From Deltaproteobacteria bacterium (GTDB taxonomy: Bacteria; Desulfobacterota; GWC2-55-46; UBA9637): a stretch of 49,131 nucleotides of DNA. The notes under the pieces were generated by a model, which saw only the letters and a list, made by a program, of their open reading frames with translations, did not search any database and was not told the origin of the DNA. This document shows positions 1 to 49,131 of this stretch, piece by piece. Location of the stretch: positions 1-49,131 of the forward strand of contig JACRNJ010000068.1 in NCBI GenBank assembly GCA_016219285.1. Direction: 5' to 3'. Numbering within the stretch: position 1 is the stretch's first letter; each line of letters starts with the position of its first letter. A program made the translations under genes and the position numbers.

Positions 1-966
1 AGATGTGCTCCTGGCGATTTCTACTATTGTGGCGCTCATCTCTGTAGATGCTGTCGCAACCTGAGATGCCTTCTGTGTCTGAGATTCTGCGCCCTTTGCT
101 ATCTGAACGGATGATGCGCTTAACTCCTCTGACACAGAGGCAAGTCTTGCTGCCAACATTTCTATCTGCATTAAAGAATCCTTTAAACTATCACTCATCT
201 TGCCTAAACCCCTGATTAAATGTCCGACCTCACCGCCTATGTCTAACACTGCTTTATCTATCTTACAGGTTAAATCACCTTCTGCAATTGCTTCAGCAAG
301 GAGGATCCCTTGTGAAAGCGGACGTTTTATGCTTATTGTTATAAAGAAGGCAATCAATCCACCTAAAAGCATTGCAACGATTCCTAAAACAAACTGGATT
401 ATTTGAACCTTGTATACCACCCTCACTATTCCATTCGCATTTACATTAGCCTCATCAACCTGTATTCTTTTGAATTCTGCCGTCTTTTTAGATAATGTCT
501 CGGCTGTTTTGTCAAGCTCTTCCATTATCTTGTTGCCGGCCTCTATGCCTTGTGTTATATAGACATTTGCCATATATTTTCCTGATTCATAAAACTTATT
601 AAATGCAGCCTCTAAATCTTCAATCTCTTTCAGCGACTTGGCATCGTTTTTTCTTTTAAACATGTCCTTAAACTTTGTTATGCCTTGCATAAAACCCTTG
701 GCTGCATCTTCTGCTTCCTTATATACCTCTGTATCATGTGTCGCTGACACATCCGTCAAAAACTGCTGAACCTGCACTACATTAAAAGCCATTTCATCAG
801 CAAGCAGGGCAAAAGGCAGGCTCTCGCCGGCAACATGCTTTGCGCTATTAGTTGCTGTTTTTAAGGACAAAATGGTTATAATTATAACCGCCGCAAAAAT
901 CAGCATAACAGCGCCAAACCCCAAACCCAATCGCAAACCAATTTTCATATTTTTAAAGATATTCAT
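1..966 (-). CDS. Methyl-accepting chemotaxis protein, 3' end beyond window
   Basis: This is a transmembrane chemoreceptor that would feed signals to CheA. The start ATG lies 36 nt after motB. Residues 1-30 form a short basic start and a first membrane helix. A periplasmic helical region of about 150 residues follows, then a second membrane helix (about 185-205), a HAMP domain (IKRPLSQG...IAEGDLT) and the beginning of the coiled-coil signalling domain (ASVSEELSASSVQIAKG), which runs off the window at codon 322. The sensory region lacks Cys pairs or a PAS signature, and its ligand cannot be told. As the last gene of the motility operon it is probably co-transcribed with motB. The family assignment is firm; the specificity is unknown. 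Confidence 0.92.
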   Translation of the reverse strand, partial: MNIFKNMKIGLRLGLGFGAVMLIFAAVIIITILSLKTATNSAKHVAGESLPFALLADEMAFNVVQVQQFLTDVSATHDTEVYKEAEDAAKGFMQGITKFKDMFKRKNDAKSLKEIEDLEAAFNKFYESGKYMANVYITQGIEAGNKIMEELDKTAETLSKKTAEFKRIQVDEANVNANGIVRVVYKVQIIQFVLGIVAMLLGGLIAFFITISIKRPLSQGILLAEAIAEGDLTCKIDKAVLDIGGEVGHLIRGLGKMSDSLKDSLMQIEMLAARLASVSEELSASSVQIAKGAESQTQKASQVATASTEMSATIVEIARSTS

Positions 967-1002
967 AATGTTTTGTCAACCTCCGGAACATACATATCTG
1001 CT

Positions 1003-1734
1003 TCACCACGGCTCCTGCACTGTCCCTTCTTTATTGAGTATGACAATATCCACCCTCCTGTTTTTGAGCCTCCCTTCAGAAGTATCATTGGAAGCAACAG
1101 GCCTGAACTCGCCGTATCCTATGGCAGAGAGCTTTCCCGGATTAAGTCTATGCAGGTCAACCATGTATCTTAATATGTTTAATGCCCTTGATGAGGAAAG
1201 CTCCCAGTTAGACGGAAACTGTGACGTGCTTATCGGGATATTATCTGTGTGCCCCTCTATCCTTATGTAATTGGGCATTTCTTTCAACAACATAGCAATC
1301 TCGTCTATGACACTTTTTGCCTCTTGCAGAATATCAGCCCTGCCGGATTCAAAGATTACCTTTTCTGAAAGACTTATTACAATGCCTCTCCTCTCCATGC
1401 TTAGAAACACCTTATTGTCTCTTTCCAGTTCGGAAACGGCAGATTGTATTTTCTTGTAATCTGATGAAAATGTCCTCTTAAACATCTCGGTCACAATGTC
1501 TTTTGCTGTATATTCATTAAGTTCAGGAATTGCCGCAATATCTTTTGTCCTGCTTTTAGACGGGTCAAATGCAATGGCTATAGATTCGCTAACAACCTTG
1601 TATTTCCCCTCATTTATAGTTGACAGGGCATACATTGCTATGAAAAAGGCAAAGAGGAGGGTTATGAAATCAGCATAGGATACCATCCATCTGTCTGTAT
1701 TCTCATGCTCTTCCTGTTTCCTTCTTTTAATCAT
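1003..1734 (-). CDS. motB: Flagellar motor stator protein MotB
   Basis: MotB is the peptidoglycan-anchored half of the stator and carries the ion-binding aspartate. The 243-residue protein has a basic N-terminus, then the motif YADFITLLFAFF with Asp22 in the single membrane helix, matching the proton-binding Asp of the family. A linker with a plug region follows. The C-terminal OmpA-like domain (about 120-235) shows IRIEGHTDN and LSSSRALNILRYM, the peptidoglycan-binding signatures. The gene lies 26 nt downstream of motA, the usual motAB order. The length is normal and nothing is missing. Confidence 0.97.
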   Translation of the reverse strand: MIKRRKQEEHENTDRWMVSYADFITLLFAFFIAMYALSTINEGKYKVVSESIAIAFDPSKSRTKDIAAIPELNEYTAKDIVTEMFKRTFSSDYKKIQSAVSELERDNKVFLSMERRGIVISLSEKVIFESGRADILQEAKSVIDEIAMLLKEMPNYIRIEGHTDNIPISTSQFPSNWELSSSRALNILRYMVDLHRLNPGKLSAIGYGEFRPVASNDTSEGRLKNRRVDIVILNKEGTVQEPW

Positions 1735-1760
1735 ATAGTCACCCTGTTATAGTGAACGCA

Positions 1761-2543
1761 TTAAATAACATCCCTTTTCCTGACAACTGCTGTTCTATCT
1801 GCTCCTGACAGAAACCCTTCCAGCCTCTCCTTCATAATCAGCGGATTTTCACCTGACGCCAGAGATGCCGCCCCTTCAAGCATTAACTCCATCATAGAAC
1901 TATCTTCCTTTATCCTCACCTTTAATTTTCCTGCCAAAGGCAGCCAGAAGAGGTTTGCAGAACCAACACCATAAACAGTTGCAACAAACGCAACAGCAAT
2001 CCCTTGACCCAGTTTGGAGGGGTCTGCAAGGTTTTCCATAACATGAATCAGACCAAGAACCGCGCCAAGGATGCCTATTGTAGGGGCATAACCTCCTGCG
2101 GATTCAAATACCCTTGCTGCCATAAACTTTCTATCTTCGCCCTGATTGATTTCTATGCTCATTATCTCCCTTATTTCATCAGCGCCCCTTCCATCAATCA
2201 TAAGTTGGATCCCTTTTTTAAAAAATGGGTCATATATGTTTTTTACTTTAGCCTCAAGCGACAACAGTCCTTCTCTTCTGACAAGCCACGCAAAACGGAT
2301 TATCTGGTCAATTATCTCGCGGGAATCATCTTTGTTATTGAATACTGCCTTTTTTACCAGATTAAGGGCTAATTTAACTGTTGACCATGGATAATTTACA
2401 AAGGTTGCGCCGATAGTGCCGCCGAATACTATTACAGCAGCAGTTATTTGGATTATTGAAGAAAGACGCCCGCCTTCAAGGAGTTGTCCCCCTACTACGG
2501 CAATTACACCAAGAAAAAGACCTATTATAGTAAGGATATCCAT
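1761..2543 (-). CDS. motA: Flagellar motor stator protein MotA
   Basis: MotA is the inner-membrane stator subunit that contacts FliG and, with MotB, forms the ion channel. The 260-residue protein has the four membrane segments of the MotA/TolQ/ExbB family: two near the N-terminus and two around 150-210. A cytoplasmic loop between them holds the charged residues that push on the rotor (LVRREGLLSLE). The motif PTIGILGAVLGLIHVMENL and the following VAFVATVYGVGSAN are typical of helices 3 and 4. It precedes motB in the same operon. It is separated from cheB by a repeat array. Confidence 0.97.
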   Translation of the reverse strand: MDILTIIGLFLGVIAVVGGQLLEGGRLSSIIQITAAVIVFGGTIGATFVNYPWSTVKLALNLVKKAVFNNKDDSREIIDQIIRFAWLVRREGLLSLEAKVKNIYDPFFKKGIQLMIDGRGADEIREIMSIEINQGEDRKFMAARVFESAGGYAPTIGILGAVLGLIHVMENLADPSKLGQGIAVAFVATVYGVGSANLFWLPLAGKLKVRIKEDSSMMELMLEGAASLASGENPLIMKERLEGFLSGADRTAVVRKRDVI

Positions 2544-2548
2544 AATTT

Positions 2549-2633
2549 AAGCTTTAAGATTCAAGATTTAAGATTTTACTTACAACTTATAACTTACAAC
2601 TTACAACTTATAACTTACAACTTATAACTTTAT
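2549..2633. repeat. Heptamer array between cheB and motA
   Basis: Degenerate 7-nt units fill this intergenic gap: ATTCAAG/ATTTAAG-like units first, then repeated ACTTACA and ACTTATA. It is the same period-7 design as the arrays at 29-49 kb but with different base content. No promoter or terminator is evident inside it. Confidence 0.85.
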
Positions 2634-3701
2634 TTAAACCATATTCACTATTGCGCCTGCCATTTCATCAAGGGCAACAACCTTATCCGCAAGCCCTTCA
2701 TCAACAACTGCCTTTGGCATGCCGTATACAACACAACTCGCCTCATCCTGAGCAATACTCTTTCCCCCTGTTTTCTTTATCGCCCTTATGCCTTCCCTGC
2801 CGTCGCTCCCCATGCCTGTCATGATTACACCAAGAGCCCTTCCGGGGAAACATTCAGCCACTGATAAGAATGAAATATCTACTGATGGTTTATATATTGA
2901 ATCTCCGGAATTATTGTCCATGCTCAAAACCACCTCAATTGCGTTTTTCCTCTTAAGTCTCGTCTGCACCCCCCCGGGGGCAACAATTGCCCTTCCTGCT
3001 TTAATAGTATCGCCGTTAGATGCCTCTTTCACCTCTATATTACAGATGCTGTTCAACCTTTCAGCATACGGACCTGTAAAATTCACAGGCATATGCTGGA
3101 CTATAAGTATCCCTGCCGGAAAATCATGGGGAAGCATGGTCAATACATCCTGCACAGCCATTGGACCGCCTGTGGACGCTCCGATGGCAACAACTGCTAT
3201 CTTCTGACTCACAAATCTATCTTTAAGATATACAGGGCGGGCTATGCCCACCGATAAATGGCGGGCACAGCCCGCCCTACCGCTTACAGCTAGTTTCTTT
3301 CTGGATACTGTCTTGATTTTGGATATAAGTTCATCCTTGATTTTCACAATATTCACAGAAAGTTCTCCAAGATTTTTTGGTATGTAATCAAGGGCGCCAA
3401 ATTCAAGCGCATCAAATGTTGCCTGAGCCCCCTCTGCAGTCAAAGAAGAAAGCATAAGCACAGGAGTAGGTTTTTTCTCCATTATTACCTTTAATGCCTC
3501 CAGCCCATTCATACGCGGCATTTCTATATCAAGGGTTACAACATCAGGTGAGAGCGCCATGACCTGCTCAACCCCCTCCATGCCGTCCCTTGCTGCGCCG
3601 ACAACCTCTATTTCAGGCTCGCTCTCCAGCAGCCCTTTTATAGCCTTACGCATAAAGGCTGAATCGTCCACAATAAGAACTCTTATTTTTTTATTCTGCA
3701 T
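2634..3701 (-). CDS. cheB: Chemotaxis response regulator protein-glutamate methylesterase CheB
   Basis: CheB removes methyl groups from chemoreceptors and is activated by phosphorylation from CheA. Residues 1-120 are a receiver domain with DDSAFMRKAI, the phospho-acceptor in VVTLDIEMPRMNG and the KNLG lysine. The catalytic domain (about 165-350) shows the Ser in GASTGGP, the His in QHMP and the Asp in TGMGSDGREG. The linker at about residues 140-157 is odd: it is encoded by a GC-rich palindromic repeat that is also found outside genes, so the repeat has been absorbed in frame. The gene lies 70 nt downstream of cheA. Confidence 0.97.
   Translation of the reverse strand: MQNKKIRVLIVDDSAFMRKAIKGLLESEPEIEVVGAARDGMEGVEQVMALSPDVVTLDIEMPRMNGLEALKVIMEKKPTPVLMLSSLTAEGAQATFDALEFGALDYIPKNLGELSVNIVKIKDELISKIKTVSRKKLAVSGRAGCARHLSVGIARPVYLKDRFVSQKIAVVAIGASTGGPMAVQDVLTMLPHDFPAGILIVQHMPVNFTGPYAERLNSICNIEVKEASNGDTIKAGRAIVAPGGVQTRLKRKNAIEVVLSMDNNSGDSIYKPSVDISFLSVAECFPGRALGVIMTGMGSDGREGIRAIKKTGGKSIAQDEASCVVYGMPKAVVDEGLADKVVALDEMAGAIVNMV
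3231..3283. repeat. GGTGGGC-type palindromic repeat inside cheB
   Basis: This is a double palindrome of the family built on TAGGGTGGGC...GCCCACC, here as CAGGGCGGGC...GCCCGCCCTA. Other copies lie at 15946-15970, 32762-32838 and 33081-33104. It sits in the non-conserved linker between the receiver and esterase domains of CheB, where an insertion would be tolerated. Confidence 0.8.
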
Positions 3702-3714
3702 GCGCTAAATACCC

Positions 3715-3835
3715 CGCTTGCAACAGTAGTTTGCCGATTGAGCGGCGCTTTTAAACTTGTCCCTGCAATCTTTAAGCAGGGATACGCCCAATAAATTGGG
3801 CAGCTACAACTGCCGATTGAGCGGCTTTTTCCCGC
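3715..3835. repeat. Palindromic repeat cluster at the cheA/cheB junction
   Basis: A 15-nt direct repeat (TGCCGATTGAGCGGC) occurs at 3732-3746 and 3811-3825. Between the copies are two small inverted repeats, CCCTGCAATC...AAGCAGGG and CGCCCAATAAATTGGGC. Related palindromes occur at 6535-6712 and 30145-30230. The cluster encodes the last residues of CheA and fills the gap to cheB. Confidence 0.75.
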
Positions 3836-5784
3836 CCCGTCTGAGAAAAAATGGCTGTAATATCCAATATCAAAACAACCTGTCCGCTTCCTGTTATTGT
3901 TGCGCCTGCTATGCCTTTTATATTTGACAGATATTCTCCCATTGATTTTATTACAATTTCTTCCTGTCCGTGCAGCGCATCAACCATTACACCAACCTGC
4001 TTATCAGCCATTGCTATTATAACTATATATGGTCTGTCTATAACCTGTGATGAATTGCCCAATAGATTTGAAAGCCGCACAATGGGAAAAACTGTATTCC
4101 TTACATAGATGACCTCTTTTTTATCAACTGTCTTTATCTCATCAGCATCAACCTTTAATATCTCCATTACAATTGAAAGAGGCAGAGCGTATATCTCTTC
4201 CCCCGCCTCAACCATCAATGCCTGAATTATTGCAAGGGTTAATGGCAGAGCGATAGTAATCTTTGTCCTATGCCCTATTTTTGTATCAATATCTATTGAG
4301 CCGTTTAATTTAGATATATTTGTCTTAACTACATCCATCCCGACCCCCCTGCCGGAGACATCTGTAACCTCTTTTGCAGTTGAAAATCCGGGCATGAATA
4401 TCACACTCAATATCTCCTTGTCGCTTAATCTTTCTGCCTCTGCCCTGTCCATAACCCCCTTCTCAACAGCCTTTTCCCTTAAAACCACCGGGTCAATGCC
4501 ATTGCCGTCGTCTTCTATTGCGATGAATATATTGTTCCCCTGATGATGCGCTGACAGCACAATCTTTCCCTTGGGGGTTTTCCCCTTCTGAACCCTGACA
4601 TCCGACGCTTCTATTCCGTGGTCTACAGAATTCCTGACCAGATGCACAAGCGGGTCCCCAATCTCCTCAATAACAGTCTTATCAAGCTCTGTATCTTCGC
4701 CGACAAGGACAAGTTCAATATCCTTCCCCTTTGCCCTTGCAAGGTCGCGCACCATTCTTGGAAACTTGCCGAAGACCCTGCCGATAGGCTGCATCCTTGT
4801 CTTCATTACAGCAAGTTGTAAGTCTGTAGTTATAACATTCAGGTTTGATATGGTCTGTCTTATTGATATTGCGGTGTCATCTTCGCCGTATTCTGTTTCA
4901 ATGTCATCTGCCAGTCTCATCAGCCTGTTTCTCCCTAAGACAAGTTCGCCGACAAGATTCAAAACATTATCAAGCCTGTTTATATCAACCCTTATAGTGC
5001 TTTCCCTAAGTGTGCCAATTGACTTTCCCTGACCAGTAGAAAGGGCTGCATCTATATCCTCTTTTTTTGCATACCCTTTCCTGATAAAAATATCCCCTAT
5101 TTTTTCATTCCCCTTCTGCTCAGAGAGCACTTCCTGCATCTGCTCCCTTGTAATCACTTTTCTTTCAAGAAGTATCTCTCCCAGCATCTTTGGAGGCTCG
5201 CCGGGCAATACCTTCCCGTATCCAACTGCCTTATCTTGTTTTTGAGCAGGAGCAGAAGATAGGGAAGCAGGGGCTGGCTCATCCCCCCCTGATAACGGCG
5301 ATAACGGCTGCGGAACTTTAACATCTATCTGCGTGCCTGCCTGTGCTACAGCAGACGGGCAGCGCACAGGCATATCTACAGATGAAGATTTAAGCGGAGC
5401 GGCGGCATCTGCGCCTTGAAGCGCGGCGAGCACATCTGATATATCCTCTTCCTTGCCGTCTTTTTCCCTTATATGCGAAAGCAGAAGTTTAAGCATATCA
5501 ACTGCCTTAAGGAGCGCATCCATGATAGCAGGCTCAGCCTTCAAACTCCCCTGACGGAGTTTGTTCAAAATACCCTCTGCAGTATGCGCCACATCCACCA
5601 CCTGCTTGAAACCTAAAAAACCTGCTGCGCCCTTTGTAGTATGAACAGACCTGAAAATCGCATTCAGAAGTTCCTGGCTGTCAGTAGCCTTTTCTAATTC
5701 AACAAATTTCTGGTCAAGACCATCAAGGAGTTCTGTGGTCTCTACTATAAAATCATTTATAATTTCCTGCATTTCATCAGCCAT
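3772..5784 (-). CDS. cheA: Chemotaxis histidine kinase CheA with an inserted GspE/MshEN-like domain
   Basis: CheA is the central kinase that phosphorylates CheY and CheB. Residues 1-125 are the HPt domain, with His48 in SVHTTKGAAGFLGF. A low-complexity linker follows. Residues 199-252 resemble the tandem helical GspE N-terminal/MshEN domain (LGEILLERKVITREQMQEVL, then IGDIFIRKGYAKKEDIDAAL), which is unusual in CheA. Then come the dimerization helices, the HATPase (N box HLVRNSVDHG, G boxes DDGNGID and GRGVGMD) and a C-terminal CheW-like domain. The ATG at 5784 is chosen because GGAGA lies just before it. The last residues (about QSAVVAAQFIGRIPA) are encoded by a palindromic repeat and are not family sequence. 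Confidence 0.97.
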   Translation of the reverse strand: MADEMQEIINDFIVETTELLDGLDQKFVELEKATDSQELLNAIFRSVHTTKGAAGFLGFKQVVDVAHTAEGILNKLRQGSLKAEPAIMDALLKAVDMLKLLLSHIREKDGKEEDISDVLAALQGADAAAPLKSSSVDMPVRCPSAVAQAGTQIDVKVPQPLSPLSGGDEPAPASLSSAPAQKQDKAVGYGKVLPGEPPKMLGEILLERKVITREQMQEVLSEQKGNEKIGDIFIRKGYAKKEDIDAALSTGQGKSIGTLRESTIRVDINRLDNVLNLVGELVLGRNRLMRLADDIETEYGEDDTAISIRQTISNLNVITTDLQLAVMKTRMQPIGRVFGKFPRMVRDLARAKGKDIELVLVGEDTELDKTVIEEIGDPLVHLVRNSVDHGIEASDVRVQKGKTPKGKIVLSAHHQGNNIFIAIEDDGNGIDPVVLREKAVEKGVMDRAEAERLSDKEILSVIFMPGFSTAKEVTDVSGRGVGMDVVKTNISKLNGSIDIDTKIGHRTKITIALPLTLAIIQALMVEAGEEIYALPLSIVMEILKVDADEIKTVDKKEVIYVRNTVFPIVRLSNLLGNSSQVIDRPYIVIIAMADKQVGVMVDALHGQEEIVIKSMGEYLSNIKGIAGATITGSGQVVLILDITAIFSQTGREKAAQSAVVAAQFIGRIPA

Positions 5785-5832
5785 AGATTCTCCATTACAA
5801 GTGAGCGATAGTGGCATGCCATGCCCCTATCG

Positions 5833-6480
5833 CTAAAACCCGGAATTTTTTAGTATATCATCAACCAAACCCTGTTTTAGAACCTCGCCGCTCTCTTTAA
5901 GCCCTTTAAGCAACCTGTCCTTTTTTGCGCTGTCCAATTCCTCATGGTGTCCAAAAACTATAAGCACTTCAAGCAGCCTCTTTTCTATCCCCTCTATAAC
6001 ACCTTTCATCTTTTTAATCTTCTGCCCTGCCAGATCCTGAAACGACAGATTTGTAAAGACCTCCATAAGCCCTTCCCTGCTATTTTTGTTTATTGCCATA
6101 AGTTCATCTATTGTGCTTTTTGCAACACTGTCGGCGTCCAGGACGTTTAAGCCTTCACCCCATTGCAAAAGACGGTTTAATAATGTTGCTACCTTTTCAT
6201 GGTTTGTCATTAAATTTTCTGTGAGGCCCATAAGTTGGTTGGCCGCATTTGAGATGGTCTTATCAATATCAAGCAGTTGATTGGTTGTCTCAGGCACCTT
6301 GCTGGAAGTATCTTTTATACTCGGGTCAATAAGCAAAAAACCCTGTCTTATCTTTTCTATATGCGCAGCAATATCAGCCAGCACATCCCTGATTTTGTCT
6401 ACTCCCCATTCTACATCCAGATTCTTGTCGGCTATCGCCTTTGCATGCTCTATAGTTTCCTTTATTCCTTCATCTTCCAT
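5833..6480 (-). CDS. cheZ: CheY-phosphate phosphatase CheZ
   Basis: CheZ ends the chemotactic signal by dephosphorylating CheY-P. The 215-residue protein is all helical. It carries the catalytic signature FQDLAGQKIKK, with the Asp and Gln spaced as in the DxxxQ motif that attacks CheY-P. Its C-terminus, GLVDDILKNSGF, matches the short amphipathic helix that E. coli CheZ uses to bind CheY. The ATG at 6480 has GGGAGG 5 nt upstream; a longer open frame upstream is repeat-derived. The position between cheY and cheA fits. CheZ is most common in Proteobacteria and is patchy elsewhere. Confidence 0.9.
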   Translation of the reverse strand: MEDEGIKETIEHAKAIADKNLDVEWGVDKIRDVLADIAAHIEKIRQGFLLIDPSIKDTSSKVPETTNQLLDIDKTISNAANQLMGLTENLMTNHEKVATLLNRLLQWGEGLNVLDADSVAKSTIDELMAINKNSREGLMEVFTNLSFQDLAGQKIKKMKGVIEGIEKRLLEVLIVFGHHEELDSAKKDRLLKGLKESGEVLKQGLVDDILKNSGF

Positions 6481-6534
6481 AGCAACCTCCCGTATGTGTG
6501 ATGCGTAATGTGCGGCACATGTATAGTGAACGAC

Positions 6535-6712
6535 AAAAATAAGTAGCTGTAGTTTGCCCGACCCAACCTTCTGTTGGGCGCCCCATGCGCGTATTTTAAA
6601 ATCTCCGATAAATCGGCAGACTACAAATTTATGTCGCTGCCTATAGTTGCCCAATTTATTTGGCGTTTTTAAATGCGCTGCTCAATCAGCAAACTACCTG
6701 CTCCCGCCTTTC
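6535..6712. repeat. Palindromic repeats between cheZ and cheY
   Basis: This gap holds several inverted repeats, for example GCCCGACCCAAC...GTTGGGCGCC and CTCCGATAAATCGG. The segments GTAGTTTGCC... and ...GGCAGACTAC resemble those at 3715-3835 and 30145-30230. No gene is seen here. Confidence 0.7.
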
Positions 6713-6720
6713 CCGCAGTA

Positions 6721-7116
6721 TTATTTCCCACCTTCCAGTTTTTCTTTAATCTTATCCATCTTTTCCTTTAGTGTTGCCGCTGTGAACGGCTTTACAATGT
6801 AGTTGCTGACGCCTGCCTGCACAGCCATAACAACATTTTCCTGCTGCGCCTCTGCTGTAACCATGAGAAATGGCATATGTCTTAAGCCCGCATCAGCCCT
6901 TACAGTCTTTAAAAGTTCAAAACCGCTCATATTAGGCATATTCCAGTCCGAGATAATAAAATCAAATTTATCTCCTTTAAGTTTAGGCAGAGCTGTTGCG
7001 CCGTCATCGGCCTCCTCCACATTCAGATAATTGAGTTCCTTCAGGAGGTTTCTTATTATCCTCCTCATGGTTGAAAAATCATCCACTACAAGTATTTTCA
7101 TCTTTTCATCAAACAT
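6721..7116 (-). CDS. cheY: Chemotaxis response regulator CheY (classical type)
   Basis: This is a single receiver domain that, once phosphorylated by CheA, would bind FliM and change motor rotation. The 131-residue protein shows the acidic pair in [11 protein letters not shown], the phospho-acceptor Asp in [11 protein letters not shown], the conserved Thr in MVTAEA and the Lys in VKPFT. The DWNMPNM and [11 protein letters not shown] segments are close to classical E. coli-type CheY, so this copy is the likelier motor partner and CheZ substrate. The ATG at 7116 is chosen because AGGGGG lies 8 nt upstream. It lies 43 nt downstream of a second cheY. Confidence 0.95.
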
Positions 7117-7159
7117 ATTGCATTCCCCCTTTTTGGACACACGGCTAACCACTCACCGC

Positions 7160-7522
7160 TTAAAGCAGCTTTTCTATCTGATACGCCAGCCACTTTGATG
7201 TTACCGGCTTTGTCATATAAATATTCACCCCAGCCTGAAAGCCAATCTCTTTATCCCTCTCGCCTGCCTCTGTTGTAAGCATTATGACAGGGATATTTTT
7301 GTAAATATCATCGCCTCTGATATTTTTTACCAGTTCAAGACCATCCATCTGCGGCATATTAAGGTCTGTTACTACAAGCGCTATATCGTTCTGCGCCAGT
7401 TTTTCCAGCGCATCAAACCCGTTAACCGCCCCCACTGCATTATGGCCGGCCACCTTTATCATGTATGAAAGCAATTTTCTTGTGGTGCCGCAATCATCCA
7501 CTATAAGGATATTCTTACTCAT
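7160..7522 (-). CDS. cheY: Second CheY-like single-domain response regulator
   Basis: A 120-residue receiver domain with no output domain. It has VDDCGTTRKLLSYMI, the phospho-acceptor Asp in VTDLNMPQMDG, the Thr in MLTTEAGERDKEIG and the Lys in MTKPVTSKWL. It diverges clearly from the neighbouring CheY, especially in the last helices. One copy may act as a phosphate sink or serve another target; that is inference. A composite repeat separates it from cheR upstream. Confidence 0.93.
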   Translation of the reverse strand: MSKNILIVDDCGTTRKLLSYMIKVAGHNAVGAVNGFDALEKLAQNDIALVVTDLNMPQMDGLELVKNIRGDDIYKNIPVIMLTTEAGERDKEIGFQAGVNIYMTKPVTSKWLAYQIEKLL

Positions 7523-7556
7523 AGAACTACCTCCAACTTATTTTCTCTGCCGCTTC

Positions 7557-7751
7557 CCAAATTCCTAAACCCTAATGTCTAATAAATTTCTAAATCCTAA
7601 TTTCTAATGAAATGCCCAATGACTAAATTTCTGATGTTTTCCCCCTTAATAAAGGGGGTCAGGGGGTTGTTTTTTTTGACATTTGACATTTTATCCTTGA
7701 CAGATATTCTTCCTGTCAAGGATTTATTAGATATTAGAATTTAGAAATTAG
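7557..7751. repeat. Composite heptamer palindrome, copy 1
   Basis: The outer arms are TCTAAAT/CCTAATT-type heptamers on the left and ATTAGAAT/TTAGAAA-type on the right. Inside lie a CCCCCTTAATAAAGGGGG hairpin with a T8 run and the perfect inverted repeat CCTTGACAG...CTGTCAAGG (7695-7721). A second copy in the same order and orientation is at 42693-42871. It looks like one palindrome nested in another. Confidence 0.88.
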
Positions 7752-7753
7752 TC

Positions 7754-8590
7754 CTATATCTTCTGGTAAATAACACATTTATTTATGCCAACAGGTTTGA
7801 ATGCCCTTGTCAGGTTAAAGAGCGACTCTGAAAACCCGACCACTAAAAATCCCCCGTCTGCAAGGGCATCGTAAAAATGCCCGATTACCTTTCTTTTGGC
7901 ATTATCATCAAAATATATCAGGACATTCCTGCAGAATATTACATCCATACCCCTGATTCCCTTCATCTGCGGCATATCCAGCAGATTTATATTCACAAAC
8001 CTTACTGCCTGCCTTACCTCTGGCTTGACAACATAGCCGCTGCTTCCTTCTAAAAAATATTTTTTCACAATGCCGTCATTGGTATTCCTTACAGCGTACT
8101 CTCCATAGGTTGCCCTTTTCGCTGATGCCAGCACTTGTTCGCTTATATCGCTTGCCAGAATCTCCACCCTCCAGCCATTCAGATGCATCCATTCATCCAT
8201 TGTTATCATCGACAGTGTGTAGGGTTCCTCGCCTGTGGAACAACCTGCGCTCCAGAGCCTGAATGTCCTTTGCCCGTTCCCTTTTTTTTCAACAACCTTT
8301 GGAATGATGCCTGTTCTGAACGCATCCAGTTGGTTTATATCTCTGAAGAAACTGGTTTCATTGGTAGTAATTGCATTAAACAATTCTTTAAGTTCACCAT
8401 CTTTATCAGGGTCGCATCTCAAAAAATAGAGGTATTCTTCATAACTTGAGAGATTTCTGGCCTGAAGCCTCCTTGAAAGTCTGTCTTCCAGAAGATAAAT
8501 TTTGTTTTCCTGAAAAAATATACCGCTCTTCTCATAGATAAAATCCCTTAGCTGCATAAAGGTCTCTCTTGAAATCTTTTGCTTGTCCAT
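7754..8590 (-). CDS. cheR: Chemoreceptor glutamate methyltransferase CheR
   Basis: CheR methylates glutamates of chemoreceptors using S-adenosylmethionine and opposes CheB. The 278-residue protein has the helical N-terminal domain (about 1-75). The Rossmann-like catalytic domain follows, with the SAM-binding motif LWSAGCSTGEEPYTLSM and the downstream MDVIFCRNVLIYF. Its length is typical. It begins 6 nt after the HEAT-repeat gene stop, so the two are very likely co-translated. No TPR or pentapeptide tether is present. Confidence 0.97.
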   Translation of the reverse strand: MDKQKISRETFMQLRDFIYEKSGIFFQENKIYLLEDRLSRRLQARNLSSYEEYLYFLRCDPDKDGELKELFNAITTNETSFFRDINQLDAFRTGIIPKVVEKKGNGQRTFRLWSAGCSTGEEPYTLSMITMDEWMHLNGWRVEILASDISEQVLASAKRATYGEYAVRNTNDGIVKKYFLEGSSGYVVKPEVRQAVRFVNINLLDMPQMKGIRGMDVIFCRNVLIYFDDNAKRKVIGHFYDALADGGFLVVGFSESLFNLTRAFKPVGINKCVIYQKI

Positions 8591-8596
8591 TGATAG

Positions 8597-10483
8597 TTAC
8601 TCCGAAATCCTGGAAAGGGCGCCTCTTGCCGCAGCGCTTAAATAAGGGTCGCTGTGGTCAATAAAACCCTTCAGCACATAGAGAGAATTTTTTGAACCAA
8701 TGCTTCCCAACGTCTTTATACACGCAGCCTTAACAGGCAATTCATCGTTCATGAGCTTATCAATTATGAACCCCTCTGCGTCCTTAACATTCTTTTCACC
8801 AAGTATTTCAATCGCCCTGAACCTTATCCACATATCCTCATCATCAGCGGCGTCTATAATAAATCGGCATTCTTGGTCCCTTGTCCTCATAACCTCCAGC
8901 GCTGATAGTCTGACGGTTTTGCTCTCGTCTTTTAGAAACTTTGACACAATGCCTGTGATATCATCTGCCTCAAATCTGCCCAGAGACTTAACCGCCTCGC
9001 TCCTTATATCAGGTTCACTGCGCTTAACGGCTTGTATTAAGGCATTCCTGCTGTTATCTGTTTTTAATTTCCCAAGACCCCTTACTGCAATAATTTTAAG
9101 AGATGTTTTTTCATTGTTAAGGAGTTTAATTAACAAGCCTTCTACATCATCCCCCGAATAACAGAACAATGCCTCGCCCAATGCCTCCTGAACATCTTTG
9201 TAAGGCTCATTTAAGAGCGCATTGAAAAGCAAAGGCACCGCCATTTTGTCCTTCATATTTCCAAGTATTCTGGCAGCAACCTTTCGGACATGGCCGTCTT
9301 TATCCTGCATGGCATTGGCAAGTGTGTCAAAAGAAGAGGCTGCCTCTATCTTCTCAAGGGTGCCCAGAAGCGCCTTCTTCGCTTCCCTGTCCACATTCTC
9401 AATGATGGACTTTAAATGCTCAAATGAAGATTGGTCGCCTATATCGCCAAGCGCTTCAGCAAAAACAGATATATTTCTATATCCTTTCTTCAATGCATCC
9501 ACAATAACACTGCTGTCGCAAACAGCCGCCATAGCATGCCTTAAAAGGCTCACGGTCTCTTCATCTGATACCTCTATCCTTGCCGCAAACTGAAGCAATA
9601 CATCTGCTGCAGCCCCTTTATCCTTTAATAAAGTTATACCCCTTAACGATTCCCTTTTTTCAAGAATATCGCCCTCATTTAATCGCGCCGTAAATATCTT
9701 TAAAAATACCTTCTTGTGCGCATCATGCATAAGCCCGTCAAACCTTTCAACAAGTTTTGCCGCTGTTTCCGCAGATATTACAAGGGCAACCTCTGAACTG
9801 CTGATAACAGGCATTACCTTTTTGCAATCTGCCGGTTCAGCAAGATTAGATATGGCGTCAAGGGCGGCAATCCTTGACATATCATCCTGTTGGACAGCGT
9901 CCAGAAGTCTGTCTAGAATATCAGGCGTCCCCAGACTGCCGAGGGCTTCAAGCGCTGAAAACCTGACCCATTCGTCATCGTCTTTAAGCATATCAACAAG
10001 GTTCTGCGCTGCATCAAAGAATTTGAGTTTACTAATCGTATTCGCGGCAGAAGCCCTTATATTCGGATTGTGATGAGAAAGGAGGGGTATAAGTTCATTA
10101 TAGACATCTTTTGAACCTATATTCCCGATAATATCTACAGCGAACCGGAGGACATCTTCATCTTTCTCTTTAAACAGCGCGATAACTGCCTCCTTAGCGC
10201 CCTCTCCAAGTCTTTCCAGAATCTCCACAGCCATATTCCGCATTGAGGCATCTTCTCCCTCATAAAGAAATGGGATAACAGCATCCGCGACATCCGAGCC
10301 GCCGATGTTTATGAGGGCATTAACTGCCGCATCCCTTAAACCAGGGTCTTCTTCCTTTAAAAGGCCGGCAAGGGGTTTTATTGCATCCTTGCTCCTGCTT
10401 TCACCAAGCAGTTCTACTGTCTCATGACGCAGCGCCTTATCTTCTGAGTTCAGCCGGCTCATGACCTCTTTTATATTTTCCAT
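8597..10483 (-). CDS. HEAT-repeat protein in the chemotaxis operon
   Basis: The 628-residue protein is made almost wholly of HEAT/PBS-lyase-type repeats of about 31 residues. Examples are IKPLAGLLKEEDPGLRDAAVNALINIG and several copies of VRFSALEALGSLG-like helices. It has no signal peptide or membrane helix, so it is a cytoplasmic superhelical scaffold. It sits tightly between fliA and cheR and overlaps no known chemotaxis function. A role as an adaptor for CheR or the Che array is inferred from position only. Its start region (AAGGGGA plus ATG) is duplicated 228 bp upstream, flanking inserted palindromes. Confidence 0.85.
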   Translation of the reverse strand: MENIKEVMSRLNSEDKALRHETVELLGESRSKDAIKPLAGLLKEEDPGLRDAAVNALINIGGSDVADAVIPFLYEGEDASMRNMAVEILERLGEGAKEAVIALFKEKDEDVLRFAVDIIGNIGSKDVYNELIPLLSHHNPNIRASAANTISKLKFFDAAQNLVDMLKDDDEWVRFSALEALGSLGTPDILDRLLDAVQQDDMSRIAALDAISNLAEPADCKKVMPVISSSEVALVISAETAAKLVERFDGLMHDAHKKVFLKIFTARLNEGDILEKRESLRGITLLKDKGAAADVLLQFAARIEVSDEETVSLLRHAMAAVCDSSVIVDALKKGYRNISVFAEALGDIGDQSSFEHLKSIIENVDREAKKALLGTLEKIEAASSFDTLANAMQDKDGHVRKVAARILGNMKDKMAVPLLFNALLNEPYKDVQEALGEALFCYSGDDVEGLLIKLLNNEKTSLKIIAVRGLGKLKTDNSRNALIQAVKRSEPDIRSEAVKSLGRFEADDITGIVSKFLKDESKTVRLSALEVMRTRDQECRFIIDAADDEDMWIRFRAIEILGEKNVKDAEGFIIDKLMNDELPVKAACIKTLGSIGSKNSLYVLKGFIDHSDPYLSAAARGALSRISE

Positions 10484-10726
10484 AGAAAATATCCCCTTTG
10501 ATTAAGATTGTCATTCCCGCAGTCTTTAAGCGGGAATCCAGAGTTTCTCTGTTTTCGTCAGTATCGTAAAAGGCACTGGATGCCCGATAGAAACATTCGG
10601 GCATGACAGTTATTAAATTTTCATTCTCCTTTGTGCCCAGCCTATGTCTGGCAATCAGATTGCCTTTTCAGCAGCAAGACATTAAACATGGGCTGGGCAT
10701 GAGTGTTCCATAGAAAATATCCCCTT
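10478..10726. repeat. 21-bp direct repeat enclosing two palindromic elements
   Basis: A 21-nt sequence covering the start codon and SD of the HEAT gene occurs at 10478-10498 and again at 10706-10726. Between the copies are a CATTCCCGC...GGGCATGACA element (10509-10608), also found at 26190-26275, and an inverted repeat TGCCCAGCCTATGT/ACATGGGCTGGGCA (10634-10699, 13 of 14 paired). The outer copy still carries an SD and ATG and opens only a 9-codon frame. Confidence 0.85.
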
Positions 10727-10729
10727 CTT

Positions 10730-10976
10730 TTATTTATCGGAATCTTTAGATATTTCTTTAGGTTTTATAATATAGACCCAGTCAACAATGGGGTCCACTC
10801 TGTGAAAATTCTTTAGCCTCTCTATCACAGCAGTTGTCAGGGCATTCCCATTTGACAGCAAGAGTTTCCTTTGCCTGCCTCGCTCTCAACATCTATCTTT
10901 CCATTGTGCCTTTCTATAATCCCATATATTAGAAAGCCCAAACCCTGTGCCTACACCAACAGGCTTTGTTGGCCGC
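10730..10976 (-). pseudogene. Decayed histidine-kinase and HD-GYP-like tail fragments
   Basis: Directly after the fliA stop the minus strand reads KPVGVGTGFGLSNI and then, after a frame change, GIIERHNGKIDVESEAGKG. Together these match the G-box end of a sensor kinase ATPase domain. A further frame change gives KLLLSNGNALTTAVIERLKNF and a tail ending in KEISKDSDK, resembling the C-terminal part of HD-GYP-type proteins. No start or complete domain remains. The fragment probably marks a lost two-component gene between fliA and the HEAT gene. Confidence 0.65.
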
Positions 10977-11717
10977 TTACACCTCATTAACCAATCTTTT
11001 GAGTTTGCCTTTCAGTCTATGTACCGCCTGACTGTGCAGTTGACAAACCCTTGATTCAGTAAGGTTTATAGCCATTCCTATCTCCTTAAGATTAAGTTCA
11101 TCATAATAATAAAGCGCCAGAACGAGCCTTTCCTTTTCAGGGAGTTCATCAATAGCCATTGCAAGGCGGCTGTTGGTCTCCTGAAGCTGCAGGCGGGCGA
11201 CAGGGTCCTCACCGGCAGGGTCCGCCAGACACTCAAGCATATCCATTTTATCGCCGTCTTCATTTATACCCAAATCTTCAATGCTTATAACCCCTGCCGC
11301 GCTTACCTTATGCAGAAGTTTCTGAAACTCCTCTTCATCCATATCAAAGGATTCTGCCATCTCTTCATCGGTAGGGTGTCTTCCAAGTTTTGCCTCCATG
11401 ACGACATATTCCCTTTCCAGTTGTTTTGACTTTTCCCTTATACTCCTTGGCAGCCAGTCCATCCTCCTAAGTTCATCCAGCATAGCGCCCTTAATCCTGA
11501 TGGAGAGATATGTCTCTATCTTTACACCCCTGTCAGGGTCAAATGCATCAAGGGCGTCTATAAGTCCAATTATTCCCACACTTATAAGGTCGTTTACATC
11601 AATATGCGGCGGAAGCCTTACTGCCAGCCTGTAGGCAATAATCTTCACTATGTGGGCATATTCTTTTATGCACGCCTCTTTGTCAAAACCATTTATCTTC
11701 TTATTTTTTGATTGCAT
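10977..11717 (-). CDS. fliA: Flagellar sigma factor FliA (sigma-28)
   Basis: This 246-residue sigma-70-family factor directs late flagellar and chemotaxis promoters. It has region 2 (YAHIVKIIAYRL, VGIIGLIDALDAFD, TYLSIRIKGAMLDELR), region 3, and region 4 with the helix-turn-helix (LVLALYYYDELNLKEIGMAINLTESRVCQLHSQA). Its length suits FliA and not a housekeeping factor. The ATG at 11717 is preferred because the ten codons further upstream are encoded by a heptamer array. No flgM is seen nearby. The position after flhG is the usual one. Confidence 0.95.
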   Translation of the reverse strand: MQSKNKKINGFDKEACIKEYAHIVKIIAYRLAVRLPPHIDVNDLISVGIIGLIDALDAFDPDRGVKIETYLSIRIKGAMLDELRRMDWLPRSIREKSKQLEREYVVMEAKLGRHPTDEEMAESFDMDEEEFQKLLHKVSAAGVISIEDLGINEDGDKMDMLECLADPAGEDPVARLQLQETNSRLAMAIDELPEKERLVLALYYYDELNLKEIGMAINLTESRVCQLHSQAVHRLKGKLKRLVNEV

Positions 11718-11743
11718 CACAGTGAAAATCCAAATATCAAAAC

Positions 11744-11893
11744 TCAAAGTTTAAACAAATGACAAATTACAAATCCCAAATTACAAATAATGACCAAATC
11801 CCAATGACTTAAATTCCAAATAAAAGGCTGTCTGGTTATTGGAAATTGGTGCTTGGAATTTATTTGATATTTGATTTTTGTAATTTGAATTTT
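11744..11893. repeat. Heptamer array between flhG and fliA
   Basis: Units of AAATGAC, AAATTAC and AAATCCC on the left are matched by complementary TTGATATTTGATTTTTG-like sequence on the right, with a short unrelated centre. The array is AT-rich, palindromic overall and of period 7. Confidence 0.82.
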
Positions 11894-11895
11894 AC

Positions 11896-12723
11896 TCATA
11901 CCTGCATCCCTGCTGAATTGCCCGCTCCCCTTCCAACAAAAAACTGTATATTGTCCTTTGGCTCTGACGGAGGGAAATCATCCACAACCTTTGCCATGTC
12001 ATTAAAAGCCTTTGCTGACTTTGAATCAGGAAATATCTCTACAATCGCCTTCTGCTCCCTTACAGCCTTTGGGAGGTTTTCATCAAGGGGGATAAAACCG
12101 AGATAATCAATGGATATATTCAAATACCTCCCTGCAACCATGCTTAAGTTTTTATAAACCTCCAGCCCTTCGCTCTTGTTCTTTGCAAAATTTACCAGCA
12201 ATTTGAATCTCTTCTCGCCGTGCCTGAGATGCAAAACCTTCATAAGGGCATAGGCATCTATTACAGATGTGGGCTCAGGCGAGGCAACAACTATGATTTC
12301 GTTTGAAACCATATTGAAGAAAAGCACATTCTGGGAAATACCTGCAGCAGTATCTATAAGCATGATGTCAATGGAATCACCCAGACTTTCTATCTGACCA
12401 AAGAGATTGACCTTTTCCTCTGTGCCAAGATGGGTCAACTCCTGAATGCCTGACGCCGCAGGGAGGATTCTGATTCCTTTGGGACCATTAACAATTACAT
12501 CATCTATTTTCTTCACGCCATTTAAGACATGGGCAAGGGTAAATCTGGGGGCAAGTCCAAGAAGGATGTCAAGATTTCCCAGACCAAGGTCTGCGTCAAG
12601 GACAAATACTTTCTTACCCATCATGGCAAAACTCACTGCCAGATTTGCCACTACATTAGTCTTGCCCACTCCGCCCTTTCCGCTGGTAATTGCAATAACT
12701 TTAGGCCTGCATTTGCTAGACAT
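11896..12723 (-). CDS. flhG: Flagellar number regulator FlhG/FleN (MinD-type ATPase)
   Basis: This MinD-like ATPase limits flagellar number together with FlhF. The 275-residue protein has the deviant Walker A in ITSGKGGVGKTNVVANLA, switch I around LDADLGLGNLDILLGL, and the LIDTAAG motif. The N-terminus lacks the DQAxxLR helix of Bacillus FlhG and looks like Pseudomonas FleN, which restrains the sigma-54 activator FleQ; that fits the sigma-54 promoter of this operon. The ATG at 12723 is chosen for the GGAGGAGGG 7 nt upstream. The gene overlaps flhF by 8 nt, so coupled translation is likely. Confidence 0.95.
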   Translation of the reverse strand: MSSKCRPKVIAITSGKGGVGKTNVVANLAVSFAMMGKKVFVLDADLGLGNLDILLGLAPRFTLAHVLNGVKKIDDVIVNGPKGIRILPAASGIQELTHLGTEEKVNLFGQIESLGDSIDIMLIDTAAGISQNVLFFNMVSNEIIVVASPEPTSVIDAYALMKVLHLRHGEKRFKLLVNFAKNKSEGLEVYKNLSMVAGRYLNISIDYLGFIPLDENLPKAVREQKAIVEIFPDSKSAKAFNDMAKVVDDFPPSEPKDNIQFFVGRGAGNSAGMQV

Positions 12724-13780
12724 CTGGCTGCCCTCCTCCAAGTATAAGATTTCCGATTAATTCATTAGACGCTGCCATAATATTCTCAGGTATCCTCTGT
12801 CCGTTGCACAGATAAGCGACAGGCTTTTTCATATATAGAGATGTGTTAAGTATGGAGCCGAAACTATCTGCTTCATCAATCTTTGTAAACACCATGCAAT
12901 CTATCGGCAGTATGCCAAAACCCTTGCAGGCATTGAAAAGGCTGTCGTCTCTTGTGGCAGCGCTAAGCACAAGGGCAGTTTTGACAGGAAGACCGCAGTT
13001 TAATGTATCTTTTAATCTATTGATTTCTTTCATATCCTTTGGATTCTTACCGGGTGTATCAATAAGGACAATATCCTTATCCTTATTGTTCCATACAGCC
13101 TCATTAAAACCATCTTTTGCCGCAGGCGCATCCACAGAAGAAATACCCAATGACCTTCCGCATGCCTTCAATGTCTCGCTTGCGCCTGGTCTTATATCAT
13201 CTATGCTTATAATGCCGACATTAGCCTCAAACTTCCGCGCCAGTTTTACCGCTAGTTTTACTGCGGACATAGTTTTGCCGACACCTGCAGGACCCACAAG
13301 CGCCAGAAGTTTCGGCCTCCCTCCGCCTGACAGAGGATTGCATACAGAGACATTCTCCCTTATGACAGCAGCGCATCTCTCTTTGAGGCTGCTCCCGTTG
13401 CTTTTATAAGCAGCGGCCATTTTAATAACTCTTTTTGAGACCTCCTCATGGACTCCTTTTAAGAGCATCTCCTCGTAGAGTTTGACAGCGCCGCTGCCAA
13501 GACCTGCAAGCCCCTTTACCTCATTGTCATGGGAAAGAGACGCAAACAGACACTTAATGTCAGATAACTCCTTTTTCATATCTGTCAGTTCGGTTTTGAT
13601 GACCGCCTCGTCACTGACCTTCTTTTCTATATCTGCAACATCAAAATCAACAGCAGCCAGCACCTCTGCGCCGCCGTTAGTCTTTTTTGTAGAGAGTATT
13701 ATCGCATCCTCTCCAAGCGCTGCCTTAACATTTCGCAGCGCCTCTTCCAGCGTCTTTTCTCTAAACCTTTTGATATGCAT
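12716..13780 (-). CDS. flhF: Flagellar placement GTPase FlhF
   Basis: FlhF is an SRP-type GTPase that sets the flagellar site at the pole. The 354-residue protein begins with the family N-terminus (MHIKRFREKTLEEALRNVKA), then a linker. The NG domain carries the P-loop LVGPAGVGKTMSAVKLA, the G3-like IDTPGKNPKDM and the later FTKIDEADSFG. It overlaps flhA by 20 nt and flhG by 8 nt, indicating tight translational coupling. Confidence 0.97.
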   Translation of the reverse strand: MHIKRFREKTLEEALRNVKAALGEDAIILSTKKTNGGAEVLAAVDFDVADIEKKVSDEAVIKTELTDMKKELSDIKCLFASLSHDNEVKGLAGLGSGAVKLYEEMLLKGVHEEVSKRVIKMAAAYKSNGSSLKERCAAVIRENVSVCNPLSGGGRPKLLALVGPAGVGKTMSAVKLAVKLARKFEANVGIISIDDIRPGASETLKACGRSLGISSVDAPAAKDGFNEAVWNNKDKDIVLIDTPGKNPKDMKEINRLKDTLNCGLPVKTALVLSAATRDDSLFNACKGFGILPIDCMVFTKIDEADSFGSILNTSLYMKKPVAYLCNGQRIPENIMAASNELIGNLILGGGQPDV

Positions 13781-15848
13781 CTTCTAAACTCACCACCTTT
13801 AGATTCTTTATCCTGACATCCCCTGAAATCTCACTTGACCCCAGGACAACAACAGACGGCAGCGACCTCTCAATGAGCCTTTTGATAAATCTCCTTGTCT
13901 CCGCGGATGTCAGAAGTATGGGCTGATACCCCTTATAAGTCATATCCCTCATCCCTTCTGTCACCTTGCTAATCAGGCTGTGGATGAGGGAAGGCTCTAT
14001 TCCTGGCGCTGCGCCCTGCTGGGACTGCTGAACAGATTTTGATATATATTCCTCAACCCTTGGGTCCAGCATCATAACAGGGAGAAGTCCATCCTCTGCC
14101 GCATACTGCCTTGTAATAGTGTTTGAAAGCGCCTGACGCACATATTCTGTAAGAATATCTGCATCCTTTGTCAGCGGCGCATAATCAGCCAGTGTTTCTA
14201 TAATAGTAAGAGCATCCCTTATCGGTATCCTCTCTCTAAGCAGATTCTTCAAAACCTTTTCCACTCCGCCGAGGGACAACTGAGATGGAACCAATTCCTC
14301 TACAACCTTGGGATGCGTTTTAGCAAGGGTATCCAGTATCCCCTGCACATCCTGTCTCGTAATGAGTTTATACGCATTCGCCTTAATAACCTCTGTAATA
14401 TGTGTAATTATGACTATTGTTGGATTTACAACCGTCCAGCCCATAACCTTTGCCTTGTCTTTCAGAGATTCTTCAGTCCAGAGGGCAGGCAGCCCAAAGG
14501 CAGGTTCTTTTGTTGGAATGCCTTCAAGACCCTTCTGGGCATTTCCAGGGTCTATTGCCATATAGTGGTTCATCATCACTGAACTCCTTCCTATCTCAAT
14601 CCCCCTCAGCAAAAAGGTATATTCTTCAGGCTTTAACTGAAGATTGTCCTTTATATGAATCGGAGGCACAAGGAAACCCGTGTCATTAGCAATCTGCCTC
14701 CTCATTGCCTTAATCCTGTCCGGAAGTTCTCCGCCGCTTTCTGCATCAACAAGTGGGATGAGTCTGTACCCAACCTCTACTGCAAGAGGGTCAGGGGGGA
14801 TAATCTCATCCCTTTCAGGGATTATAGGAATCCCTTTAATCTCCTCCTCCTTTTCTTTAATAACTTGAGCGGCAGCGCCCTGACCGCTCAAATATGCAAG
14901 CCCGCCTGTAATGGATGAGAGCGTTAAAAATGCGATATGCGGAAGACCGGGAACAAGCCCCAGCACAAACAATACCCCTGCCGCGCCATAGATTGCCTTT
15001 GGATATAAAAGGAATTGAGAGGCAAATTCCCTCCCCATCCCTGTTTCAGATGCCGCCCTTGTAACAATGATGCCTGCTGCTGTAGATATAACAAGCGCAG
15101 GTATCTGCGCAACAAGACCATCACCTATTGTAAGTATTGTGTATACAGAGAAGGCATCTGTGATATCCATACCCTGCTGGACAACACCGATAATAATGCC
15201 GCCTATGATATTGATAAATGTAATCAGTATGCCGGCTACAGCATCGCCCCTTACAAATTTGCTTGCGCCGTCCATAGTGCCGTAAAAATCTGCCTCCCGC
15301 GCAATCTCCCTTCTCCTCTTCCTTGCCTCATCCTCTCTTATAAGACCTGCATTCAGGTCTGCGTCTATAGACATCTGCTTCCCTGGCATTGCATCAAGGG
15401 TAAATCTGGCAGATACCTCTGCTATCCTGCCTGCGCCTTTTGTAATAACCACAAAATTTATGATTACAAGGATGATAAATACAACCATGCCGACCGCATA
15501 GTTTCCTCCTACAACAAACATGCCAAAAGATTTTATTACCTGACCTGCCGCCTGCGGGCCTTCGCTGCCGTGGAGGAGTATAAGTCTTGTGGACGCCACA
15601 TTTAAAGAAAGTCTGAAAAGTGTTGTAACAAGGAGGATGGTTGGGAATACGGCAAAGTCAAGCGGCTTCATAACATTGGCTGCTATAAGGAGTATGATAA
15701 CCGCAAGTGTGATATTCATGGACAAGAGGAGGTCCAAAATGAGTGTCGGCACCGGTATTATCATTACTGCCAGTATCGCCATTATCCCGATGGGAACAGC
15801 CATCTCAACAATATTGCGCGGTAAGTTTTTTTCTATCTCAACTGCCAT
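13761..15848 (-). CDS. flhA: Flagellar export gate protein FlhA
   Basis: FlhA forms the nonameric export gate and docks chaperone-substrate complexes. The 695-residue protein has about eight membrane helices in residues 20-320. They include the conserved cytoplasmic FHIPEP loop region (MPGKQMSIDADLNAGLI, EDEARKRRREIAREADFYGTMDG in shorter pieces). A soluble C-terminal domain (about 350-695) follows. The length is normal. The start codon and SD are duplicated 72 bp upstream in a 38-bp repeat, where the extra start opens a 9-codon frame with the same first five residues. Confidence 0.98.
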   Translation of the reverse strand: MAVEIEKNLPRNIVEMAVPIGIMAILAVMIIPVPTLILDLLLSMNITLAVIILLIAANVMKPLDFAVFPTILLVTTLFRLSLNVASTRLILLHGSEGPQAAGQVIKSFGMFVVGGNYAVGMVVFIILVIINFVVITKGAGRIAEVSARFTLDAMPGKQMSIDADLNAGLIREDEARKRRREIAREADFYGTMDGASKFVRGDAVAGILITFINIIGGIIIGVVQQGMDITDAFSVYTILTIGDGLVAQIPALVISTAAGIIVTRAASETGMGREFASQFLLYPKAIYGAAGVLFVLGLVPGLPHIAFLTLSSITGGLAYLSGQGAAAQVIKEKEEEIKGIPIIPERDEIIPPDPLAVEVGYRLIPLVDAESGGELPDRIKAMRRQIANDTGFLVPPIHIKDNLQLKPEEYTFLLRGIEIGRSSVMMNHYMAIDPGNAQKGLEGIPTKEPAFGLPALWTEESLKDKAKVMGWTVVNPTIVIITHITEVIKANAYKLITRQDVQGILDTLAKTHPKVVEELVPSQLSLGGVEKVLKNLLRERIPIRDALTIIETLADYAPLTKDADILTEYVRQALSNTITRQYAAEDGLLPVMMLDPRVEEYISKSVQQSQQGAAPGIEPSLIHSLISKVTEGMRDMTYKGYQPILLTSAETRRFIKRLIERSLPSVVVLGSSEISGDVRIKNLKVVSLEDAYQKV

Positions 15849-15970
15849 ATCGTTATATCTACCTCAATAGTTTGAGAAATTTAGTCCAACTCATAGCGGT
15901 AGTTTTATCTCAACTGCCATATCGTTATATCTACCTCAATAGTCCTGTAGGGTGGGCTGTGCCCACCATG
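15834..15970. repeat. 38-bp direct repeat of the flhA start region plus a GGTGGGC palindrome
   Basis: A perfect 38-nt repeat occupies 15834-15871 and 15906-15943 (offset 72). It includes the flhA ATG, its GAGGT-type SD and the first codons. Next to the outer copy lies TAGGGTGGGC...GCCCACC (15946-15970). The flhB stop codon is inside the outer copy, so both neighbouring genes are affected. Confidence 0.92.
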
Positions 15971-17031
15971 CCCTTTGCCTTCAGTCTGTATATATACGCC
16001 AGAACCTCTGCCACTGCCCTGTAAAGTGATGATGGTATCTCCTTCCCTATCTCAACACTCTTCCAGAGAACTTGCGCCAGAGGCTTATTTTCTATTACAG
16101 GCACACTATGTTTTCTGGCAATCTCTTTTATCTTTTCCGCTATAAAACCAGAACCCTTTGCAACAACATTAGGCGCCCTCATCCTGCCTTGCTCATATTT
16201 GAGCGCAACCGCCAGATGGGTTGGATTTGTAATAACAATCGTCGCCTTCGGAACCTCTTGCATCATCCTTGTCCTCGCCATCTCCCTCTGAAGGCTCTTA
16301 ATCCTTGACTTAATCAATGGCTGTCCCTCTGTCTCTTTAAACTCCTCTTTAACCTCCTGCTTTGTCATCCTGAGCGATTTCTCCATATCCCACCGCTGGA
16401 ATGCATAATCCACGGCAGCCACTACTATAAGGAGAGATGATGTCATAATAAGGATTTTGAATGAACCTGAGCCAAGATAATAGATAATGCCTGTAATGCT
16501 CATATCCGCAAGGGAACTAAAGGCAGGCATCTCATTTCTTATAACTATATAGGAGATATAACCGATTACTATAAGTTTCAATATGCCTTTAACAAGTTCA
16601 ACCAAAGCCCTTATTGAAACAAGCCTCTTTATCCCCTCAAGCGGATTTATCCTTGATAGATTAGGAGTCAACGGCTCTGCTGTAAACAAAACGCCAACCT
16701 GCATGATATTGGCTAAAATCCCTGCCGCAGGAAAGATAACAAGGGGAATAAGGAGATACGCCGCATCTATGACAGTATCCCTGAACATAATAACCAATCC
16801 TTGCTCTGTTAAATTAAAAGAACCGCTGTTAAGTAAAAATCTCCCCATAATCCCTTTAAGAGAATCCAGCATACGCGCCCCAAAAAAATAAAAAACCATA
16901 AGCCCTGAGAAAAGGACAACTGTAGACGCCACATCATTGCTTCTGGCTACCTGTCCTTTATCCCTTGCCTCCTGCCGCCTTCGCGGGCTGGCGCTCTCTG
17001 TTCTTTGGTCCCTTTCTTCCTGCCACGGCAT
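15931..17031 (-). CDS. flhB: Flagellar export switch protein FlhB
   Basis: FlhB controls the switch from hook to filament export through self-cleavage. The 366-residue protein starts with the family signature (RRRQEARDKGQVARS), has four membrane helices, and carries the cleavage motif in ITNPTHLAVALKYEQG, followed by the conserved APNVVAKG. The natural C-terminus probably lies near AYIYRLKAKG. The last 13 residues (MVGTAHPTGLLR) are encoded by the GGTGGGC repeat and the duplicated flhA leader, so the repeat extended the protein. Confidence 0.97.
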   Translation of the reverse strand: MPWQEERDQRTESASPRRRQEARDKGQVARSNDVASTVVLFSGLMVFYFFGARMLDSLKGIMGRFLLNSGSFNLTEQGLVIMFRDTVIDAAYLLIPLVIFPAAGILANIMQVGVLFTAEPLTPNLSRINPLEGIKRLVSIRALVELVKGILKLIVIGYISYIVIRNEMPAFSSLADMSITGIIYYLGSGSFKILIMTSSLLIVVAAVDYAFQRWDMEKSLRMTKQEVKEEFKETEGQPLIKSRIKSLQREMARTRMMQEVPKATIVITNPTHLAVALKYEQGRMRAPNVVAKGSGFIAEKIKEIARKHSVPVIENKPLAQVLWKSVEIGKEIPSSLYRAVAEVLAYIYRLKAKGMVGTAHPTGLLR

Positions 17032-17083
17032 TGTCTAAACACCCCTCATTACTCCATTAGTGCGATAAATCGCACCGCTACAA

Positions 17084-17863
17084 CTATCCTCCCCTTCCAC
17101 CCATCTTTAATAAGTCAATAAGATTGTGAGAGAGGTCTATATATGAATTGCTTATAATTGAAATTATAAACGGCAGAGAAAATAACATAACTATAAGCCC
17201 CAGTATAATTGTTACAGGGAAACCAAGTATAAACACATTCAGTTGAGGGACAGTTCTTGACATTACACCCATAGCAATATTTGTAATCAGTATGGATACC
17301 GTAATGGGCGCGGCGAGTTTGACTGCTATTCTGAACATCTCCCATGTCATCCCCAAAAACCCATGCATCATACCTTTTGTGATGGTAAAACCGTAAGGCG
17401 GCACAATTTCAAAACTCTCTTTGATTGCAGAAATAAAAACAATATGGACATTCAAACTGAAAAATAAGAGGATGCCCATGATATTGTAAACCTGCGACAG
17501 CACAGATATCTGGCTGTTATTATGCGGGTCAATAACATTTGCGACTGCATAACCCATCTGCATGCCTGCGACCTGTCCTGCCATCTCAAAGGCGCTGAAA
17601 ACAAGCCTGACTATGAAACCTATCGCCGCCCCCATAATGACCTCTCTTGCCGCTGCAATTATAAGACCTGCCAATGTATCGGGGATCGCGACAGTAATCC
17701 CGAGTATCGGCGCAATAATAACCCCCAGCATCAAAGCCAGCCCCATCTTAATGGGCATTGGAACAATCCTGCTGCCAAAGAATGGGACAGCCATAAGAAT
17801 GGAGATAATCCTTATAAATACGAAAAAAAATGTTCCAAGATGATTAAATACAGGATACAGCAT
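17084..17863 (-). CDS. fliR: Flagellar export apparatus protein FliR
   Basis: FliR is part of the FliPQR export channel. The 259-residue protein has about six membrane helices, beginning at FFFVFIRIISILMAVPFFG and ending at ILGLIVMLFSLPFIISII. The motif GMQMGYAVANVIDPHNNSQ is typical. The ATG at 17863 is preferred over an upstream in-frame start because GAGG lies 5 nt before it. A short inverted repeat (AACCCAAA...TTTGGGTT) separates it from fliQ. Confidence 0.96.
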   Translation of the reverse strand: MLYPVFNHLGTFFFVFIRIISILMAVPFFGSRIVPMPIKMGLALMLGVIIAPILGITVAIPDTLAGLIIAAAREVIMGAAIGFIVRLVFSAFEMAGQVAGMQMGYAVANVIDPHNNSQISVLSQVYNIMGILLFFSLNVHIVFISAIKESFEIVPPYGFTITKGMMHGFLGMTWEMFRIAVKLAAPITVSILITNIAMGVMSRTVPQLNVFILGFPVTIILGLIVMLFSLPFIISIISNSYIDLSHNLIDLLKMGGRGG

Positions 17864-17901
17864 TCTTACCTCACCTTTTAAACCCAAAAATTGATTTGGG
17901 T

Positions 17902-18171
17902 TTACCTCACATAGCCCGGTATGCCAACCAATATCTGCCTTGTAAAATCCAGCATGAGCCTGAGCATCCACGGAGATAAAAACATCAATGTTAGAAAGAC
18001 TGCTACAATCTTAGGTATAAATGTCAAGGTCATTTCCTGCAGCTGCGTCGCTGCCTGAAACAAACTCACAATGAGCCCGACTGCAAGGGCAACACCCAAA
18101 ACAGGCATTATCTCAAACAAAAGGAGTTTCATCGCCTCCTGGACTATTGTCAGAACAAATTCCTGCGTCAT
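17902..18171 (-). CDS. fliQ: Flagellar export apparatus protein FliQ
   Basis: This 89-residue protein has the two-helix layout of FliQ: helix 1 around IMPVLGVALAVGLIVSLFQAATQ and helix 2 around FIPKIVAVFLTLMFLSPWML, with the conserved Gln-rich QAATQLQEMTLTF between them. It belongs to the FliPQR channel. It overlaps the end of the fliP coding region by 4 nt, and fliR follows 38 nt later. Confidence 0.97.
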   Translation of the reverse strand: MTQEFVLTIVQEAMKLLLFEIMPVLGVALAVGLIVSLFQAATQLQEMTLTFIPKIVAVFLTLMFLSPWMLRLMLDFTRQILVGIPGYVR

Positions 18172-19277
18172 ATCCTAAAACTCCCTATCATAGAGCCGAC
18201 CAGAAGGGACCAGCCGTCAACAAGCACAAAGAGCATCAGTTTAAATGGGAGCGAAATCATAATAGGCGGCAGCATCAGCATGCCCATAGCCATGAGTATG
18301 CTTGCCACCACCATGTCTATAATAAGAAATGGTATAAAAAGAATAAAACCTATCTGAAAGGCAATCTTGAGTTCGCTGATAATAAATGCAGGGATGATAA
18401 CACTCGTGGGTATATCATCGTATCCGGCAGGCTTCTGCATCTTCGACATCTCCACAAACAGCGCCAATTCCTTTTCCTTTGTCTGCTTAAGCATAAATTC
18501 CCTGAACGGTTTTATCCCCGCAGAAAATGCCTCCTGCTGGCTCATCTTTTTAGACAGATACGGTTCAAGGGCAGTGGCATAGGATTTTTCAAACACAGGG
18601 GACATTACAAAAAAGGTCATAAAAAGAGACAACCCTATGAGAACCTGATTTGGCGGGGTTTGCTGAAGGCTAAGCGCCTGTCTCAGAAGCGAGAATACTA
18701 TTATAAATCTTGTAAACGATGTCATCATGAGTATTATTGCAGGGAGAATGGTCAGGACTGTCAGGAGGGTTAGTATCTGAATAGTCCCTGATAAATCATT
18801 CCCTCCGCCTATCCGAAGAGAAACATCAGGGAGGTTTAAACCCTCTCCTGCGCCAAATGAAACAGAGGGGGAAAAAAGGGCAAACATGGAGAAAAAAATA
18901 ATCGGAGGGAAAAATTTCATCCCCTTAAAGGAGGAATATTTCATCTTAACAATCCTCCCCATGAGCCCGCTCCATCTGATTCTTCCCCTTTCATTATCAT
19001 CATCCCCTTTTTTAACCACTTCCACTCCTTCAATGTTTTCAATGTCTGCAAGGTGTGTTATTGAATTCTCAGTTATCCCCAATGCCATGTGTTTGCCTGC
19101 AATATTCACCACTGCAATACTTTTTTTGGGACCAAGAGGGACATTGGTTATCACCCTTATAAAATCCCTCTCCCCCTTTATCTCTGCGCCAAACAGTCTT
19201 GAGTAGAGATAGGCGCTTAAAAACATGATGCCTATTACAACAATCAGTCCTGCTGCCATATTTTCCAGAATGCCCAC
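18168..19277 (-). CDS. fliP: FliO-FliP in-frame fusion (flagellar export channel)
   Basis: A single 369-codon frame joins FliO and FliP. Residues 1-30 give one membrane helix and residues 35-105 the small cytoplasmic domain of FliO (KSIAVVNIAGKHMALGIT). From residue 112 the sequence is full FliP, including its own signal peptide (KFFPPIIFFSMFALFSPSVS, ending SFGAG) and the four helices with LTILPAIILMMTSFTRFIIV. Met112 (18944) has GGGGAGG 9 nt upstream, so FliP can probably also start alone. Signal cleavage would release FliP from FliO in any case. FliO usually assists FliP assembly. A missing stop codon is either natural or a sequence error. Confidence 0.93.
   Translation of the reverse strand: MGILENMAAGLIVVIGIMFLSAYLYSRLFGAEIKGERDFIRVITNVPLGPKKSIAVVNIAGKHMALGITENSITHLADIENIEGVEVVKKGDDDNERGRIRWSGLMGRIVKMKYSSFKGMKFFPPIIFFSMFALFSPSVSFGAGEGLNLPDVSLRIGGGNDLSGTIQILTLLTVLTILPAIILMMTSFTRFIIVFSLLRQALSLQQTPPNQVLIGLSLFMTFFVMSPVFEKSYATALEPYLSKKMSQQEAFSAGIKPFREFMLKQTKEKELALFVEMSKMQKPAGYDDIPTSVIIPAFIISELKIAFQIGFILFIPFLIIDMVVASILMAMGMLMLPPIMISLPFKLMLFVLVDGWSLLVGSMIGSFRI
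18942..18960 (-). promoter_or_regulatory. Internal ribosome binding site and start for fliP
   Basis: GGGGAGG at 18954-18960 is followed by ATG at 18942-18944, inside the FliO-FliP frame and just before the FliP signal peptide. This is the normal place for a separate fliP start, so the fusion frame probably yields two products. Confidence 0.7.
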
Positions 19278-19287
19278 CTTGCCGCAC

Positions 19288-19662
19288 CTACTTTTTTAAC
19301 TGTTTGATTCTTTCCATAGGGCTCACTATGTCAGTCAGCCTCACTCCAAACTTTTCATTGACAACCACCACCTCGCCCATAGCAACAAGCCTGTCGTTCA
19401 CCAGTATTTCCATGGGTTCGCCGACAAGTTTATTCAGTTCTATAACAGAACCCTGACTCAACTGGAGAAGGTCATTTATAACTATCCTCGTCCTCCCTAA
19501 CTCCACAGATAATGTCACAGGGATGTCCATAATACGGTCGATATTGGCGCCGGCAGCAGCGCCCTTTTGTTCCTTTGACTCTTTAAGTTCACTGAAACTT
19601 GCAGGGACAACATTCTCTTTCCCTCCTGGTTCTTTCCCTTGTGTTTCCGTATTGGCAGGCAT
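19288..19662 (-). CDS. fliN: Flagellar motor switch protein FliN
   Basis: FliN forms the lower C-ring with FliM and takes part in switching and export-substrate docking. The 124-residue protein has a variable Lys/Glu-rich N-terminus and the SpoA domain (about 45-120). Typical motifs are MDIPVTLSVELGRTRIVINDLLQL, LNKLVGEPMEILVN and GEVVVVNEKFGVRL. It lies 3 nt after fliM. Confidence 0.97.
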   Translation of the reverse strand: MPANTETQGKEPGGKENVVPASFSELKESKEQKGAAAGANIDRIMDIPVTLSVELGRTRIVINDLLQLSQGSVIELNKLVGEPMEILVNDRLVAMGEVVVVNEKFGVRLTDIVSPMERIKQLKK

Positions 19663-19665
19663 AAA

Positions 19666-20652
19666 TTATTCCCCTCCCTTTAATAAAAATTCTGACACCT
19701 TCACAGCATAGCGCCCCTCATATTGTCCGGCATGTCCGCGGTATTTCAATATCCCTTCCACATACATATCCAATGGGTCGGCAGCCTTTTTGTCTAACTG
19801 GATTATGTCCCCTTTAGCAAGTCCAAGAAAATCCCCTATTGATATGCCTGCCGTCCCTATCTCGCATAAAACATTGGCTTCGGTCTTTTTTATCTCATCT
19901 TCAAATCTGGACAACCATCTCTCATCCACCTCCATCCTGTCGCTCTGGTATGCCCCGTAGAGTTTTTCCTTTATAGGTTCAATGGCGGCATAGGGGATGC
20001 ACATACGCATTGTGCTTGAGACAGCATCTATCTCAACCTTGAATGTGACGGAGATAACCACCTCTGTAGGCACCACAACATTTATAAACTGCGGGTTGAT
20101 CTCTGAACGGTTGTATACAAAGTCCACAGGGGAAACAGGCTCCCATGAGGTCTTCATATCACTGAAGACCATATCTATAATCCTTCTTATAATCCTCTGC
20201 TCTGTAGAGGAAAACTCTCTCCCCTCAACCCTTGTATGGTATTTTCCGCCTCCGCCAAAATAATTATCTATAATCAGAAATACCAGACTGGCATCAAAAA
20301 CAAGGAGGCTTAAACCGCGCAGCGGCGAGAGTTGAAATATATTAAAACTGGCTGGCAGCGGCGTGTTTTTTATGAACTCGCTGTACTTTGTCATCTTTAC
20401 CCCTTCTGTAGATATATCCACCATTTTCCTCATAAAATTAAACATAGAAACCCTGAAAAGCCTGCAGAACCGTTCATTGATAATCTCCATCGCAGGCATC
20501 CTCCCCCTGATTACCCTCTCCTGCTGGGTAAGGTCGTATGGCTTAATGCCTGAGGCCTCTTTTGATTTGTCTGCCTCTGTTTCTATTTCACCGCTTGATA
20601 CGCCTTTAAGCAGCGCATCAACTTCTTCCTGACTCAAAACTTTTTCAGCCAT
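19666..20652 (-). CDS. fliM: Flagellar motor switch protein FliM
   Basis: FliM links CheY-P to motor switching. The 328-residue protein opens with the CheY-binding peptide (VLSQEEVDALLKGV). The middle domain has the GG-rich FGGGGKYH and RRIIDMVFSD, and the C-terminal SpoA domain (about 250-325) pairs with FliN. The length is standard. It starts a block of closely spaced switch and export genes after a 177-nt gap from fliL. Confidence 0.97.
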   Translation of the reverse strand: MAEKVLSQEEVDALLKGVSSGEIETEADKSKEASGIKPYDLTQQERVIRGRMPAMEIINERFCRLFRVSMFNFMRKMVDISTEGVKMTKYSEFIKNTPLPASFNIFQLSPLRGLSLLVFDASLVFLIIDNYFGGGGKYHTRVEGREFSSTEQRIIRRIIDMVFSDMKTSWEPVSPVDFVYNRSEINPQFINVVVPTEVVISVTFKVEIDAVSSTMRMCIPYAAIEPIKEKLYGAYQSDRMEVDERWLSRFEDEIKKTEANVLCEIGTAGISIGDFLGLAKGDIIQLDKKAADPLDMYVEGILKYRGHAGQYEGRYAVKVSEFLLKGGE

Positions 20653-20659
20653 TCAAATT

Positions 20660-20800
20660 TCTCCGGTTATGCAGAGCGTCATAACTTCGCATACCTGCGT
20701 TACTCCTCGGTTCATCGTTGCGGCGTATGCTAAAAATACGCCTCACTCTTCACCTTGGTCGCGCCTTGGTCTGCTTTGTTCTGACGCTCTGTATGCGACT
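20660..20800. repeat. Palindromic repeat between fliM and fliL
   Basis: The outer arms GCAGAGCGTCA and TGACGCTCTGT form an inverted repeat about 100 nt apart. Inside is a hairpin, GCGTATGCTAAAAATACGC. The element fills most of the gap. It looks like a mobile palindrome with no gene. Confidence 0.7.
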
Positions 20801-20829
20801 TTATTTATGTCGTTGTGTATATGCCGTTC

Positions 20830-21411
20830 TCATTGAATTACAAACTCTGTAAAATAAACAGATTTCAGTTTCCCCTTGGTAAGTGTCTGGTTAACCCTTG
20901 CAACAATCTCATCGCGCAGCTGATACTTTCCCTGAATAGACCCAACGTCAGCATAACCTTTGCTGCTCAAAAGTATGATGATGGCATCCTTTATCTGCGC
21001 TGTCTTTGCCTTTGCCTCTTCCATAGCGGCAGTTTCCAAATCAAGATTGATTGTAACCTTCAGGTATCTGGTGCCTGTAGAATCCTGAAGATTTACAATA
21101 AACGGGTCTAAAGCCATTAACTCCACCTTCCCTCCCTGTCCGCTTTTATCCTCTTTTTTAGCATTGGTATCTTTCTTTTCACTCTTTTTTTCACTCTTTT
21201 TATCTGCCTCATGTCCTGATTTTTCCTCTGCGGTTGTCTCTGCATCAGCCGCCTTATCTTTCCCGCCGCCCATCTTGCTGAATACAAAAAAACCGCCGCC
21301 GACAAGTATTATCAAAACTAAAACACCGATGATTATTAACAGGAGTTTGTTGGATGATTTCGGCGGATGGGCTGTCTCCTCCTCTTTTTTATGCCCAGCG
21401 TCTTCTGACAT
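20830..21411 (-). CDS. fliL: Flagellar basal body-associated protein FliL
   Basis: FliL sits around the stator in the inner membrane and supports torque. The 193-residue protein has a cytoplasmic N-terminus, one membrane helix (about 25-48), and a long Lys/Glu/Asp-rich spacer. The periplasmic FliL domain follows (LMALDPFIVNLQDSTGTRYLKVTINLDLE, then IILLSSKGYADVGSIQGKY). It is the first gene of the operon in this window and lies about 85 nt downstream of a sigma-54 promoter. The spacer is longer and more charged than in many relatives. Confidence 0.93.
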   Translation of the reverse strand: MSEDAGHKKEEETAHPPKSSNKLLLIIIGVLVLIILVGGGFFVFSKMGGGKDKAADAETTAEEKSGHEADKKSEKKSEKKDTNAKKEDKSGQGGKVELMALDPFIVNLQDSTGTRYLKVTINLDLETAAMEEAKAKTAQIKDAIIILLSSKGYADVGSIQGKYQLRDEIVARVNQTLTKGKLKSVYFTEFVIQ

Positions 21412-21434
21412 ATTCCCCTCCCTTTCAGCAGTCT

Positions 21435-21458
21435 TCCAAAATCCTGCGCCGGATTTTG
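21435..21458 (-). other. Perfect inverted repeat in the fliL leader
   Basis: CCAAAATCC and GGATTTTGG, separated by 6 nt, form a 9-bp stem between the sigma-54 promoter and the fliL SD (AGGGAGGGG). It could be an mRNA hairpin or an operator. No T-run follows, so it is not an intrinsic terminator. Confidence 0.5.
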
Positions 21459-21505
21459 GGGCAGTCTGTTAGATTTACAATCTCATAAATCTGAAATCTA
21501 CTTTT

Positions 21506-21520
21506 GCAACCCTCGTGCCA
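21506..21520 (-). promoter_or_regulatory. Sigma-54 (RpoN) promoter for the flagellar operon
   Basis: On the minus strand the sequence is TGGCAC-GAGGG-TTGC, an exact match to the -24/-12 consensus TGGCAC-N5-TTGC. The expected start is near 21494, giving a leader of about 83 nt before fliL. Sigma-54 control of fliL/export/switch operons is known in Pseudomonas, Vibrio and Geobacter. It implies a FleQ/FlrC-type activator encoded elsewhere. Confidence 0.82.
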
Positions 21521-21908
21521 AGAGTAAGATTAAAAACTAAAATAGGAAAACATCAACAAACACTAACAGTTCCATATTCTTTGATTAGGCTATTCACATG
21601 AAAACAGGAATTTTCCGTCAAGGGAATAATAGCAGTGTCATAACTATGACACAGGACGGCCGCAAAAACGGACATTGATTTTTGGGAAAACCAAAACCAA
21701 AAATACTTCTTGCCCCTACAATAAATATATGCCACAATGCCCCCATAGTGAGAATTGGTTATTAAATTTGTGAGTTTAAAAAGTGATTTAGTGGGTTTTA
21801 TTGGGAAGTATCGGGAAGTATCGGGAAAATGTCGATAGTAAAGCTAAACACCAAAAATATCAATAGAATCAAATAATTTATTCAAAATCAAGTAGTTATA
21901 TAGTCATT
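21521..21908. other. Intergenic region upstream of fliL and tRNA-Leu
   Basis: No convincing gene is visible. A short tandem repeat of about 10 nt (GGGAAGTATC, two to three copies) lies at 21799-21830. The stretch holds the upstream region for the divergent flagellar operon and the tRNA gene. Activator sites for the sigma-54 promoter would be expected here but cannot be picked out by eye. Confidence 0.5.
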
Positions 21909-21997
21909 GCCCGAGTGGCGGAATTGGTAGACGCACGGGACTTAAAATCCCGAGGTGGGAAACTACCGTGCCGGTTCGAGTCCGGCCTCGGGCACCA
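21909..21997 (+). tRNA. tRNA-Leu (anticodon TAA), CCA encoded
   Basis: The acceptor arms GCCCGAG and CTCGGGC pair perfectly. The anticodon stem-loop CGGGACTTAAAATCCCG gives anticodon TAA. A long variable arm (GGTGGGAAACTACC) marks a class II tRNA, and the T-arm is CCGGTTCGAGTCCGG. The 3' CCA (21995-21997) is encoded in the DNA. It reads UUA and, by wobble, UUG codons. Confidence 0.97.
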
Positions 21998-22102
21998 ATT
22001 GGCAGATACAGACCAAAGATTTAGCGTTATAATTAAACATCCGAACTACTTATTTTAAAGCATCTATCGCCTTTTACATCTTACCTTGCGCCTCAATAAA
22101 CC

Positions 22103-23152
22103 ATGAACCGAAGAAAAACCAGACAGATTGCCGTAGGCGGCATAAGGATTGGCAGTGATTTTCCCATCTCTGTCCAGTCAATGACAAATACTGATACTGC
22201 CGATGTAAAAGCGACAATTAAACAAATTTCAGCATTGGAAGCGGCAGGCTGTGAAATTGCGCGCGTTGCTGTTCCTAATATGGAGGCAGCAGAGGCAGTA
22301 GGCAAAATCAAAAAGGCCTCATCAATTCCCATTATAGCCGATATACATTTTAACTATAAATTAGCCCTAAAGGTTATTGATAAGGGTATTGATGGGTTAA
22401 GACTGAATCCCGGCAACATCGGGGATAAACAAAAAATTAAAACCGTAGTAAAGGCTGCAAGAGAAAACAAGCTGCCCATCCGCATAGGTGTTAATGCCGG
22501 TTCTCTTGAAAAAGATATACTGGAAAAATACGGCCATCCAACGTCAGATGCAATGGCAGAGAGCGCATTAAGACATATCAAAATACTGGAAGATAATGAT
22601 TTTCTTGACATCAAAATATCCTTGAAGGCATCGGATATATGGAAGACCATTGAGGCCTATAGGCTTTTGGCTAAAAAAGTTGATTACCCTTTCCATATAG
22701 GCATAACAGAGGCTGGCACGATGTTTTCAGGCACAGTGAAATCGGCAGTTGGTTTAGGCATCTTATTGGCAGACGGTATTGGAGATACATTAAGGGTTTC
22801 TCTGACAGGCGACCCTGTAGAAGAGGTTAAGGTTGGGTGGGAGATTCTAAAGGCAATGAAATTAAGGGAGCGCGGGGTTAATATAATATCCTGCCCAACC
22901 TGCGGCAGAATAAAGCTTGACATAATAACTTTAGCTAATGAAATAGAGAAACGGCTTTCTCATATTAAGAGGCCTGTAAATATAGCCCTCATGGGCTGTG
23001 TTGTGAATGGCCCTGGAGAGGCTATTGAATCAGACATAGGCATAGCAGGCGGAGATGGCGCTGGGCTTTTGTATATAAAGGGCAAGCCTGCGAAGAAGGT
23101 AAAAGAAAAGGATATTGTGGATGCGATAATAAAAGAAGTAGAGAGATTGTAA
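22103..23152 (+). CDS. ispG: 4-hydroxy-3-methylbut-2-enyl diphosphate synthase IspG
   Basis: IspG is the [4Fe-4S] enzyme that makes HMBPP from MEcPP in the MEP isoprenoid pathway. The 349-residue bacterial short form has the TIM-barrel N-terminal part (RIGSDFPISVQSMTNTDT, IIADIHFNYKLAL, LRLNPGNIG). The C-terminal cluster-binding Cys are in ISCPTCGRIKLD and MGCVVNGPGEA. There is no strong SD. The stop is 2 nt before tsaE, so the two genes form an operon. The reductant would be a ferredoxin or flavodoxin. Confidence 0.98.
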   Translation: MNRRKTRQIAVGGIRIGSDFPISVQSMTNTDTADVKATIKQISALEAAGCEIARVAVPNMEAAEAVGKIKKASSIPIIADIHFNYKLALKVIDKGIDGLRLNPGNIGDKQKIKTVVKAARENKLPIRIGVNAGSLEKDILEKYGHPTSDAMAESALRHIKILEDNDFLDIKISLKASDIWKTIEAYRLLAKKVDYPFHIGITEAGTMFSGTVKSAVGLGILLADGIGDTLRVSLTGDPVEEVKVGWEILKAMKLRERGVNIISCPTCGRIKLDIITLANEIEKRLSHIKRPVNIALMGCVVNGPGEAIESDIGIAGGDGAGLLYIKGKPAKKVKEKDIVDAIIKEVERL

Positions 23153-23154
23153 AA

Positions 23155-23604
23155 ATGCTTATGCAAGTCTTTCATACATCATCGCCGGAAGACACAATGG
23201 AGCTTGGCAGAAAAATCGGCGAGGGGCTTAAGGCAGGCGATGTAGTCGCGCTTGCCGGAGAGCTTGGCGCAGGCAAGACTCTATTTACGCAGGGATTGGT
23301 GAAGGGGCTTGATGTTAAAGGTTATGTAAAAAGCCCTTCATTTACTATAGTGAATAAGTATGAAGGGAGGTTAGCTGTCTATCATCTTGACCTTTACCGT
23401 CTTGGCGGCGTAAATGAAATATATGAACTCGGAATAGAGGAATATCTATACGGAGGCGGCGTTGTTATTATAGAGTGGGCAGAAAAGGCATATGCTCTTT
23501 TGCCGTCTGTTTATTTATTGATTAAGTTTTTTTATACTGGAGAAAATACCAGAAAGATAGAAATTCGGCGAATAGGCAGGCATGGCAGTAAAACACATCC
23601 ATGA
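23155..23604 (+). CDS. tsaE: tRNA t6A biosynthesis ATPase TsaE
   Basis: TsaE supports the TsaB-TsaD complex in making threonylcarbamoyladenosine-37 of ANN-decoding tRNAs. The 149-residue protein shows the P-loop LAGELGAGKTLFTQGL, the SPSFTIVNKY segment and the HLDLYRL and IEWAEKA motifs of the family. Two in-frame ATG codons lie at the start; the first is used here. It ends 16 nt from the end of a convergent gene, with no obvious terminator between. Confidence 0.96.
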   Translation: MLMQVFHTSSPEDTMELGRKIGEGLKAGDVVALAGELGAGKTLFTQGLVKGLDVKGYVKSPSFTIVNKYEGRLAVYHLDLYRLGGVNEIYELGIEEYLYGGGVVIIEWAEKAYALLPSVYLLIKFFYTGENTRKIEIRRIGRHGSKTHP

Positions 23605-23620
23605 TGAAATGCGCAGCATT

Positions 23621-25195
23621 TTACCTGTTAACCCTTTGCTTGGCTATTTGCGCCATTTCACTATATACATCAGGGGCAATCTTTATAAATTCATTATAAA
23701 GGACTATGGCCTCTTCTCTCCTTCCCAACTGCTCTAACGCTGCAGCCAGGTTATAAATGGCCCCTGCATAATCAGGCTTTAGCCTTAATGCGTTTTTATA
23801 TTCAGCTACGGCTTCATATAGTCTGTTTTGCTTAGAGTAGGCAACTCCAAGGTTATTATAAGCGCCATGATAATCAGGCTTGAGGTGTAATGCGGCTTTG
23901 TATTCCAGAATTGCATCGTCAAGCCGGCCTTGATTGTAGTGGATAAGTCCGAGGTTGTTGTGTATAAAATAGGCATTGGGGGATGTTTTAAGGATATCTC
24001 TATACAGTGTAAGCTCATCTTTCCATACGGCGTTTCTCTGCTGCGCAACAATTGAAAATGGTATTATAATTAGCAGCGTTATGACAACAATGTTCCTTTG
24101 ATTAGCTGCCTTTTTTAACACACAACCCGCCAAAATGGCAAAACCTACTGATGGGAGGAAGAGAAACCTTTCTGCAATCGGAGTAGTGCTTGCCATTACA
24201 ATTCTATTTAGAACAGGGAGGATGGTTACAAAAACCCACAATATTAAAAATAATAGCCCCTTGTCCCGCCTGATGCAAGATAAGCTTAAAACTATACACA
24301 ACACTATTACCAAGGCAAGTCCAAAAAAAACCCACATCTTGTTTGTATGCGGCAGGGTGTATAATGCGCTTAGGTTTATTGGAAGAAATAGGAGTTTAAG
24401 ATAGTTTATAACTGCCCATGGAAGATAGTAAATAAAATCCGGATACGAGACCACAGGCGGATTCTCAAGCCTACCAAGAACCATCTGTCTCAGAAACATA
24501 TAGGATAGGAGAATTATTAAATAACCTAAAGCGGGCAGCCATTTTTTATAGCCGCGCTCACCTCTGTTAAAAAGGAGGTTATGGAGAATAATGATAATTG
24601 GCAGTGTGGCGGCAATCTCCTTTGAAAGAAGCGCCAAGACAAAGACTGCGAAAGAAGTGATAAGTAAAAGGAGCTTTGTTTTATTGTTGTAGTAAAGTAA
24701 ATATAAATAAAATGAGCTTAAGGAAAAAAATCCGGCTATAAGGTCTGTCCTTCCAAATATCCACGTCACAGATTCTGAATGAACCGGATGCGATGCAAAT
24801 ATAAGAGATGCTGCCATAGCAGCTCTATCATTCCCCAATATAGCTTTGGACAAAGGATATAATATTAAACAGACCGAAAGATAGAGAATGAGATTTGTAA
24901 AGTGATAACCTGCCGGATTTAGCCTCCAAAAGTAGTAATCTATAGCAAACGAAAGTGTAACAAGGGGTCTGTAAAGCCTGCTTGTGGTATGCGCCCATGA
25001 GTTTTCCCAAAAATCTTTTGTAAAAAAGAGCGGGATATTCCGCAGGTCTTTTATTAAGACATTGTTTGCTATGTGGTGTGTGTCATCCCATATAAAATCA
25101 CCGGAAAGCGAATTAAAATATATGGCAAATACCAAAACACAGATAACGCTGTAGGGAATTAACCATCTTATCCTATGCCTTATAGTCAACCACAT
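23621..25195 (-). CDS. TMTC-like membrane glycosyltransferase with C-terminal TPRs
   Basis: The 524-residue protein has a polytopic N-terminal part (about 1-390) with an acidic DD motif in the first loop (FIWDDTHHI) and conserved RPLVTLSFAIDYYFW and ASHPVHSESVTWIFGR. These are features of the GT-C, DUF1736/TMTC type. From about 395 it has TPR units of 34 residues (AYNNLGVAYSKQNRLYEAVAEYKNALRLKPDY). The QRNAVWKDELTLYRDILKTSPN linker recurs in four other products of this window. A transferase role on periplasmic proteins is inferred from the family; the substrate is unknown. The ATG follows 7 nt after a MITE end and no SD is visible. Confidence 0.85.
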   Translation of the reverse strand: MWLTIRHRIRWLIPYSVICVLVFAIYFNSLSGDFIWDDTHHIANNVLIKDLRNIPLFFTKDFWENSWAHTTSRLYRPLVTLSFAIDYYFWRLNPAGYHFTNLILYLSVCLILYPLSKAILGNDRAAMAASLIFASHPVHSESVTWIFGRTDLIAGFFSLSSFYLYLLYYNNKTKLLLLITSFAVFVLALLSKEIAATLPIIIILHNLLFNRGERGYKKWLPALGYLIILLSYMFLRQMVLGRLENPPVVSYPDFIYYLPWAVINYLKLLFLPINLSALYTLPHTNKMWVFFGLALVIVLCIVLSLSCIRRDKGLLFLILWVFVTILPVLNRIVMASTTPIAERFLFLPSVGFAILAGCVLKKAANQRNIVVITLLIIIPFSIVAQQRNAVWKDELTLYRDILKTSPNAYFIHNNLGLIHYNQGRLDDAILEYKAALHLKPDYHGAYNNLGVAYSKQNRLYEAVAEYKNALRLKPDYAGAIYNLAAALEQLGRREEAIVLYNEFIKIAPDVYSEMAQIAKQRVNR

Positions 25196-25201
25196 ATAAT
25201 A

Positions 25202-25346
25202 TTAAGGACACTTTCTCATTTCAAGTGGGTAACTTTCCTCTCCCCCACCCTAACCCTCCCCCGTCAAGGGGGAGGGTAAATTATTTGCATCCCGTCAAGG
25301 GGGAGGGAATATTATTTACCCACTCATTATGAGAAAGAACCATTAA
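25202..25346. mobile_element. MITE-like element A with nested palindromes
   Basis: The terminal inverted repeats are 25202-25232 and 25316-25346, starting TTAAGGACACTTTCTCA and ending TGAGAAAGAACCATTAA, and match at roughly three quarters of positions. The inside holds two GTCAAGGGGGAGGG palindromes. No coding sequence is present. It abuts the ATG of the TMTC-like gene. Confidence 0.7.
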
Positions 25347-25375
25347 ATAATAGTTCCCACAGAAAGCAGAGTCCG

Positions 25376-26152
25376 CTATTTCAAGGAATAACCTGCCCCC
25401 TCCCGACCTTGAAACTGTTTGATACGCATAGCCGCTTTCAGATTTTCCTGCGCTTCCATATTATCTGGATTAATCCTTAATGCTTGTTCAAACATTGAAA
25501 TGCCTTGGTTAATCAGCCCCTTTCGCACATAGGCCGTTCCCAGGACGTTATATATATTAATTAGTTGTTTATTATATGTTGCCAGCTTCAATGCCTTTTC
25601 CAATTCAATGATAGCAATATCCCATTGGCTGCGGTCCATATAGATAATCCCAAGGTTATAATATGCGTCTGATGACGGGGTAAGGCCTATAACCATTTGA
25701 AATTCTTTTATGGCGTCTTCTAACCTGCTCATTTTGTAATACAAAAGCCCAAGTTTGTGATGGATGCGCGCTTTAAAAATATAATCATCGGCATATTCAA
25801 GCGCTCTTTTAAACTCATGTAAGGCCATGTCTAATGAATTTATTTTATCATATATCCCTCCAAGAGAATAGTGGATAGGCGCGCACTTGCACTTTGGATT
25901 GACATTCAATATCCTTTTATAGGCAATTACTGCATCATCAGCAAGCCCGGCTTCTAAATAGGTGTCAGTTAGATTGCCATAGGCGCGCCATTTATCCGGG
26001 GATTTTGCCACAGCATCCCGCCAAAGAGAAAACTCATCCTGCCACAGGAAGTTTCTTTTAAAGGAAACAACGAAGAGCGCTAAGACGATAATTATGGAAC
26101 ATGCAATTGAATAGATATACGCTGCAGGCCTCATAGTTATAAAGGTTCTCAT
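25376..26152 (-). CDS. TPR protein with one membrane helix, related to the TMTC C-terminus
   Basis: The 258-residue protein has a membrane helix at about 10-28 (AAYIYSIACSIIIVLALFVV). The TMTC-type linker (RNFLWQDEFSLWRDAVAKSPDK) follows, then about six TPR units with AYYNLGIIYMDRSQWDIAIIELEKAL-like sequence split over several repeats. It looks like the last helix and TPR tail of a TMTC-like transferase without its catalytic part. The start lies 8 nt from MITE B, so the insertion may have set the present 5' end. It probably faces the periplasm and binds proteins. Confidence 0.8.
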   Translation of the reverse strand: MRTFITMRPAAYIYSIACSIIIVLALFVVSFKRNFLWQDEFSLWRDAVAKSPDKWRAYGNLTDTYLEAGLADDAVIAYKRILNVNPKCKCAPIHYSLGGIYDKINSLDMALHEFKRALEYADDYIFKARIHHKLGLLYYKMSRLEDAIKEFQMVIGLTPSSDAYYNLGIIYMDRSQWDIAIIELEKALKLATYNKQLINIYNVLGTAYVRKGLINQGISMFEQALRINPDNMEAQENLKAAMRIKQFQGREGAGYSLK

Positions 26153-26159
26153 TATAATA

Positions 26160-26309
26160 TTAAGGACACTCTGAAAAACTCTTTTTATGTCATTCCCGCA
26201 TGTTTTTAGCGGGAATCCAGTTCTTGTAAATTTAATGACCTATGGATGCCCGATAGAAGCATTCGGGCATGACAATTTTAAAAAAGGTAGTTTTTCAGAG
26301 GTTCCTTAA
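26160..26309. mobile_element. MITE-like element B carrying a CATTCCCGC repeat
   Basis: The terminal inverted repeats TTAAGGACACTCTGAAAAACT and (complement) TTAAGGAACCTCTGAAAAACT match at 19 of 21 positions. The 150-bp element has no frame. It contains the CATTCCCGC...GGGCATGAC unit also seen at 10509-10608. TTAA lies at both ends. It separates a truncated TMTC-family fragment from the TPR gene. Confidence 0.8.
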
Positions 26310-26318
26310 CCCGGCTGC

Positions 26319-26402
26319 CTATAAAAAAAGTTTAGGTGATTTCGCTGTCACATCCTGCCATAACGCAATATCCTTCTTCCATGCCGGATATCTTGCTGAC
26401 AT
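26319..26402 (-). pseudogene. 27-codon remnant of a TMTC/TPR-family gene
   Basis: A TGATG overlap links this frame to the stop of the preceding gene. It reads PAWKKDIALWQDVTAKSPK, the exact linker motif of the TMTC/TPR family in this window, and then stops 10 nt before MITE B. It is best read as the start of a broken TPR gene whose remainder is lost. Confidence 0.7.
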
Positions 26403-29059
26403 CAAAAGGCGCCTTTTTCTGCAACGGCTTTTTTCTGTTCACTGCGCAGCGCATCCAGATATTGTCTCGCCTGTTTGTGCCGTGGGTTTATCGCCAGCGC
26501 CTTTTCAAAAAGCTGTATTGCCTGGTCAGCCCTGAAAACATAAGAGGCATATGTAACGCCAAGCCTGTAGTAAAAATCTTCTGCCCCTATTTCAGGGATA
26601 ATAACAGGCGGGACAAAGTCATGCGCGTTTGACAGCATATCCAGAACCCTTTCATTTGCATCATTATCAGCATTTGAGTATAAAAGCATCGGCAGGGTAA
26701 ACTCCAGTATGGGGCGGTTATCGGTATTAATGGCGGCCTGTTTAATATAATTCCTCATGTCATTATTTCCCATCAAAAACAGGTTCAGGATATCAAATGG
26801 GTTAAGGATATCAATTCTGGCAAGGTCTTTTTGCACTTTTTCTGCCGCCACCCTTCCGGCCATATACTCCAATTCAAAATTGTGTGGTTGTTTAGAACCA
26901 ATCACAATCAAATCTGATGTGCCTGAGTAATGAAACCACAGGCTCACATACGGAAATGCCGATGCAAAGGTATTAAGACCTGTTTTCAGGTCATGGGTGG
27001 ATATTCTATAGTTTTGAAACCAGAGGGCTGACACCCCGTCATCTGTCAATTTACTGTTTATTTCGTTAAAGTATTCTTTTGTAAATAGATTGGATACCCC
27101 TGTAATCCATGGGTCTGACACGGCAGATACAATAACATCGTATCTTTTTTTGGTGGTAAAAAGGAAATTGCGGCCATCTGTGATATGCAGCCTTATCCTT
27201 GAATCATCCAGTGCATTGTTGTTGGCTGCAGAAAAGTATGTTGCAGCCTCAACAACCGCCGGTTCAAGCTCTACAACATCAATATCTTTTAGAGGATACT
27301 GCTCCATTGCCCCTAATGTAATGCCTGAGCCAAGCCCTATAACAAGGGCGCTATCGCTTTTTTTGCTAAGCAGCATAGGGATGTGCCCCAGAAGAGACCA
27401 TGCCTTGCCTGGTTCTAAATCAACGGCTTTGGCCTCGTATTTGCCATTAGATTGATACGATATAGTCCTCCCGTCTGCCTCTTTTCTGACCGTGATAATG
27501 GCGTTGAGACCCTCCTTATAAAATAAAAGCTCTCCGTATTTACCTTTGTGTTTGAGGGTTTCCACAACTTGACTGTCAATCGGGTTTGCGTACGGGCCTA
27601 TGGTCATAATCATCCTATCCCATTGCGGGATATTCGGGGCAAGGATTAAAAAACATGTGATAACAACCAGCGCCAACAATGTTTTAGTCCGCGCCTTCAC
27701 AGGTGTAACAGCAAGCAGTATCAATGCCAGCAGGATATTGATGCCTGTGAGAAGAATAATTGATTTCTGGATGCCAATAAACGGCACAAACACAAATCCG
27801 CCAATAAATGAACCGGCTATGGCTCCTAATGTGTTTAAAAAATATATATTGCCAATGCCTTTTCCAACCGAGCCTGGTTCCCTTGCATATATCCTGCTTA
27901 CAGCAGGGAATATTGCGCCCATAGAGATGGTTGGTATAATCATTATTGCCGAGCAGAGCAGAGACTGCATAAAGAGAAATACCCAGAAACGGCCTGAGAA
28001 GGCTTCAAACATCTTGAGAAAGATGAATGGCAAATCCTTATACCACGGCACTGCTATTAATACGGAAAACCCTATGATAAACTCAAACAGGGCAAACCAG
28101 AGAATAGGGTTTTTCCTCTTATCAATAAACGGCGCAAAGGCTATGCTGCCGATGCCTATGCCAAAAAGAAAGGTGGCAAGCATGATGGTAAAGGCATAGA
28201 TAGACGAACCGATAATGAGTGAAAATATTCTAAACCACAATACCTCGTAAGCAAGGGCTGCAAAACCAGAAACGGCAAAGGCGCCGAGAACTAAGATGTT
28301 GATGAATCTGGCACTGTGGTTTGCCGGAGACCCTATGGTCTCCTCCTTCTTGCTTCCCGCCTCTTGCCTCTCGCCTCTTGCCTCTTGTGTGCCGCCTGCT
28401 GTCTTTTTATAAGCAAAAGATACCAGCATGATGCCTATAGCAATATCAACAATGCCTGCTATAAAGACAGTCTCGTTTACGCCAATTATATATAAAGCGA
28501 AAAAGCCTGTAATTGCGCACCCGATAACAGCGCCCATGGTATTAACTGAATAAAGCATGCCGACATTAAAACCGATGCCTTTGCCTGCTTGTGCTGCAGC
28601 AGACAGGCCTTGCTGCGCTGCAGTAAAGTATCTGGCAAGTATTGGAAATGTTCCGCCCATGAGGGTTGTGGGAATTATGATGCCTGCGAATGCAAGCATG
28701 AATTGTGTAAGATTAAAAGAGGCATAGTGAATATCGCCTGCCGACAGGTTTGTAAGGTAAAATGTCCGCATAGCTGAAAATATATACGGCGTGAGGAGAC
28801 AGTAGGCGCCTATAATTATTTCAACTATGCCATATGCTGCAATGGGTTTATTGTAACGGTCTATAAGCCTTCCGAGTATAAGGCTTCCTATGGCAAGACC
28901 TGCCATGAATGAGGTCAAAACCGTTGTAACAGCAAACTGGGTGGAGCCAAATGCAAGGATGAGCATCCTTGTCCAGACCAGTTCATAGACAAGCCCTGTC
29001 ACCCCTGTTATAAAGAAACATATAATGAGCAGATATCTTGTAATGCGCGCAGTATTCAT
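26402..29059 (-). CDS. MFS-like transporter fused to a spermidine-synthase-like domain and TPR tail
   Basis: The 885-residue membrane protein has two blocks of about six or seven helices (about 1-220 and 250-460). A Rossmann methyltransferase-like domain follows, with ALVIGLGSGITLGAMEQYPL, VVELEPAVVEAATYFS and ITDGRNFLFTTKKRYDVIV, as in spermidine synthases. A TPR-like tail ends the protein (KALAINPRHKQARQYLDALR). Such fusions are widespread and uncharacterised; a polyamine product is not assured. The inter-block linker (about 222-243, QEARGERQEAGSKKEE) is encoded by a heptamer array. No SD is seen; a TTAG-type array lies directly upstream. Confidence 0.85.
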   Translation of the reverse strand: MNTARITRYLLIICFFITGVTGLVYELVWTRMLILAFGSTQFAVTTVLTSFMAGLAIGSLILGRLIDRYNKPIAAYGIVEIIIGAYCLLTPYIFSAMRTFYLTNLSAGDIHYASFNLTQFMLAFAGIIIPTTLMGGTFPILARYFTAAQQGLSAAAQAGKGIGFNVGMLYSVNTMGAVIGCAITGFFALYIIGVNETVFIAGIVDIAIGIMLVSFAYKKTAGGTQEARGERQEAGSKKEETIGSPANHSARFINILVLGAFAVSGFAALAYEVLWFRIFSLIIGSSIYAFTIMLATFLFGIGIGSIAFAPFIDKRKNPILWFALFEFIIGFSVLIAVPWYKDLPFIFLKMFEAFSGRFWVFLFMQSLLCSAIMIIPTISMGAIFPAVSRIYAREPGSVGKGIGNIYFLNTLGAIAGSFIGGFVFVPFIGIQKSIILLTGINILLALILLAVTPVKARTKTLLALVVITCFLILAPNIPQWDRMIMTIGPYANPIDSQVVETLKHKGKYGELLFYKEGLNAIITVRKEADGRTISYQSNGKYEAKAVDLEPGKAWSLLGHIPMLLSKKSDSALVIGLGSGITLGAMEQYPLKDIDVVELEPAVVEAATYFSAANNNALDDSRIRLHITDGRNFLFTTKKRYDVIVSAVSDPWITGVSNLFTKEYFNEINSKLTDDGVSALWFQNYRISTHDLKTGLNTFASAFPYVSLWFHYSGTSDLIVIGSKQPHNFELEYMAGRVAAEKVQKDLARIDILNPFDILNLFLMGNNDMRNYIKQAAINTDNRPILEFTLPMLLYSNADNDANERVLDMLSNAHDFVPPVIIPEIGAEDFYYRLGVTYASYVFRADQAIQLFEKALAINPRHKQARQYLDALRSEQKKAVAEKGAF
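28335..28395. repeat. GAAGCAA-type heptamer array inside a coding region
   Basis: On the minus strand this reads as GAGGCAA, GAGGCGA and GAAGCGG-like heptamers and is translated in frame as a basic linker between the two membrane halves of the fusion protein. It is the same family as the arrays between genes at 33-48 kb. Confidence 0.85.
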
Positions 29060-29061
29060 TA

Positions 29062-29236
29062 TTAGGAATTAGGATTTAGAAATTAGAAATTTTTATAGCA
29101 TACATGCGGCGCGCCTAACAATATAAAACTTTATGCGGTTTGATAATACTATTGACAGATATGAGGAAAATTAGATAGGATTAAAAAAATTCTAATTCCT
29201 GATTAGAAATCAGACATTAGGGTTTAGGAATTGTAT
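29062..29236. repeat. TTAGAAA/ATTAGGA-type heptamer arrays
   Basis: The left array is ATTAGGAATTAGGATTTAG-like. The right array is AATTCTAATTCC then ATTAGGGTTTAGG. About 90 nt of unrelated AT-rich sequence lie between. The arrays fill the divergent gap between the fusion transporter gene and the LysM gene. Confidence 0.78.
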
Positions 29237-29261
29237 TTCTAAGTGAGGAAGGTCTGTTGCA

Positions 29262-30071
29262 ATGAATGTGCTCATAGTGGCGGCATTATTCCTGAGTTTC
29301 GCAGTCGGCATTAACTGGATAGCATCTGACAAGGAAAAGGCTGATATGAAAAAGGCATTATCGCAGACTAAACTTGTCATAAAAGACGTAGAGCAGCAAA
29401 TGATGGCTGCGCAAACCAGGCTTGACCGAAACACTAGTCAACTGGAGGAACTCGAGGCAAAATACAGGGAAAAATACAAGGCTGAGAGCGCGGAGGAGAA
29501 GAAAAGACTATCAGAAGCATTACTCAAGGCTGAGGAGGCAAGGCTCATTGCTGAAAAAAAAGCGGAATCAGACATAGCCGCCGCAAAACAGCAAGGGAGA
29601 GAAATACAAGGGGCGCAGAATAAAAGCTCCGAATTAGAAACCCGTTTGCTCGCAATAGAGGAGGCTGTGAAAAAACTTGAGGCTAAGGCTGAGGCTGAGA
29701 AACAGGCTAAATTACAGGCAGAAGAAGAGCTAAGGCAAAAGGCTGAGGCTGTAAAAACCGGTGAAGATGATAAATCAGGGCAATTGTCAACAACAGTTGA
29801 TCTGAAATCAGGAGAAAACCTGCAGGAAGATGCGTTCATTAAATATACAGTAGTGGAAGGGGACACCCTCTGGACGATAGCAGGCAAGGAGTCTGTCTAT
29901 AACGCCTCCAAGCTGTGGGTAGTTATCTATATACACAACCGCGACCAATTAAAAGACCCAAATTACTTATATCCGGGACAGGTTTTGCTGATACCAAAAA
30001 AGAGGATAACTAACCAAGATGCAATAGACGCCTTCTTAAAGACTAAATCGGCTCTGGAGGAGGCGCAATAG
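29262..30071 (+). CDS. LysM-domain coiled-coil envelope protein
   Basis: The 269-residue protein has an N-terminal membrane helix or uncleaved signal (about 2-20). A long Ala/Glu/Lys-rich coiled coil spans 25-165. A C-terminal LysM domain (about 195-250) reads YTVVEGDTLWTIAGKE...YPGQVLLIP, which binds peptidoglycan glycans. It would be an inner-membrane-anchored rod reaching the wall. The SD is GAGGAAGG 9 nt before ATG. It is the first plus-strand gene before the cytochrome block, but a link to it is only positional. Confidence 0.85.
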   Translation: MNVLIVAALFLSFAVGINWIASDKEKADMKKALSQTKLVIKDVEQQMMAAQTRLDRNTSQLEELEAKYREKYKAESAEEKKRLSEALLKAEEARLIAEKKAESDIAAAKQQGREIQGAQNKSSELETRLLAIEEAVKKLEAKAEAEKQAKLQAEEELRQKAEAVKTGEDDKSGQLSTTVDLKSGENLQEDAFIKYTVVEGDTLWTIAGKESVYNASKLWVVIYIHNRDQLKDPNYLYPGQVLLIPKKRITNQDAIDAFLKTKSALEEAQ

Positions 30072-30376
30072 TCAAATTCCTAAATCTTAATTTCTAATTC
30101 CTAATTAAATACCTTAACAAAAAATCACAATGTTTTTCGTAGTCTGCCGATCCCGTTTAAATACATAACGGGACAAGTTTATCGGCGTATTTTAAAACGC
30201 CCATGAATTGGCAAGCTGCATTTAATTGCATTACACATTAAGATTTAGGAATTGTATTTAACGTATTCAACTTGCCTTTTACATCTTTCTTAAACATCCC
30301 AACACCCAAAAACAGATATTGATTTTTACCGGCCCACAAACATCACTTGACAGCATTAGCTCTCATATAGTATTTT
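30072..30376. repeat. Intergenic stretch of nested palindromes
   Basis: TTCTAAT/TCCTAAT-type arrays at 30075-30115 and 30237-30255 flank a central palindrome (30145-30230) with CCGATCCCGTT...AACGGGAC and ATCGG parts. This centre resembles repeats at 3715 and 6535. After 30256 there is no recognisable feature except a weak TTGACA at 30347-30352 before the cytochrome gene. Confidence 0.65.
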
Positions 30377-31024
30377 ATGAAATATTCAGCAGGCAGATTA
30401 GTTGTGAATGTTTACTTTAAACTCATAATTGGAATAATTATTACTGTGAATAGTATTATTTATGGCTGCGGCGCTATAAAAAGTCTTACGCAAGACATAC
30501 ATCTTCGCACTGCTGAAACAACCAAGACAGCGCAGAAACAACAAGACATGGGGAAAAAGGACCGGTTTGAGCAATACTTTAATGTTATAGCGAAAATGGG
30601 GACGGTAAGACCGAGGGCAGCCAGCCTGCCGGCTTTGAGATATCTGCCCAAAGACCCTTATAACAATGTCAACTGGACAACCGCTGTCATAGACGGCTTG
30701 ATAGCCCCGAAGGGATATCTCGACGAAGAGGAGGACGCAGAGCCTCTTCAGTTTAATATCTTTATTGAGGCAAAGGTGCCTCTTATGGCCAATGTCATAT
30801 TCCCCCACTCCATACATACATACTGGCTTAGCTGCAAAAACTGCCATCCGGGCATATTTATACCTGAGGCCGGGGCAAACAATATTACCATGGATGATAT
30901 ATTTCAAGGCAAGTGGTGCGGCCGCTGCCATGGAAAGGTGGCATTTGATTTTTGGCCAATGACAAACTGCCGCAGATGCCATATGATTCCGAAGCACGAA
31001 TCGGGGTATAAGGAGTCGTGGTAA
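30377..31024 (+). CDS. Triheme c7-type cytochrome lipoprotein
   Basis: The 215-residue exported protein has three CxxCH heme sites: CKNCH, CGRCH and CRRCH. Their spacing is that of the c7-type triheme domain, with the characteristic FPHSIHTYWLSCKNCHPG and GANNITMDDIFQGKWCGRCH. The distal His ligands would include those of PHSIHT. The N-terminal helix ends SIIYGC, a possible lipobox, so the protein may be lipidated. A long spacer (about 35-125) separates the anchor from the heme domain. It likely shuttles electrons in the periplasm. No clear SD precedes the ATG. Confidence 0.88.
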   Translation: MKYSAGRLVVNVYFKLIIGIIITVNSIIYGCGAIKSLTQDIHLRTAETTKTAQKQQDMGKKDRFEQYFNVIAKMGTVRPRAASLPALRYLPKDPYNNVNWTTAVIDGLIAPKGYLDEEEDAEPLQFNIFIEAKVPLMANVIFPHSIHTYWLSCKNCHPGIFIPEAGANNITMDDIFQGKWCGRCHGKVAFDFWPMTNCRRCHMIPKHESGYKESW

Positions 31025-31026
31025 AG

Positions 31027-31191
31027 AACATGGAACTTGGAGCATGGAGCATGGAACTTGAAACATGGAACTTGAAACATGAAACATGTAACATGTAACA
31101 TGGAGCTTTATGCTTCAAGCTTCATGCTTCATGCTTTATGCTTCAAGCTTTATGCTTCAAGCTTCATGCTTCAAGCTTCAAGGTTTGGAAC
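31027..31191. repeat. GAACATG/CTTCAAG heptamer palindrome, left of four-helix gene
   Basis: About 11 units of GAACTTG, GAGCATG and AAACATG are followed by about 11 units of CTTTATG, CTTCAAG and CTTCATG. The two halves are complementary in type but not base for base. The last purine unit supplies the ATG of the following gene. Confidence 0.93.
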
Positions 31192-31564
31192 ATGAAGCAT
31201 AATACTTTTCATAGCCAATTAAGGGAGAAAATTGATAAATATGTTCATTTGGTTTATAGATTAACAAGAAAATTACCGAAAGAAGAATTATACGGTGTTG
31301 TTTCACAGTTGCGACGATCTGCTCTTTCAGTAATGCTCAATTATATAGAAGGCTATGCAAGAATTGAGAAGTAAGGTTCACAAGAATTTTTTAGAAATTT
31401 CTTATGGATCGCTAAAAGAATCAAAATATCTATTACACTTTTCATTAGCAGAAAATTATATTTCTAAGAATGATTACGAAGAAGCAATAATTTTAGCAGA
31501 GGAAATAGGCGCAATGCTATACGGAATTATTAGAAACATGAAACTTGAAACATGGAACATGTAA
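31192..31564 (+). pseudogene. Frameshifted four-helix-bundle (23S rRNA IVP family) gene
   Basis: The first part (REKIDKYVHLVYRLTRKLPKEELYG to NYIEGYARIEK) and the second part (VHKNFLEISYGSLKESKYLL to EEIGAMLYGIIRNMK) together make one complete protein of the S23/four-helix-bundle family. They are in different frames. Removing the T at 31372 restores EKKVHKNF, which fits the family. The gene is thus broken by one extra base, or the assembly has an error. Both ends lie in heptamer arrays. Proteins of this family occur in 23S rRNA intervening sequences and as Avd-like factors; no function is known for free-standing copies. Confidence 0.82.
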
Positions 31565-31632
31565 CATGAAACTTGAAACATGGAGCTTCATGCTTCATGC
31601 TTTATGCTTCATGCTTCAAGCTTCAAAGGAGC
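31535..31632. repeat. GAACATG/CTTCATG heptamer palindrome, right of four-helix gene
   Basis: GAAACTT and GAAACAT units lead into CTTCATG, CTTTATG and CTTCAAG units. It mirrors the array at 31027-31191, so the four-helix gene is enclosed by two arrays of one flavour. Confidence 0.92.
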
Positions 31633-31639
31633 ATAACTA

Positions 31640-32683
31640 ATGAAAATACATACGACCTTAAGGCTTTTTTCAATCCCCATAATTACGATTATCCTTTTTG
31701 GCTGCGCGCCAACAAAAAAACTTCCGGAGATTATATGGCCTCTTCCGCCCGACCCGCCAAAGATACGGTTTGATAAAAGCTTCAGCGGAGCCAAGGAGTT
31801 TTACGGCGGTTCACTTGCAGGAGAGATTCTCCTTGGAGAAGATCCTTCCGGTGTTTTTTCTAAACCAAACGGCCTTCATACGGATAAAGCAGACAGGGTG
31901 TACGTCAGCGACACAGGTTCGGGTTTGGTGCAGATATTTGACCCAAAGGCCGATCATCCTATGATTTTGGAGGCAGGCGGCAGAAGCCCGTTTACCAAGC
32001 CCATAGGCATTGCCACAGACAATAAAGGAAACATATACGTGTCTGACAGCGGCGGCGATATTGTCTATATCTTTGGCGCAGACTTACAGTTTATTTCAGT
32101 CATCGGCCACGGCGGCGAGGTTTTTAAACAGCCGACAGGCCTTGCGGTAGATAATGAGAGGAAAAGACTATATATAGTAGATACACACAAACATCAGGTA
32201 ACAGCCTTTGATATAGATACCCTGAAACCGCTCTTTACCATAGGCAAGAGGGGAAGAGATGATGGGGAATTCAATTTTCCATCTTTCATAGTATTAGACA
32301 AAAAAGGGAATCTCTATATAGTGGATACTATGAACGGAAGGGTTCAGGTCTTTGACCCTGACGGGAGATTTTTAAGAAAATGGGGCAGGCTGGGCGACGG
32401 CCCGGGCATGTTTGCCCGGCCAAAGGGTATTGCCATGGACAGCGAAGGCCATGTCTATGTAGTAGACTCAGCTTTTAATAATGTCCAGATATTTGACCAG
32501 GAGGGGCAGATACTTATGGCATTCGGCGCATTCGGCGAAGGAAGGGGAGGACAGATACTTCCGGCCGGCATCGCCATAGACAGCGAGGACAGGATATACG
32601 TGGCTGACCAGTGGAATGAGCGGATTAATATATTTGAATATATGGGGGAGAAGTATAAGGCAAGAGCAGGCGCAAAGAAATAA
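31640..32683 (+). CDS. NHL-repeat six-bladed propeller lipoprotein
   Basis: The 347-residue protein has a signal peptide ending in the lipobox LFGC (Cys near 22), then a short Pro-rich stretch. Six NHL-type repeats of about 45 residues follow (FTKPIGIATDNKGNIYVSDSG, FARPKGIAMDSEGHVYVVDS). It is expected in the periplasm or at the outer membrane. NHL propeller lipoproteins accompany multiheme cytochrome genes in Geobacter-type loci and may help filament assembly or export; that role is inferred from context. AAAGGAG 8 nt before ATG is a good SD. Confidence 0.9.
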   Translation: MKIHTTLRLFSIPIITIILFGCAPTKKLPEIIWPLPPDPPKIRFDKSFSGAKEFYGGSLAGEILLGEDPSGVFSKPNGLHTDKADRVYVSDTGSGLVQIFDPKADHPMILEAGGRSPFTKPIGIATDNKGNIYVSDSGGDIVYIFGADLQFISVIGHGGEVFKQPTGLAVDNERKRLYIVDTHKHQVTAFDIDTLKPLFTIGKRGRDDGEFNFPSFIVLDKKGNLYIVDTMNGRVQVFDPDGRFLRKWGRLGDGPGMFARPKGIAMDSEGHVYVVDSAFNNVQIFDQEGQILMAFGAFGEGRGGQILPAGIAIDSEDRIYVADQWNERINIFEYMGEKYKARAGAKK

Positions 32684-32761
32684 ATTTCTAATTTCTAAAT
32701 CCTAAATCCTAATGAAATGTCAAATATCAAAAAAACAAAATATGATTTAGTTTTGTAGTTT

Positions 32762-32838
32762 TGTAGGGTGGGCATTGCCCACCATCCCGGATGATATTGG
32801 TGGAGAATAGGTTCTGGTGGGCGCTGCCCACCCTACAA
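32762..32838. repeat. GGTGGGC palindromic repeat, double copy
   Basis: TAGGGTGGGCATTGCCCACC and, inverted, GGTGGGCGCTGCCCACCCTA enclose about 30 nt. This is the same family as 3231-3283, 15946-15970 and 33081-33104. The outer arms form a long stem. Confidence 0.85.
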
Positions 32839-32853
32839 AGCTGTAAAAAAATG

Positions 32854-32955
32854 TCAGTGATGTTTTGGATGGTGTTTCTCTGTATAGCGAACAAAGATGT
32901 AAAAAGCTACTACACCAAGAGATAGCAGTATAAAAGCAATGCCTAAAGAAGTCAT
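32854..32955 (-). CDS. 33-residue single-helix membrane protein
   Basis: A strong SD (GGAGGAG) lies 6 nt before ATG. The product starts MTSLGIAFILLSLGVVAFYI, a single membrane helix, then has a short basic His-rich tail (VRYTEKHHPKHH). It is on the minus strand in an otherwise plus-strand block, between two GGTGGGC repeats. The layout is like small subunits of membrane oxidases or reductases, or small regulatory membrane proteins, but I do not recognise the family. The SD and clean helix make translation plausible. Confidence 0.6.
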   Translation of the reverse strand: MTSLGIAFILLSLGVVAFYIFVRYTEKHHPKHH

Positions 32956-33080
32956 ATCAATCTCCTCCTCTATCTAAAAATATACCAATCAAACTCCTTC
33001 TGCCGTCTTGTTAATCTCACATTGAAAATATAGCACCGATGTCGGAGTTTTGTCAATCCGTAAAATAGCGTGTAAAATTC

Positions 33081-33104
33081 TGTAGGGTGGGCAATGCCCA
33101 CCAT
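33081..33104. repeat. GGTGGGC palindromic repeat, single copy
   Basis: TGTAGGGTGGGC-AAT-GCCCACC forms a compact hairpin. It flanks the small minus-strand gene on the side opposite the copy at 32762-32838. Confidence 0.82.
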
Positions 33105-33197
33105 TCCTTCTATTTCATTAGAAATTGTATTATTAACTTCTTTTAATTTTTTTCTTGACAATTTTTAATTTTCAGATATAATCAATATCAAAGTTAA

Positions 33198-33292
33198 CCT
33201 ATAAAGACTTATGAGAGGTCTTTATAGGCCGGGTGATGGATGCCTGAATGCCTTAAGGGAGTGAATCCTGATTAGCATTTGGGCTTTTTTTT
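33198..33292 (+). ncRNA. Structured leader A with terminator-like hairpin, upstream of the OmcE-like gene
   Basis: A perfect 11-bp hairpin (CCTATAAAGAC/GTCTTTATAGG) is followed by GGTGATGGATGCC. A second hairpin, GCCTGAATGC/GCATTTGGGC, ends in eight T. GGAT and ATCC in the middle could form a pseudoknot. The layout is that of an attenuator or riboswitch. The segment ATAGG...GGTGAYGG..GCC recurs in leader B at 36296-36317. It does not match a riboswitch class I know. Confidence 0.5.
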
Positions 33293-33329
33293 GTGCCGCT
33301 CAGGAAGTAAGGCACATAGAAAAGGCCGC

Positions 33330-33420
33330 AGCAGGAAAAAAGAGGCAAGAGGTTAGAGACAAGAAGCAAGAAGTTAGAAGCAAGAAAGAAAAAACAAGAA
33401 AGAAAAAACAAGGGAGGAAA
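33330..33420. repeat. GAAGCAA-type heptamer array (purine arm)
   Basis: Units GAGGCAA, GAGGTTA, GAAGCAA and GAAGTTA, then GAAAAAACAA-like units, run up to the SD (GGGAGG) of the tetraheme cytochrome gene. Only the purine arm is present. Confidence 0.88.
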
Positions 33421-33425
33421 AACAG

Positions 33426-34397
33426 ATGAAAAAGCTATTATACATAGCAGTAGCAGCAGTAGCGCTGGCATTCAGCGGCACATCCTTCGCTGCCACTACA
33501 ATTCAACAGTGGGCGGGCGATGCTGAGAACAGCTATGCATGCTCACAGCTTGGCGCAACAAGCGCTTGCGGCGCGGCAGGCGGCATCGTATGGACAAGAC
33601 ACAACCTGTCCAGCTACGGAGAACATTATCAGGCATCAAAGACAACAAATACAACATTAACTTCAATTGCGAATGCAGAAACAACAGAGGTCTGCGTATT
33701 CTGTCACACGCCTCACCACGGCAGAACAGATACAGCCCCCCTCTGGAATAAGACCGCTTACTCTGGAAGCTATACAGCATACGGCACAACAATTGCCGGA
33801 ACCGGTATCTCATCAGTTGGCGGTTCAAGTTTGGCATGTCTCTCATGTCACGACGGCGTATCAACACTTGACGCTATGATAAATAAGCCGGGCAAGGGAA
33901 CAGGCACTGCAACATACGCATTTTTAGATAAGGCGGGCACAACGCTTGTCGGAACCGGAGACAGCCCGACAATCAATTCAGGCAGGCTGAATCTCGGCAC
34001 AACCCTTGCAAATGACCACCCGATATCAGTTACCTACAGCGCATCTGCCGCATCACTCAGGGCAACAAGCACAACTATAAGCAGCATTACAATCAATCAA
34101 GCACAGGTATTTGACGGCGGAGGTTCAAATTACGGCCGTTCAGACAACCTATGGGCAGTCAAGGGATTCGTCAGCAGCACAGCCACAATCGCTGACCTTT
34201 TGAGGGATAGCGGTCAGGTTCAGTGCTCATCATGCCATGACCCGCACTACAAGAACCAGACCAACGATGACCCGGCAGTGGTTGAGAGCTACGGCGCAGG
34301 CTATGATATAACCCATGTTGATATTGACGGCCTCTTCTTAAGAAGGGTCGGCGGCAACTCAAACTCAGGCGTATGCAGAACATGCCACAATAAGTAA
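33426..34397 (+). CDS. OmcE-like tetraheme cytochrome, candidate nanowire subunit
   Basis: The 323-residue exported protein has a classical signal peptide (cleavage after SGTSFA). Four CxxCH sites are present: CVFCH, CLSCH, CSSCH and CRTCH at the C-terminus. The surroundings EVCVFCHTPH...APLWNK, LACLSCHDG, DHPISVTY and CSSCHDPH follow the order of Geobacter OmcE, whose tetraheme subunits polymerise into filaments. The Thr/Ser/Gly-rich middle is typical of an exposed surface. NHL, PPIC and small cytochrome genes nearby match such loci. Filament formation is inferred. GGGAGG precedes the ATG, and a strong terminator follows at 34483. Confidence 0.85.
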   Translation: MKKLLYIAVAAVALAFSGTSFAATTIQQWAGDAENSYACSQLGATSACGAAGGIVWTRHNLSSYGEHYQASKTTNTTLTSIANAETTEVCVFCHTPHHGRTDTAPLWNKTAYSGSYTAYGTTIAGTGISSVGGSSLACLSCHDGVSTLDAMINKPGKGTGTATYAFLDKAGTTLVGTGDSPTINSGRLNLGTTLANDHPISVTYSASAASLRATSTTISSITINQAQVFDGGGSNYGRSDNLWAVKGFVSSTATIADLLRDSGQVQCSSCHDPHYKNQTNDDPAVVESYGAGYDITHVDIDGLFLRRVGGNSNSGVCRTCHNK

Positions 34398-34466
34398 CAT
34401 GTAACATGTAACATGTAACATGAAGCATGGAGCATGGAGATTCAAGATTCAAGATTCAAGATTCAA
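34398..34466. repeat. GTAACAT and ATTCAAG heptamer arrays
   Basis: GTAACAT units (three), then GAAGCAT/GGAGCAT, then four ATTCAAG units. All have period 7. They lie between the cytochrome stop codon and its terminator. Confidence 0.88.
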
Positions 34467-34482
34467 GCAAGAAGCAGGAAAA

Positions 34483-34516
34483 AGGGCGGCGGTCTAAAGA
34501 CTGCCGCCCTTTTTGT
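34483..34516 (+). terminator. Intrinsic terminator after the OmcE-like gene
   Basis: AGGGCGGC and GCCGCCCT pair, with an inner GTC-TAAA-GAC stem, and TTTTT follows. The stem is GC-rich and nearly perfect. It should end the cytochrome transcript. Confidence 0.88.
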
Positions 34517-34554
34517 ATTTGACAATCTGTTTATCCTCTGTTAAATTTGACCCT

Positions 34555-35025
34555 ATGCTAAAAGATTTTTTTAAAAGGATAGTTGTAGAGGTTATAAAGG
34601 AACTCATATCTCCAGAGCTCAATGCCATAAGGGAGGAGCTGAAAAAAGAGACCTCTGCCATAAGGGAGGAGCTGAAAAAAGAGACCTCTGCCATAAGGGA
34701 GGAGCTGAAAAAAGAGACCTCTGCCATAAGGGAGGAGCTAAAAAAAGAGACCTCTGCCATAAGGGAGGAGCTGAAAAAAGAGACCTCTGCTATAAGGGAG
34801 GAGCTGAAAAAAGAGACCTCTGCTATAAGGGAGGAGCTGAAAAAAGAGACTACTCTTATCAGAGCCGAGTTATCAGAAATGAAAGAGGATATAAGGCATC
34901 TGGACAGGAGGCTTGACGACCTTTATAAAGTGGTGGTAAGGCGGGAGGAGCATTACTCTCTTGAAGAAGATGTGAAAAGACTTCGGGACGACGTGGAGGT
35001 ATTGAAGAGGAGGGTTGGGGTATGA
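34555..35025 (+). CDS. Coiled-coil protein built on a 33-bp tandem repeat
   Basis: The 156-residue product starts at MLKDFFKRIVVEVIKELI. It then has seven tandem copies of AIREELKKET(S/T), an 11-residue (hendecad) unit, and a C-terminal coiled-coil part (LDRRLDDLYKVVVRREEHYS, EEDVKRLRDDVEVLKRRVGV). It has no signal peptide or membrane helix. The C-terminal part resembles many small DUF-type coiled-coil proteins. The repeats are nearly identical in DNA, so copy number probably varies between strains. Function unknown; heptamer arrays lie on both sides. Confidence 0.75.
   Translation: MLKDFFKRIVVEVIKELISPELNAIREELKKETSAIREELKKETSAIREELKKETSAIREELKKETSAIREELKKETSAIREELKKETSAIREELKKETTLIRAELSEMKEDIRHLDRRLDDLYKVVVRREEHYSLEEDVKRLRDDVEVLKRRVGV
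34624..34854 (+). repeat. Seven tandem 33-bp repeats within the coiled-coil gene
   Basis: The unit begins GCCATAAGGGAGGAGCTG and ends AAAGAGACCTCT. Copies differ by one or two bases (GCT for GCC in units 6 and 7; ACT at the end of unit 7). The near identity points to recent expansion. Confidence 0.97.
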
Positions 35026-35059
35026 TGGTGCAAGAGGAAGAGGCGAGAAGTTAGAGGCA

Positions 35060-35260
35060 ATCTGTTATAAATCCGAATATCTAAATTCGAAATCCGAAAC
35101 AAATTCAAAATTCAAATGTCCAAATGTTCAAAACATCTTGTTTTTTTGTCATTCGGATTTTGGTCATTTGATATTGTTTCGAATTTCGTGCTTCGGATTT
35201 CGAATTTAATTTATATTTTCGGATTTCGATATTCGGATTTCGATATTTTAAGTTTGTATT
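35060..35260. repeat. AAATCCG/CGGATTT heptamer palindrome
   Basis: Left units AAATTCG, AAATCCG, AAACAAA, TTCAAAA and TTCAAAT are mirrored on the right by TTTCGAATTTCG, CGGATTT and CGATATT units, with TTGTTTTTTTGTC in the centre. A closely similar copy is at 36362-36505 and a left half at 36045-36125. Confidence 0.93.
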
Positions 35261-35264
35261 TAGC

Positions 35265-36023
35265 ATGACCAAAAAAATTATACTCCTATGCATGCTCCTG
35301 TTTCTCGGATTTATCCTCTCTATTGCCGCCTGCCAGAGAAACGGCATATGGAAAGATAATATGACATTATGGAAAGACGTTGTAAAAAAGTCTCCAAATA
35401 AGGCAAGACCGCATAATAATCTTGGAAACGCCTACGGACTCCAAAACCGTCTGTCCGAGGCTGTGCATGAATACATGACCGCCTTGACGCTTAAACCTGA
35501 TTATGCAGACGCGCATAGGAATATGGGTGATTTCTACAGGGTTACCGGGCAGCCGGACATGGCTATTCAGGCATATACAACTGCAATAAAACTGCAGCCG
35601 GATATGCCAGATGCCTACTTTTATCTCGGAAACATCTATCTTGACCGGAGGCAATGGGATGAGGCTGTGAGCAAATTCAGGACTGCAGTGGCTTTGAAGC
35701 CAAATTATCCGCTTGCTTATTATAATTTAGGGCTTGCCTCTGCCAATCAGGGGCAATTAGACGATGCCATCAGAAGTTTTCAAGCCGCTATAATACTGAA
35801 ACCGGATTATGCGGAGGCCCATGTGAATCTTGGGTCAGTCTATGGTCAGAAAGGCCTTGCAGATGAGGCAATAAATGAATTTATAATTGCCATAGGAATT
35901 AAGCCCAGCCTTGCAGCTGCCCATAATAATCTCGCCATTGCTTACGAACAAAAAGGATGGCATGATAAGGCCGCAAAAGAATACCAGCTTGCCCATGAAG
36001 CGGAAGCAAAACCCCTCCGATAG
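35265..36023 (+). CDS. TPR protein related to the TMTC C-terminus, possible lipoprotein
   Basis: The 252-residue protein starts with a hydrophobic helix ending FILSIAAC, which fits a lipobox. The family linker (QRNGIWKDNMTLWKDVVKKSPNK) follows, then about six TPR units (AYYNLGLASANQGQLDDAIRSFQAAI and others). It has the same layout as the products at 25376-26152 and 45551-46375. The helix is equivalent to the last membrane helix of TMTC-like transferases. It probably acts as a periplasmic protein-binding scaffold near the cytochromes. No SD is visible, as the gene follows directly on a heptamer array. Confidence 0.85.
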   Translation: MTKKIILLCMLLFLGFILSIAACQRNGIWKDNMTLWKDVVKKSPNKARPHNNLGNAYGLQNRLSEAVHEYMTALTLKPDYADAHRNMGDFYRVTGQPDMAIQAYTTAIKLQPDMPDAYFYLGNIYLDRRQWDEAVSKFRTAVALKPNYPLAYYNLGLASANQGQLDDAIRSFQAAIILKPDYAEAHVNLGSVYGQKGLADEAINEFIIAIGIKPSLAAAHNNLAIAYEQKGWHDKAAKEYQLAHEAEAKPLR

Positions 36024-36044
36024 CCTGCCTGCCGCCGCATCCAG

Positions 36045-36260
36045 CAACCCAAATATCGAAATTCTAAATTAGAAATCCGAAACAAATTTAAAATTCAAAT
36101 TTCCAAATGTTCAAAATTACCTGTTTCTGTCATTTGGATTTTTATTCCCCTCTTGAGAGGGGTTAGGGGTGTGTTGTCTTTCAGCCAACTTGCCATTGAC
36201 AGGTGAAACGTCTGTCAAGGGCTTGCAGGTTTACCCAAAAATAAATGTCTATTTTTGGGC
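36045..36260. repeat. Half heptamer array and a string of small palindromes
   Basis: AAATTAGAAATCCGAAAC-like units (36045-36125) are followed by CCCCTCTTGAGAGGGG, by TTGACAG...CTGTCAA around 36195-36220, and by CCCAAAAATA...TATTTTTGGG (36235-36260). No gene is seen between the TPR gene and leader B. Confidence 0.75.
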
Positions 36261-36271
36261 TTGCAATAATT

Positions 36272-36350
36272 CGTTAAGTATAGTAAAAATAACGGCATAG
36301 GTAGAGGTGACGGCGCCTCTTAAGAATCTTTTCTTAGGAGGCGTTTTTTT
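36272..36350 (+). ncRNA. Structured leader B with competing hairpins, upstream of the PPIC gene
   Basis: A CGTTA/TAACG stem is followed by GAGGTG-ACGG-CGCCTC, a six-pair hairpin with an ACGG loop. Its 3' arm CGCCTC is also the 5' arm of a strong terminator, CGCCTCTTAAGAA/TTCTTAGGAGGCG, with seven T. The two hairpins are mutually exclusive, so this is an attenuator-like switch. It shares ATAGG-N4-GGTGAYGG..GCC with leader A. The ACGG loop recalls guanidine-II hairpins, but the second loop hairpin of that class is missing. Confidence 0.55.
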
Positions 36351-36361
36351 GATATTCCTTA

Positions 36362-36505
36362 AAATATCTAAATTCAAATTTCGAAATCCGAAACAAATTC
36401 AAAATTCAAATTTTCAAATGTTCAAAACATCTTGTTTTTTTGTCATTAGGATTTTGGTTATTTGATATTGTTTCGAATTTCGTGCTTCGGATTTCGAATT
36501 TATAA
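36362..36505. repeat. AAATCCG/CGGATTT heptamer palindrome, second copy
   Basis: Nearly the same order of units and centre as 35060-35260. It lies between leader B and the SD of the PPIC gene and is open in the frame of that gene. Confidence 0.92.
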
Positions 36506-36524
36506 ACTAAAGGAGGGTATAAAT

Positions 36525-37616
36525 TTGCTGATATTAAAAAGGGTTGCTATTTTTACCGTTGGTTTGCTGTTTTTAATCACAGCCGCCGCCAATGGCGCAG
36601 GTGAAAAAGATGTAAAGACAAAACCCGGCCCAAAAGCTGCAGAGGTTTTAGAAGAGGCTCCAAAGATTGTGCTGCGGGTAAATGCGGTTGAATTGGATGA
36701 ACTAGACCTTGAAGGCATGATAAAAACGCTTTTGCCGGGGGCAAGCGTCCACCAAAGACTTACTCAAGAAAAACAGAAGGCAATCAGGGTAAAAGCCGTG
36801 GACAGGCTTATTATAAGAGAGCTTTTTATTCAAGAGGCAAGGAGCCAGGGTATAAAAATTAAACCGCAGGAAATAGACAAACAGGTTGCGGAGATAAAGA
36901 AAAATTATAAGGGTAAGGGGTCTCTGGAAACCTTTTTAAAAAAGAATAAGCTCACCATGGATGGTCTTAGAAAAGAACTTGAAAAAGGGCTGCTCCTCCA
37001 AAGATATGAAACAAAGGTTAATGATGAAATAAAAAAGGATGCCAAGAAAAAGATTACCGATGCCTATATAGAGGAATATTACAACAAGAATAAGGAAAGA
37101 TTCAAGGAGCCTGAACGTATCCGTTTGAGAGAGATAACCATTAAGGCCGACCCGGGAGGAGGCAAGGAGGTATGGCAGGAGGCCTTCAATACAGCGAAAC
37201 AGCTTCGCGACAGGATTGATAAGGGAGAGGATTTTGCAAAGGTTGCCAAGGAATCTTCTCAAGACCCATATGCGGTTAAGGGCGGTGATATGGGGTTTGG
37301 ACATGTTGGAAGCCACGTCCCGGAACTAGAAAATGCTGCGGCCAGATTAAAGGTCGGGGAGGTTTCTGGGCCCATATGGTCAATATATGGATACCATATC
37401 ATAAAATTAGAGGAAAAGGCCCCTCCAATACAGAGGACATTTGAAGAGGTCAAAGATGCAATCAGGGGCGATCGTGGGGAGGCCGAATTTATAGACATGA
37501 AATACAATTTTATCCAGGACCTTAAGAAAAAGGCAAAGATAGAGTATCTGATTCCAGAGGATAAAAAGGAAGCAGAGGATGCTGAAAAAAAGGCAAAGGA
37601 AAAGGGTAAGAAGTAA
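36525..37616 (+). CDS. PPIC-type (parvulin/SurA-like) peptidyl-prolyl isomerase, exported
   Basis: The 363-residue product has a signal peptide (AIFTVGLLFLITAAANGAG). A SurA-type helical domain (about 50-190) includes VKAVDRLIIRELFIQEA. The parvulin domain (about 195-310) has IRLREITIKADP, AKVAKESSQDPYAVKGGDMGFG and PIWSIYGYHIIKLEEK. The tail is Lys/Glu-rich. Start TTG at 36525 is chosen because AGGAGGG lies 7 nt before it and the upstream codons are repeat. It would fold exported cytochromes or the outer-membrane barrel; such isomerases sit beside nanowire cytochrome genes in Geobacter. Leader B may control it. Confidence 0.9.
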   Translation: MLILKRVAIFTVGLLFLITAAANGAGEKDVKTKPGPKAAEVLEEAPKIVLRVNAVELDELDLEGMIKTLLPGASVHQRLTQEKQKAIRVKAVDRLIIRELFIQEARSQGIKIKPQEIDKQVAEIKKNYKGKGSLETFLKKNKLTMDGLRKELEKGLLLQRYETKVNDEIKKDAKKKITDAYIEEYYNKNKERFKEPERIRLREITIKADPGGGKEVWQEAFNTAKQLRDRIDKGEDFAKVAKESSQDPYAVKGGDMGFGHVGSHVPELENAAARLKVGEVSGPIWSIYGYHIIKLEEKAPPIQRTFEEVKDAIRGDRGEAEFIDMKYNFIQDLKKKAKIEYLIPEDKKEAEDAEKKAKEKGKK

Positions 37617-37617
37617 G

Positions 37618-37700
37618 AGGCAAATGGAACATGCAACATGGAACATGAAACATAGAACTTCAAGTTTCAAGTTTCAAGCTTCATGCTTCAAGCTTCTCAC
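37618..37700. repeat. GAACATG/CTTCAAG heptamer palindrome inside the monoheme cytochrome gene
   Basis: GGAACAT, GCAACAT and GAAACAT units, then TTCAAGTTTCAAG and CTTCATG units, encode the first 25 residues of the cytochrome and so its signal-peptide region. Confidence 0.9.
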
Positions 37701-38079
37701 TTCCTGCCTCTTGCTTCTATTTTCAGTCTCCTGCGCGCAAGCCAAAGAAACAGCTGCGACTAAAAGAGGCGACCCGGAAAGAGGCAAGGCTATTTACGAG
37801 AAATACTGCTTCTATTGCCACGGCAGGACAGGCAAGGGTGACGGGGCGGTTTCTATAGCAATCTCTCCCCATCCGGCAGATTTTATCAGCGATAAGAAAC
37901 GGATGGCCAAGTCAGATGCGGAACTATTCAAATCTATATCAGAAGGCATTTACCGGGATACAGGGGGAGAGGAGATGGCCATGCCAAGATGGAAGGATAT
38001 CCTGACCGAACAGGAGCGGTGGGATGTTCTGATGTATATCAGGGAACTATCAAGAGGCAAGAGGCATGAGGCAAGATAA
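37624..38079 (+). CDS. Monoheme class I cytochrome c with repeat-encoded signal peptide
   Basis: The 151-residue product has one heme site, CFYCH, in ERGKAIYEKYCFYCHGRTGKGDG. The distal Met is probably that in EEMAMPRW, giving a class I cytochrome of about 90 residues. The N-terminus (MEHATWNMKHRTSSFKFQAS, then CFKLLTSCLLLLFSVSC) is encoded by a heptamer palindrome and a GCTTCTCAC-type stretch. It serves as the signal peptide, perhaps with a lipobox at FSVSC or cleavage after CAQA. The start at 37624 is a judgement. The last codons overlap the next gene. Confidence 0.87.
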   Translation: MEHATWNMKHRTSSFKFQASCFKLLTSCLLLLFSVSCAQAKETAATKRGDPERGKAIYEKYCFYCHGRTGKGDGAVSIAISPHPADFISDKKRMAKSDAELFKSISEGIYRDTGGEEMAMPRWKDILTEQERWDVLMYIRELSRGKRHEAR

Positions 38080-38240
38080 AAGAGGCAAGAGGCAGGAAGC
38101 AAGAGGCAAGAAGCAAGATGTAAGAAGCAAGATGAAAGAAAAAAGTTCTTCTTGCTTCTTGCTTCTAACTTCTAACTTCTGGCTTCTAACCTCTTGCATC
38201 TGGCATCTTGCCTCTTGCCTCTTGCTTCTTGCTAATCCAG
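38052..38240. repeat. GAAGCAA/CTTGCTT heptamer palindrome encoding a signal peptide
   Basis: The purine arm (GAGGCAA, GAAGCAA, GATGTAA) spans about 38052-38135 and the pyrimidine arm (TTGCTTC, TAACTTC, TCTTGCC) about 38150-38235. The arms are translated in frame as a basic n-region and a hydrophobic core. A further purine piece lies at 38416-38462 within the same gene. Confidence 0.93.
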
Positions 38241-39142
38241 CCTATGCCTCTCAGGACGACTACCACCCGCTAACCGGCGAGCCAAAGTGCATGGACTGCC
38301 ATACACCTGACAGAAAATATTCTATTGATTATACAAGGGAGCAAGGGTGTGAAGAATGTCATGGTCCTAATTTAAGTGAAAGATATGCCTCAATAGATAC
38401 GAGATATAAAGGTCAGATGCAAGAAGTCAGAAGCCAGAAGCAAGAAACAAAAAGCCGGAAGAAAGATACTGCAGAAGACATGGTTTTAGTGCCAGGAGGC
38501 GAGTTCACCATGGGTTCCAATGACTGGTGGCCAAAGAGCGGTCCGGAACATAAAGTAAACCTGCCTGCATTTTATATTGACAAATACGAAGTTACGAACA
38601 AAAGATTTAAGAAATTTGTTGACACCACAGGATATAGGCCGCCTGACCACTGGAATAATAATAAAATTCCTGATGCAAGAGAAGAACATCCTGTTGTTTA
38701 TGTAAGCTGGTTTGACGCCGAGGCCTTTTGCAGATGGGATGGCAAAAGACTTCCCACAGAGGCAGAATGGGAAAAAGCGGCAAGGGGCGCAGATAAGCGG
38801 GTATTCCCGTGGGGGGATAAGTTTAGCAGGGACAAGGCAAATACCCCGCAATATGGCAAAGAAGACACCATGCCTGTAGCAAGCTTTGAGTCTGGTAAAA
38901 GCCCTTACGGCGTCTATGACATGGCAGGAAATGTATGGGAGTGGACAGCAGACTGGTTTAAACCCTATCCAGGAAACACCCATGCTGATGAAAACTATGG
39001 AGAAAAATACATGTCACTCCGAGGCGGCTCATGGTATGACTGCACTTACTATAAATGCGGTATCAGCGCGCCAACATACAACCGCATATTCTTTAATCCG
39101 CAAACCCGCAATAACAATTTTGGTTTCAGATGCGCAAAGTAA
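38066..39142 (+). CDS. Diheme cytochrome fused to a formylglycine-enzyme-like (SUMF1) domain
   Basis: The 358-residue protein has a basic n-region and hydrophobic core encoded by a heptamer palindrome, with cleavage likely after NPAYA. Two heme sites (CMDCH and CEECH) follow. A repeat-encoded linker (QEVRSQKQETKSRKKD) leads to an FGE/EgtB/PvdO-type domain (about 135-358: MVLVPGGEFTMGSNDWW, RLPTEAEWEKAARGAD, YDMAGNVWEWTADW, NNFGFRCAK). Near the end, GGSWYDCTYYKCG carries a Cys-x4-Cys pair close to where FGE has its catalytic Cys pair. The start at 38066 has AAGAGG 8 nt upstream; Met at 38132 is an alternative. A redox or ligand-binding role is inferred. Confidence 0.88.
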   Translation: MRQDKRGKRQEARGKKQDVRSKMKEKSSSCFLLLTSNFWLLTSCIWHLASCLLLLANPAYASQDDYHPLTGEPKCMDCHTPDRKYSIDYTREQGCEECHGPNLSERYASIDTRYKGQMQEVRSQKQETKSRKKDTAEDMVLVPGGEFTMGSNDWWPKSGPEHKVNLPAFYIDKYEVTNKRFKKFVDTTGYRPPDHWNNNKIPDAREEHPVVYVSWFDAEAFCRWDGKRLPTEAEWEKAARGADKRVFPWGDKFSRDKANTPQYGKEDTMPVASFESGKSPYGVYDMAGNVWEWTADWFKPYPGNTHADENYGEKYMSLRGGSWYDCTYYKCGISAPTYNRIFFNPQTRNNNFGFRCAK

Positions 39143-39266
39143 ATAGAAGCAAGAGGCCAGAGGTAAGAGGCAAGAAGTTAGAAGTTAGAAACAAGATATA
39201 AGAGACCAGATACAAGAAGCCAGATGCAAGAAAACAGAAACAAGAAATAAGAAGCAAGAGGCAAAC
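39143..39266. repeat. GAAGCAA-type heptamer array, left of four-helix gene
   Basis: Units GAAGCAA, GAGGCCA, GAGGTAA, GAAGTTA, GATACAA and GAAACAA run to the GTG start of the next gene. The final AGAGG can serve as its SD, 8 nt before GTG. Confidence 0.92.
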
Positions 39267-39269
39267 CAG

Positions 39270-39632
39270 GTGATTAAAAGTTATAAAGACTTGAAGGTCT
39301 ATGGACTCTCCTATAAGTTGGCTATGGAAATTTTTGAACTATCAAAGAAATTCCCTAAAGAAGAACAATATGCCTTGACTACTCAAATAAGAAATTCATC
39401 CCGTTCTATTCCTGCCAATATTGCAGAAGGGTGGGCTAAAAGAAAATATATAAATGTATTTAAAAGACATATTATAGATGCTATTGGTTCTTGCGATGAA
39501 ACAAAGGTGTGGATAGACTTCGCTTTAGACTGCAAGTATATTTCTGAAGAGAAGCACAGGATAGTAACAGATGACTGTAACGAAATCGGGAGGATGTTAA
39601 ATGGCTTATACGAAAACTGGAAGAGTTTTTAA
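39270..39632 (+). CDS. Four-helix-bundle protein (23S rRNA IVP / S23 family), intact
   Basis: The 120-residue protein has the family signature: YKDLKVYGLSYKLAMEIFELS, FPKEEQYALTTQIRNSSRSI, PANIAEGWAKRK, then two more helices ending EIGRMLNGLYENW. The start is GTG at 39270. It has no signal peptide. Relatives occur in 23S rRNA intervening sequences and as Avd of diversity-generating retroelements, where they bind RNA; free-standing copies have no known role. It is enclosed by a purine array on the left and a pyrimidine array on the right. Its last codons contain the SD and ATG of the following lipoprotein gene. Confidence 0.93.
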   Translation: MIKSYKDLKVYGLSYKLAMEIFELSKKFPKEEQYALTTQIRNSSRSIPANIAEGWAKRKYINVFKRHIIDAIGSCDETKVWIDFALDCKYISEEKHRIVTDDCNEIGRMLNGLYENWKSF

Positions 39633-40437
39633 TTTTGCTTCTTGCTTCTCGCCTCTTGCTTCTTGCCTCTTGCCTCTCGCCTCATGCCTCTTGCTTCTTG
39701 GCAGTTGCGCAAAGCCTCCTTCCGACATGGTTCAGGTTCCGGCAGGCGAATTTATCATGGGCAGCAACGAGGTTGACAGAGAGGCAAAGGCCCAACAGTA
39801 TGGCGATAGAAAACCGTGGTATTCTAATGAGAGGCCGGAGAGAAAGGTCAGGCTTGAGGCATTCTATATTGACAAACATGAGACGACCAACGTCCAATAT
39901 GCTGAATTTGTAAAAACAACCGGACATAGGCCTCCTGACTACTGGCCGGGCGGCATATATGCATCAGATACTGCAAATATTCCGGTAGTGATGGTTAACT
40001 GGCATGATGCAGACACATACTGTAAATGGAAAGGCAAGAGGCTTCCAACAGAGGCAGAATGGGAAAAGGCGGCAAGGGGCGCAGACGGCAGAAGATTTCC
40101 ATGGGGAAATGAGTTTGATATTAAAAAGGTTAATACACTCGGCGGATACGGCGGCCCAATGGCTGTAGGGACATTTGAACATGGCAAGAGCCCATACGGG
40201 GCATATGATATGGCAGGCAATGCGCAGGAGTGGATTGAAGACTGGTATAAGGCTTACCCTGATAATGATTTTAATGATAAAGACTATGGAGAAAAATTTA
40301 AGGTGGTCAGAGGTGGCGGATGGGGCGGCATGGGACATTACAGCCTTCAGGTCTATGTAAGGACTGCTTATAGAAACATTGCCCCGCCTGACGGCAGATT
40401 TAATGATGTGGGTTTTAGATGCGCAAAGGGTAAGTGA
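39601..40437 (+). CDS. FGE-like (SUMF1 domain) lipoprotein
   Basis: The 278-residue protein is an exported FGE/PvdO-type domain (MVQVPAGEFIMGSNEVD, RLPTEAEWEKAARGADG, YDMAGNAQEWIEDW, FNDVGFRCAKG). Its signal peptide reads FNFASCFSPLASC, then LLPLASCLLLLGSC, ending in the lipobox LGSC before AKPPSD, so it should be lipidated. The core is encoded by a heptamer array. GGGAGG lies 7 nt before ATG, inside the four-helix gene, which it overlaps by 32 nt. The last segment (VVRGGGWGGMGHYSLQ) lacks the Cys pair of true FGEs, so formylglycine chemistry is unlikely. It is a paralogue of the domain upstream. Confidence 0.88.
   Translation: MAYTKTGRVFNFASCFSPLASCLLPLASCLLLLGSCAKPPSDMVQVPAGEFIMGSNEVDREAKAQQYGDRKPWYSNERPERKVRLEAFYIDKHETTNVQYAEFVKTTGHRPPDYWPGGIYASDTANIPVVMVNWHDADTYCKWKGKRLPTEAEWEKAARGADGRRFPWGNEFDIKKVNTLGGYGGPMAVGTFEHGKSPYGAYDMAGNAQEWIEDWYKAYPDNDFNDKDYGEKFKVVRGGGWGGMGHYSLQVYVRTAYRNIAPPDGRFNDVGFRCAKGK
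39632..39715. repeat. CTTGCTT-type heptamer array, right of four-helix gene
   Basis: TTGCTTC, TCGCCTC, TTGCCTC and TCATGCC units. It is the pyrimidine partner of 39143-39266, separated from it by the four-helix gene, and encodes the h-region and lipobox of the FGE-like lipoprotein. Confidence 0.92.
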
Positions 40438-42674
40438 TGCCGCATGTGGGATGCCAGATGCAAATGGAACATGAAACATGGAACATGAAACATGGAACTT
40501 CAAGCTTCATGCCTCATGCTTCAAGCTTCAAGCTTCAAGCTTCAAGCTTCATGCCTCTTGTTTCTTGCCGCAGTAGATATATATATATTATAATTATGTT
40601 TGCTGCCATGTTCATGCCTGCAATGGCAAATGGTTTTGAGATAGACCCATATTCATTGAATAGATTAAGCATGAATGTAGATTTTAGTTATGAAAATTAT
40701 AAATATGACTCAAAAGATAACAAACGGGAATACTCAACCTTCCGCCAACGTTATAACTTTGAGGCAAAGGGTAAAATAATAGACCGCAGGCTGTTAATAT
40801 ATGATGCAGGCATTGAATTTGATGAAACAACAGATGAGAAAACACCAGGCGGAACATCCGGCATAAACATCAGCAAATATATGTTAAGAACAACCCTCTT
40901 GCCTAAATCAAGCATACCATTAACCCTTTATGCGAATAGAAACGTCTATGACACAACATACTCAAATAAAGCGACAACAGACACTTATGGCCTTGACTGG
41001 ATGCTCTGGTTCATAACCTTTCCAACTACCCATTTAACGTTGGAACAGCAATCCACACAGAGCCCGGGTCAGGATGAGGCGGCGCTATCCTACAGCATTG
41101 ATTTGAGCAAGAACATCGAACCAACCAGCAACAAGATTGGCTATAGCGCCGGAGATACAAGGGATAGCATAAGGAAGTCGGGCTCGGAATATTACATGGT
41201 AACCTTTAACAATAACACAGAACTTATTATGAATACCTATTTTCATCTGGGATTGGCAGAAGGCGAGACAAGGTCGTTTAGCAAAAACAATACCGCAGAC
41301 TATTATTCCTATGCCGGCAGTGTTGGAGTAAAGACAAGAGATACCAAGATATTCAGCCAGCAATATAACTATACATTTTTTGAATCAAACCAAAAGACAG
41401 CTAATGAACGACTGTTAACAGACAATGAATTTTTTTCAGGAAATGTTACTTTCAATCCTGCCGACGGCCTGAGCGCATTTGCAAAGATGCAGTCAAATAA
41501 GTATAATAGCACAAAAAGCCCAACATCAGAAAGCACGGTCATTTCAGCAGGCGCATCATATAAACACGATATAAATACTGAATGGTCCACCATAGAATCG
41601 GTTGATTACAGCAGCAGCGCATCAACATCCGGCGACCCTGTAACAGGGAAAAGGGAAAGAACTGCTGCTGCCGCAAAATCAGAGCTGAAATATTTAAAAC
41701 TGCTAACATGGGCGGATTCCTTTTCCGCCGGTGGTTCGCTCGGTTATTTTACAGAACGGGCAGAACCGGCGCAAGGTATAGATGGTCTGTCTCACGGCCT
41801 TAATACAGCCCTGTCCGGGATAAATCTGAAATACGCCCGTCTTTCCAGCGGCTATACCTATTCAGGCGTTGCAAGCTCTGACGGCTCAAGCGTTAAGGAT
41901 CAGACATTTTATACGACTGCGCATAATTCTTATTTTACATACCTTCCTGCCATGGTTTCTTATAATTACCATGAATTGGATAGTTACATAAATAGTGAAG
42001 ATGCAAAAGAGGAGGCGGTTACAGCAGAGGCAAAGCTGCTTTATTTTAATTATCTCCCCGTTGAGGCATCTTATAAACATTATACCATAGTCAGGTCATC
42101 CGGTCCTCCGCCAGAGCAGAAATTTGCCTATATAAGAGATAAACAAGAAAATAACTTTAGCGCGAAGGCAAGCCTCACTTACTTCAGAAATACAGCTATT
42201 ACCGCATATGCCACATATAACGATTATATACAGTCTGTAGAAGAACAAACGGCGAAACGAAACGAAATCAACAATGAATGGAAAACCGGCATAGATGGCA
42301 GCCATAAAAGGATTTTTCTGGCCGGCATGCTTGGCCTTTCAGCCGGTTATGCCAGCTCCTTATCTGAAAACAGAGGAATGGGCAATGATATTATTCGTGG
42401 TACCATTAATATTTATTACAAGGGATCCTATGACAAAAAGCTTGGCAGAAACATGGTCTGGAAACTGAAACTGGAGCGGAATAATACAGCAATAAACGGC
42501 TTGGCTGATGTTGTGGATTCTATGGAAACATCTCTCCTTTACAGACTAAGGGCGTGGTTTATATCTGCGGAATATCTCCTTACAAAAGCCGCCATTAACA
42601 GCACTGCCAATAGAGATTATACCGAGGACAAGTGGATGCTGAGGGTATCCCGCAGCTTTGTGAAGATATTCTGA
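40437..42674 (+). CDS. Outer-membrane beta-barrel protein, about 745 residues
   Basis: After an N-terminal region encoded by a heptamer palindrome and a hydrophobic stretch (IYIIIMFAAMFMPAMANG), the protein shows alternating amphipathic strands with many Tyr, Ser, Thr and Asn and no long helices. It ends in RVSRSFVKIF, a typical C-terminal Phe signal for BAM insertion. No CxxC or heme site is present. About 20-26 strands would fit the size. It may be the pore of a porin-cytochrome conduit (MtrB-like in role, not in sequence) or an export pore. ATG at 40437 overlaps the previous stop (TGATG). Met at 40551 is an alternative. Confidence 0.8.
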   Translation: MPHVGCQMQMEHETWNMKHGTSSFMPHASSFKLQASSFMPLVSCRSRYIYIIIMFAAMFMPAMANGFEIDPYSLNRLSMNVDFSYENYKYDSKDNKREYSTFRQRYNFEAKGKIIDRRLLIYDAGIEFDETTDEKTPGGTSGINISKYMLRTTLLPKSSIPLTLYANRNVYDTTYSNKATTDTYGLDWMLWFITFPTTHLTLEQQSTQSPGQDEAALSYSIDLSKNIEPTSNKIGYSAGDTRDSIRKSGSEYYMVTFNNNTELIMNTYFHLGLAEGETRSFSKNNTADYYSYAGSVGVKTRDTKIFSQQYNYTFFESNQKTANERLLTDNEFFSGNVTFNPADGLSAFAKMQSNKYNSTKSPTSESTVISAGASYKHDINTEWSTIESVDYSSSASTSGDPVTGKRERTAAAAKSELKYLKLLTWADSFSAGGSLGYFTERAEPAQGIDGLSHGLNTALSGINLKYARLSSGYTYSGVASSDGSSVKDQTFYTTAHNSYFTYLPAMVSYNYHELDSYINSEDAKEEAVTAEAKLLYFNYLPVEASYKHYTIVRSSGPPPEQKFAYIRDKQENNFSAKASLTYFRNTAITAYATYNDYIQSVEEQTAKRNEINNEWKTGIDGSHKRIFLAGMLGLSAGYASSLSENRGMGNDIIRGTINIYYKGSYDKKLGRNMVWKLKLERNNTAINGLADVVDSMETSLLYRLRAWFISAEYLLTKAAINSTANRDYTEDKWMLRVSRSFVKIF
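40455..40565. repeat. GAACATG/CTTCAAG heptamer palindrome at the start of the barrel gene
   Basis: GGAACAT and GAAACAT units lead to CTTCATG, CCTCATG and CTTCAAG units. They are translated as MKHGTSSFMPHASSFKLQAS in the predicted frame, ahead of the hydrophobic signal stretch. Confidence 0.92.
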
Positions 42675-42692
42675 GACAATACAAGAGGCAAG

Positions 42693-42871
42693 TTCTAAAT
42701 CCTAATATCTAATTTCTAATAAAATATCCAATGACTAAATTTCCAATGTTTTCCCCCTTAATAAAGGGGGGGCAGGGGGGTTGTTTTTTTTGACATTAGA
42801 CATTTCATCCTTGACAGATATTCTTCCTGTCAAGGATTTATTAGACATTAGGATTTAGAAATTAGAAATTT
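42693..42871. repeat. Composite heptamer palindrome, copy 2
   Basis: Same order as copy 1 at 7557-7751: TCTAAAT-type arm, CCCCCTTAATAAAGGGGG with a T8 run, the CCTTGACAG...CTGTCAAGG hairpin (42809-42835), then an ATTAGGATTTAG-type arm. The copies are over 30 kb apart and very similar, so this is a dispersed mobile unit. Confidence 0.9.
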
Positions 42872-42888
42872 ATTATAGGGAGGCTCCG

Positions 42889-43479
42889 GTGCATATCGGA
42901 TTCGTTGAGCTTGGTTTTAAGTTTCGGTTCATGCTGATTTTCTGTTTAATTACGTTTACGGCGGTTTTTATAGCAAGCGCACTGTTTTATTTCCTTACCT
43001 ACAGAGAATTAAGCAATAATTATGGAGAGGCCTTTTTTACCATACAGTCGGTCAAAAACATGGTTTTCCCTCTCCTCTTTGCATCCATACAATCCATTCT
43101 TCTGCTTGGTCTGGCATCTCTGGCCATTGCCGCCCTGTCTCTTTTCTTTTCCCATAAGATAGCAGGCCCTATATACCGCTTTGAAAAAAGCATGGAGGCT
43201 ATAGGCTCAGGGGATTTGACGCATATTGTCAGGCTGCGGACGGGCGACCAGATTGTTGGGCTTGTTGAATCAATCAATAAATCAACCCGCGCAATGAACC
43301 ACAGGGTAAGAATCGTGCAGGAAAGCCTCTTGCGGATTAAAACCATAGAGGAGGATTTTAAGACGCTGCTGGACAAGGGATATTCTGAAGGGGAGATAAG
43401 AACTATTATTGACGGGCTTAAGAGCGAGACTGGCAAGTTAAAAGATATTTTACAAACAATTACGGTGGAAGGACAATAG
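42889..43479 (+). CDS. Two-helix HAMP-domain membrane protein without an output domain
   Basis: The 196-residue protein has two membrane helices (about 14-38 and 62-88). A HAMP domain follows (HKIAGPIYRFEKSMEAIGSGDLTHIVRLR), then a helical coiled-coil tail to the end. There is no kinase, methyl-accepting or cyclase domain. The GTG start has GGGAGG 5 nt upstream. Its stop overlaps the start of the heptaheme cytochrome gene, so the two are translated together. It may assist or sense the state of the membrane cytochrome; that is inferred from coupling. Confidence 0.85.
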   Translation: MHIGFVELGFKFRFMLIFCLITFTAVFIASALFYFLTYRELSNNYGEAFFTIQSVKNMVFPLLFASIQSILLLGLASLAIAALSLFFSHKIAGPIYRFEKSMEAIGSGDLTHIVRLRTGDQIVGLVESINKSTRAMNHRVRIVQESLLRIKTIEEDFKTLLDKGYSEGEIRTIIDGLKSETGKLKDILQTITVEGQ

Positions 43480-44288
43480 TGAAAACCCGCTTAATTGCCA
43501 TAATTCTGACTGCGGTGATTCTTGGGACAGGTTATTATATCTGGTCGCAGTGGAGCAGCTATCATAATTTAAATGGCCAATGCATGATGTGCCACTTAAC
43601 TGAGCCAACTAAAAAACAGGAAGGATTATTATTTACCAAGGACATCAGCTTTCTCTGCCTCAATTGTCATAAAGACGCTGTTAGGACATCTCATCCTGTA
43701 GGTATGAAGCCCACTATGGAAATACCGGAAGGTTTCTTATTGGACAAAAAAGGAAAGATTGCCTGCAACACCTGTCATACTACCCATAATGACGGCTATG
43801 GCAAATATAGACTTAGGATTGCAACCATCGGAGAACCTTTCTGCAGAAGATGTCATCTTATGCTGGAAGACGGCTCTGCGCTCCATAGGGGGGCAATTGG
43901 GTCCGCTCATATGGGCAGCAGCGTATCAGCTGTATATCTACCGGGAGGCACAGGAGGCTATCTTGACGACCTCTCCATAAAATGTCTGATGTGCCATGAT
44001 GCCAGCCTTGGCAAGGATGCCATTGTAGCAAAGGTCAAGGCAGGGTGGGAATATGACCATGGCGCTGCTGTTGGGTTAAGCCACCCTATTGGAGTTTCCT
44101 ATATAGAAACCTCAAGAAAGTATCCTGGCGCATATAAAAAGGTTGGACAATTGCAACCCGAGATAAGATTATTCAACGGCCTGGTGGGTTGTGGAACCTG
44201 CCATAATCCATACAGCAAGCAGGGGCATTTTGAATTAGTTATGAGCAATGAAGGCAGCGCCCTCTGCTTTGCGTGCCATAATAAATAA
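43479..44288 (+). CDS. Membrane-anchored heptaheme cytochrome c
   Basis: The 269-residue protein has an uncleaved N-terminal helix (LIAIILTAVILGTGYYIW) and seven CxxCH sites: CMMCH, CLNCH, CNTCH, CRRCH, CLMCH, CGTCH and CFACH. Segments such as NEGSALCFACHNK at the end and VGCGTCHNPYS resemble doubled-CxxCH/OmcE-type repeats. The NapC-like anchor suggests electron entry from the quinone pool to periplasmic carriers. GTG overlaps the preceding stop and GAAGGA is the SD. All heme sites are canonical. Confidence 0.92.
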   Translation: MKTRLIAIILTAVILGTGYYIWSQWSSYHNLNGQCMMCHLTEPTKKQEGLLFTKDISFLCLNCHKDAVRTSHPVGMKPTMEIPEGFLLDKKGKIACNTCHTTHNDGYGKYRLRIATIGEPFCRRCHLMLEDGSALHRGAIGSAHMGSSVSAVYLPGGTGGYLDDLSIKCLMCHDASLGKDAIVAKVKAGWEYDHGAAVGLSHPIGVSYIETSRKYPGAYKKVGQLQPEIRLFNGLVGCGTCHNPYSKQGHFELVMSNEGSALCFACHNK

Positions 44289-44292
44289 AATA

Positions 44293-44335
44293 ATAGAAGT
44301 TAGAAGCAAGAAGTTAGAGGTAAGAAAAAACAAAA
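44293..44335. repeat. GAAGTTA/GAAGCAA heptamer array (purine arm)
   Basis: Units GAAGTTA, GAAGCAA, GAAGTTA and GAGGTAA precede the SD (AAAGGAG) of the next gene. No pyrimidine arm follows. Confidence 0.85.
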
Positions 44336-44347
44336 GGAGAGTGCAAA

Positions 44348-44890
44348 ATGCCAAACAAAAATGTGAGATGCGGCGAGAAAACCGCTAAAATTGTATTTAT
44401 TATAGCAATAGCTTTCATATTTTCAGGGATTGTTTCCTGTGAAGGGAAAAAGGACAGCGCTCAAAAGGAGGCCTCTGTAACAACAGCATCCCAAGATAAA
44501 TTGATTGCGCAGGCCAAAGAGCATTTTGACAAAGGGACTCAACTCTCTTTAAAAGGTCAATATGACGAGGCAATCTCAGCCTACAATGAATCCCTGAGAC
44601 TTAACCCGCAATCTGCAGAGGCCCACAGCAACCTGGGGTTTGCCTATTTTGATAAAGGCAACATTGAGCAGGCAATCGCTGAACAGCAAAAGGCATTAGC
44701 TGTTAATCCAAAGCTTGCTCATGCATTCTACGGATTAGCGCTGGCTTATGAAAAAAAGGGAAATAAACAAGAGGCTATAAAAAATCTGGAAGAGTTTATG
44801 AAGCATACAGAGCCGCACAGTCTATGGTGGAATAAGGCCGGAGAGAAGCTGATTATTCTAAAGGGAGAAGGGGAAAAGGGTAAAATATAG
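44348..44890 (+). CDS. Small TPR lipoprotein
   Basis: The 180-residue protein has a signal peptide ending IVSCEGKK, a possible lipobox. A short Lys/Ser-rich stretch leads to about three TPR units (AISAYNESLRLNPQSAEAHSNLG, FAYFDKGNIEQAIAEQQKAL, LALAYEKKGNKQEAIKNLEEF). Unlike the other TPR proteins here it lacks the TMTC-type linker. It follows the heptaheme gene in the same direction and is likely periplasmic. AAAGGAG precedes the ATG. Confidence 0.88.
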   Translation: MPNKNVRCGEKTAKIVFIIAIAFIFSGIVSCEGKKDSAQKEASVTTASQDKLIAQAKEHFDKGTQLSLKGQYDEAISAYNESLRLNPQSAEAHSNLGFAYFDKGNIEQAIAEQQKALAVNPKLAHAFYGLALAYEKKGNKQEAIKNLEEFMKHTEPHSLWWNKAGEKLIILKGEGEKGKI

Positions 44891-44987
44891 CCGCCTTGAC
44901 AGAAAATGGCAATGCATCTTATGAGTCAATAGGTTGCCTGCTCTAAAAATGCAGGTGTATTTTCGGTTCTTCCGGCTTTTGTGTGGG

Positions 44988-45030
44988 TTCCCTCCCCTTC
45001 AAGGGGAGGGTCAGGGTGGGGATGGGGTAA
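44988..45030. repeat. GGGGAGGG palindrome, left of DUF559 gene
   Basis: CCCTCCCCTTCAAGGGGAGGG followed by TCAGGGTGGGGATGGGG. The repeat at 45402-45446 is the same type in inverted orientation. Confidence 0.85.
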
Positions 45031-45041
45031 AGAGGTTTGTT

Positions 45042-45455
45042 ATGATCGGTCAGACAAACAAAACGATTCTTAAAAACAAACTTCAACGTAATCTTCGAAG
45101 GAACATGACCGATGCCGAGCACCCGCTCTGGCAGGCTCTGCGCAACAAACAAATGGCAGGGCTTAAGTTCCGACGGCAACACCCATTTGGGGACTTTATC
45201 CTGGATTTTGTGTGTCTTAAAAAAAGGCTGGTGGTTGAGTTAGACGGCGGCCAACATTCAGAAAACGAGGCTTCGGACAAAGTGCGCACCGAGAAACTTG
45301 TAAATGCAGGTTTTCGCGTCCTCCGGTTTTGGAATCATGAAGTTCTCGGTCAGATTGAAGCGGTTAAGGAGAAAATTTGGCTGGAATTGCAGAAAGGATG
45401 CGCACCCCACCCTCACCTTAATCCTCTCCCTGAGGGAGAGGAAGACCTAAGTTGA
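45042..45455 (+). CDS. DUF559 endonuclease-like protein
   Basis: The 137-residue protein belongs to DUF559, which has a restriction-endonuclease-like (Vsr-type) fold. LRRNMTDAEHPLWQALRNKQMAGLKFRRQHPFGDFILDFVC is shown in parts, and the active-site-like stretch is VVELDGGQH followed by FRVLRFWNHEVL. Start ATG at 45042 has AGAGG 6 nt upstream. The last residues (PHPHLNPLPEGEE) are encoded by a GGGAGAGG palindrome. The gene is bracketed by inverted copies of one palindrome family, which suggests a link between the enzyme and the repeat. Such proteins are common and untested. Confidence 0.92.
   Translation: MIGQTNKTILKNKLQRNLRRNMTDAEHPLWQALRNKQMAGLKFRRQHPFGDFILDFVCLKKRLVVELDGGQHSENEASDKVRTEKLVNAGFRVLRFWNHEVLGQIEAVKEKIWLELQKGCAPHPHLNPLPEGEEDLS
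45402..45446. repeat. GGGAGAGG palindrome, right of DUF559 gene
   Basis: CACCCCACCCTCACCTTAAT followed by CCTCTCCCTGAGGGAGAGG. It encodes the DUF559 C-terminus and is inverted relative to 44988-45030. Confidence 0.85.
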
Positions 45456-45550
45456 AGAGTTAGATTTAGATTATAAAGAGAGCGCCGGCTTACCCACAGG
45501 AAAGCCGGAAAAACCGTATTTTCTTGGTTTATGGGACTATTTCTATTCTT

Positions 45551-46375
45551 ATGGATAAATCTGTTTCTACTGCAATATATTGCTGGCTATTTATTATTGC
45601 AGCCTTTTCCTATGCCGCACACAATAGAAATATGAGCTGGCAAAATGATGTCGCCATATGGAGGGATGTGGTAAAAAAATCGTCTGACAAGGCCAGGGGT
45701 CATAATAATCTTGGCACCGCGCTTGAAAGTGGAATGATGGATGAGGCAATTAAGGAGTATAAGATTGCAATAGGGTTGAAGCCTGATTTTTCTGAGGCGC
45801 ACAATAATCTCGGAAAGGCCTATTATGAACAGGGTGGGCGGCTGGATGAAATAATCAAGGAATATAAGGACGCATTGAGGTTGAACCCGGCCTTCCCAGA
45901 GGCCCACAGCAACTTAGGAAATGCATATTACGCGCAGGGAAGGATTGCGGATGCGCTTGGCGAGTATAAAACGGCGTTAAAACTGAACCCCAACTTCGCA
46001 GGGGCATATATAAACATGGGCGTCGCATACAAGGATATGGGGCAACTCAATGAAGCCGTCCAGGAATACAAAAAGGCATTGAGGCTGAGGCCTGACCTTG
46101 CGCTGGTTTATCACAGTTTTGGCAATGTTTATTATCTACAGGGACATTTACATGAGGCAATAGAGCAGTATAAAACCGCATTGAAGATAAACCCCAATAT
46201 GACGGCTGCTTACAATAATCTGGGGGTTGCATACGAGGCGCTGGGGCAGATGGATAATGCCGTTCAGCAATACAACAAGGCATTGGAATTTAAACCCGAT
46301 TATTCGGATGCACGCAAGAATCTGGACAGTCTCTCTCAAAAGATGGGGGCAGCGGAAGATGCTAGAGGCAAATAA
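45551..46375 (+). CDS. TPR protein with one membrane helix, TMTC-C-terminus type
   Basis: The 274-residue product has one hydrophobic helix (AIYCWLFIIAAFSYAA). The family linker (NRNMSWQNDVAIWRDVVKKS) follows, then about six TPR units (AYYEQGGRLDEIIKEYKDALRLNP, AYINMGVAYKDMGQLNEAVQEYKKAL). It is the third free-standing relative of the TMTC tail in this window. The ATG at 45551 has no SD; TTG at 45524 is an alternative. A GC-rich hairpin (CCGGCTT...AAAGCCGG) lies at 45488-45510 in the leader. It is likely a periplasmic scaffold. Confidence 0.82.
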   Translation: MDKSVSTAIYCWLFIIAAFSYAAHNRNMSWQNDVAIWRDVVKKSSDKARGHNNLGTALESGMMDEAIKEYKIAIGLKPDFSEAHNNLGKAYYEQGGRLDEIIKEYKDALRLNPAFPEAHSNLGNAYYAQGRIADALGEYKTALKLNPNFAGAYINMGVAYKDMGQLNEAVQEYKKALRLRPDLALVYHSFGNVYYLQGHLHEAIEQYKTALKINPNMTAAYNNLGVAYEALGQMDNAVQQYNKALEFKPDYSDARKNLDSLSQKMGAAEDARGK

Positions 46376-46398
46376 AATAAGAGGCAAGAGGAGGATGT

Positions 46399-46992
46399 AT
46401 GAAGGAAAAAGCCGCTTTTAGAAGACGAAATTATTTTATCAAAAAAGGCCTGCAATCCAGATTTATTTTTGGTTTTTCTCTGTCAGTTGTTGCCGGCTTT
46501 TTAATAAATTGGTTTTTGGTATATTATCTGGTTGACAAAGGGCTGGCAGAAGCGTTATATAGGAGCCATATTAAGATTGGGGCGACAGGCGAGGTAATTG
46601 GAGATATCCTTGTCAAGGTAAATCTTGTTGCAGCGCCTCTTCTGATTATTTCCGTCATTATAGTAGGATTATTCATCGTCAATAAGGTGACAATCTCGTT
46701 AGCAGGCTTGAAAAAGGCAGTGGAAGGATTTGAAAAAGGAGATATGACGTCAAGGGGTTTAAAGGATATCCCTGATGAACTATTATCATCCTATAGCGCC
46801 ATGGTAAACCGTTTCGGCAAGGCTTTCGTTTCTTTTAAAATGCAGACAGATGAGTTGGAAAAAAAGGTAACAGAGGCAAAACATATTACACAAGAAAGAG
46901 CCCTCTCTCCGCAGGAAGCAAAAGATATCTATATAGCCCTTTCAAATGGTAGAAAGGCGATGGAGCAGGAATTCTCCATGTTTAAGGTATAG
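46399..46992 (+). CDS. Two-helix HAMP-like membrane protein, second copy
   Basis: The 197-residue protein has two membrane helices (about 23-45 and 76-98). A HAMP-like segment follows (TISLAGLKKAVEGFEKGDMTSRGLKDIPDELLSS), then a coiled-coil tail. The layout matches 42889-43479 but sequence identity is low. It has no output domain. AGAGGAGG lies 5 nt before ATG, partly supplied by a heptamer unit. It precedes the PQQ-type propeller gene and may serve a redox complex as its paralogue may serve the heptaheme protein. Confidence 0.8.
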   Translation: MKEKAAFRRRNYFIKKGLQSRFIFGFSLSVVAGFLINWFLVYYLVDKGLAEALYRSHIKIGATGEVIGDILVKVNLVAAPLLIISVIIVGLFIVNKVTISLAGLKKAVEGFEKGDMTSRGLKDIPDELLSSYSAMVNRFGKAFVSFKMQTDELEKKVTEAKHITQERALSPQEAKDIYIALSNGRKAMEQEFSMFKV

Positions 46993-47009
46993 GTTGAAGG
47001 TATTGCAAG

Positions 47010-48272
47010 ATGCGAGAAATTAGAAGCAAGAAGATTAGAAGCAAGAGGCAAGAGACAATGAAAAAAGACAGAAGCAAGAAGTTAGAGGCAAGAAGCAAGA
47101 AGGACTTTTCTCTTTCATCTTGCCTCCTGCCTCTTGCCTCTGGCTTCTTATCTCTTGTTTCCTTCATCTCGCCTCTTGCCTCTTGCATCTTATTTATACT
47201 TACTCTGCTGCCTGCTGTATCAAGCGCTGCTGATTGGCCGATGTTTATGAAGGACCCAACCCACTCTGCCGCTTCCGGAGAAAATCTATCCTTGCCATTA
47301 AATCTCAAATGGCAGTTTAAGACTGGCGGGCCTCTCTATTCGTCCCCTGCTGTTTCCGGTGGAAATGTTTTTATGGGCTCATATGATAACCACCTTTATG
47401 CCCTTGATGCCAAAACAGGGACGCTGCTATGGAGGTATAAAAGTGGAGAGCAAATACTCTCCACCCCGGCTATTGCCGACAACATCGTATATTTTGGCTC
47501 TAAAGACGGCTGGATATATGCCCTGAACGTAAAGGATGGCAAATTGCTATGGAAATATGAGACAGGTGGCAAGGTCATGACATCTGCTGTTGTTGCAGAC
47601 GGGGCAGTTTACATTGCATCAAATGACCTTTATATCTATGCCATTGAAGCCAAGGATGGGAAACTCCGTTGGAGAAGCAAGCTGACAGATTATAAATACA
47701 GCGGAATATACTCATCACCGTCATATTGGGATGGTGTTGTATATACCGCAGGAAAGAATGGCGTTATCTATGCCCTTGATGCTAAAAACGGCGCCAAGAT
47801 GTGGAGTTATTACTTGGTAGAATCAGCCATATATTCTTCACCGGTTATAAGAGATAGCGTGGTATATATTGCAACTTACAGCCGCCTCCTCCTTGCCCTT
47901 GATGCCAAAAAAGGGACGGTAATCTGGAGTGCTGCTTTGAGCGACTGGCCATATTCCTCTCCTATTGCAACAAAAGATGCTGTTTATATCGGCCTTAAAG
48001 ACGGCACAATAAAATATTTTGACATAAAGGATGGAAACTTTAAAAAGGAGTATAAATTTCAAGGCGAGGTTAATTCTACCATGGCAGTATCCTCAAATGG
48101 CATTGCCGTTGTTGGCTGCGAAGACGGCGTGCTCTATGCAGTGAAACTGGAAAATGGGGAATTCCTCTGGAAATACATGACTGTCGGAGGCATACAATCT
48201 TCGCCGGCTATATCAGGCGGGATGGTCTTTGTTGGGTCAAAAGATGGAACTATATATGCATTTGGACAATAA
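47010..48272 (+). CDS. PQQ-type beta-propeller protein with repeat-encoded signal peptide
   Basis: The 420-residue protein has about seven propeller blades with the motif LYALDAKTGTLLWRYKSG and SPAVSGGNVFMGSYD. These are PQQ-repeat/BamB-like. No quinoprotein active-site residues are evident, so a scaffold role is likelier than a dehydrogenase. The N-terminus is encoded by a heptamer palindrome: a basic RSKK-rich n-region, then SSCLLPLASGFLSLVSFISPLASC and a final LLPAVSSA cleavage site before ADWP. Met at 47058 is an alternative start, with AGAGG upstream. It precedes a tetraheme cytochrome gene by 13 nt. Confidence 0.88.
   Translation: MREIRSKKIRSKRQETMKKDRSKKLEARSKKDFSLSSCLLPLASGFLSLVSFISPLASCILFILTLLPAVSSAADWPMFMKDPTHSAASGENLSLPLNLKWQFKTGGPLYSSPAVSGGNVFMGSYDNHLYALDAKTGTLLWRYKSGEQILSTPAIADNIVYFGSKDGWIYALNVKDGKLLWKYETGGKVMTSAVVADGAVYIASNDLYIYAIEAKDGKLRWRSKLTDYKYSGIYSSPSYWDGVVYTAGKNGVIYALDAKNGAKMWSYYLVESAIYSSPVIRDSVVYIATYSRLLLALDAKKGTVIWSAALSDWPYSSPIATKDAVYIGLKDGTIKYFDIKDGNFKKEYKFQGEVNSTMAVSSNGIAVVGCEDGVLYAVKLENGEFLWKYMTVGGIQSSPAISGGMVFVGSKDGTIYAFGQ
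47014..47190. repeat. GAAGCAA/CTTGCCT heptamer palindrome encoding a signal peptide
   Basis: The purine arm (GAAGCAA, GAAGATTA, GAGGCAA, GAAGTTA) spans about 47014-47105. The pyrimidine arm (TCTTGCC, TCTTGCC, TCTGGCT, TCTCGCC) spans about 47118-47190. Both arms are translated in frame. Confidence 0.93.
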
Positions 48273-48274
48273 AT

Positions 48275-48430
48275 TAAGAGGCAAGATGCCAGAAGCAAGA
48301 AGCCAGAGGTCAAAAGCCAGAAGCCAGAAGCCAGAAGTTAGAAGCCAGAAAAACTTTTCTCTTACATCTTGCTTCTTGCATCTAACTTCTATTTTCTTGC
48401 TTCTGACTTCTTGCCTCTTGCTTCTTGAGC
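48275..48430. repeat. GAAGCCA/CTTGCTT heptamer palindrome encoding a signal peptide
   Basis: GAAGCAA, GAAGCCA, GAGGTCA and GAAGTTA units (48275-48350) are followed by TCTTGCT, TCTTGCA, TCTAACT and TCTGACT units. AAGAGG plus ATG at its start form the initiation site of the next gene. Confidence 0.93.
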
Positions 48431-48936
48431 CTGCTTCCTTTGCACAGGAGGCTCGCCTAAAGGAAAGTGTCCCAACAGGTTTTAATCCGCATGACCAGAT
48501 TGATGATGAGGGCGAGATTCTATGGAACAAATGTCTTATATGCCATCCGGAAATACCCAATATAAAAGAGGCCAAATCTATCCTTGATGTAAAACTCAGG
48601 TTTGAAGAAGATGTAAAACAGGGATGTTTCAGATGTCATCCTGAAGTGATGCATCCGGGAGGCGGGTGGATTGGCGCTACTTTGAAAGGCATAGCAGGGG
48701 CGCCTGACCATTGGATAAAGCCTCCTGAGTATATTGTAAAGAACATGGAAAAATCTCTGAAAGAGGCTGATGTAATCATGCCTCTTGAGCCTAAGACCGG
48801 CAAAATATTTTGCGCCACATGCCATAACCCGCATGAGAGAGGCCTGCTTATAGGCAAGGCAGACAAGGGAGCTGACTACGAGTGGAGACTGCGGTCAGCA
48901 GGCGCGCCAATATGCCAGTATTGCCATAGGAGATAG
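48286..48936 (+). CDS. Tetraheme cytochrome c with repeat-encoded signal peptide
   Basis: The 216-residue protein has four CxxCH sites: CLICH, CFRCH, CATCH and CQYCH. The spacing is irregular, and free His are available in HDQ, MHPGG and HERG as distal ligands. The signal peptide has a basic n-region (PEARSQRSKARSQKPEVRSQ) and a core reading LTSCFLHLTSIFLLLTSCLLLL, with cleavage likely after PASFA. Both parts come from a heptamer palindrome. The start at 48286 is chosen for AAGAGG just upstream. It likely takes electrons from the propeller-associated complex or the heptaheme protein. Confidence 0.9.
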   Translation: MPEARSQRSKARSQKPEVRSQKNFSLTSCFLHLTSIFLLLTSCLLLLEPASFAQEARLKESVPTGFNPHDQIDDEGEILWNKCLICHPEIPNIKEAKSILDVKLRFEEDVKQGCFRCHPEVMHPGGGWIGATLKGIAGAPDHWIKPPEYIVKNMEKSLKEADVIMPLEPKTGKIFCATCHNPHERGLLIGKADKGADYEWRLRSAGAPICQYCHRR

Positions 48937-48947
48937 AATTGTGATGG

Positions 48948-48985
48948 GATGTGCGATGTGGGATATGGGATGTGAGATGAACGCA
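48948..48985. repeat. GGGATGT-type heptamer array
   Basis: Units GGGATGT, GCGATGT, GGGATAT, GGGATGT and GAGATGA in tandem: a further flavour with the same period of 7. Confidence 0.85.
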
Positions 48986-49014
48986 TGAGAATATGGCTCA
49001 GACTTACTAATATC

Positions 49015-49044
49015 TTCACAAACTAAGCCTCATTAGTGTATAAT
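49015..49044 (+). promoter_or_regulatory. Candidate sigma-70 promoter
   Basis: TTCACA (-35, one mismatch) and TATAAT (-10, exact) are 18 nt apart. Transcription would start at about 49051, at or next to the ATG of the following frame, so the message could be leaderless. Confidence 0.5.
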
Positions 49045-49051
49045 ATGAGGC

Positions 49052-49131
49052 ATGATATGCAAAAAAATATTTCATGCTCGTAGACTGCCACGAAAAGCGA
49101 AAGAGCAGTTGAGAATTGCTGCAGTCAGGCG
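49052..49131 (+). CDS. Unidentified protein, 5' part only
   Basis: An open frame starts MICKKIFHARRLPRKAKEQL and stays open to the window edge (26 codons). The start is strongly basic, as in small DNA- or RNA-binding proteins and some transposases, but nothing specific can be recognised. Support comes from the exact TATAAT just upstream. Confidence 0.35.
   Translation, partial: MICKKIFHARRLPRKAKEQLRIAAVR

Follow-up and report, generated by a model that had tools for sequence, protein, structure and literature searches.

Heptanucleotide repeat arrays as a probable source of rebuilt signal peptides in a deltaproteobacterial genome

The closest described systems are summarized here from extracts of the papers cited. 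Rickettsia palindromic elements (RPE) are dispersed short palindromic repeats, in families of 100-150 bp, that lie inside ORFs without loss of frame (PMC3767692). In Neisseria opa, CTCTT repeats occupy the region that codes for the leader peptide of an envelope protein (PMC5354566), and the tandem repeats of Borgs evolve fast and enter ORFs, with signal peptides enriched among the repeat proteins (16.7% vs 4.0%; PMC9879509). The dispersed 7-nt direct repeat TAACTGA of marine Beggiatoaceae often stands immediately upstream of starts, and the term "signal peptide" appears 0 times in that paper (PMC4679880). Among the heptamers of Geobacter metallireducens, the GGGACCG element is both intergenic and intragenic (PMC2700814), and coding palindromes are the topic of a paper on Nematomorpha mitochondria. 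Among the matches listed for open-licence PMC papers, we found no description of repeat-built signal peptides, and RSQKSEV strings matched no paper in the open-licence PMC literature.

The window analysed here is a 49,131-nt stretch of a genome assigned to Deltaproteobacteria (contig JACRNJ010000068.1). A previous sequence-only reading held that six exported-type proteins in it have N-termini encoded by 7-nt repeat arrays, and translation bore this out at 6/6 sites: all starts (37624, 38066, 39601, 40437, 47010 and 48286) are ATG, and the ORFs cross an array into a long protein (Table 1). The hydrophobic core is mostly array-encoded in four of the six and partly so in the 37624 protein, while in the 40437 protein, a ~745 aa product read as a putative beta-barrel, it lies mostly downstream, in a conserved hydrophobic stretch immediately 3' of the array. 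The ORF of the 37624 protein (37579-38079) also has an in-frame ATG at 37579, upstream of the start previously given. TRF detects the arrays; its period-7 rows for these six sites have 67-91% matches, and a 35-nt stretch at 40464 has 100% matches at period 14. Three start codons (37624, 38066 and 48286) lie inside the detected array, each preceded by a GAGG motif at a distance of 3, 8 or 4 nt.

Table 1. Heptamer arrays in the window, with their genic context and their counterparts in related genomes (G004, G007).
Feature	Position	Strand	Context
Purine-only AGAAG array	33339..33411	+	Stops 14 nt short of gene 33426-34397 and is not part of its reading frame
Two-arm heptamer array (GGAACAT followed by CTTCAAG)	37605..37707	+	In-frame N-terminus of cytochrome c (Pfam Cytochrom_C), covering part of the hydrophobic core; layout and length identical in G007
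Purine-to-pyrimidine heptamer palindrome	38048..38241	+	Nearly whole predicted signal peptide of SUMF1/FGE-like protein 38066-39142 (Pfam); G007 orthologue without this array
Second array, body of SUMF1/FGE-like gene 38066-39142	38410..38462	+	Translated as EVRSQKQETKSRKK
Purine-only array, intergenic	39141..39266	+	Excluded from the signal-peptide count
Pyrimidine array	39624..39707	+	Hydrophobic core of SUMF1/FGE-like protein 39601-40437 (Pfam); lipobox-like LLGSC at array end; G004 array longer by 63 nt (9 units, 21 codons), in frame
GGAACAT/CTTCAAG array	40450..40571	+	N-terminal extension of protein 40437-42674; AGAAGCA-type array in its place in G004
Short AGAAG array, intergenic	44295..44320	+	Between genes
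Purine-to-pyrimidine array	47010..47201	+	Most of predicted signal peptide of PQQ/BamB-like protein 47010-48272 (Pfam); lag-7 47065-47201, TRF from 47015
Purine-to-pyrimidine array	48272..48429	+	Most of predicted signal peptide of paired-CXXCH cytochrome 48286-48936 (Pfam); 33 nt longer than the G004 and G007 counterparts, measured between fixed anchors

Dispersed 7-nt direct repeats are present through the source genome. A lag-7 scan of 382,200 bp, comprising the window and six contigs chosen as known carriers of AGAAG matches, returned 114 arrays, and 0 after shuffling. Lags 4, 5, 6, 8, 9, 10, 11, 12 and 13 gave 2, 1, 5, 12, 1, 4, 0, 3 and 2 arrays in the same sequence and lag 14, a multiple of 7, gave 57; period 7 thus stands alone among the lags scanned. 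As the sequence-only reading had pointed out, a 7-nt unit is translated with a seven-residue period in all three frames, AGAAGCA giving RSKKQEA and its complement CFLLLAS in every frame. Its description of a basic purine arm and a hydrophobic complementary arm, sometimes with lipobox character, also agrees with our data: first arms are basic, second arms are hydrophobic and lipobox-like ends occur. By a home-made rule, a basic n-region, a hydrophobic core and a small-residue or lipobox c-region are present in array-read N-termini; cleavage is predicted, for example, behind AYA in the 38066 protein and behind SSA in the 47010 protein. The assumption of a single repeat family had to be given up, the predicted signal peptides deriving from several unrelated heptamers.

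Repeat overlap is enriched at the 5' ends of exported genes, an observation proposed in advance as support for a link with secretion. Genes with an array-read N-terminus (array sequence of ≥30 nt within the reading frame at the N-terminus) were signal peptide- or lipobox-like in 21/26 cases vs 112/597 of the others (Fisher, pooled p = 5e-11), a contrast that is partly circular because the export rule, our own script based on hydrophobicity, charge and motif and not SignalP, reads the array itself in the translated group. The counts were 16/18 vs 62/314 (p = 2.4e-9) in a first sample made up of the window and contigs with known AGAAG matches, and 5/8 vs 50/283 (p = 7e-3) in a second sample of 20 contigs picked by number, all of them lacking AGAAG matches. 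Near starts, translated arrays belonged to 21 exported and 5 other genes and upstream-only arrays to 16 and 52 (p = 6e-7), with a similar skew in G004 (14:4 vs 3:35) and G007 (11:4 vs 4:15). The mature domains behind the arrays include LptA, Omp85/POTRA (BamA), OEP (TolC-like), FlgA chaperone, a multicopper oxidase (MCO), PilW, two GNA1162-like lipoproteins, LolA, M23+LysM, PilP and cytochromes. Membrane and prepilin proteins occur among the positives, for example ATP synthase b and, with an array that covers only its basic leader, PilW. At least one call is apparently mistaken, namely a G004 protein whose start is FabD-like by our own reading. AGAAG-array-rich stretches from elsewhere in the phylum contained 0 translated arrays in 120 kb (G086) and 1 in 100 kb (G303), so that array richness alone does not bring the effect with it, and it may be peculiar to the source order.

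Arrays of this kind might instead be 5' untranslated regulatory or structural elements, with true starts downstream and accidentally open frames. In favor of this, arrays stand only upstream of the start in 68 genes, several non-export genes with frames open into an array likely use a later start, and RNA of the 38066 array folds into a highly stable hairpin (-110.7 kcal/mol) with the start region within the stem, so that translation from 38066 should be hindered. On the other side, the signal-peptide rule applied to any start lying up to 120 nt beyond the array was passed by 0/21 export-type genes, those for LptA, Omp85/POTRA and OEP included, and a hydrophobic stretch was kept in two. The openness of N-terminal arrays proves nothing, as they were selected for being open, and a multiple-of-three test on their lengths is worthless because starts had been picked in frame; between fixed anchors, however, array length differences were 63 nt (site J4) and 33 nt (site J10), both divisible by three. 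The differences at J5 and J9 are not divisible by three, and the anchors there include pre-start sequence. On balance, untranslated arrays are a distinctly unlikely explanation.

Proteins that are almost the same in close relatives appear to bear different export signals, each built separately. The MCO genes of G000 and G004 agree at 43/43 nt up to and including the start codon and at 119/119 of the first mature residues (95% over the match), whereas the predicted signal peptides, both array-built, are unrelated (10/27 aligned residues identical, plus 25 gapped). The mature PQQ/BamB-like protein agrees with its G004 counterpart at 102/120 residues, behind a predicted signal peptide of 73 aa that is array-built in G000 vs an ordinary one of 18 aa in G004. 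For LolA, 7/7 family members read have an N-terminus overlapped by a lag-7 array, with several different array sequences, and ordinary signal peptides are found in two genomes from another family of the order and in three from other families. These comparisons cover 12 of 20 fetched loci for LolA, 7 of 18 for MCO and 10 of 20 for the GNA1162-like proteins. The assembly is a draft, in 84 contigs and rich in short repeats, and an assembly or binning artefact might be suspected; we hold this to be extremely improbable since separately assembled genomes share array layouts at orthologous sites and the arrays vary from site to site while frames remain open.

In its strongest form, the sequence-only reading had noncoding palindromes alone turning non-secreted genes into secreted ones by supplying ribosome-binding site, start and signal peptide. 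The starts inside arrays in 3/6 window genes, each with its GAGG, fit this idea; as a general rule the ready-made ribosome-binding site is rejected on that same count and on the MCO swap, which leaves the sequence through the start unaltered. In 7/7 protein families compared, array-free relatives have an ordinary signal peptide, in place but different in sequence. An array origin of the present peptides, which identical ones in array-free homologues would contradict, is thus compatible with the comparison; de novo creation of secretion is not supported, because relatives with export signals of their own imply that arrays replace or enlarge existing signal peptides. Among intergenic arrays of at least 70 nt (n = 28), 3 of 16 open frames (19%) were signal peptide-like vs 16.5% of shuffles, and an intrinsic signal-likeness of any array was rejected. 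The strongest form is accordingly very unlikely.

The notion of portable, dedicated secretion signals fails both on this shuffle rate and on the positions of the arrays. The 43 AGAAG-type arrays comprise 18 in frame in gene bodies, CarB and DnaG among them, 21 that are N-terminal and 4 that are intergenic, which also rules out a purely intergenic repeat. Body arrays have the purine-sense orientation in 18/18 cases, and 7 of the 21 N-terminal ones are in genes that do not look exported (peptides read by eye). When CarB is aligned to 1bxr, gaps fall at both arrays, and relatives hold other inserts there. Over all array kinds, 32/108 in the first sample are intergenic by a lenient rule that counts small overlaps as genic. 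Arrays inside CarB and DnaG also bear on phase variation, in which gain or loss of a 7-nt unit would shift the frame and switch exported proteins on and off. Repeats within the leader-coding part of envelope genes, a repeat step that is a frameshift and the opa precedent (PMC5354566) are what such contingency loci would display, but the six window sites have degenerate units, in which slippage should be suppressed, switching would ill suit LptA, LolA and Omp85, and like arrays inside two housekeeping genes do not fit. We consider phase variation unlikely.

We think it probable, on the sequences compared, that coding-tolerant invading repeats resembling RPE repeatedly rebuild predicted signal peptides. 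This explanation starts from what is directly seen in the DNA, namely the sequence anatomy, the in-frame reading, the export-gene enrichment and the swaps between close relatives. Dispersed repeats with a strict 7-nt unit, often palindromic (an arm, a short loop and a roughly complementary arm), would have spread within this order of groundwater bacteria, which are Deltaproteobacteria-like. Since 7 divided by 3 leaves a remainder of 1, one heptapeptide is read in all frames, and a stop-free unit is therefore tolerated in any frame at array lengths divisible by three. Purine arms would yield hydrophilic basic peptides (RSKKQEA, RSQKSEV) acceptable in enzyme loops and as an n-region, and stop-free pyrimidine arms would yield hydrophobic peptides (CFLLLAS, CLLPLAS, YCLLLTA) acting as an h-region. 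The sites at which arrays persist would hence be intergenic regions, permissive positions in housekeeping enzymes and, frequently, the codons for the signal peptide of exported proteins. In these codons an array would supplant or lengthen the earlier signal peptide and could itself give way later to another heptamer family. We infer that the array peptides are produced, act in export as Sec or lipoprotein signals and undergo cleavage, and that the array sites are sorted by selection and not by a preference in insertion. It is about an even call whether, in this order, an ongoing heptanucleotide-repeat process exchanges export signals like cassettes, even those of LolA, LptA and BamA, for newly built ones drawn from unrelated heptamer families; this would be a birth route apart from point mutation, fusion and domain shuffling.

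Signal peptides tolerate a wide sequence range, and to our knowledge the natural origin of new ones has rarely been caught in the act. Here, sister genomes offer near-identical proteins with signal peptides that appear to have been put together independently, from material that can be seen in the DNA itself. The arithmetic of the unit is a simple rule for the harmless entry of a non-triplet repeat into coding DNA, and it predicts that the permitted units are those free of stops in the sense orientation. Annotators should be aware that signal peptides and odd enzyme inserts in such genomes may be repeats.

Among the known systems, RPE share with these arrays the in-frame insertion into genes for conserved proteins, seen here in the gene-body arrays and the CarB gaps. 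In size, some arrays are palindromes of ~100-150 bp or larger, and many are single-arm and shorter. We know of no 7-nt internal period in RPE, and the present arrays differ in comprising many unrelated heptamers with only the period in common, in their variable lengths and in having signal peptides as a main site. Cyanobacterial STRRs are dispersed heptanucleotide repeats which, like TAACTGA and the Geobacter heptamers, have been discussed as possible regulatory elements; TAACTGA, moreover, has stops in all frames in the forward orientation. A repeat in the leader-coding region is common to opa and the genes described here, but opa has pentamers that switch on and off, whereas the present heptamers are degenerate, often palindromic and found in envelope proteins unrelated to one another as well as in other parts of genes; the six window sites do not have near-perfect, slippage-prone units. 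The Borg repeats are alike in lying inside ORFs and in their link with signal peptides. Their units in ORFs are divisible by three and commonly encode disordered regions, whereas here the unit is of 7 nt and the repeat itself apparently forms the signal peptide.

The sequence-only reading proposed that heptamer palindromes act as portable secretion signals at six gene starts in the window. All six reading frames are present, and each passes through an array of 7-nt period (see table). In a fixed-lag match scan of 382,200 bp of the genome holding the window (G000; 84 contigs, 2.28 Mb), comprising the window and 17 stretches taken from six contigs with known AGAAG matches, 114 arrays were found at lag 7. 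Lags 4-6 and 8-13 each gave 0-12 and lag 14 gave 57; shuffled sequence gave none. The units fall into many unrelated families (AGAAGCA/AGAGGCA/AGAAGTC, GGAACAT/CTTCAAG, TTTACGA/TTACGAA, TACTGCT, CAAATCC and others), and the only feature common to all is the period.

Positions of features in the window (unless a contig or locus is named)
Position	Feature	Remarks
37624, 38066, 39601, 40437, 47010, 48286 (starts)	Six reading frames through arrays	By Pfam: cytochrome c, two SUMF1/FGE-like proteins, PQQ/BamB-like propeller, paired-CXXCH cytochrome; sixth protein (about 745 aa) read as a beta-barrel by eye, without family search
34623-34850	33-nt tandem repeat	Near-perfect (98% matches, 6.9 copies); within called gene 34555-35025; unrelated to heptamers
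36371-36500, 42690-42880 and others like them	AT-rich palindromic intergenic repeats ATTTCTAAATCCTAAT...ATTAGGATTTAGAAAT	7-nt flavour too; between many genes
39270-39632	Small gene flanked by two arrays	3' end overlaps start of 39601 gene; product presumably resembles the four-helix-bundle proteins of 23S rRNA intervening sequences
36508-48936 (vs G007 C97)	Cytochrome/SUMF1 cluster	Three proteins 85-91% identical, G000/G007
47204-47240 vs L096 about 7790-7866	Near-identical start DNA of MKLIFTCICCLL/MKLICTLFICCL	L097 near SUMF1-like gene
G000 C57:28878-32315 (L199)	CarB with two in-frame inserts	Relatives L214-L224

Since 7 = 2 x 3 + 1, every unit gives one heptapeptide whichever frame is read. 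AGAAGCA yields RSKKQEA (complement CFLLLAS), AGAGGCA yields RGKRQEA (complement CLLPLAS) and TACTGCT yields YCLLLTA; AGAAGTC yields RSQKSEV, and its complement meets TGA in all frames. Thus, in a purine-then-pyrimidine palindrome of stop-free units, the first arm encodes a basic stretch and the second a hydrophobic stretch.

Enrichment of arrays at the 5' ends of exported genes was seen under a home-made rule (charge, hydrophobic core, cleavage or lipobox motif) applied to genes from a simple caller, an array being counted as translated when it fills 30 nt or more of the N-terminal reading frame. In the first sample, window included, 16 of 18 translated-array genes were signal-peptide- or lipobox-like vs 62/314 others (Fisher p 2.4e-9); in a second sample of 291,686 bp, 20 contigs taken by number, the figures were 5/8 vs 50/283 (p 7e-3; pooled p 5e-11). 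These latter contigs lack AGAAG matches, so this sample tests other heptamers. Arrays near a start were translated in 21 exported-type and 5 other genes vs upstream only in 16 and 52 (p 6e-7). None of the 21 exported-type genes passed the rule from a start up to 120 nt after the array, and two (PilW-like and ATP synthase b) kept a hydrophobic stretch without it. Because the rule sees the array itself, the Pfam evidence matters: positives include LptA (LptD_N), Omp85/POTRA, OEP, FlgA chaperone, multicopper oxidase, PilW, two GNA1162-like lipoproteins and cytochromes, and, in a census of AGAAG arrays, LolA, M23+LysM, PilP and another cytochrome, all families of exported or envelope proteins; four of the scanned positives had no Pfam match. 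In stretches of two relatives picked mostly for known homologues or arrays, exported:other ratios were 14:4 for translated vs 3:35 for upstream-only arrays (G004, p 2.7e-7, where the 14 probably include one false positive, which looks like FabD) and 11:4 vs 4:15 (G007, p 0.005). Array-rich genomes elsewhere in the phylum had 0 (G086, 120 kb) and 1 (G303, 100 kb) translated arrays.

The stronger idea, that arrays are signals by nature, did not hold. Among all 43 loci matching AGAAGNNAGAAGNNAGARG in G000, 21 are N-terminal (14 export-type and 7 otherwise, by reading peptides), 4 intergenic and 18 in gene bodies, where all are in frame and in purine-sense orientation (18/18). The 14 body-array genes scanned include ribonucleotide reductase, a MurG-like glycosyltransferase, chorismate synthase, RibD, a methionine-synthase-like protein, DnaG, CbiC (array in the linker to CbiX), CbiD, a P-type ATPase and an aminotransferase. 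CarB holds two arrays, both at gaps in its alignment to 1bxr, where relatives bear other inserts or none. The insert kind varies at both sites (RSQKSEV heptamers, CCC..GGG-type repeats read as PPSPPFTKGGQGG, PYALCPM-like heptamers), site 2 being occupied in 7/10 resolved genomes; the sites appear to be hot spots where several unrelated repeats insert. In intergenic arrays 70 nt or longer, 3/16 open frames were signal-peptide-like vs 16.5% in shuffles; N-terminal arrays, a set chosen for being open, were so in 18/31. Purine-to-pyrimidine order occurred in 13/18 N-terminal vs 5/28 intergenic arrays (p 5e-4). On these figures, sites are sorted.

The refuting condition set by the sequence-only reading, array-free homologues with an identical signal peptide, was checked in seven families: the homologues do have a signal peptide in that position, but of different sequence. 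The PQQ protein has a predicted, mostly array-derived signal of 73 residues in G000 vs an ordinary one of 18 in G004, although 102 of the first 120 mature residues are identical (102/120). The SUMF1-like 38066 orthologue of G007 lacks an array at that site, and class relatives bear ordinary signals. These array-free peptides, MKLIFTCICCLL (PQQ, G004) and MKLICTLFICCL (SUMF1-like, G007), have nearly the same initial DNA on unrelated proteins, a possible second, non-heptamer portable start. The signal of the GNA1162-like lipoprotein is array-built in G000 and G004; G001, G003 and G007 have ordinary lipoprotein signals of 25 residues. The multicopper oxidase genes of G000 and G004 agree at every base of the 43 nt that finish with the start codon (43/43), and their products at each of the first 119 mature residues (119/119; 95% across the full match), yet the signals between, TTACGA/TACTGCT-built and AGAAGTC-type respectively, share 10 identities in 27 aligned positions, with a further 25 positions gapped. 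The TTACGA type recurs in G009 and G010, from another family of the order, so it seems old and the G004 type new. LolA has a lag-7 array over its N-terminus in 7/7 family members read (G000, G001, G003-G007), alike in G001 and G004 and differing in the rest; its signal is ordinary in G008 and G009, which belong to another family of the order, and in G014-G016, from other families. In fixed-anchor DNA comparisons, two arrays change length by 63 and 33 nt with the frame kept. Such turnover is not universal across families as compared here: the TolC-like N-terminus of G000 remains similar to those of G001-G004, with 37-49 identities among 54-57 aligned positions. An insert read as (F)TPDRINRGQIS, common to the signals of G004 TolC (L155) and G007 multicopper oxidase (L138), is apparently another repeat nested within heptamer-type sequence. 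Between G000 and G007, TolC, GNA1162-like, LolA and multicopper oxidase proteins are 74-86% identical vs 85-91% for three proteins of the cytochrome/SUMF1 cluster; the cluster may have been exchanged horizontally, but this contrast is weak.

The AGAAG pattern occurred in 10/10 other examined genomes of the order, although the 2 matches in G001 do not exceed its reversed-pattern control (2), and in 2/48 further genomes of the class. In a phylum draw, 69/297 genomes had at least one match, the control matching equally often in some, and only G000, G086, G170, G303 and G333 exceeded 50.

We propose an invading, often palindromic repeat of 7-nt period, whose frame-independent translation would permit persistence in coding DNA. 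Signal-peptide codons would be a forgiving site, since a basic arm and then a hydrophobic arm are predicted to suffice for a Sec signal, whose sequence demands are loose. New copies might arise by slippage, by fold-back synthesis or through a mobilising enzyme. Stable RNA hairpins at some sites (-110.7 and -61.2 kcal/mol) suggest a cost for translation there.

The arrays behave like Rickettsia palindromic elements, repeats within ORFs that leave the frame intact (PMC3767692), as the arrays do here; they also recall opa leader repeats (PMC5354566), Borg repeats (PMC9879509) and dispersed heptamers (PMC4679880, PMC2700814). The near-perfect units of contingency loci were absent at the six window sites. 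The putative consequence, turnover of signal peptides by repeats, would be unusual among these known systems.

Follow-up and report, generated by a model that had tools for sequence, protein, structure and literature searches.

Genes for DUF559 nucleases are bracketed by inverted palindromes in many bacterial phyla and may encode cognate enzymes of BoxC/TM repeats

Comparison of loci showed that the bracketing of DUF559 genes by inverted palindromes is real and general, and that it extends over many phyla. In the window, by which we mean the whole 49,131-nucleotide stretch of deltaproteobacterial DNA analysed here, the two palindromes fit the BoxC/PIT/TM repeats in their architecture of a hairpin and a mirror third strand. 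BoxC/PIT/TM repeats have been described in E. coli, including K-12, and in more than 260 other prokaryotes, with an origin stated to be unclear and no mobility gene found nearby (Holder et al. 2015, PMC4666352). Like the window units, they consist of a polypyrimidine-polypurine hairpin with a mirror third strand; in E. coli, units of types A and B are arranged in inverted pairs, in high copy, at intergenic and unstable loci, and the BoxC motif forms a triplex in vitro as an isolated strand (PMC4666352). DUF559 is unmentioned in that paper (PMC4666352), whereas here the units bracket a nuclease gene, and the open-access literature searched contained no report that connects DUF559 with BoxC or with palindromic repeats. 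From sequence relations, and by analogy with repeat families that have their own enzymes, we infer that DUF559 may be the cognate nuclease of BoxC/TM repeats.

The window DUF559 gene and its two BoxC/TM units

The first-pass annotation had described a palindrome 5' of the gene and an inverted relative lying over its 3' end and coding for its tail. Both were found, in opposed orientation, as follows.

44989-45021, plus strand: left BoxC/TM unit, hairpin outermost and G-rich head toward the gene
45042-45455, plus strand: DUF559 (PF04480) nuclease gene, 137 aa, with the E..D..H..D residues conserved
45405-45442, minus strand: right BoxC/TM unit, inverted, spanning the 3' end of the DUF559 gene and coding for a Pro-rich tail

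The left unit is built of the hairpin CCCTCCCCTTCAAGGGGAGGG (CCCTCCCC-TTCAA-GGGGAGGG), the spacer TCA and the head GGGTGGGG. The right unit consists of the head CCCCACCCTCACC, a spacer and the hairpin TCCTCTCCCTGAGGGAGAGGA (CCTCTCCC-TGA-GGGAGAGG), and in the DUF559 frame it reads ...PHPHLNPLPEGEEDLS. Thus both GC-rich hairpins are outermost and both G-rich heads point to the gene. Shuffling of the window sequence gave an expectation of 0.01 occurrences for the left pattern and 0.00 for the right. Folding energies of the DNA hairpins were -10.4 (left) and -9.2 kcal/mol (right), with z of about -2 to -2.5, and DNA folding predicted the hairpin alone. Both units fit the published BoxC/PIT/TM definition (stem of 6-15 with no more than one mismatch when over 7, short loops and a mirror third strand; PMC4666352), and in each, 7 of the 8 head positions mirror the purine arm. 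Rfam gave a single hit, to whalefall-1, which fell below threshold and was rejected, and no DNA similarity to plasmids was found.

The window protein matched the DUF559 profile PF04480 with 138.9 bits (E 7e-41), exceeding the curated cut-off of 20.6. Its predicted structure (pLDDT 86) resembled, in this order, the solved Neisseria DUF559 protein 3HRL, the homing endonuclease I-Bth0305I (3R3P; sequence E 6e-5, Foldseek E 9e-5) and, as a weaker fold match, Vsr (Foldseek E 0.03). Invariant E, D, H and D residues fit an EDxHD-type active site. Both I-Bth0305I, an EDxHD enzyme, and Vsr are like DUF559 in fold and catalytic residue pattern, but differ from it in that the DUF559 gene is bracketed by repeats and lies in neither an intron nor an intein. 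Caulobacter VsrA also holds a DUF559 domain, and a link to DNA damage has been reported for it; it differs from the present case in having been studied as a mismatch-repair-type nuclease, with no repeats reported (PMC12907096).

Inverted palindromes flank DUF559 genes in many phyla

DUF559 matches were present in 106 of the 297 genomes of the phylum. We scored inverted repeats by an unbiased comparison of upstream and downstream flanks, with a cut-off of at least 36. This score was reached by 45 of 86 DUF559 loci of the phylum compared to 2 of 197 control ORFs at the same loci (P=3e-30). In a set of 80 named loci from Proteobacteria, Desulfobacterota, Nitrospirota, Planctomycetota, Cyanobacteria, Omnitrophota, Spirochaetes, Chloroflexota and others, the corresponding counts were 50/76 and 2/121 (P=1e-18). 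The case against the first-pass annotation would be that palindromes are as common near other genes; they were far commoner at DUF559, strong flanking inverted repeats being found for 95 of 162 DUF559 genes and for 2 of 128 controls with free intergenic flanks (P=5e-31). A structural unit detector placed a TM unit within 260 bp of 83 of 90 DUF559 genes. Both flanks bore units in the expected orientation at 50 of 90 DUF559 loci of the phylum and at 38 of 78 in the second set, whereas the background per 260 bp was approximately 0.01-0.02 units for each orientation (0.019 per side in the phylum set). The Pro-rich tails anticipated on other DUF559 proteins were also seen, in 58 of 149 DUF559 ORFs.

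Palindrome class follows nuclease lineage

The palindromes at DUF559 loci fall into classes (CTCTCCC, CCTCCC and CCCCCTTT). Upstream and downstream palindromes agreed in class at 85 of 132 DUF559 loci, where 37 were expected. When class was mapped on the DUF559 protein tree, 18 changes were needed compared to 39 after shuffling, and none of 200 shuffles was as low; the tree has few columns and weak forks, and clustering alone is claimed from it. Nearest DUF559 relatives from another genome, at no more than 70% identity, shared their class in 80 of 128 cases (48 expected, shuffled maximum 65). Paralogs inside one genome retain differing classes (for example in G237, G278 and G006), and in the window genome the second DUF559 gene (contig C69, 805-1116) has a different class, with CCCCCTTAGTAAAGGGG upstream and CCCCCTTTTCTAAGGGGG downstream. 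These comparisons showed that palindrome class follows nuclease lineage, at the level of sequence, which supports a cognate relation between DUF559 and its palindrome.

Repeat content was consistent with such a relation at the genome level. Genomes with a strong DUF559 match contained a median of 17 TM motifs, compared to 3 in those without (P=8e-12), although the reversed-pattern control for this count is a poor one, the motif being close to mirror symmetry. For the CCCCCTTT pattern the control is clean, and repeats of this class reached a median of 20.5 in genomes with CCCCCTTT-class DUF559 versus 0 in genomes with GC classes only (P=1e-5). At least 10 TTT-class repeats were counted in 15 of 231 genomes without strong DUF559, and two genomes (G298 and G301) have TM pairs and no DUF559. 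Base composition and shared ancestry could explain some of what is seen in the tree and at the genome level.

The outer ends of the window cassette are of ISL3 type

A repeat search revealed a 25-nt inverted repeat outside the window palindromes, which the first-pass annotation had overlooked. The features of these outer ends, and a second element of the window, are as follows.

44957-44964, no strand: target site duplication, left copy GTATTTTC, 8 bp, identical to the right copy
44965-44988, plus strand: left outer terminal inverted repeat GGTTCTTCCGGCTTTTGTGTGGGT, ISL3-type, 24 bp
45492-45515, minus strand: right outer terminal inverted repeat, ISL3-type, 24 bp, matching the left at 21/24
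45516-45523, no strand: target site duplication, right copy GTATTTTC, 8 bp, perfect
25206-25341, no strand: second window element, no gene, with a TM unit, a partial hairpin and related terminal repeats

The whole element measures 551 bp from terminal repeat to terminal repeat, and 8 bp is the target duplication length of ISL3 elements. In 3000 shuffles of the flanks, the combination of an 8-bp duplication and a terminal match of at least 16/24 did not occur. A remnant in another genome (L321 in G061) carries an ISL3-family transposase fragment bounded on both sides by the window terminal repeat, with 2 and 4 mismatches. The window element shares the 24-bp ends of this type and the 8-bp duplication with ISL3 insertion sequences, but differs from them in that it holds a nuclease gene and two TM units and lacks a transposase: no ISL3 transposase is encoded within the 551 bp, and elsewhere in the genome the enzyme is represented only by a C-terminal fragment. 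With terminal repeats, an 8-bp duplication and no transposase of its own, the window copy is a non-autonomous ISL3-type element at most. On this reading of its ends, the window DUF559-BoxC/TM cassette is carried as cargo by a non-autonomous transposon of ISL3 type, and its ISL3 ends point to insertion by a DDE transposase supplied in trans. The minimal transposon proposed in the first-pass annotation is therefore retained in outline, except that the palindromes are not its ends, the ISL3-type repeats and the duplication lying outside them. Two relatives (G299 and G302) are unoccupied at the window site, with approximately 27-32 bp in place of approximately 610 bp, but the junction is inexact and the intergenic sequence has also diverged.

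Across loci, an 8-bp duplication together with terminal repeats was found at 4 of 174 DUF559 loci compared to none of 447 control ORFs. Two of the four are convincing, the window locus (L001) and L062, which has the duplication CTTTTTAA and a terminal sequence in common with the window; the other two are unconvincing. Window-type terminal sequence also adjoins DUF559 at L068, L073 and L081. Most of the DUF559-TM cassettes among the 174 loci examined are without outer terminal repeats. The right end of the second window element is GGTTCTTTCTCATAATGAGTGGGT on the minus strand, and this element shows no clear duplication.

Some dispersed TM pairs of the window's genus are absent from relatives

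Several pairs of cassettes are alike only from hairpin to hairpin, with unrelated outer flanks (for instance L087/L095 and L001/L111). In addition, genomes of the window's genus contain dispersed TM pairs with heads outward and hairpins inward, which are 93-100% identical to the cassette ends. Relatives lack three of these pairs at the orthologous positions, and two of the three show duplications, one of 9 bp (AAATACCCA) and one of 12 bp (CAAATCTTTTAT). Because the outer sequences of the inserted pairs are unlike the ISL3 ends, more than one transposase seems to be involved, and the 9- and 12-bp duplications with other terminal sequences at two TM pairs indicate that the repeat may be carried by different transposases. 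An origin of the dispersed pairs as cassettes from which the gene was simply deleted was rejected for this genus, since their heads face outward; it may apply in E. coli, where 4 of 5 pairs have heads inward.

Some further observations concern individual loci. At L193, L008 and pair 2 of L009, TM pairs lie within short elements with another terminal repeat (AGCGT...AATAGGAGACC). In dispersed TM pairs, the end formed by the left unit (GGGGTAAAGAGG) is often just 5' of a likely start codon (L176, L178 and L004), where it could be a source of ribosome-binding sites. In Legionella anisa, a DUF559 element (L268, approximately 2829-3477) has inverted repeats of approximately 148 bp starting with TTAGGTAATGTCCCTAAA, and the same genome contains 10 DUF559 matches, many of them decayed. 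The Legionella elements (L268 and L301-L320), with terminal repeats of approximately 150 bp and many copies, were rejected as independent insertions, because most L. anisa copies have longer repeated flanks in common.

E. coli ycjD runs into BoxC

The E. coli gene ycjD (b1289), already recognised as a PD-(D/E)XK nuclease (PMC1189080), belongs to DUF559 and continues at its 3' end into BoxC sequence. BoxC is present on the 3' side only, and another unit is found approximately 170 bp away. In K-12 (1351407-1351760), YcjD has the C-terminus RRSPSP, because the reading frame enters the BoxC sequence. The gene is carried by about 3364 of 5426 E. coli genomes. It was rejected as a clean presence/absence site, as an efflux operon occupies its place in strains without ycjD. 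E. coli BoxC pair 1+2, absent from CFT073 and from an O169 strain, was likewise set aside for want of a clean target duplication.

Discussion

We consider it an evenly balanced proposition that these loci are selfish cassettes of the form [BoxC/TM unit]-DUF559-[inverted BoxC/TM unit], in which DUF559 would be the cognate nuclease of a widespread repeat family, analogous to RAYT and REP. Somewhat more tentatively, and a little short of even, we suggest that DUF559 proteins may be the missing enzymes behind BoxC/PIT/TM repeats across bacteria, with an EDxHD nuclease that would recognise the hairpin or triplex and drive spread or retention of the repeat, in a system that would run parallel to REP-RAYT and be unrelated to it. 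In the proposed mechanism, the EDxHD-type nuclease would recognise the TM structure, be it hairpin or triplex, and nick or cut DNA there; cutting would favour the copying or retention of TM-bearing DNA through repair, in a homing-like manner, and DDE transposases in trans, ISL3 in this case, may carry the cassette to new sites. Several observations count against this reading: the other terminal sequences and the 9- and 12-bp duplications of two inserted TM pairs, the small number of DUF559 loci with an 8-bp duplication and terminal repeats, the genomes with TTT-class repeats or TM pairs that have no strong DUF559 or none at all, and the one-sided BoxC of E. coli ycjD.

The likeness to REP-RAYT (TnpAREP) and REPINs lies in inverted palindromes that bracket an enzyme gene and are also dispersed, and in the class-specific pairing of enzyme and palindrome. 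The enzymes differ, DUF559 being a nuclease of PD-(D/E)XK fold and RAYT an HUH transposase; no HUH (Y1) transposase is present at the window locus, where DUF559 is the only bracketed gene. The palindromes differ as well, those of the window having a G-rich third strand, whereas the REP/RAYT hallmark is a GTAG or CGTC tag at the palindrome foot (PMC3733652), which was not found at the foot of the TM units in the unit sequences.

The chief rival, which we judge unlikely, has DUF559 genes and TM repeats gathering independently, as passengers, in the same non-autonomous DDE transposons (ISL3 and others), with no action of the nuclease on the repeat. The ISL3-type ends and 8-bp duplications of the window element and L062 agree with it, as do the TM units without DUF559 in the second window element and the 9- and 12-bp duplications at other TM pairs. 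Against it, most DUF559-TM cassettes are without outer terminal repeats, yet across many phyla their units adjoin both ends of the gene with a constant orientation, and palindrome class follows nuclease lineage.

That DUF559 is itself a transposition enzyme with the TM palindromes as transposon ends, as the first-pass annotation had it, appears improbable. In the window, the palindromes are enclosed by the outer terminal repeats and the duplication, the dispersed pairs of the genus have the reverse arrangement to the cassette, and we know of no PD-(D/E)XK enzyme that by itself joins DNA strands. What speaks for it is that cassette likeness stops at the hairpins in several pairs, and that Tn7 TnsA uses a PD-(D/E)XK fold (PMC1189080). 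Least probable is a Vsr-like host repair nuclease, as proposed for Caulobacter VsrA, whose gene is tolerated beside structure-forming repeats: the fold similarity to Vsr and the DUF559 domain of VsrA (PMC12907096) favour it, but I-Bth0305I is the nearer structural match, DUF559 is patchy, multi-copy and has decayed copies, unlike a housekeeping gene, and a repair role does not predict cognate palindrome classes.

A gene consistently bracketed by BoxC, with cognate palindrome classes, gives BoxC/PIT/TM repeats a concrete candidate enzyme. This is the first tie between an enzyme and BoxC that we found in the open-access literature; it makes the spread of BoxC testable and, through E. coli ycjD, testable in a laboratory strain. 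If the cognate-nuclease reading is true, dispersed bacterial palindromes with dedicated nucleases would have a second, unrelated enzyme class.
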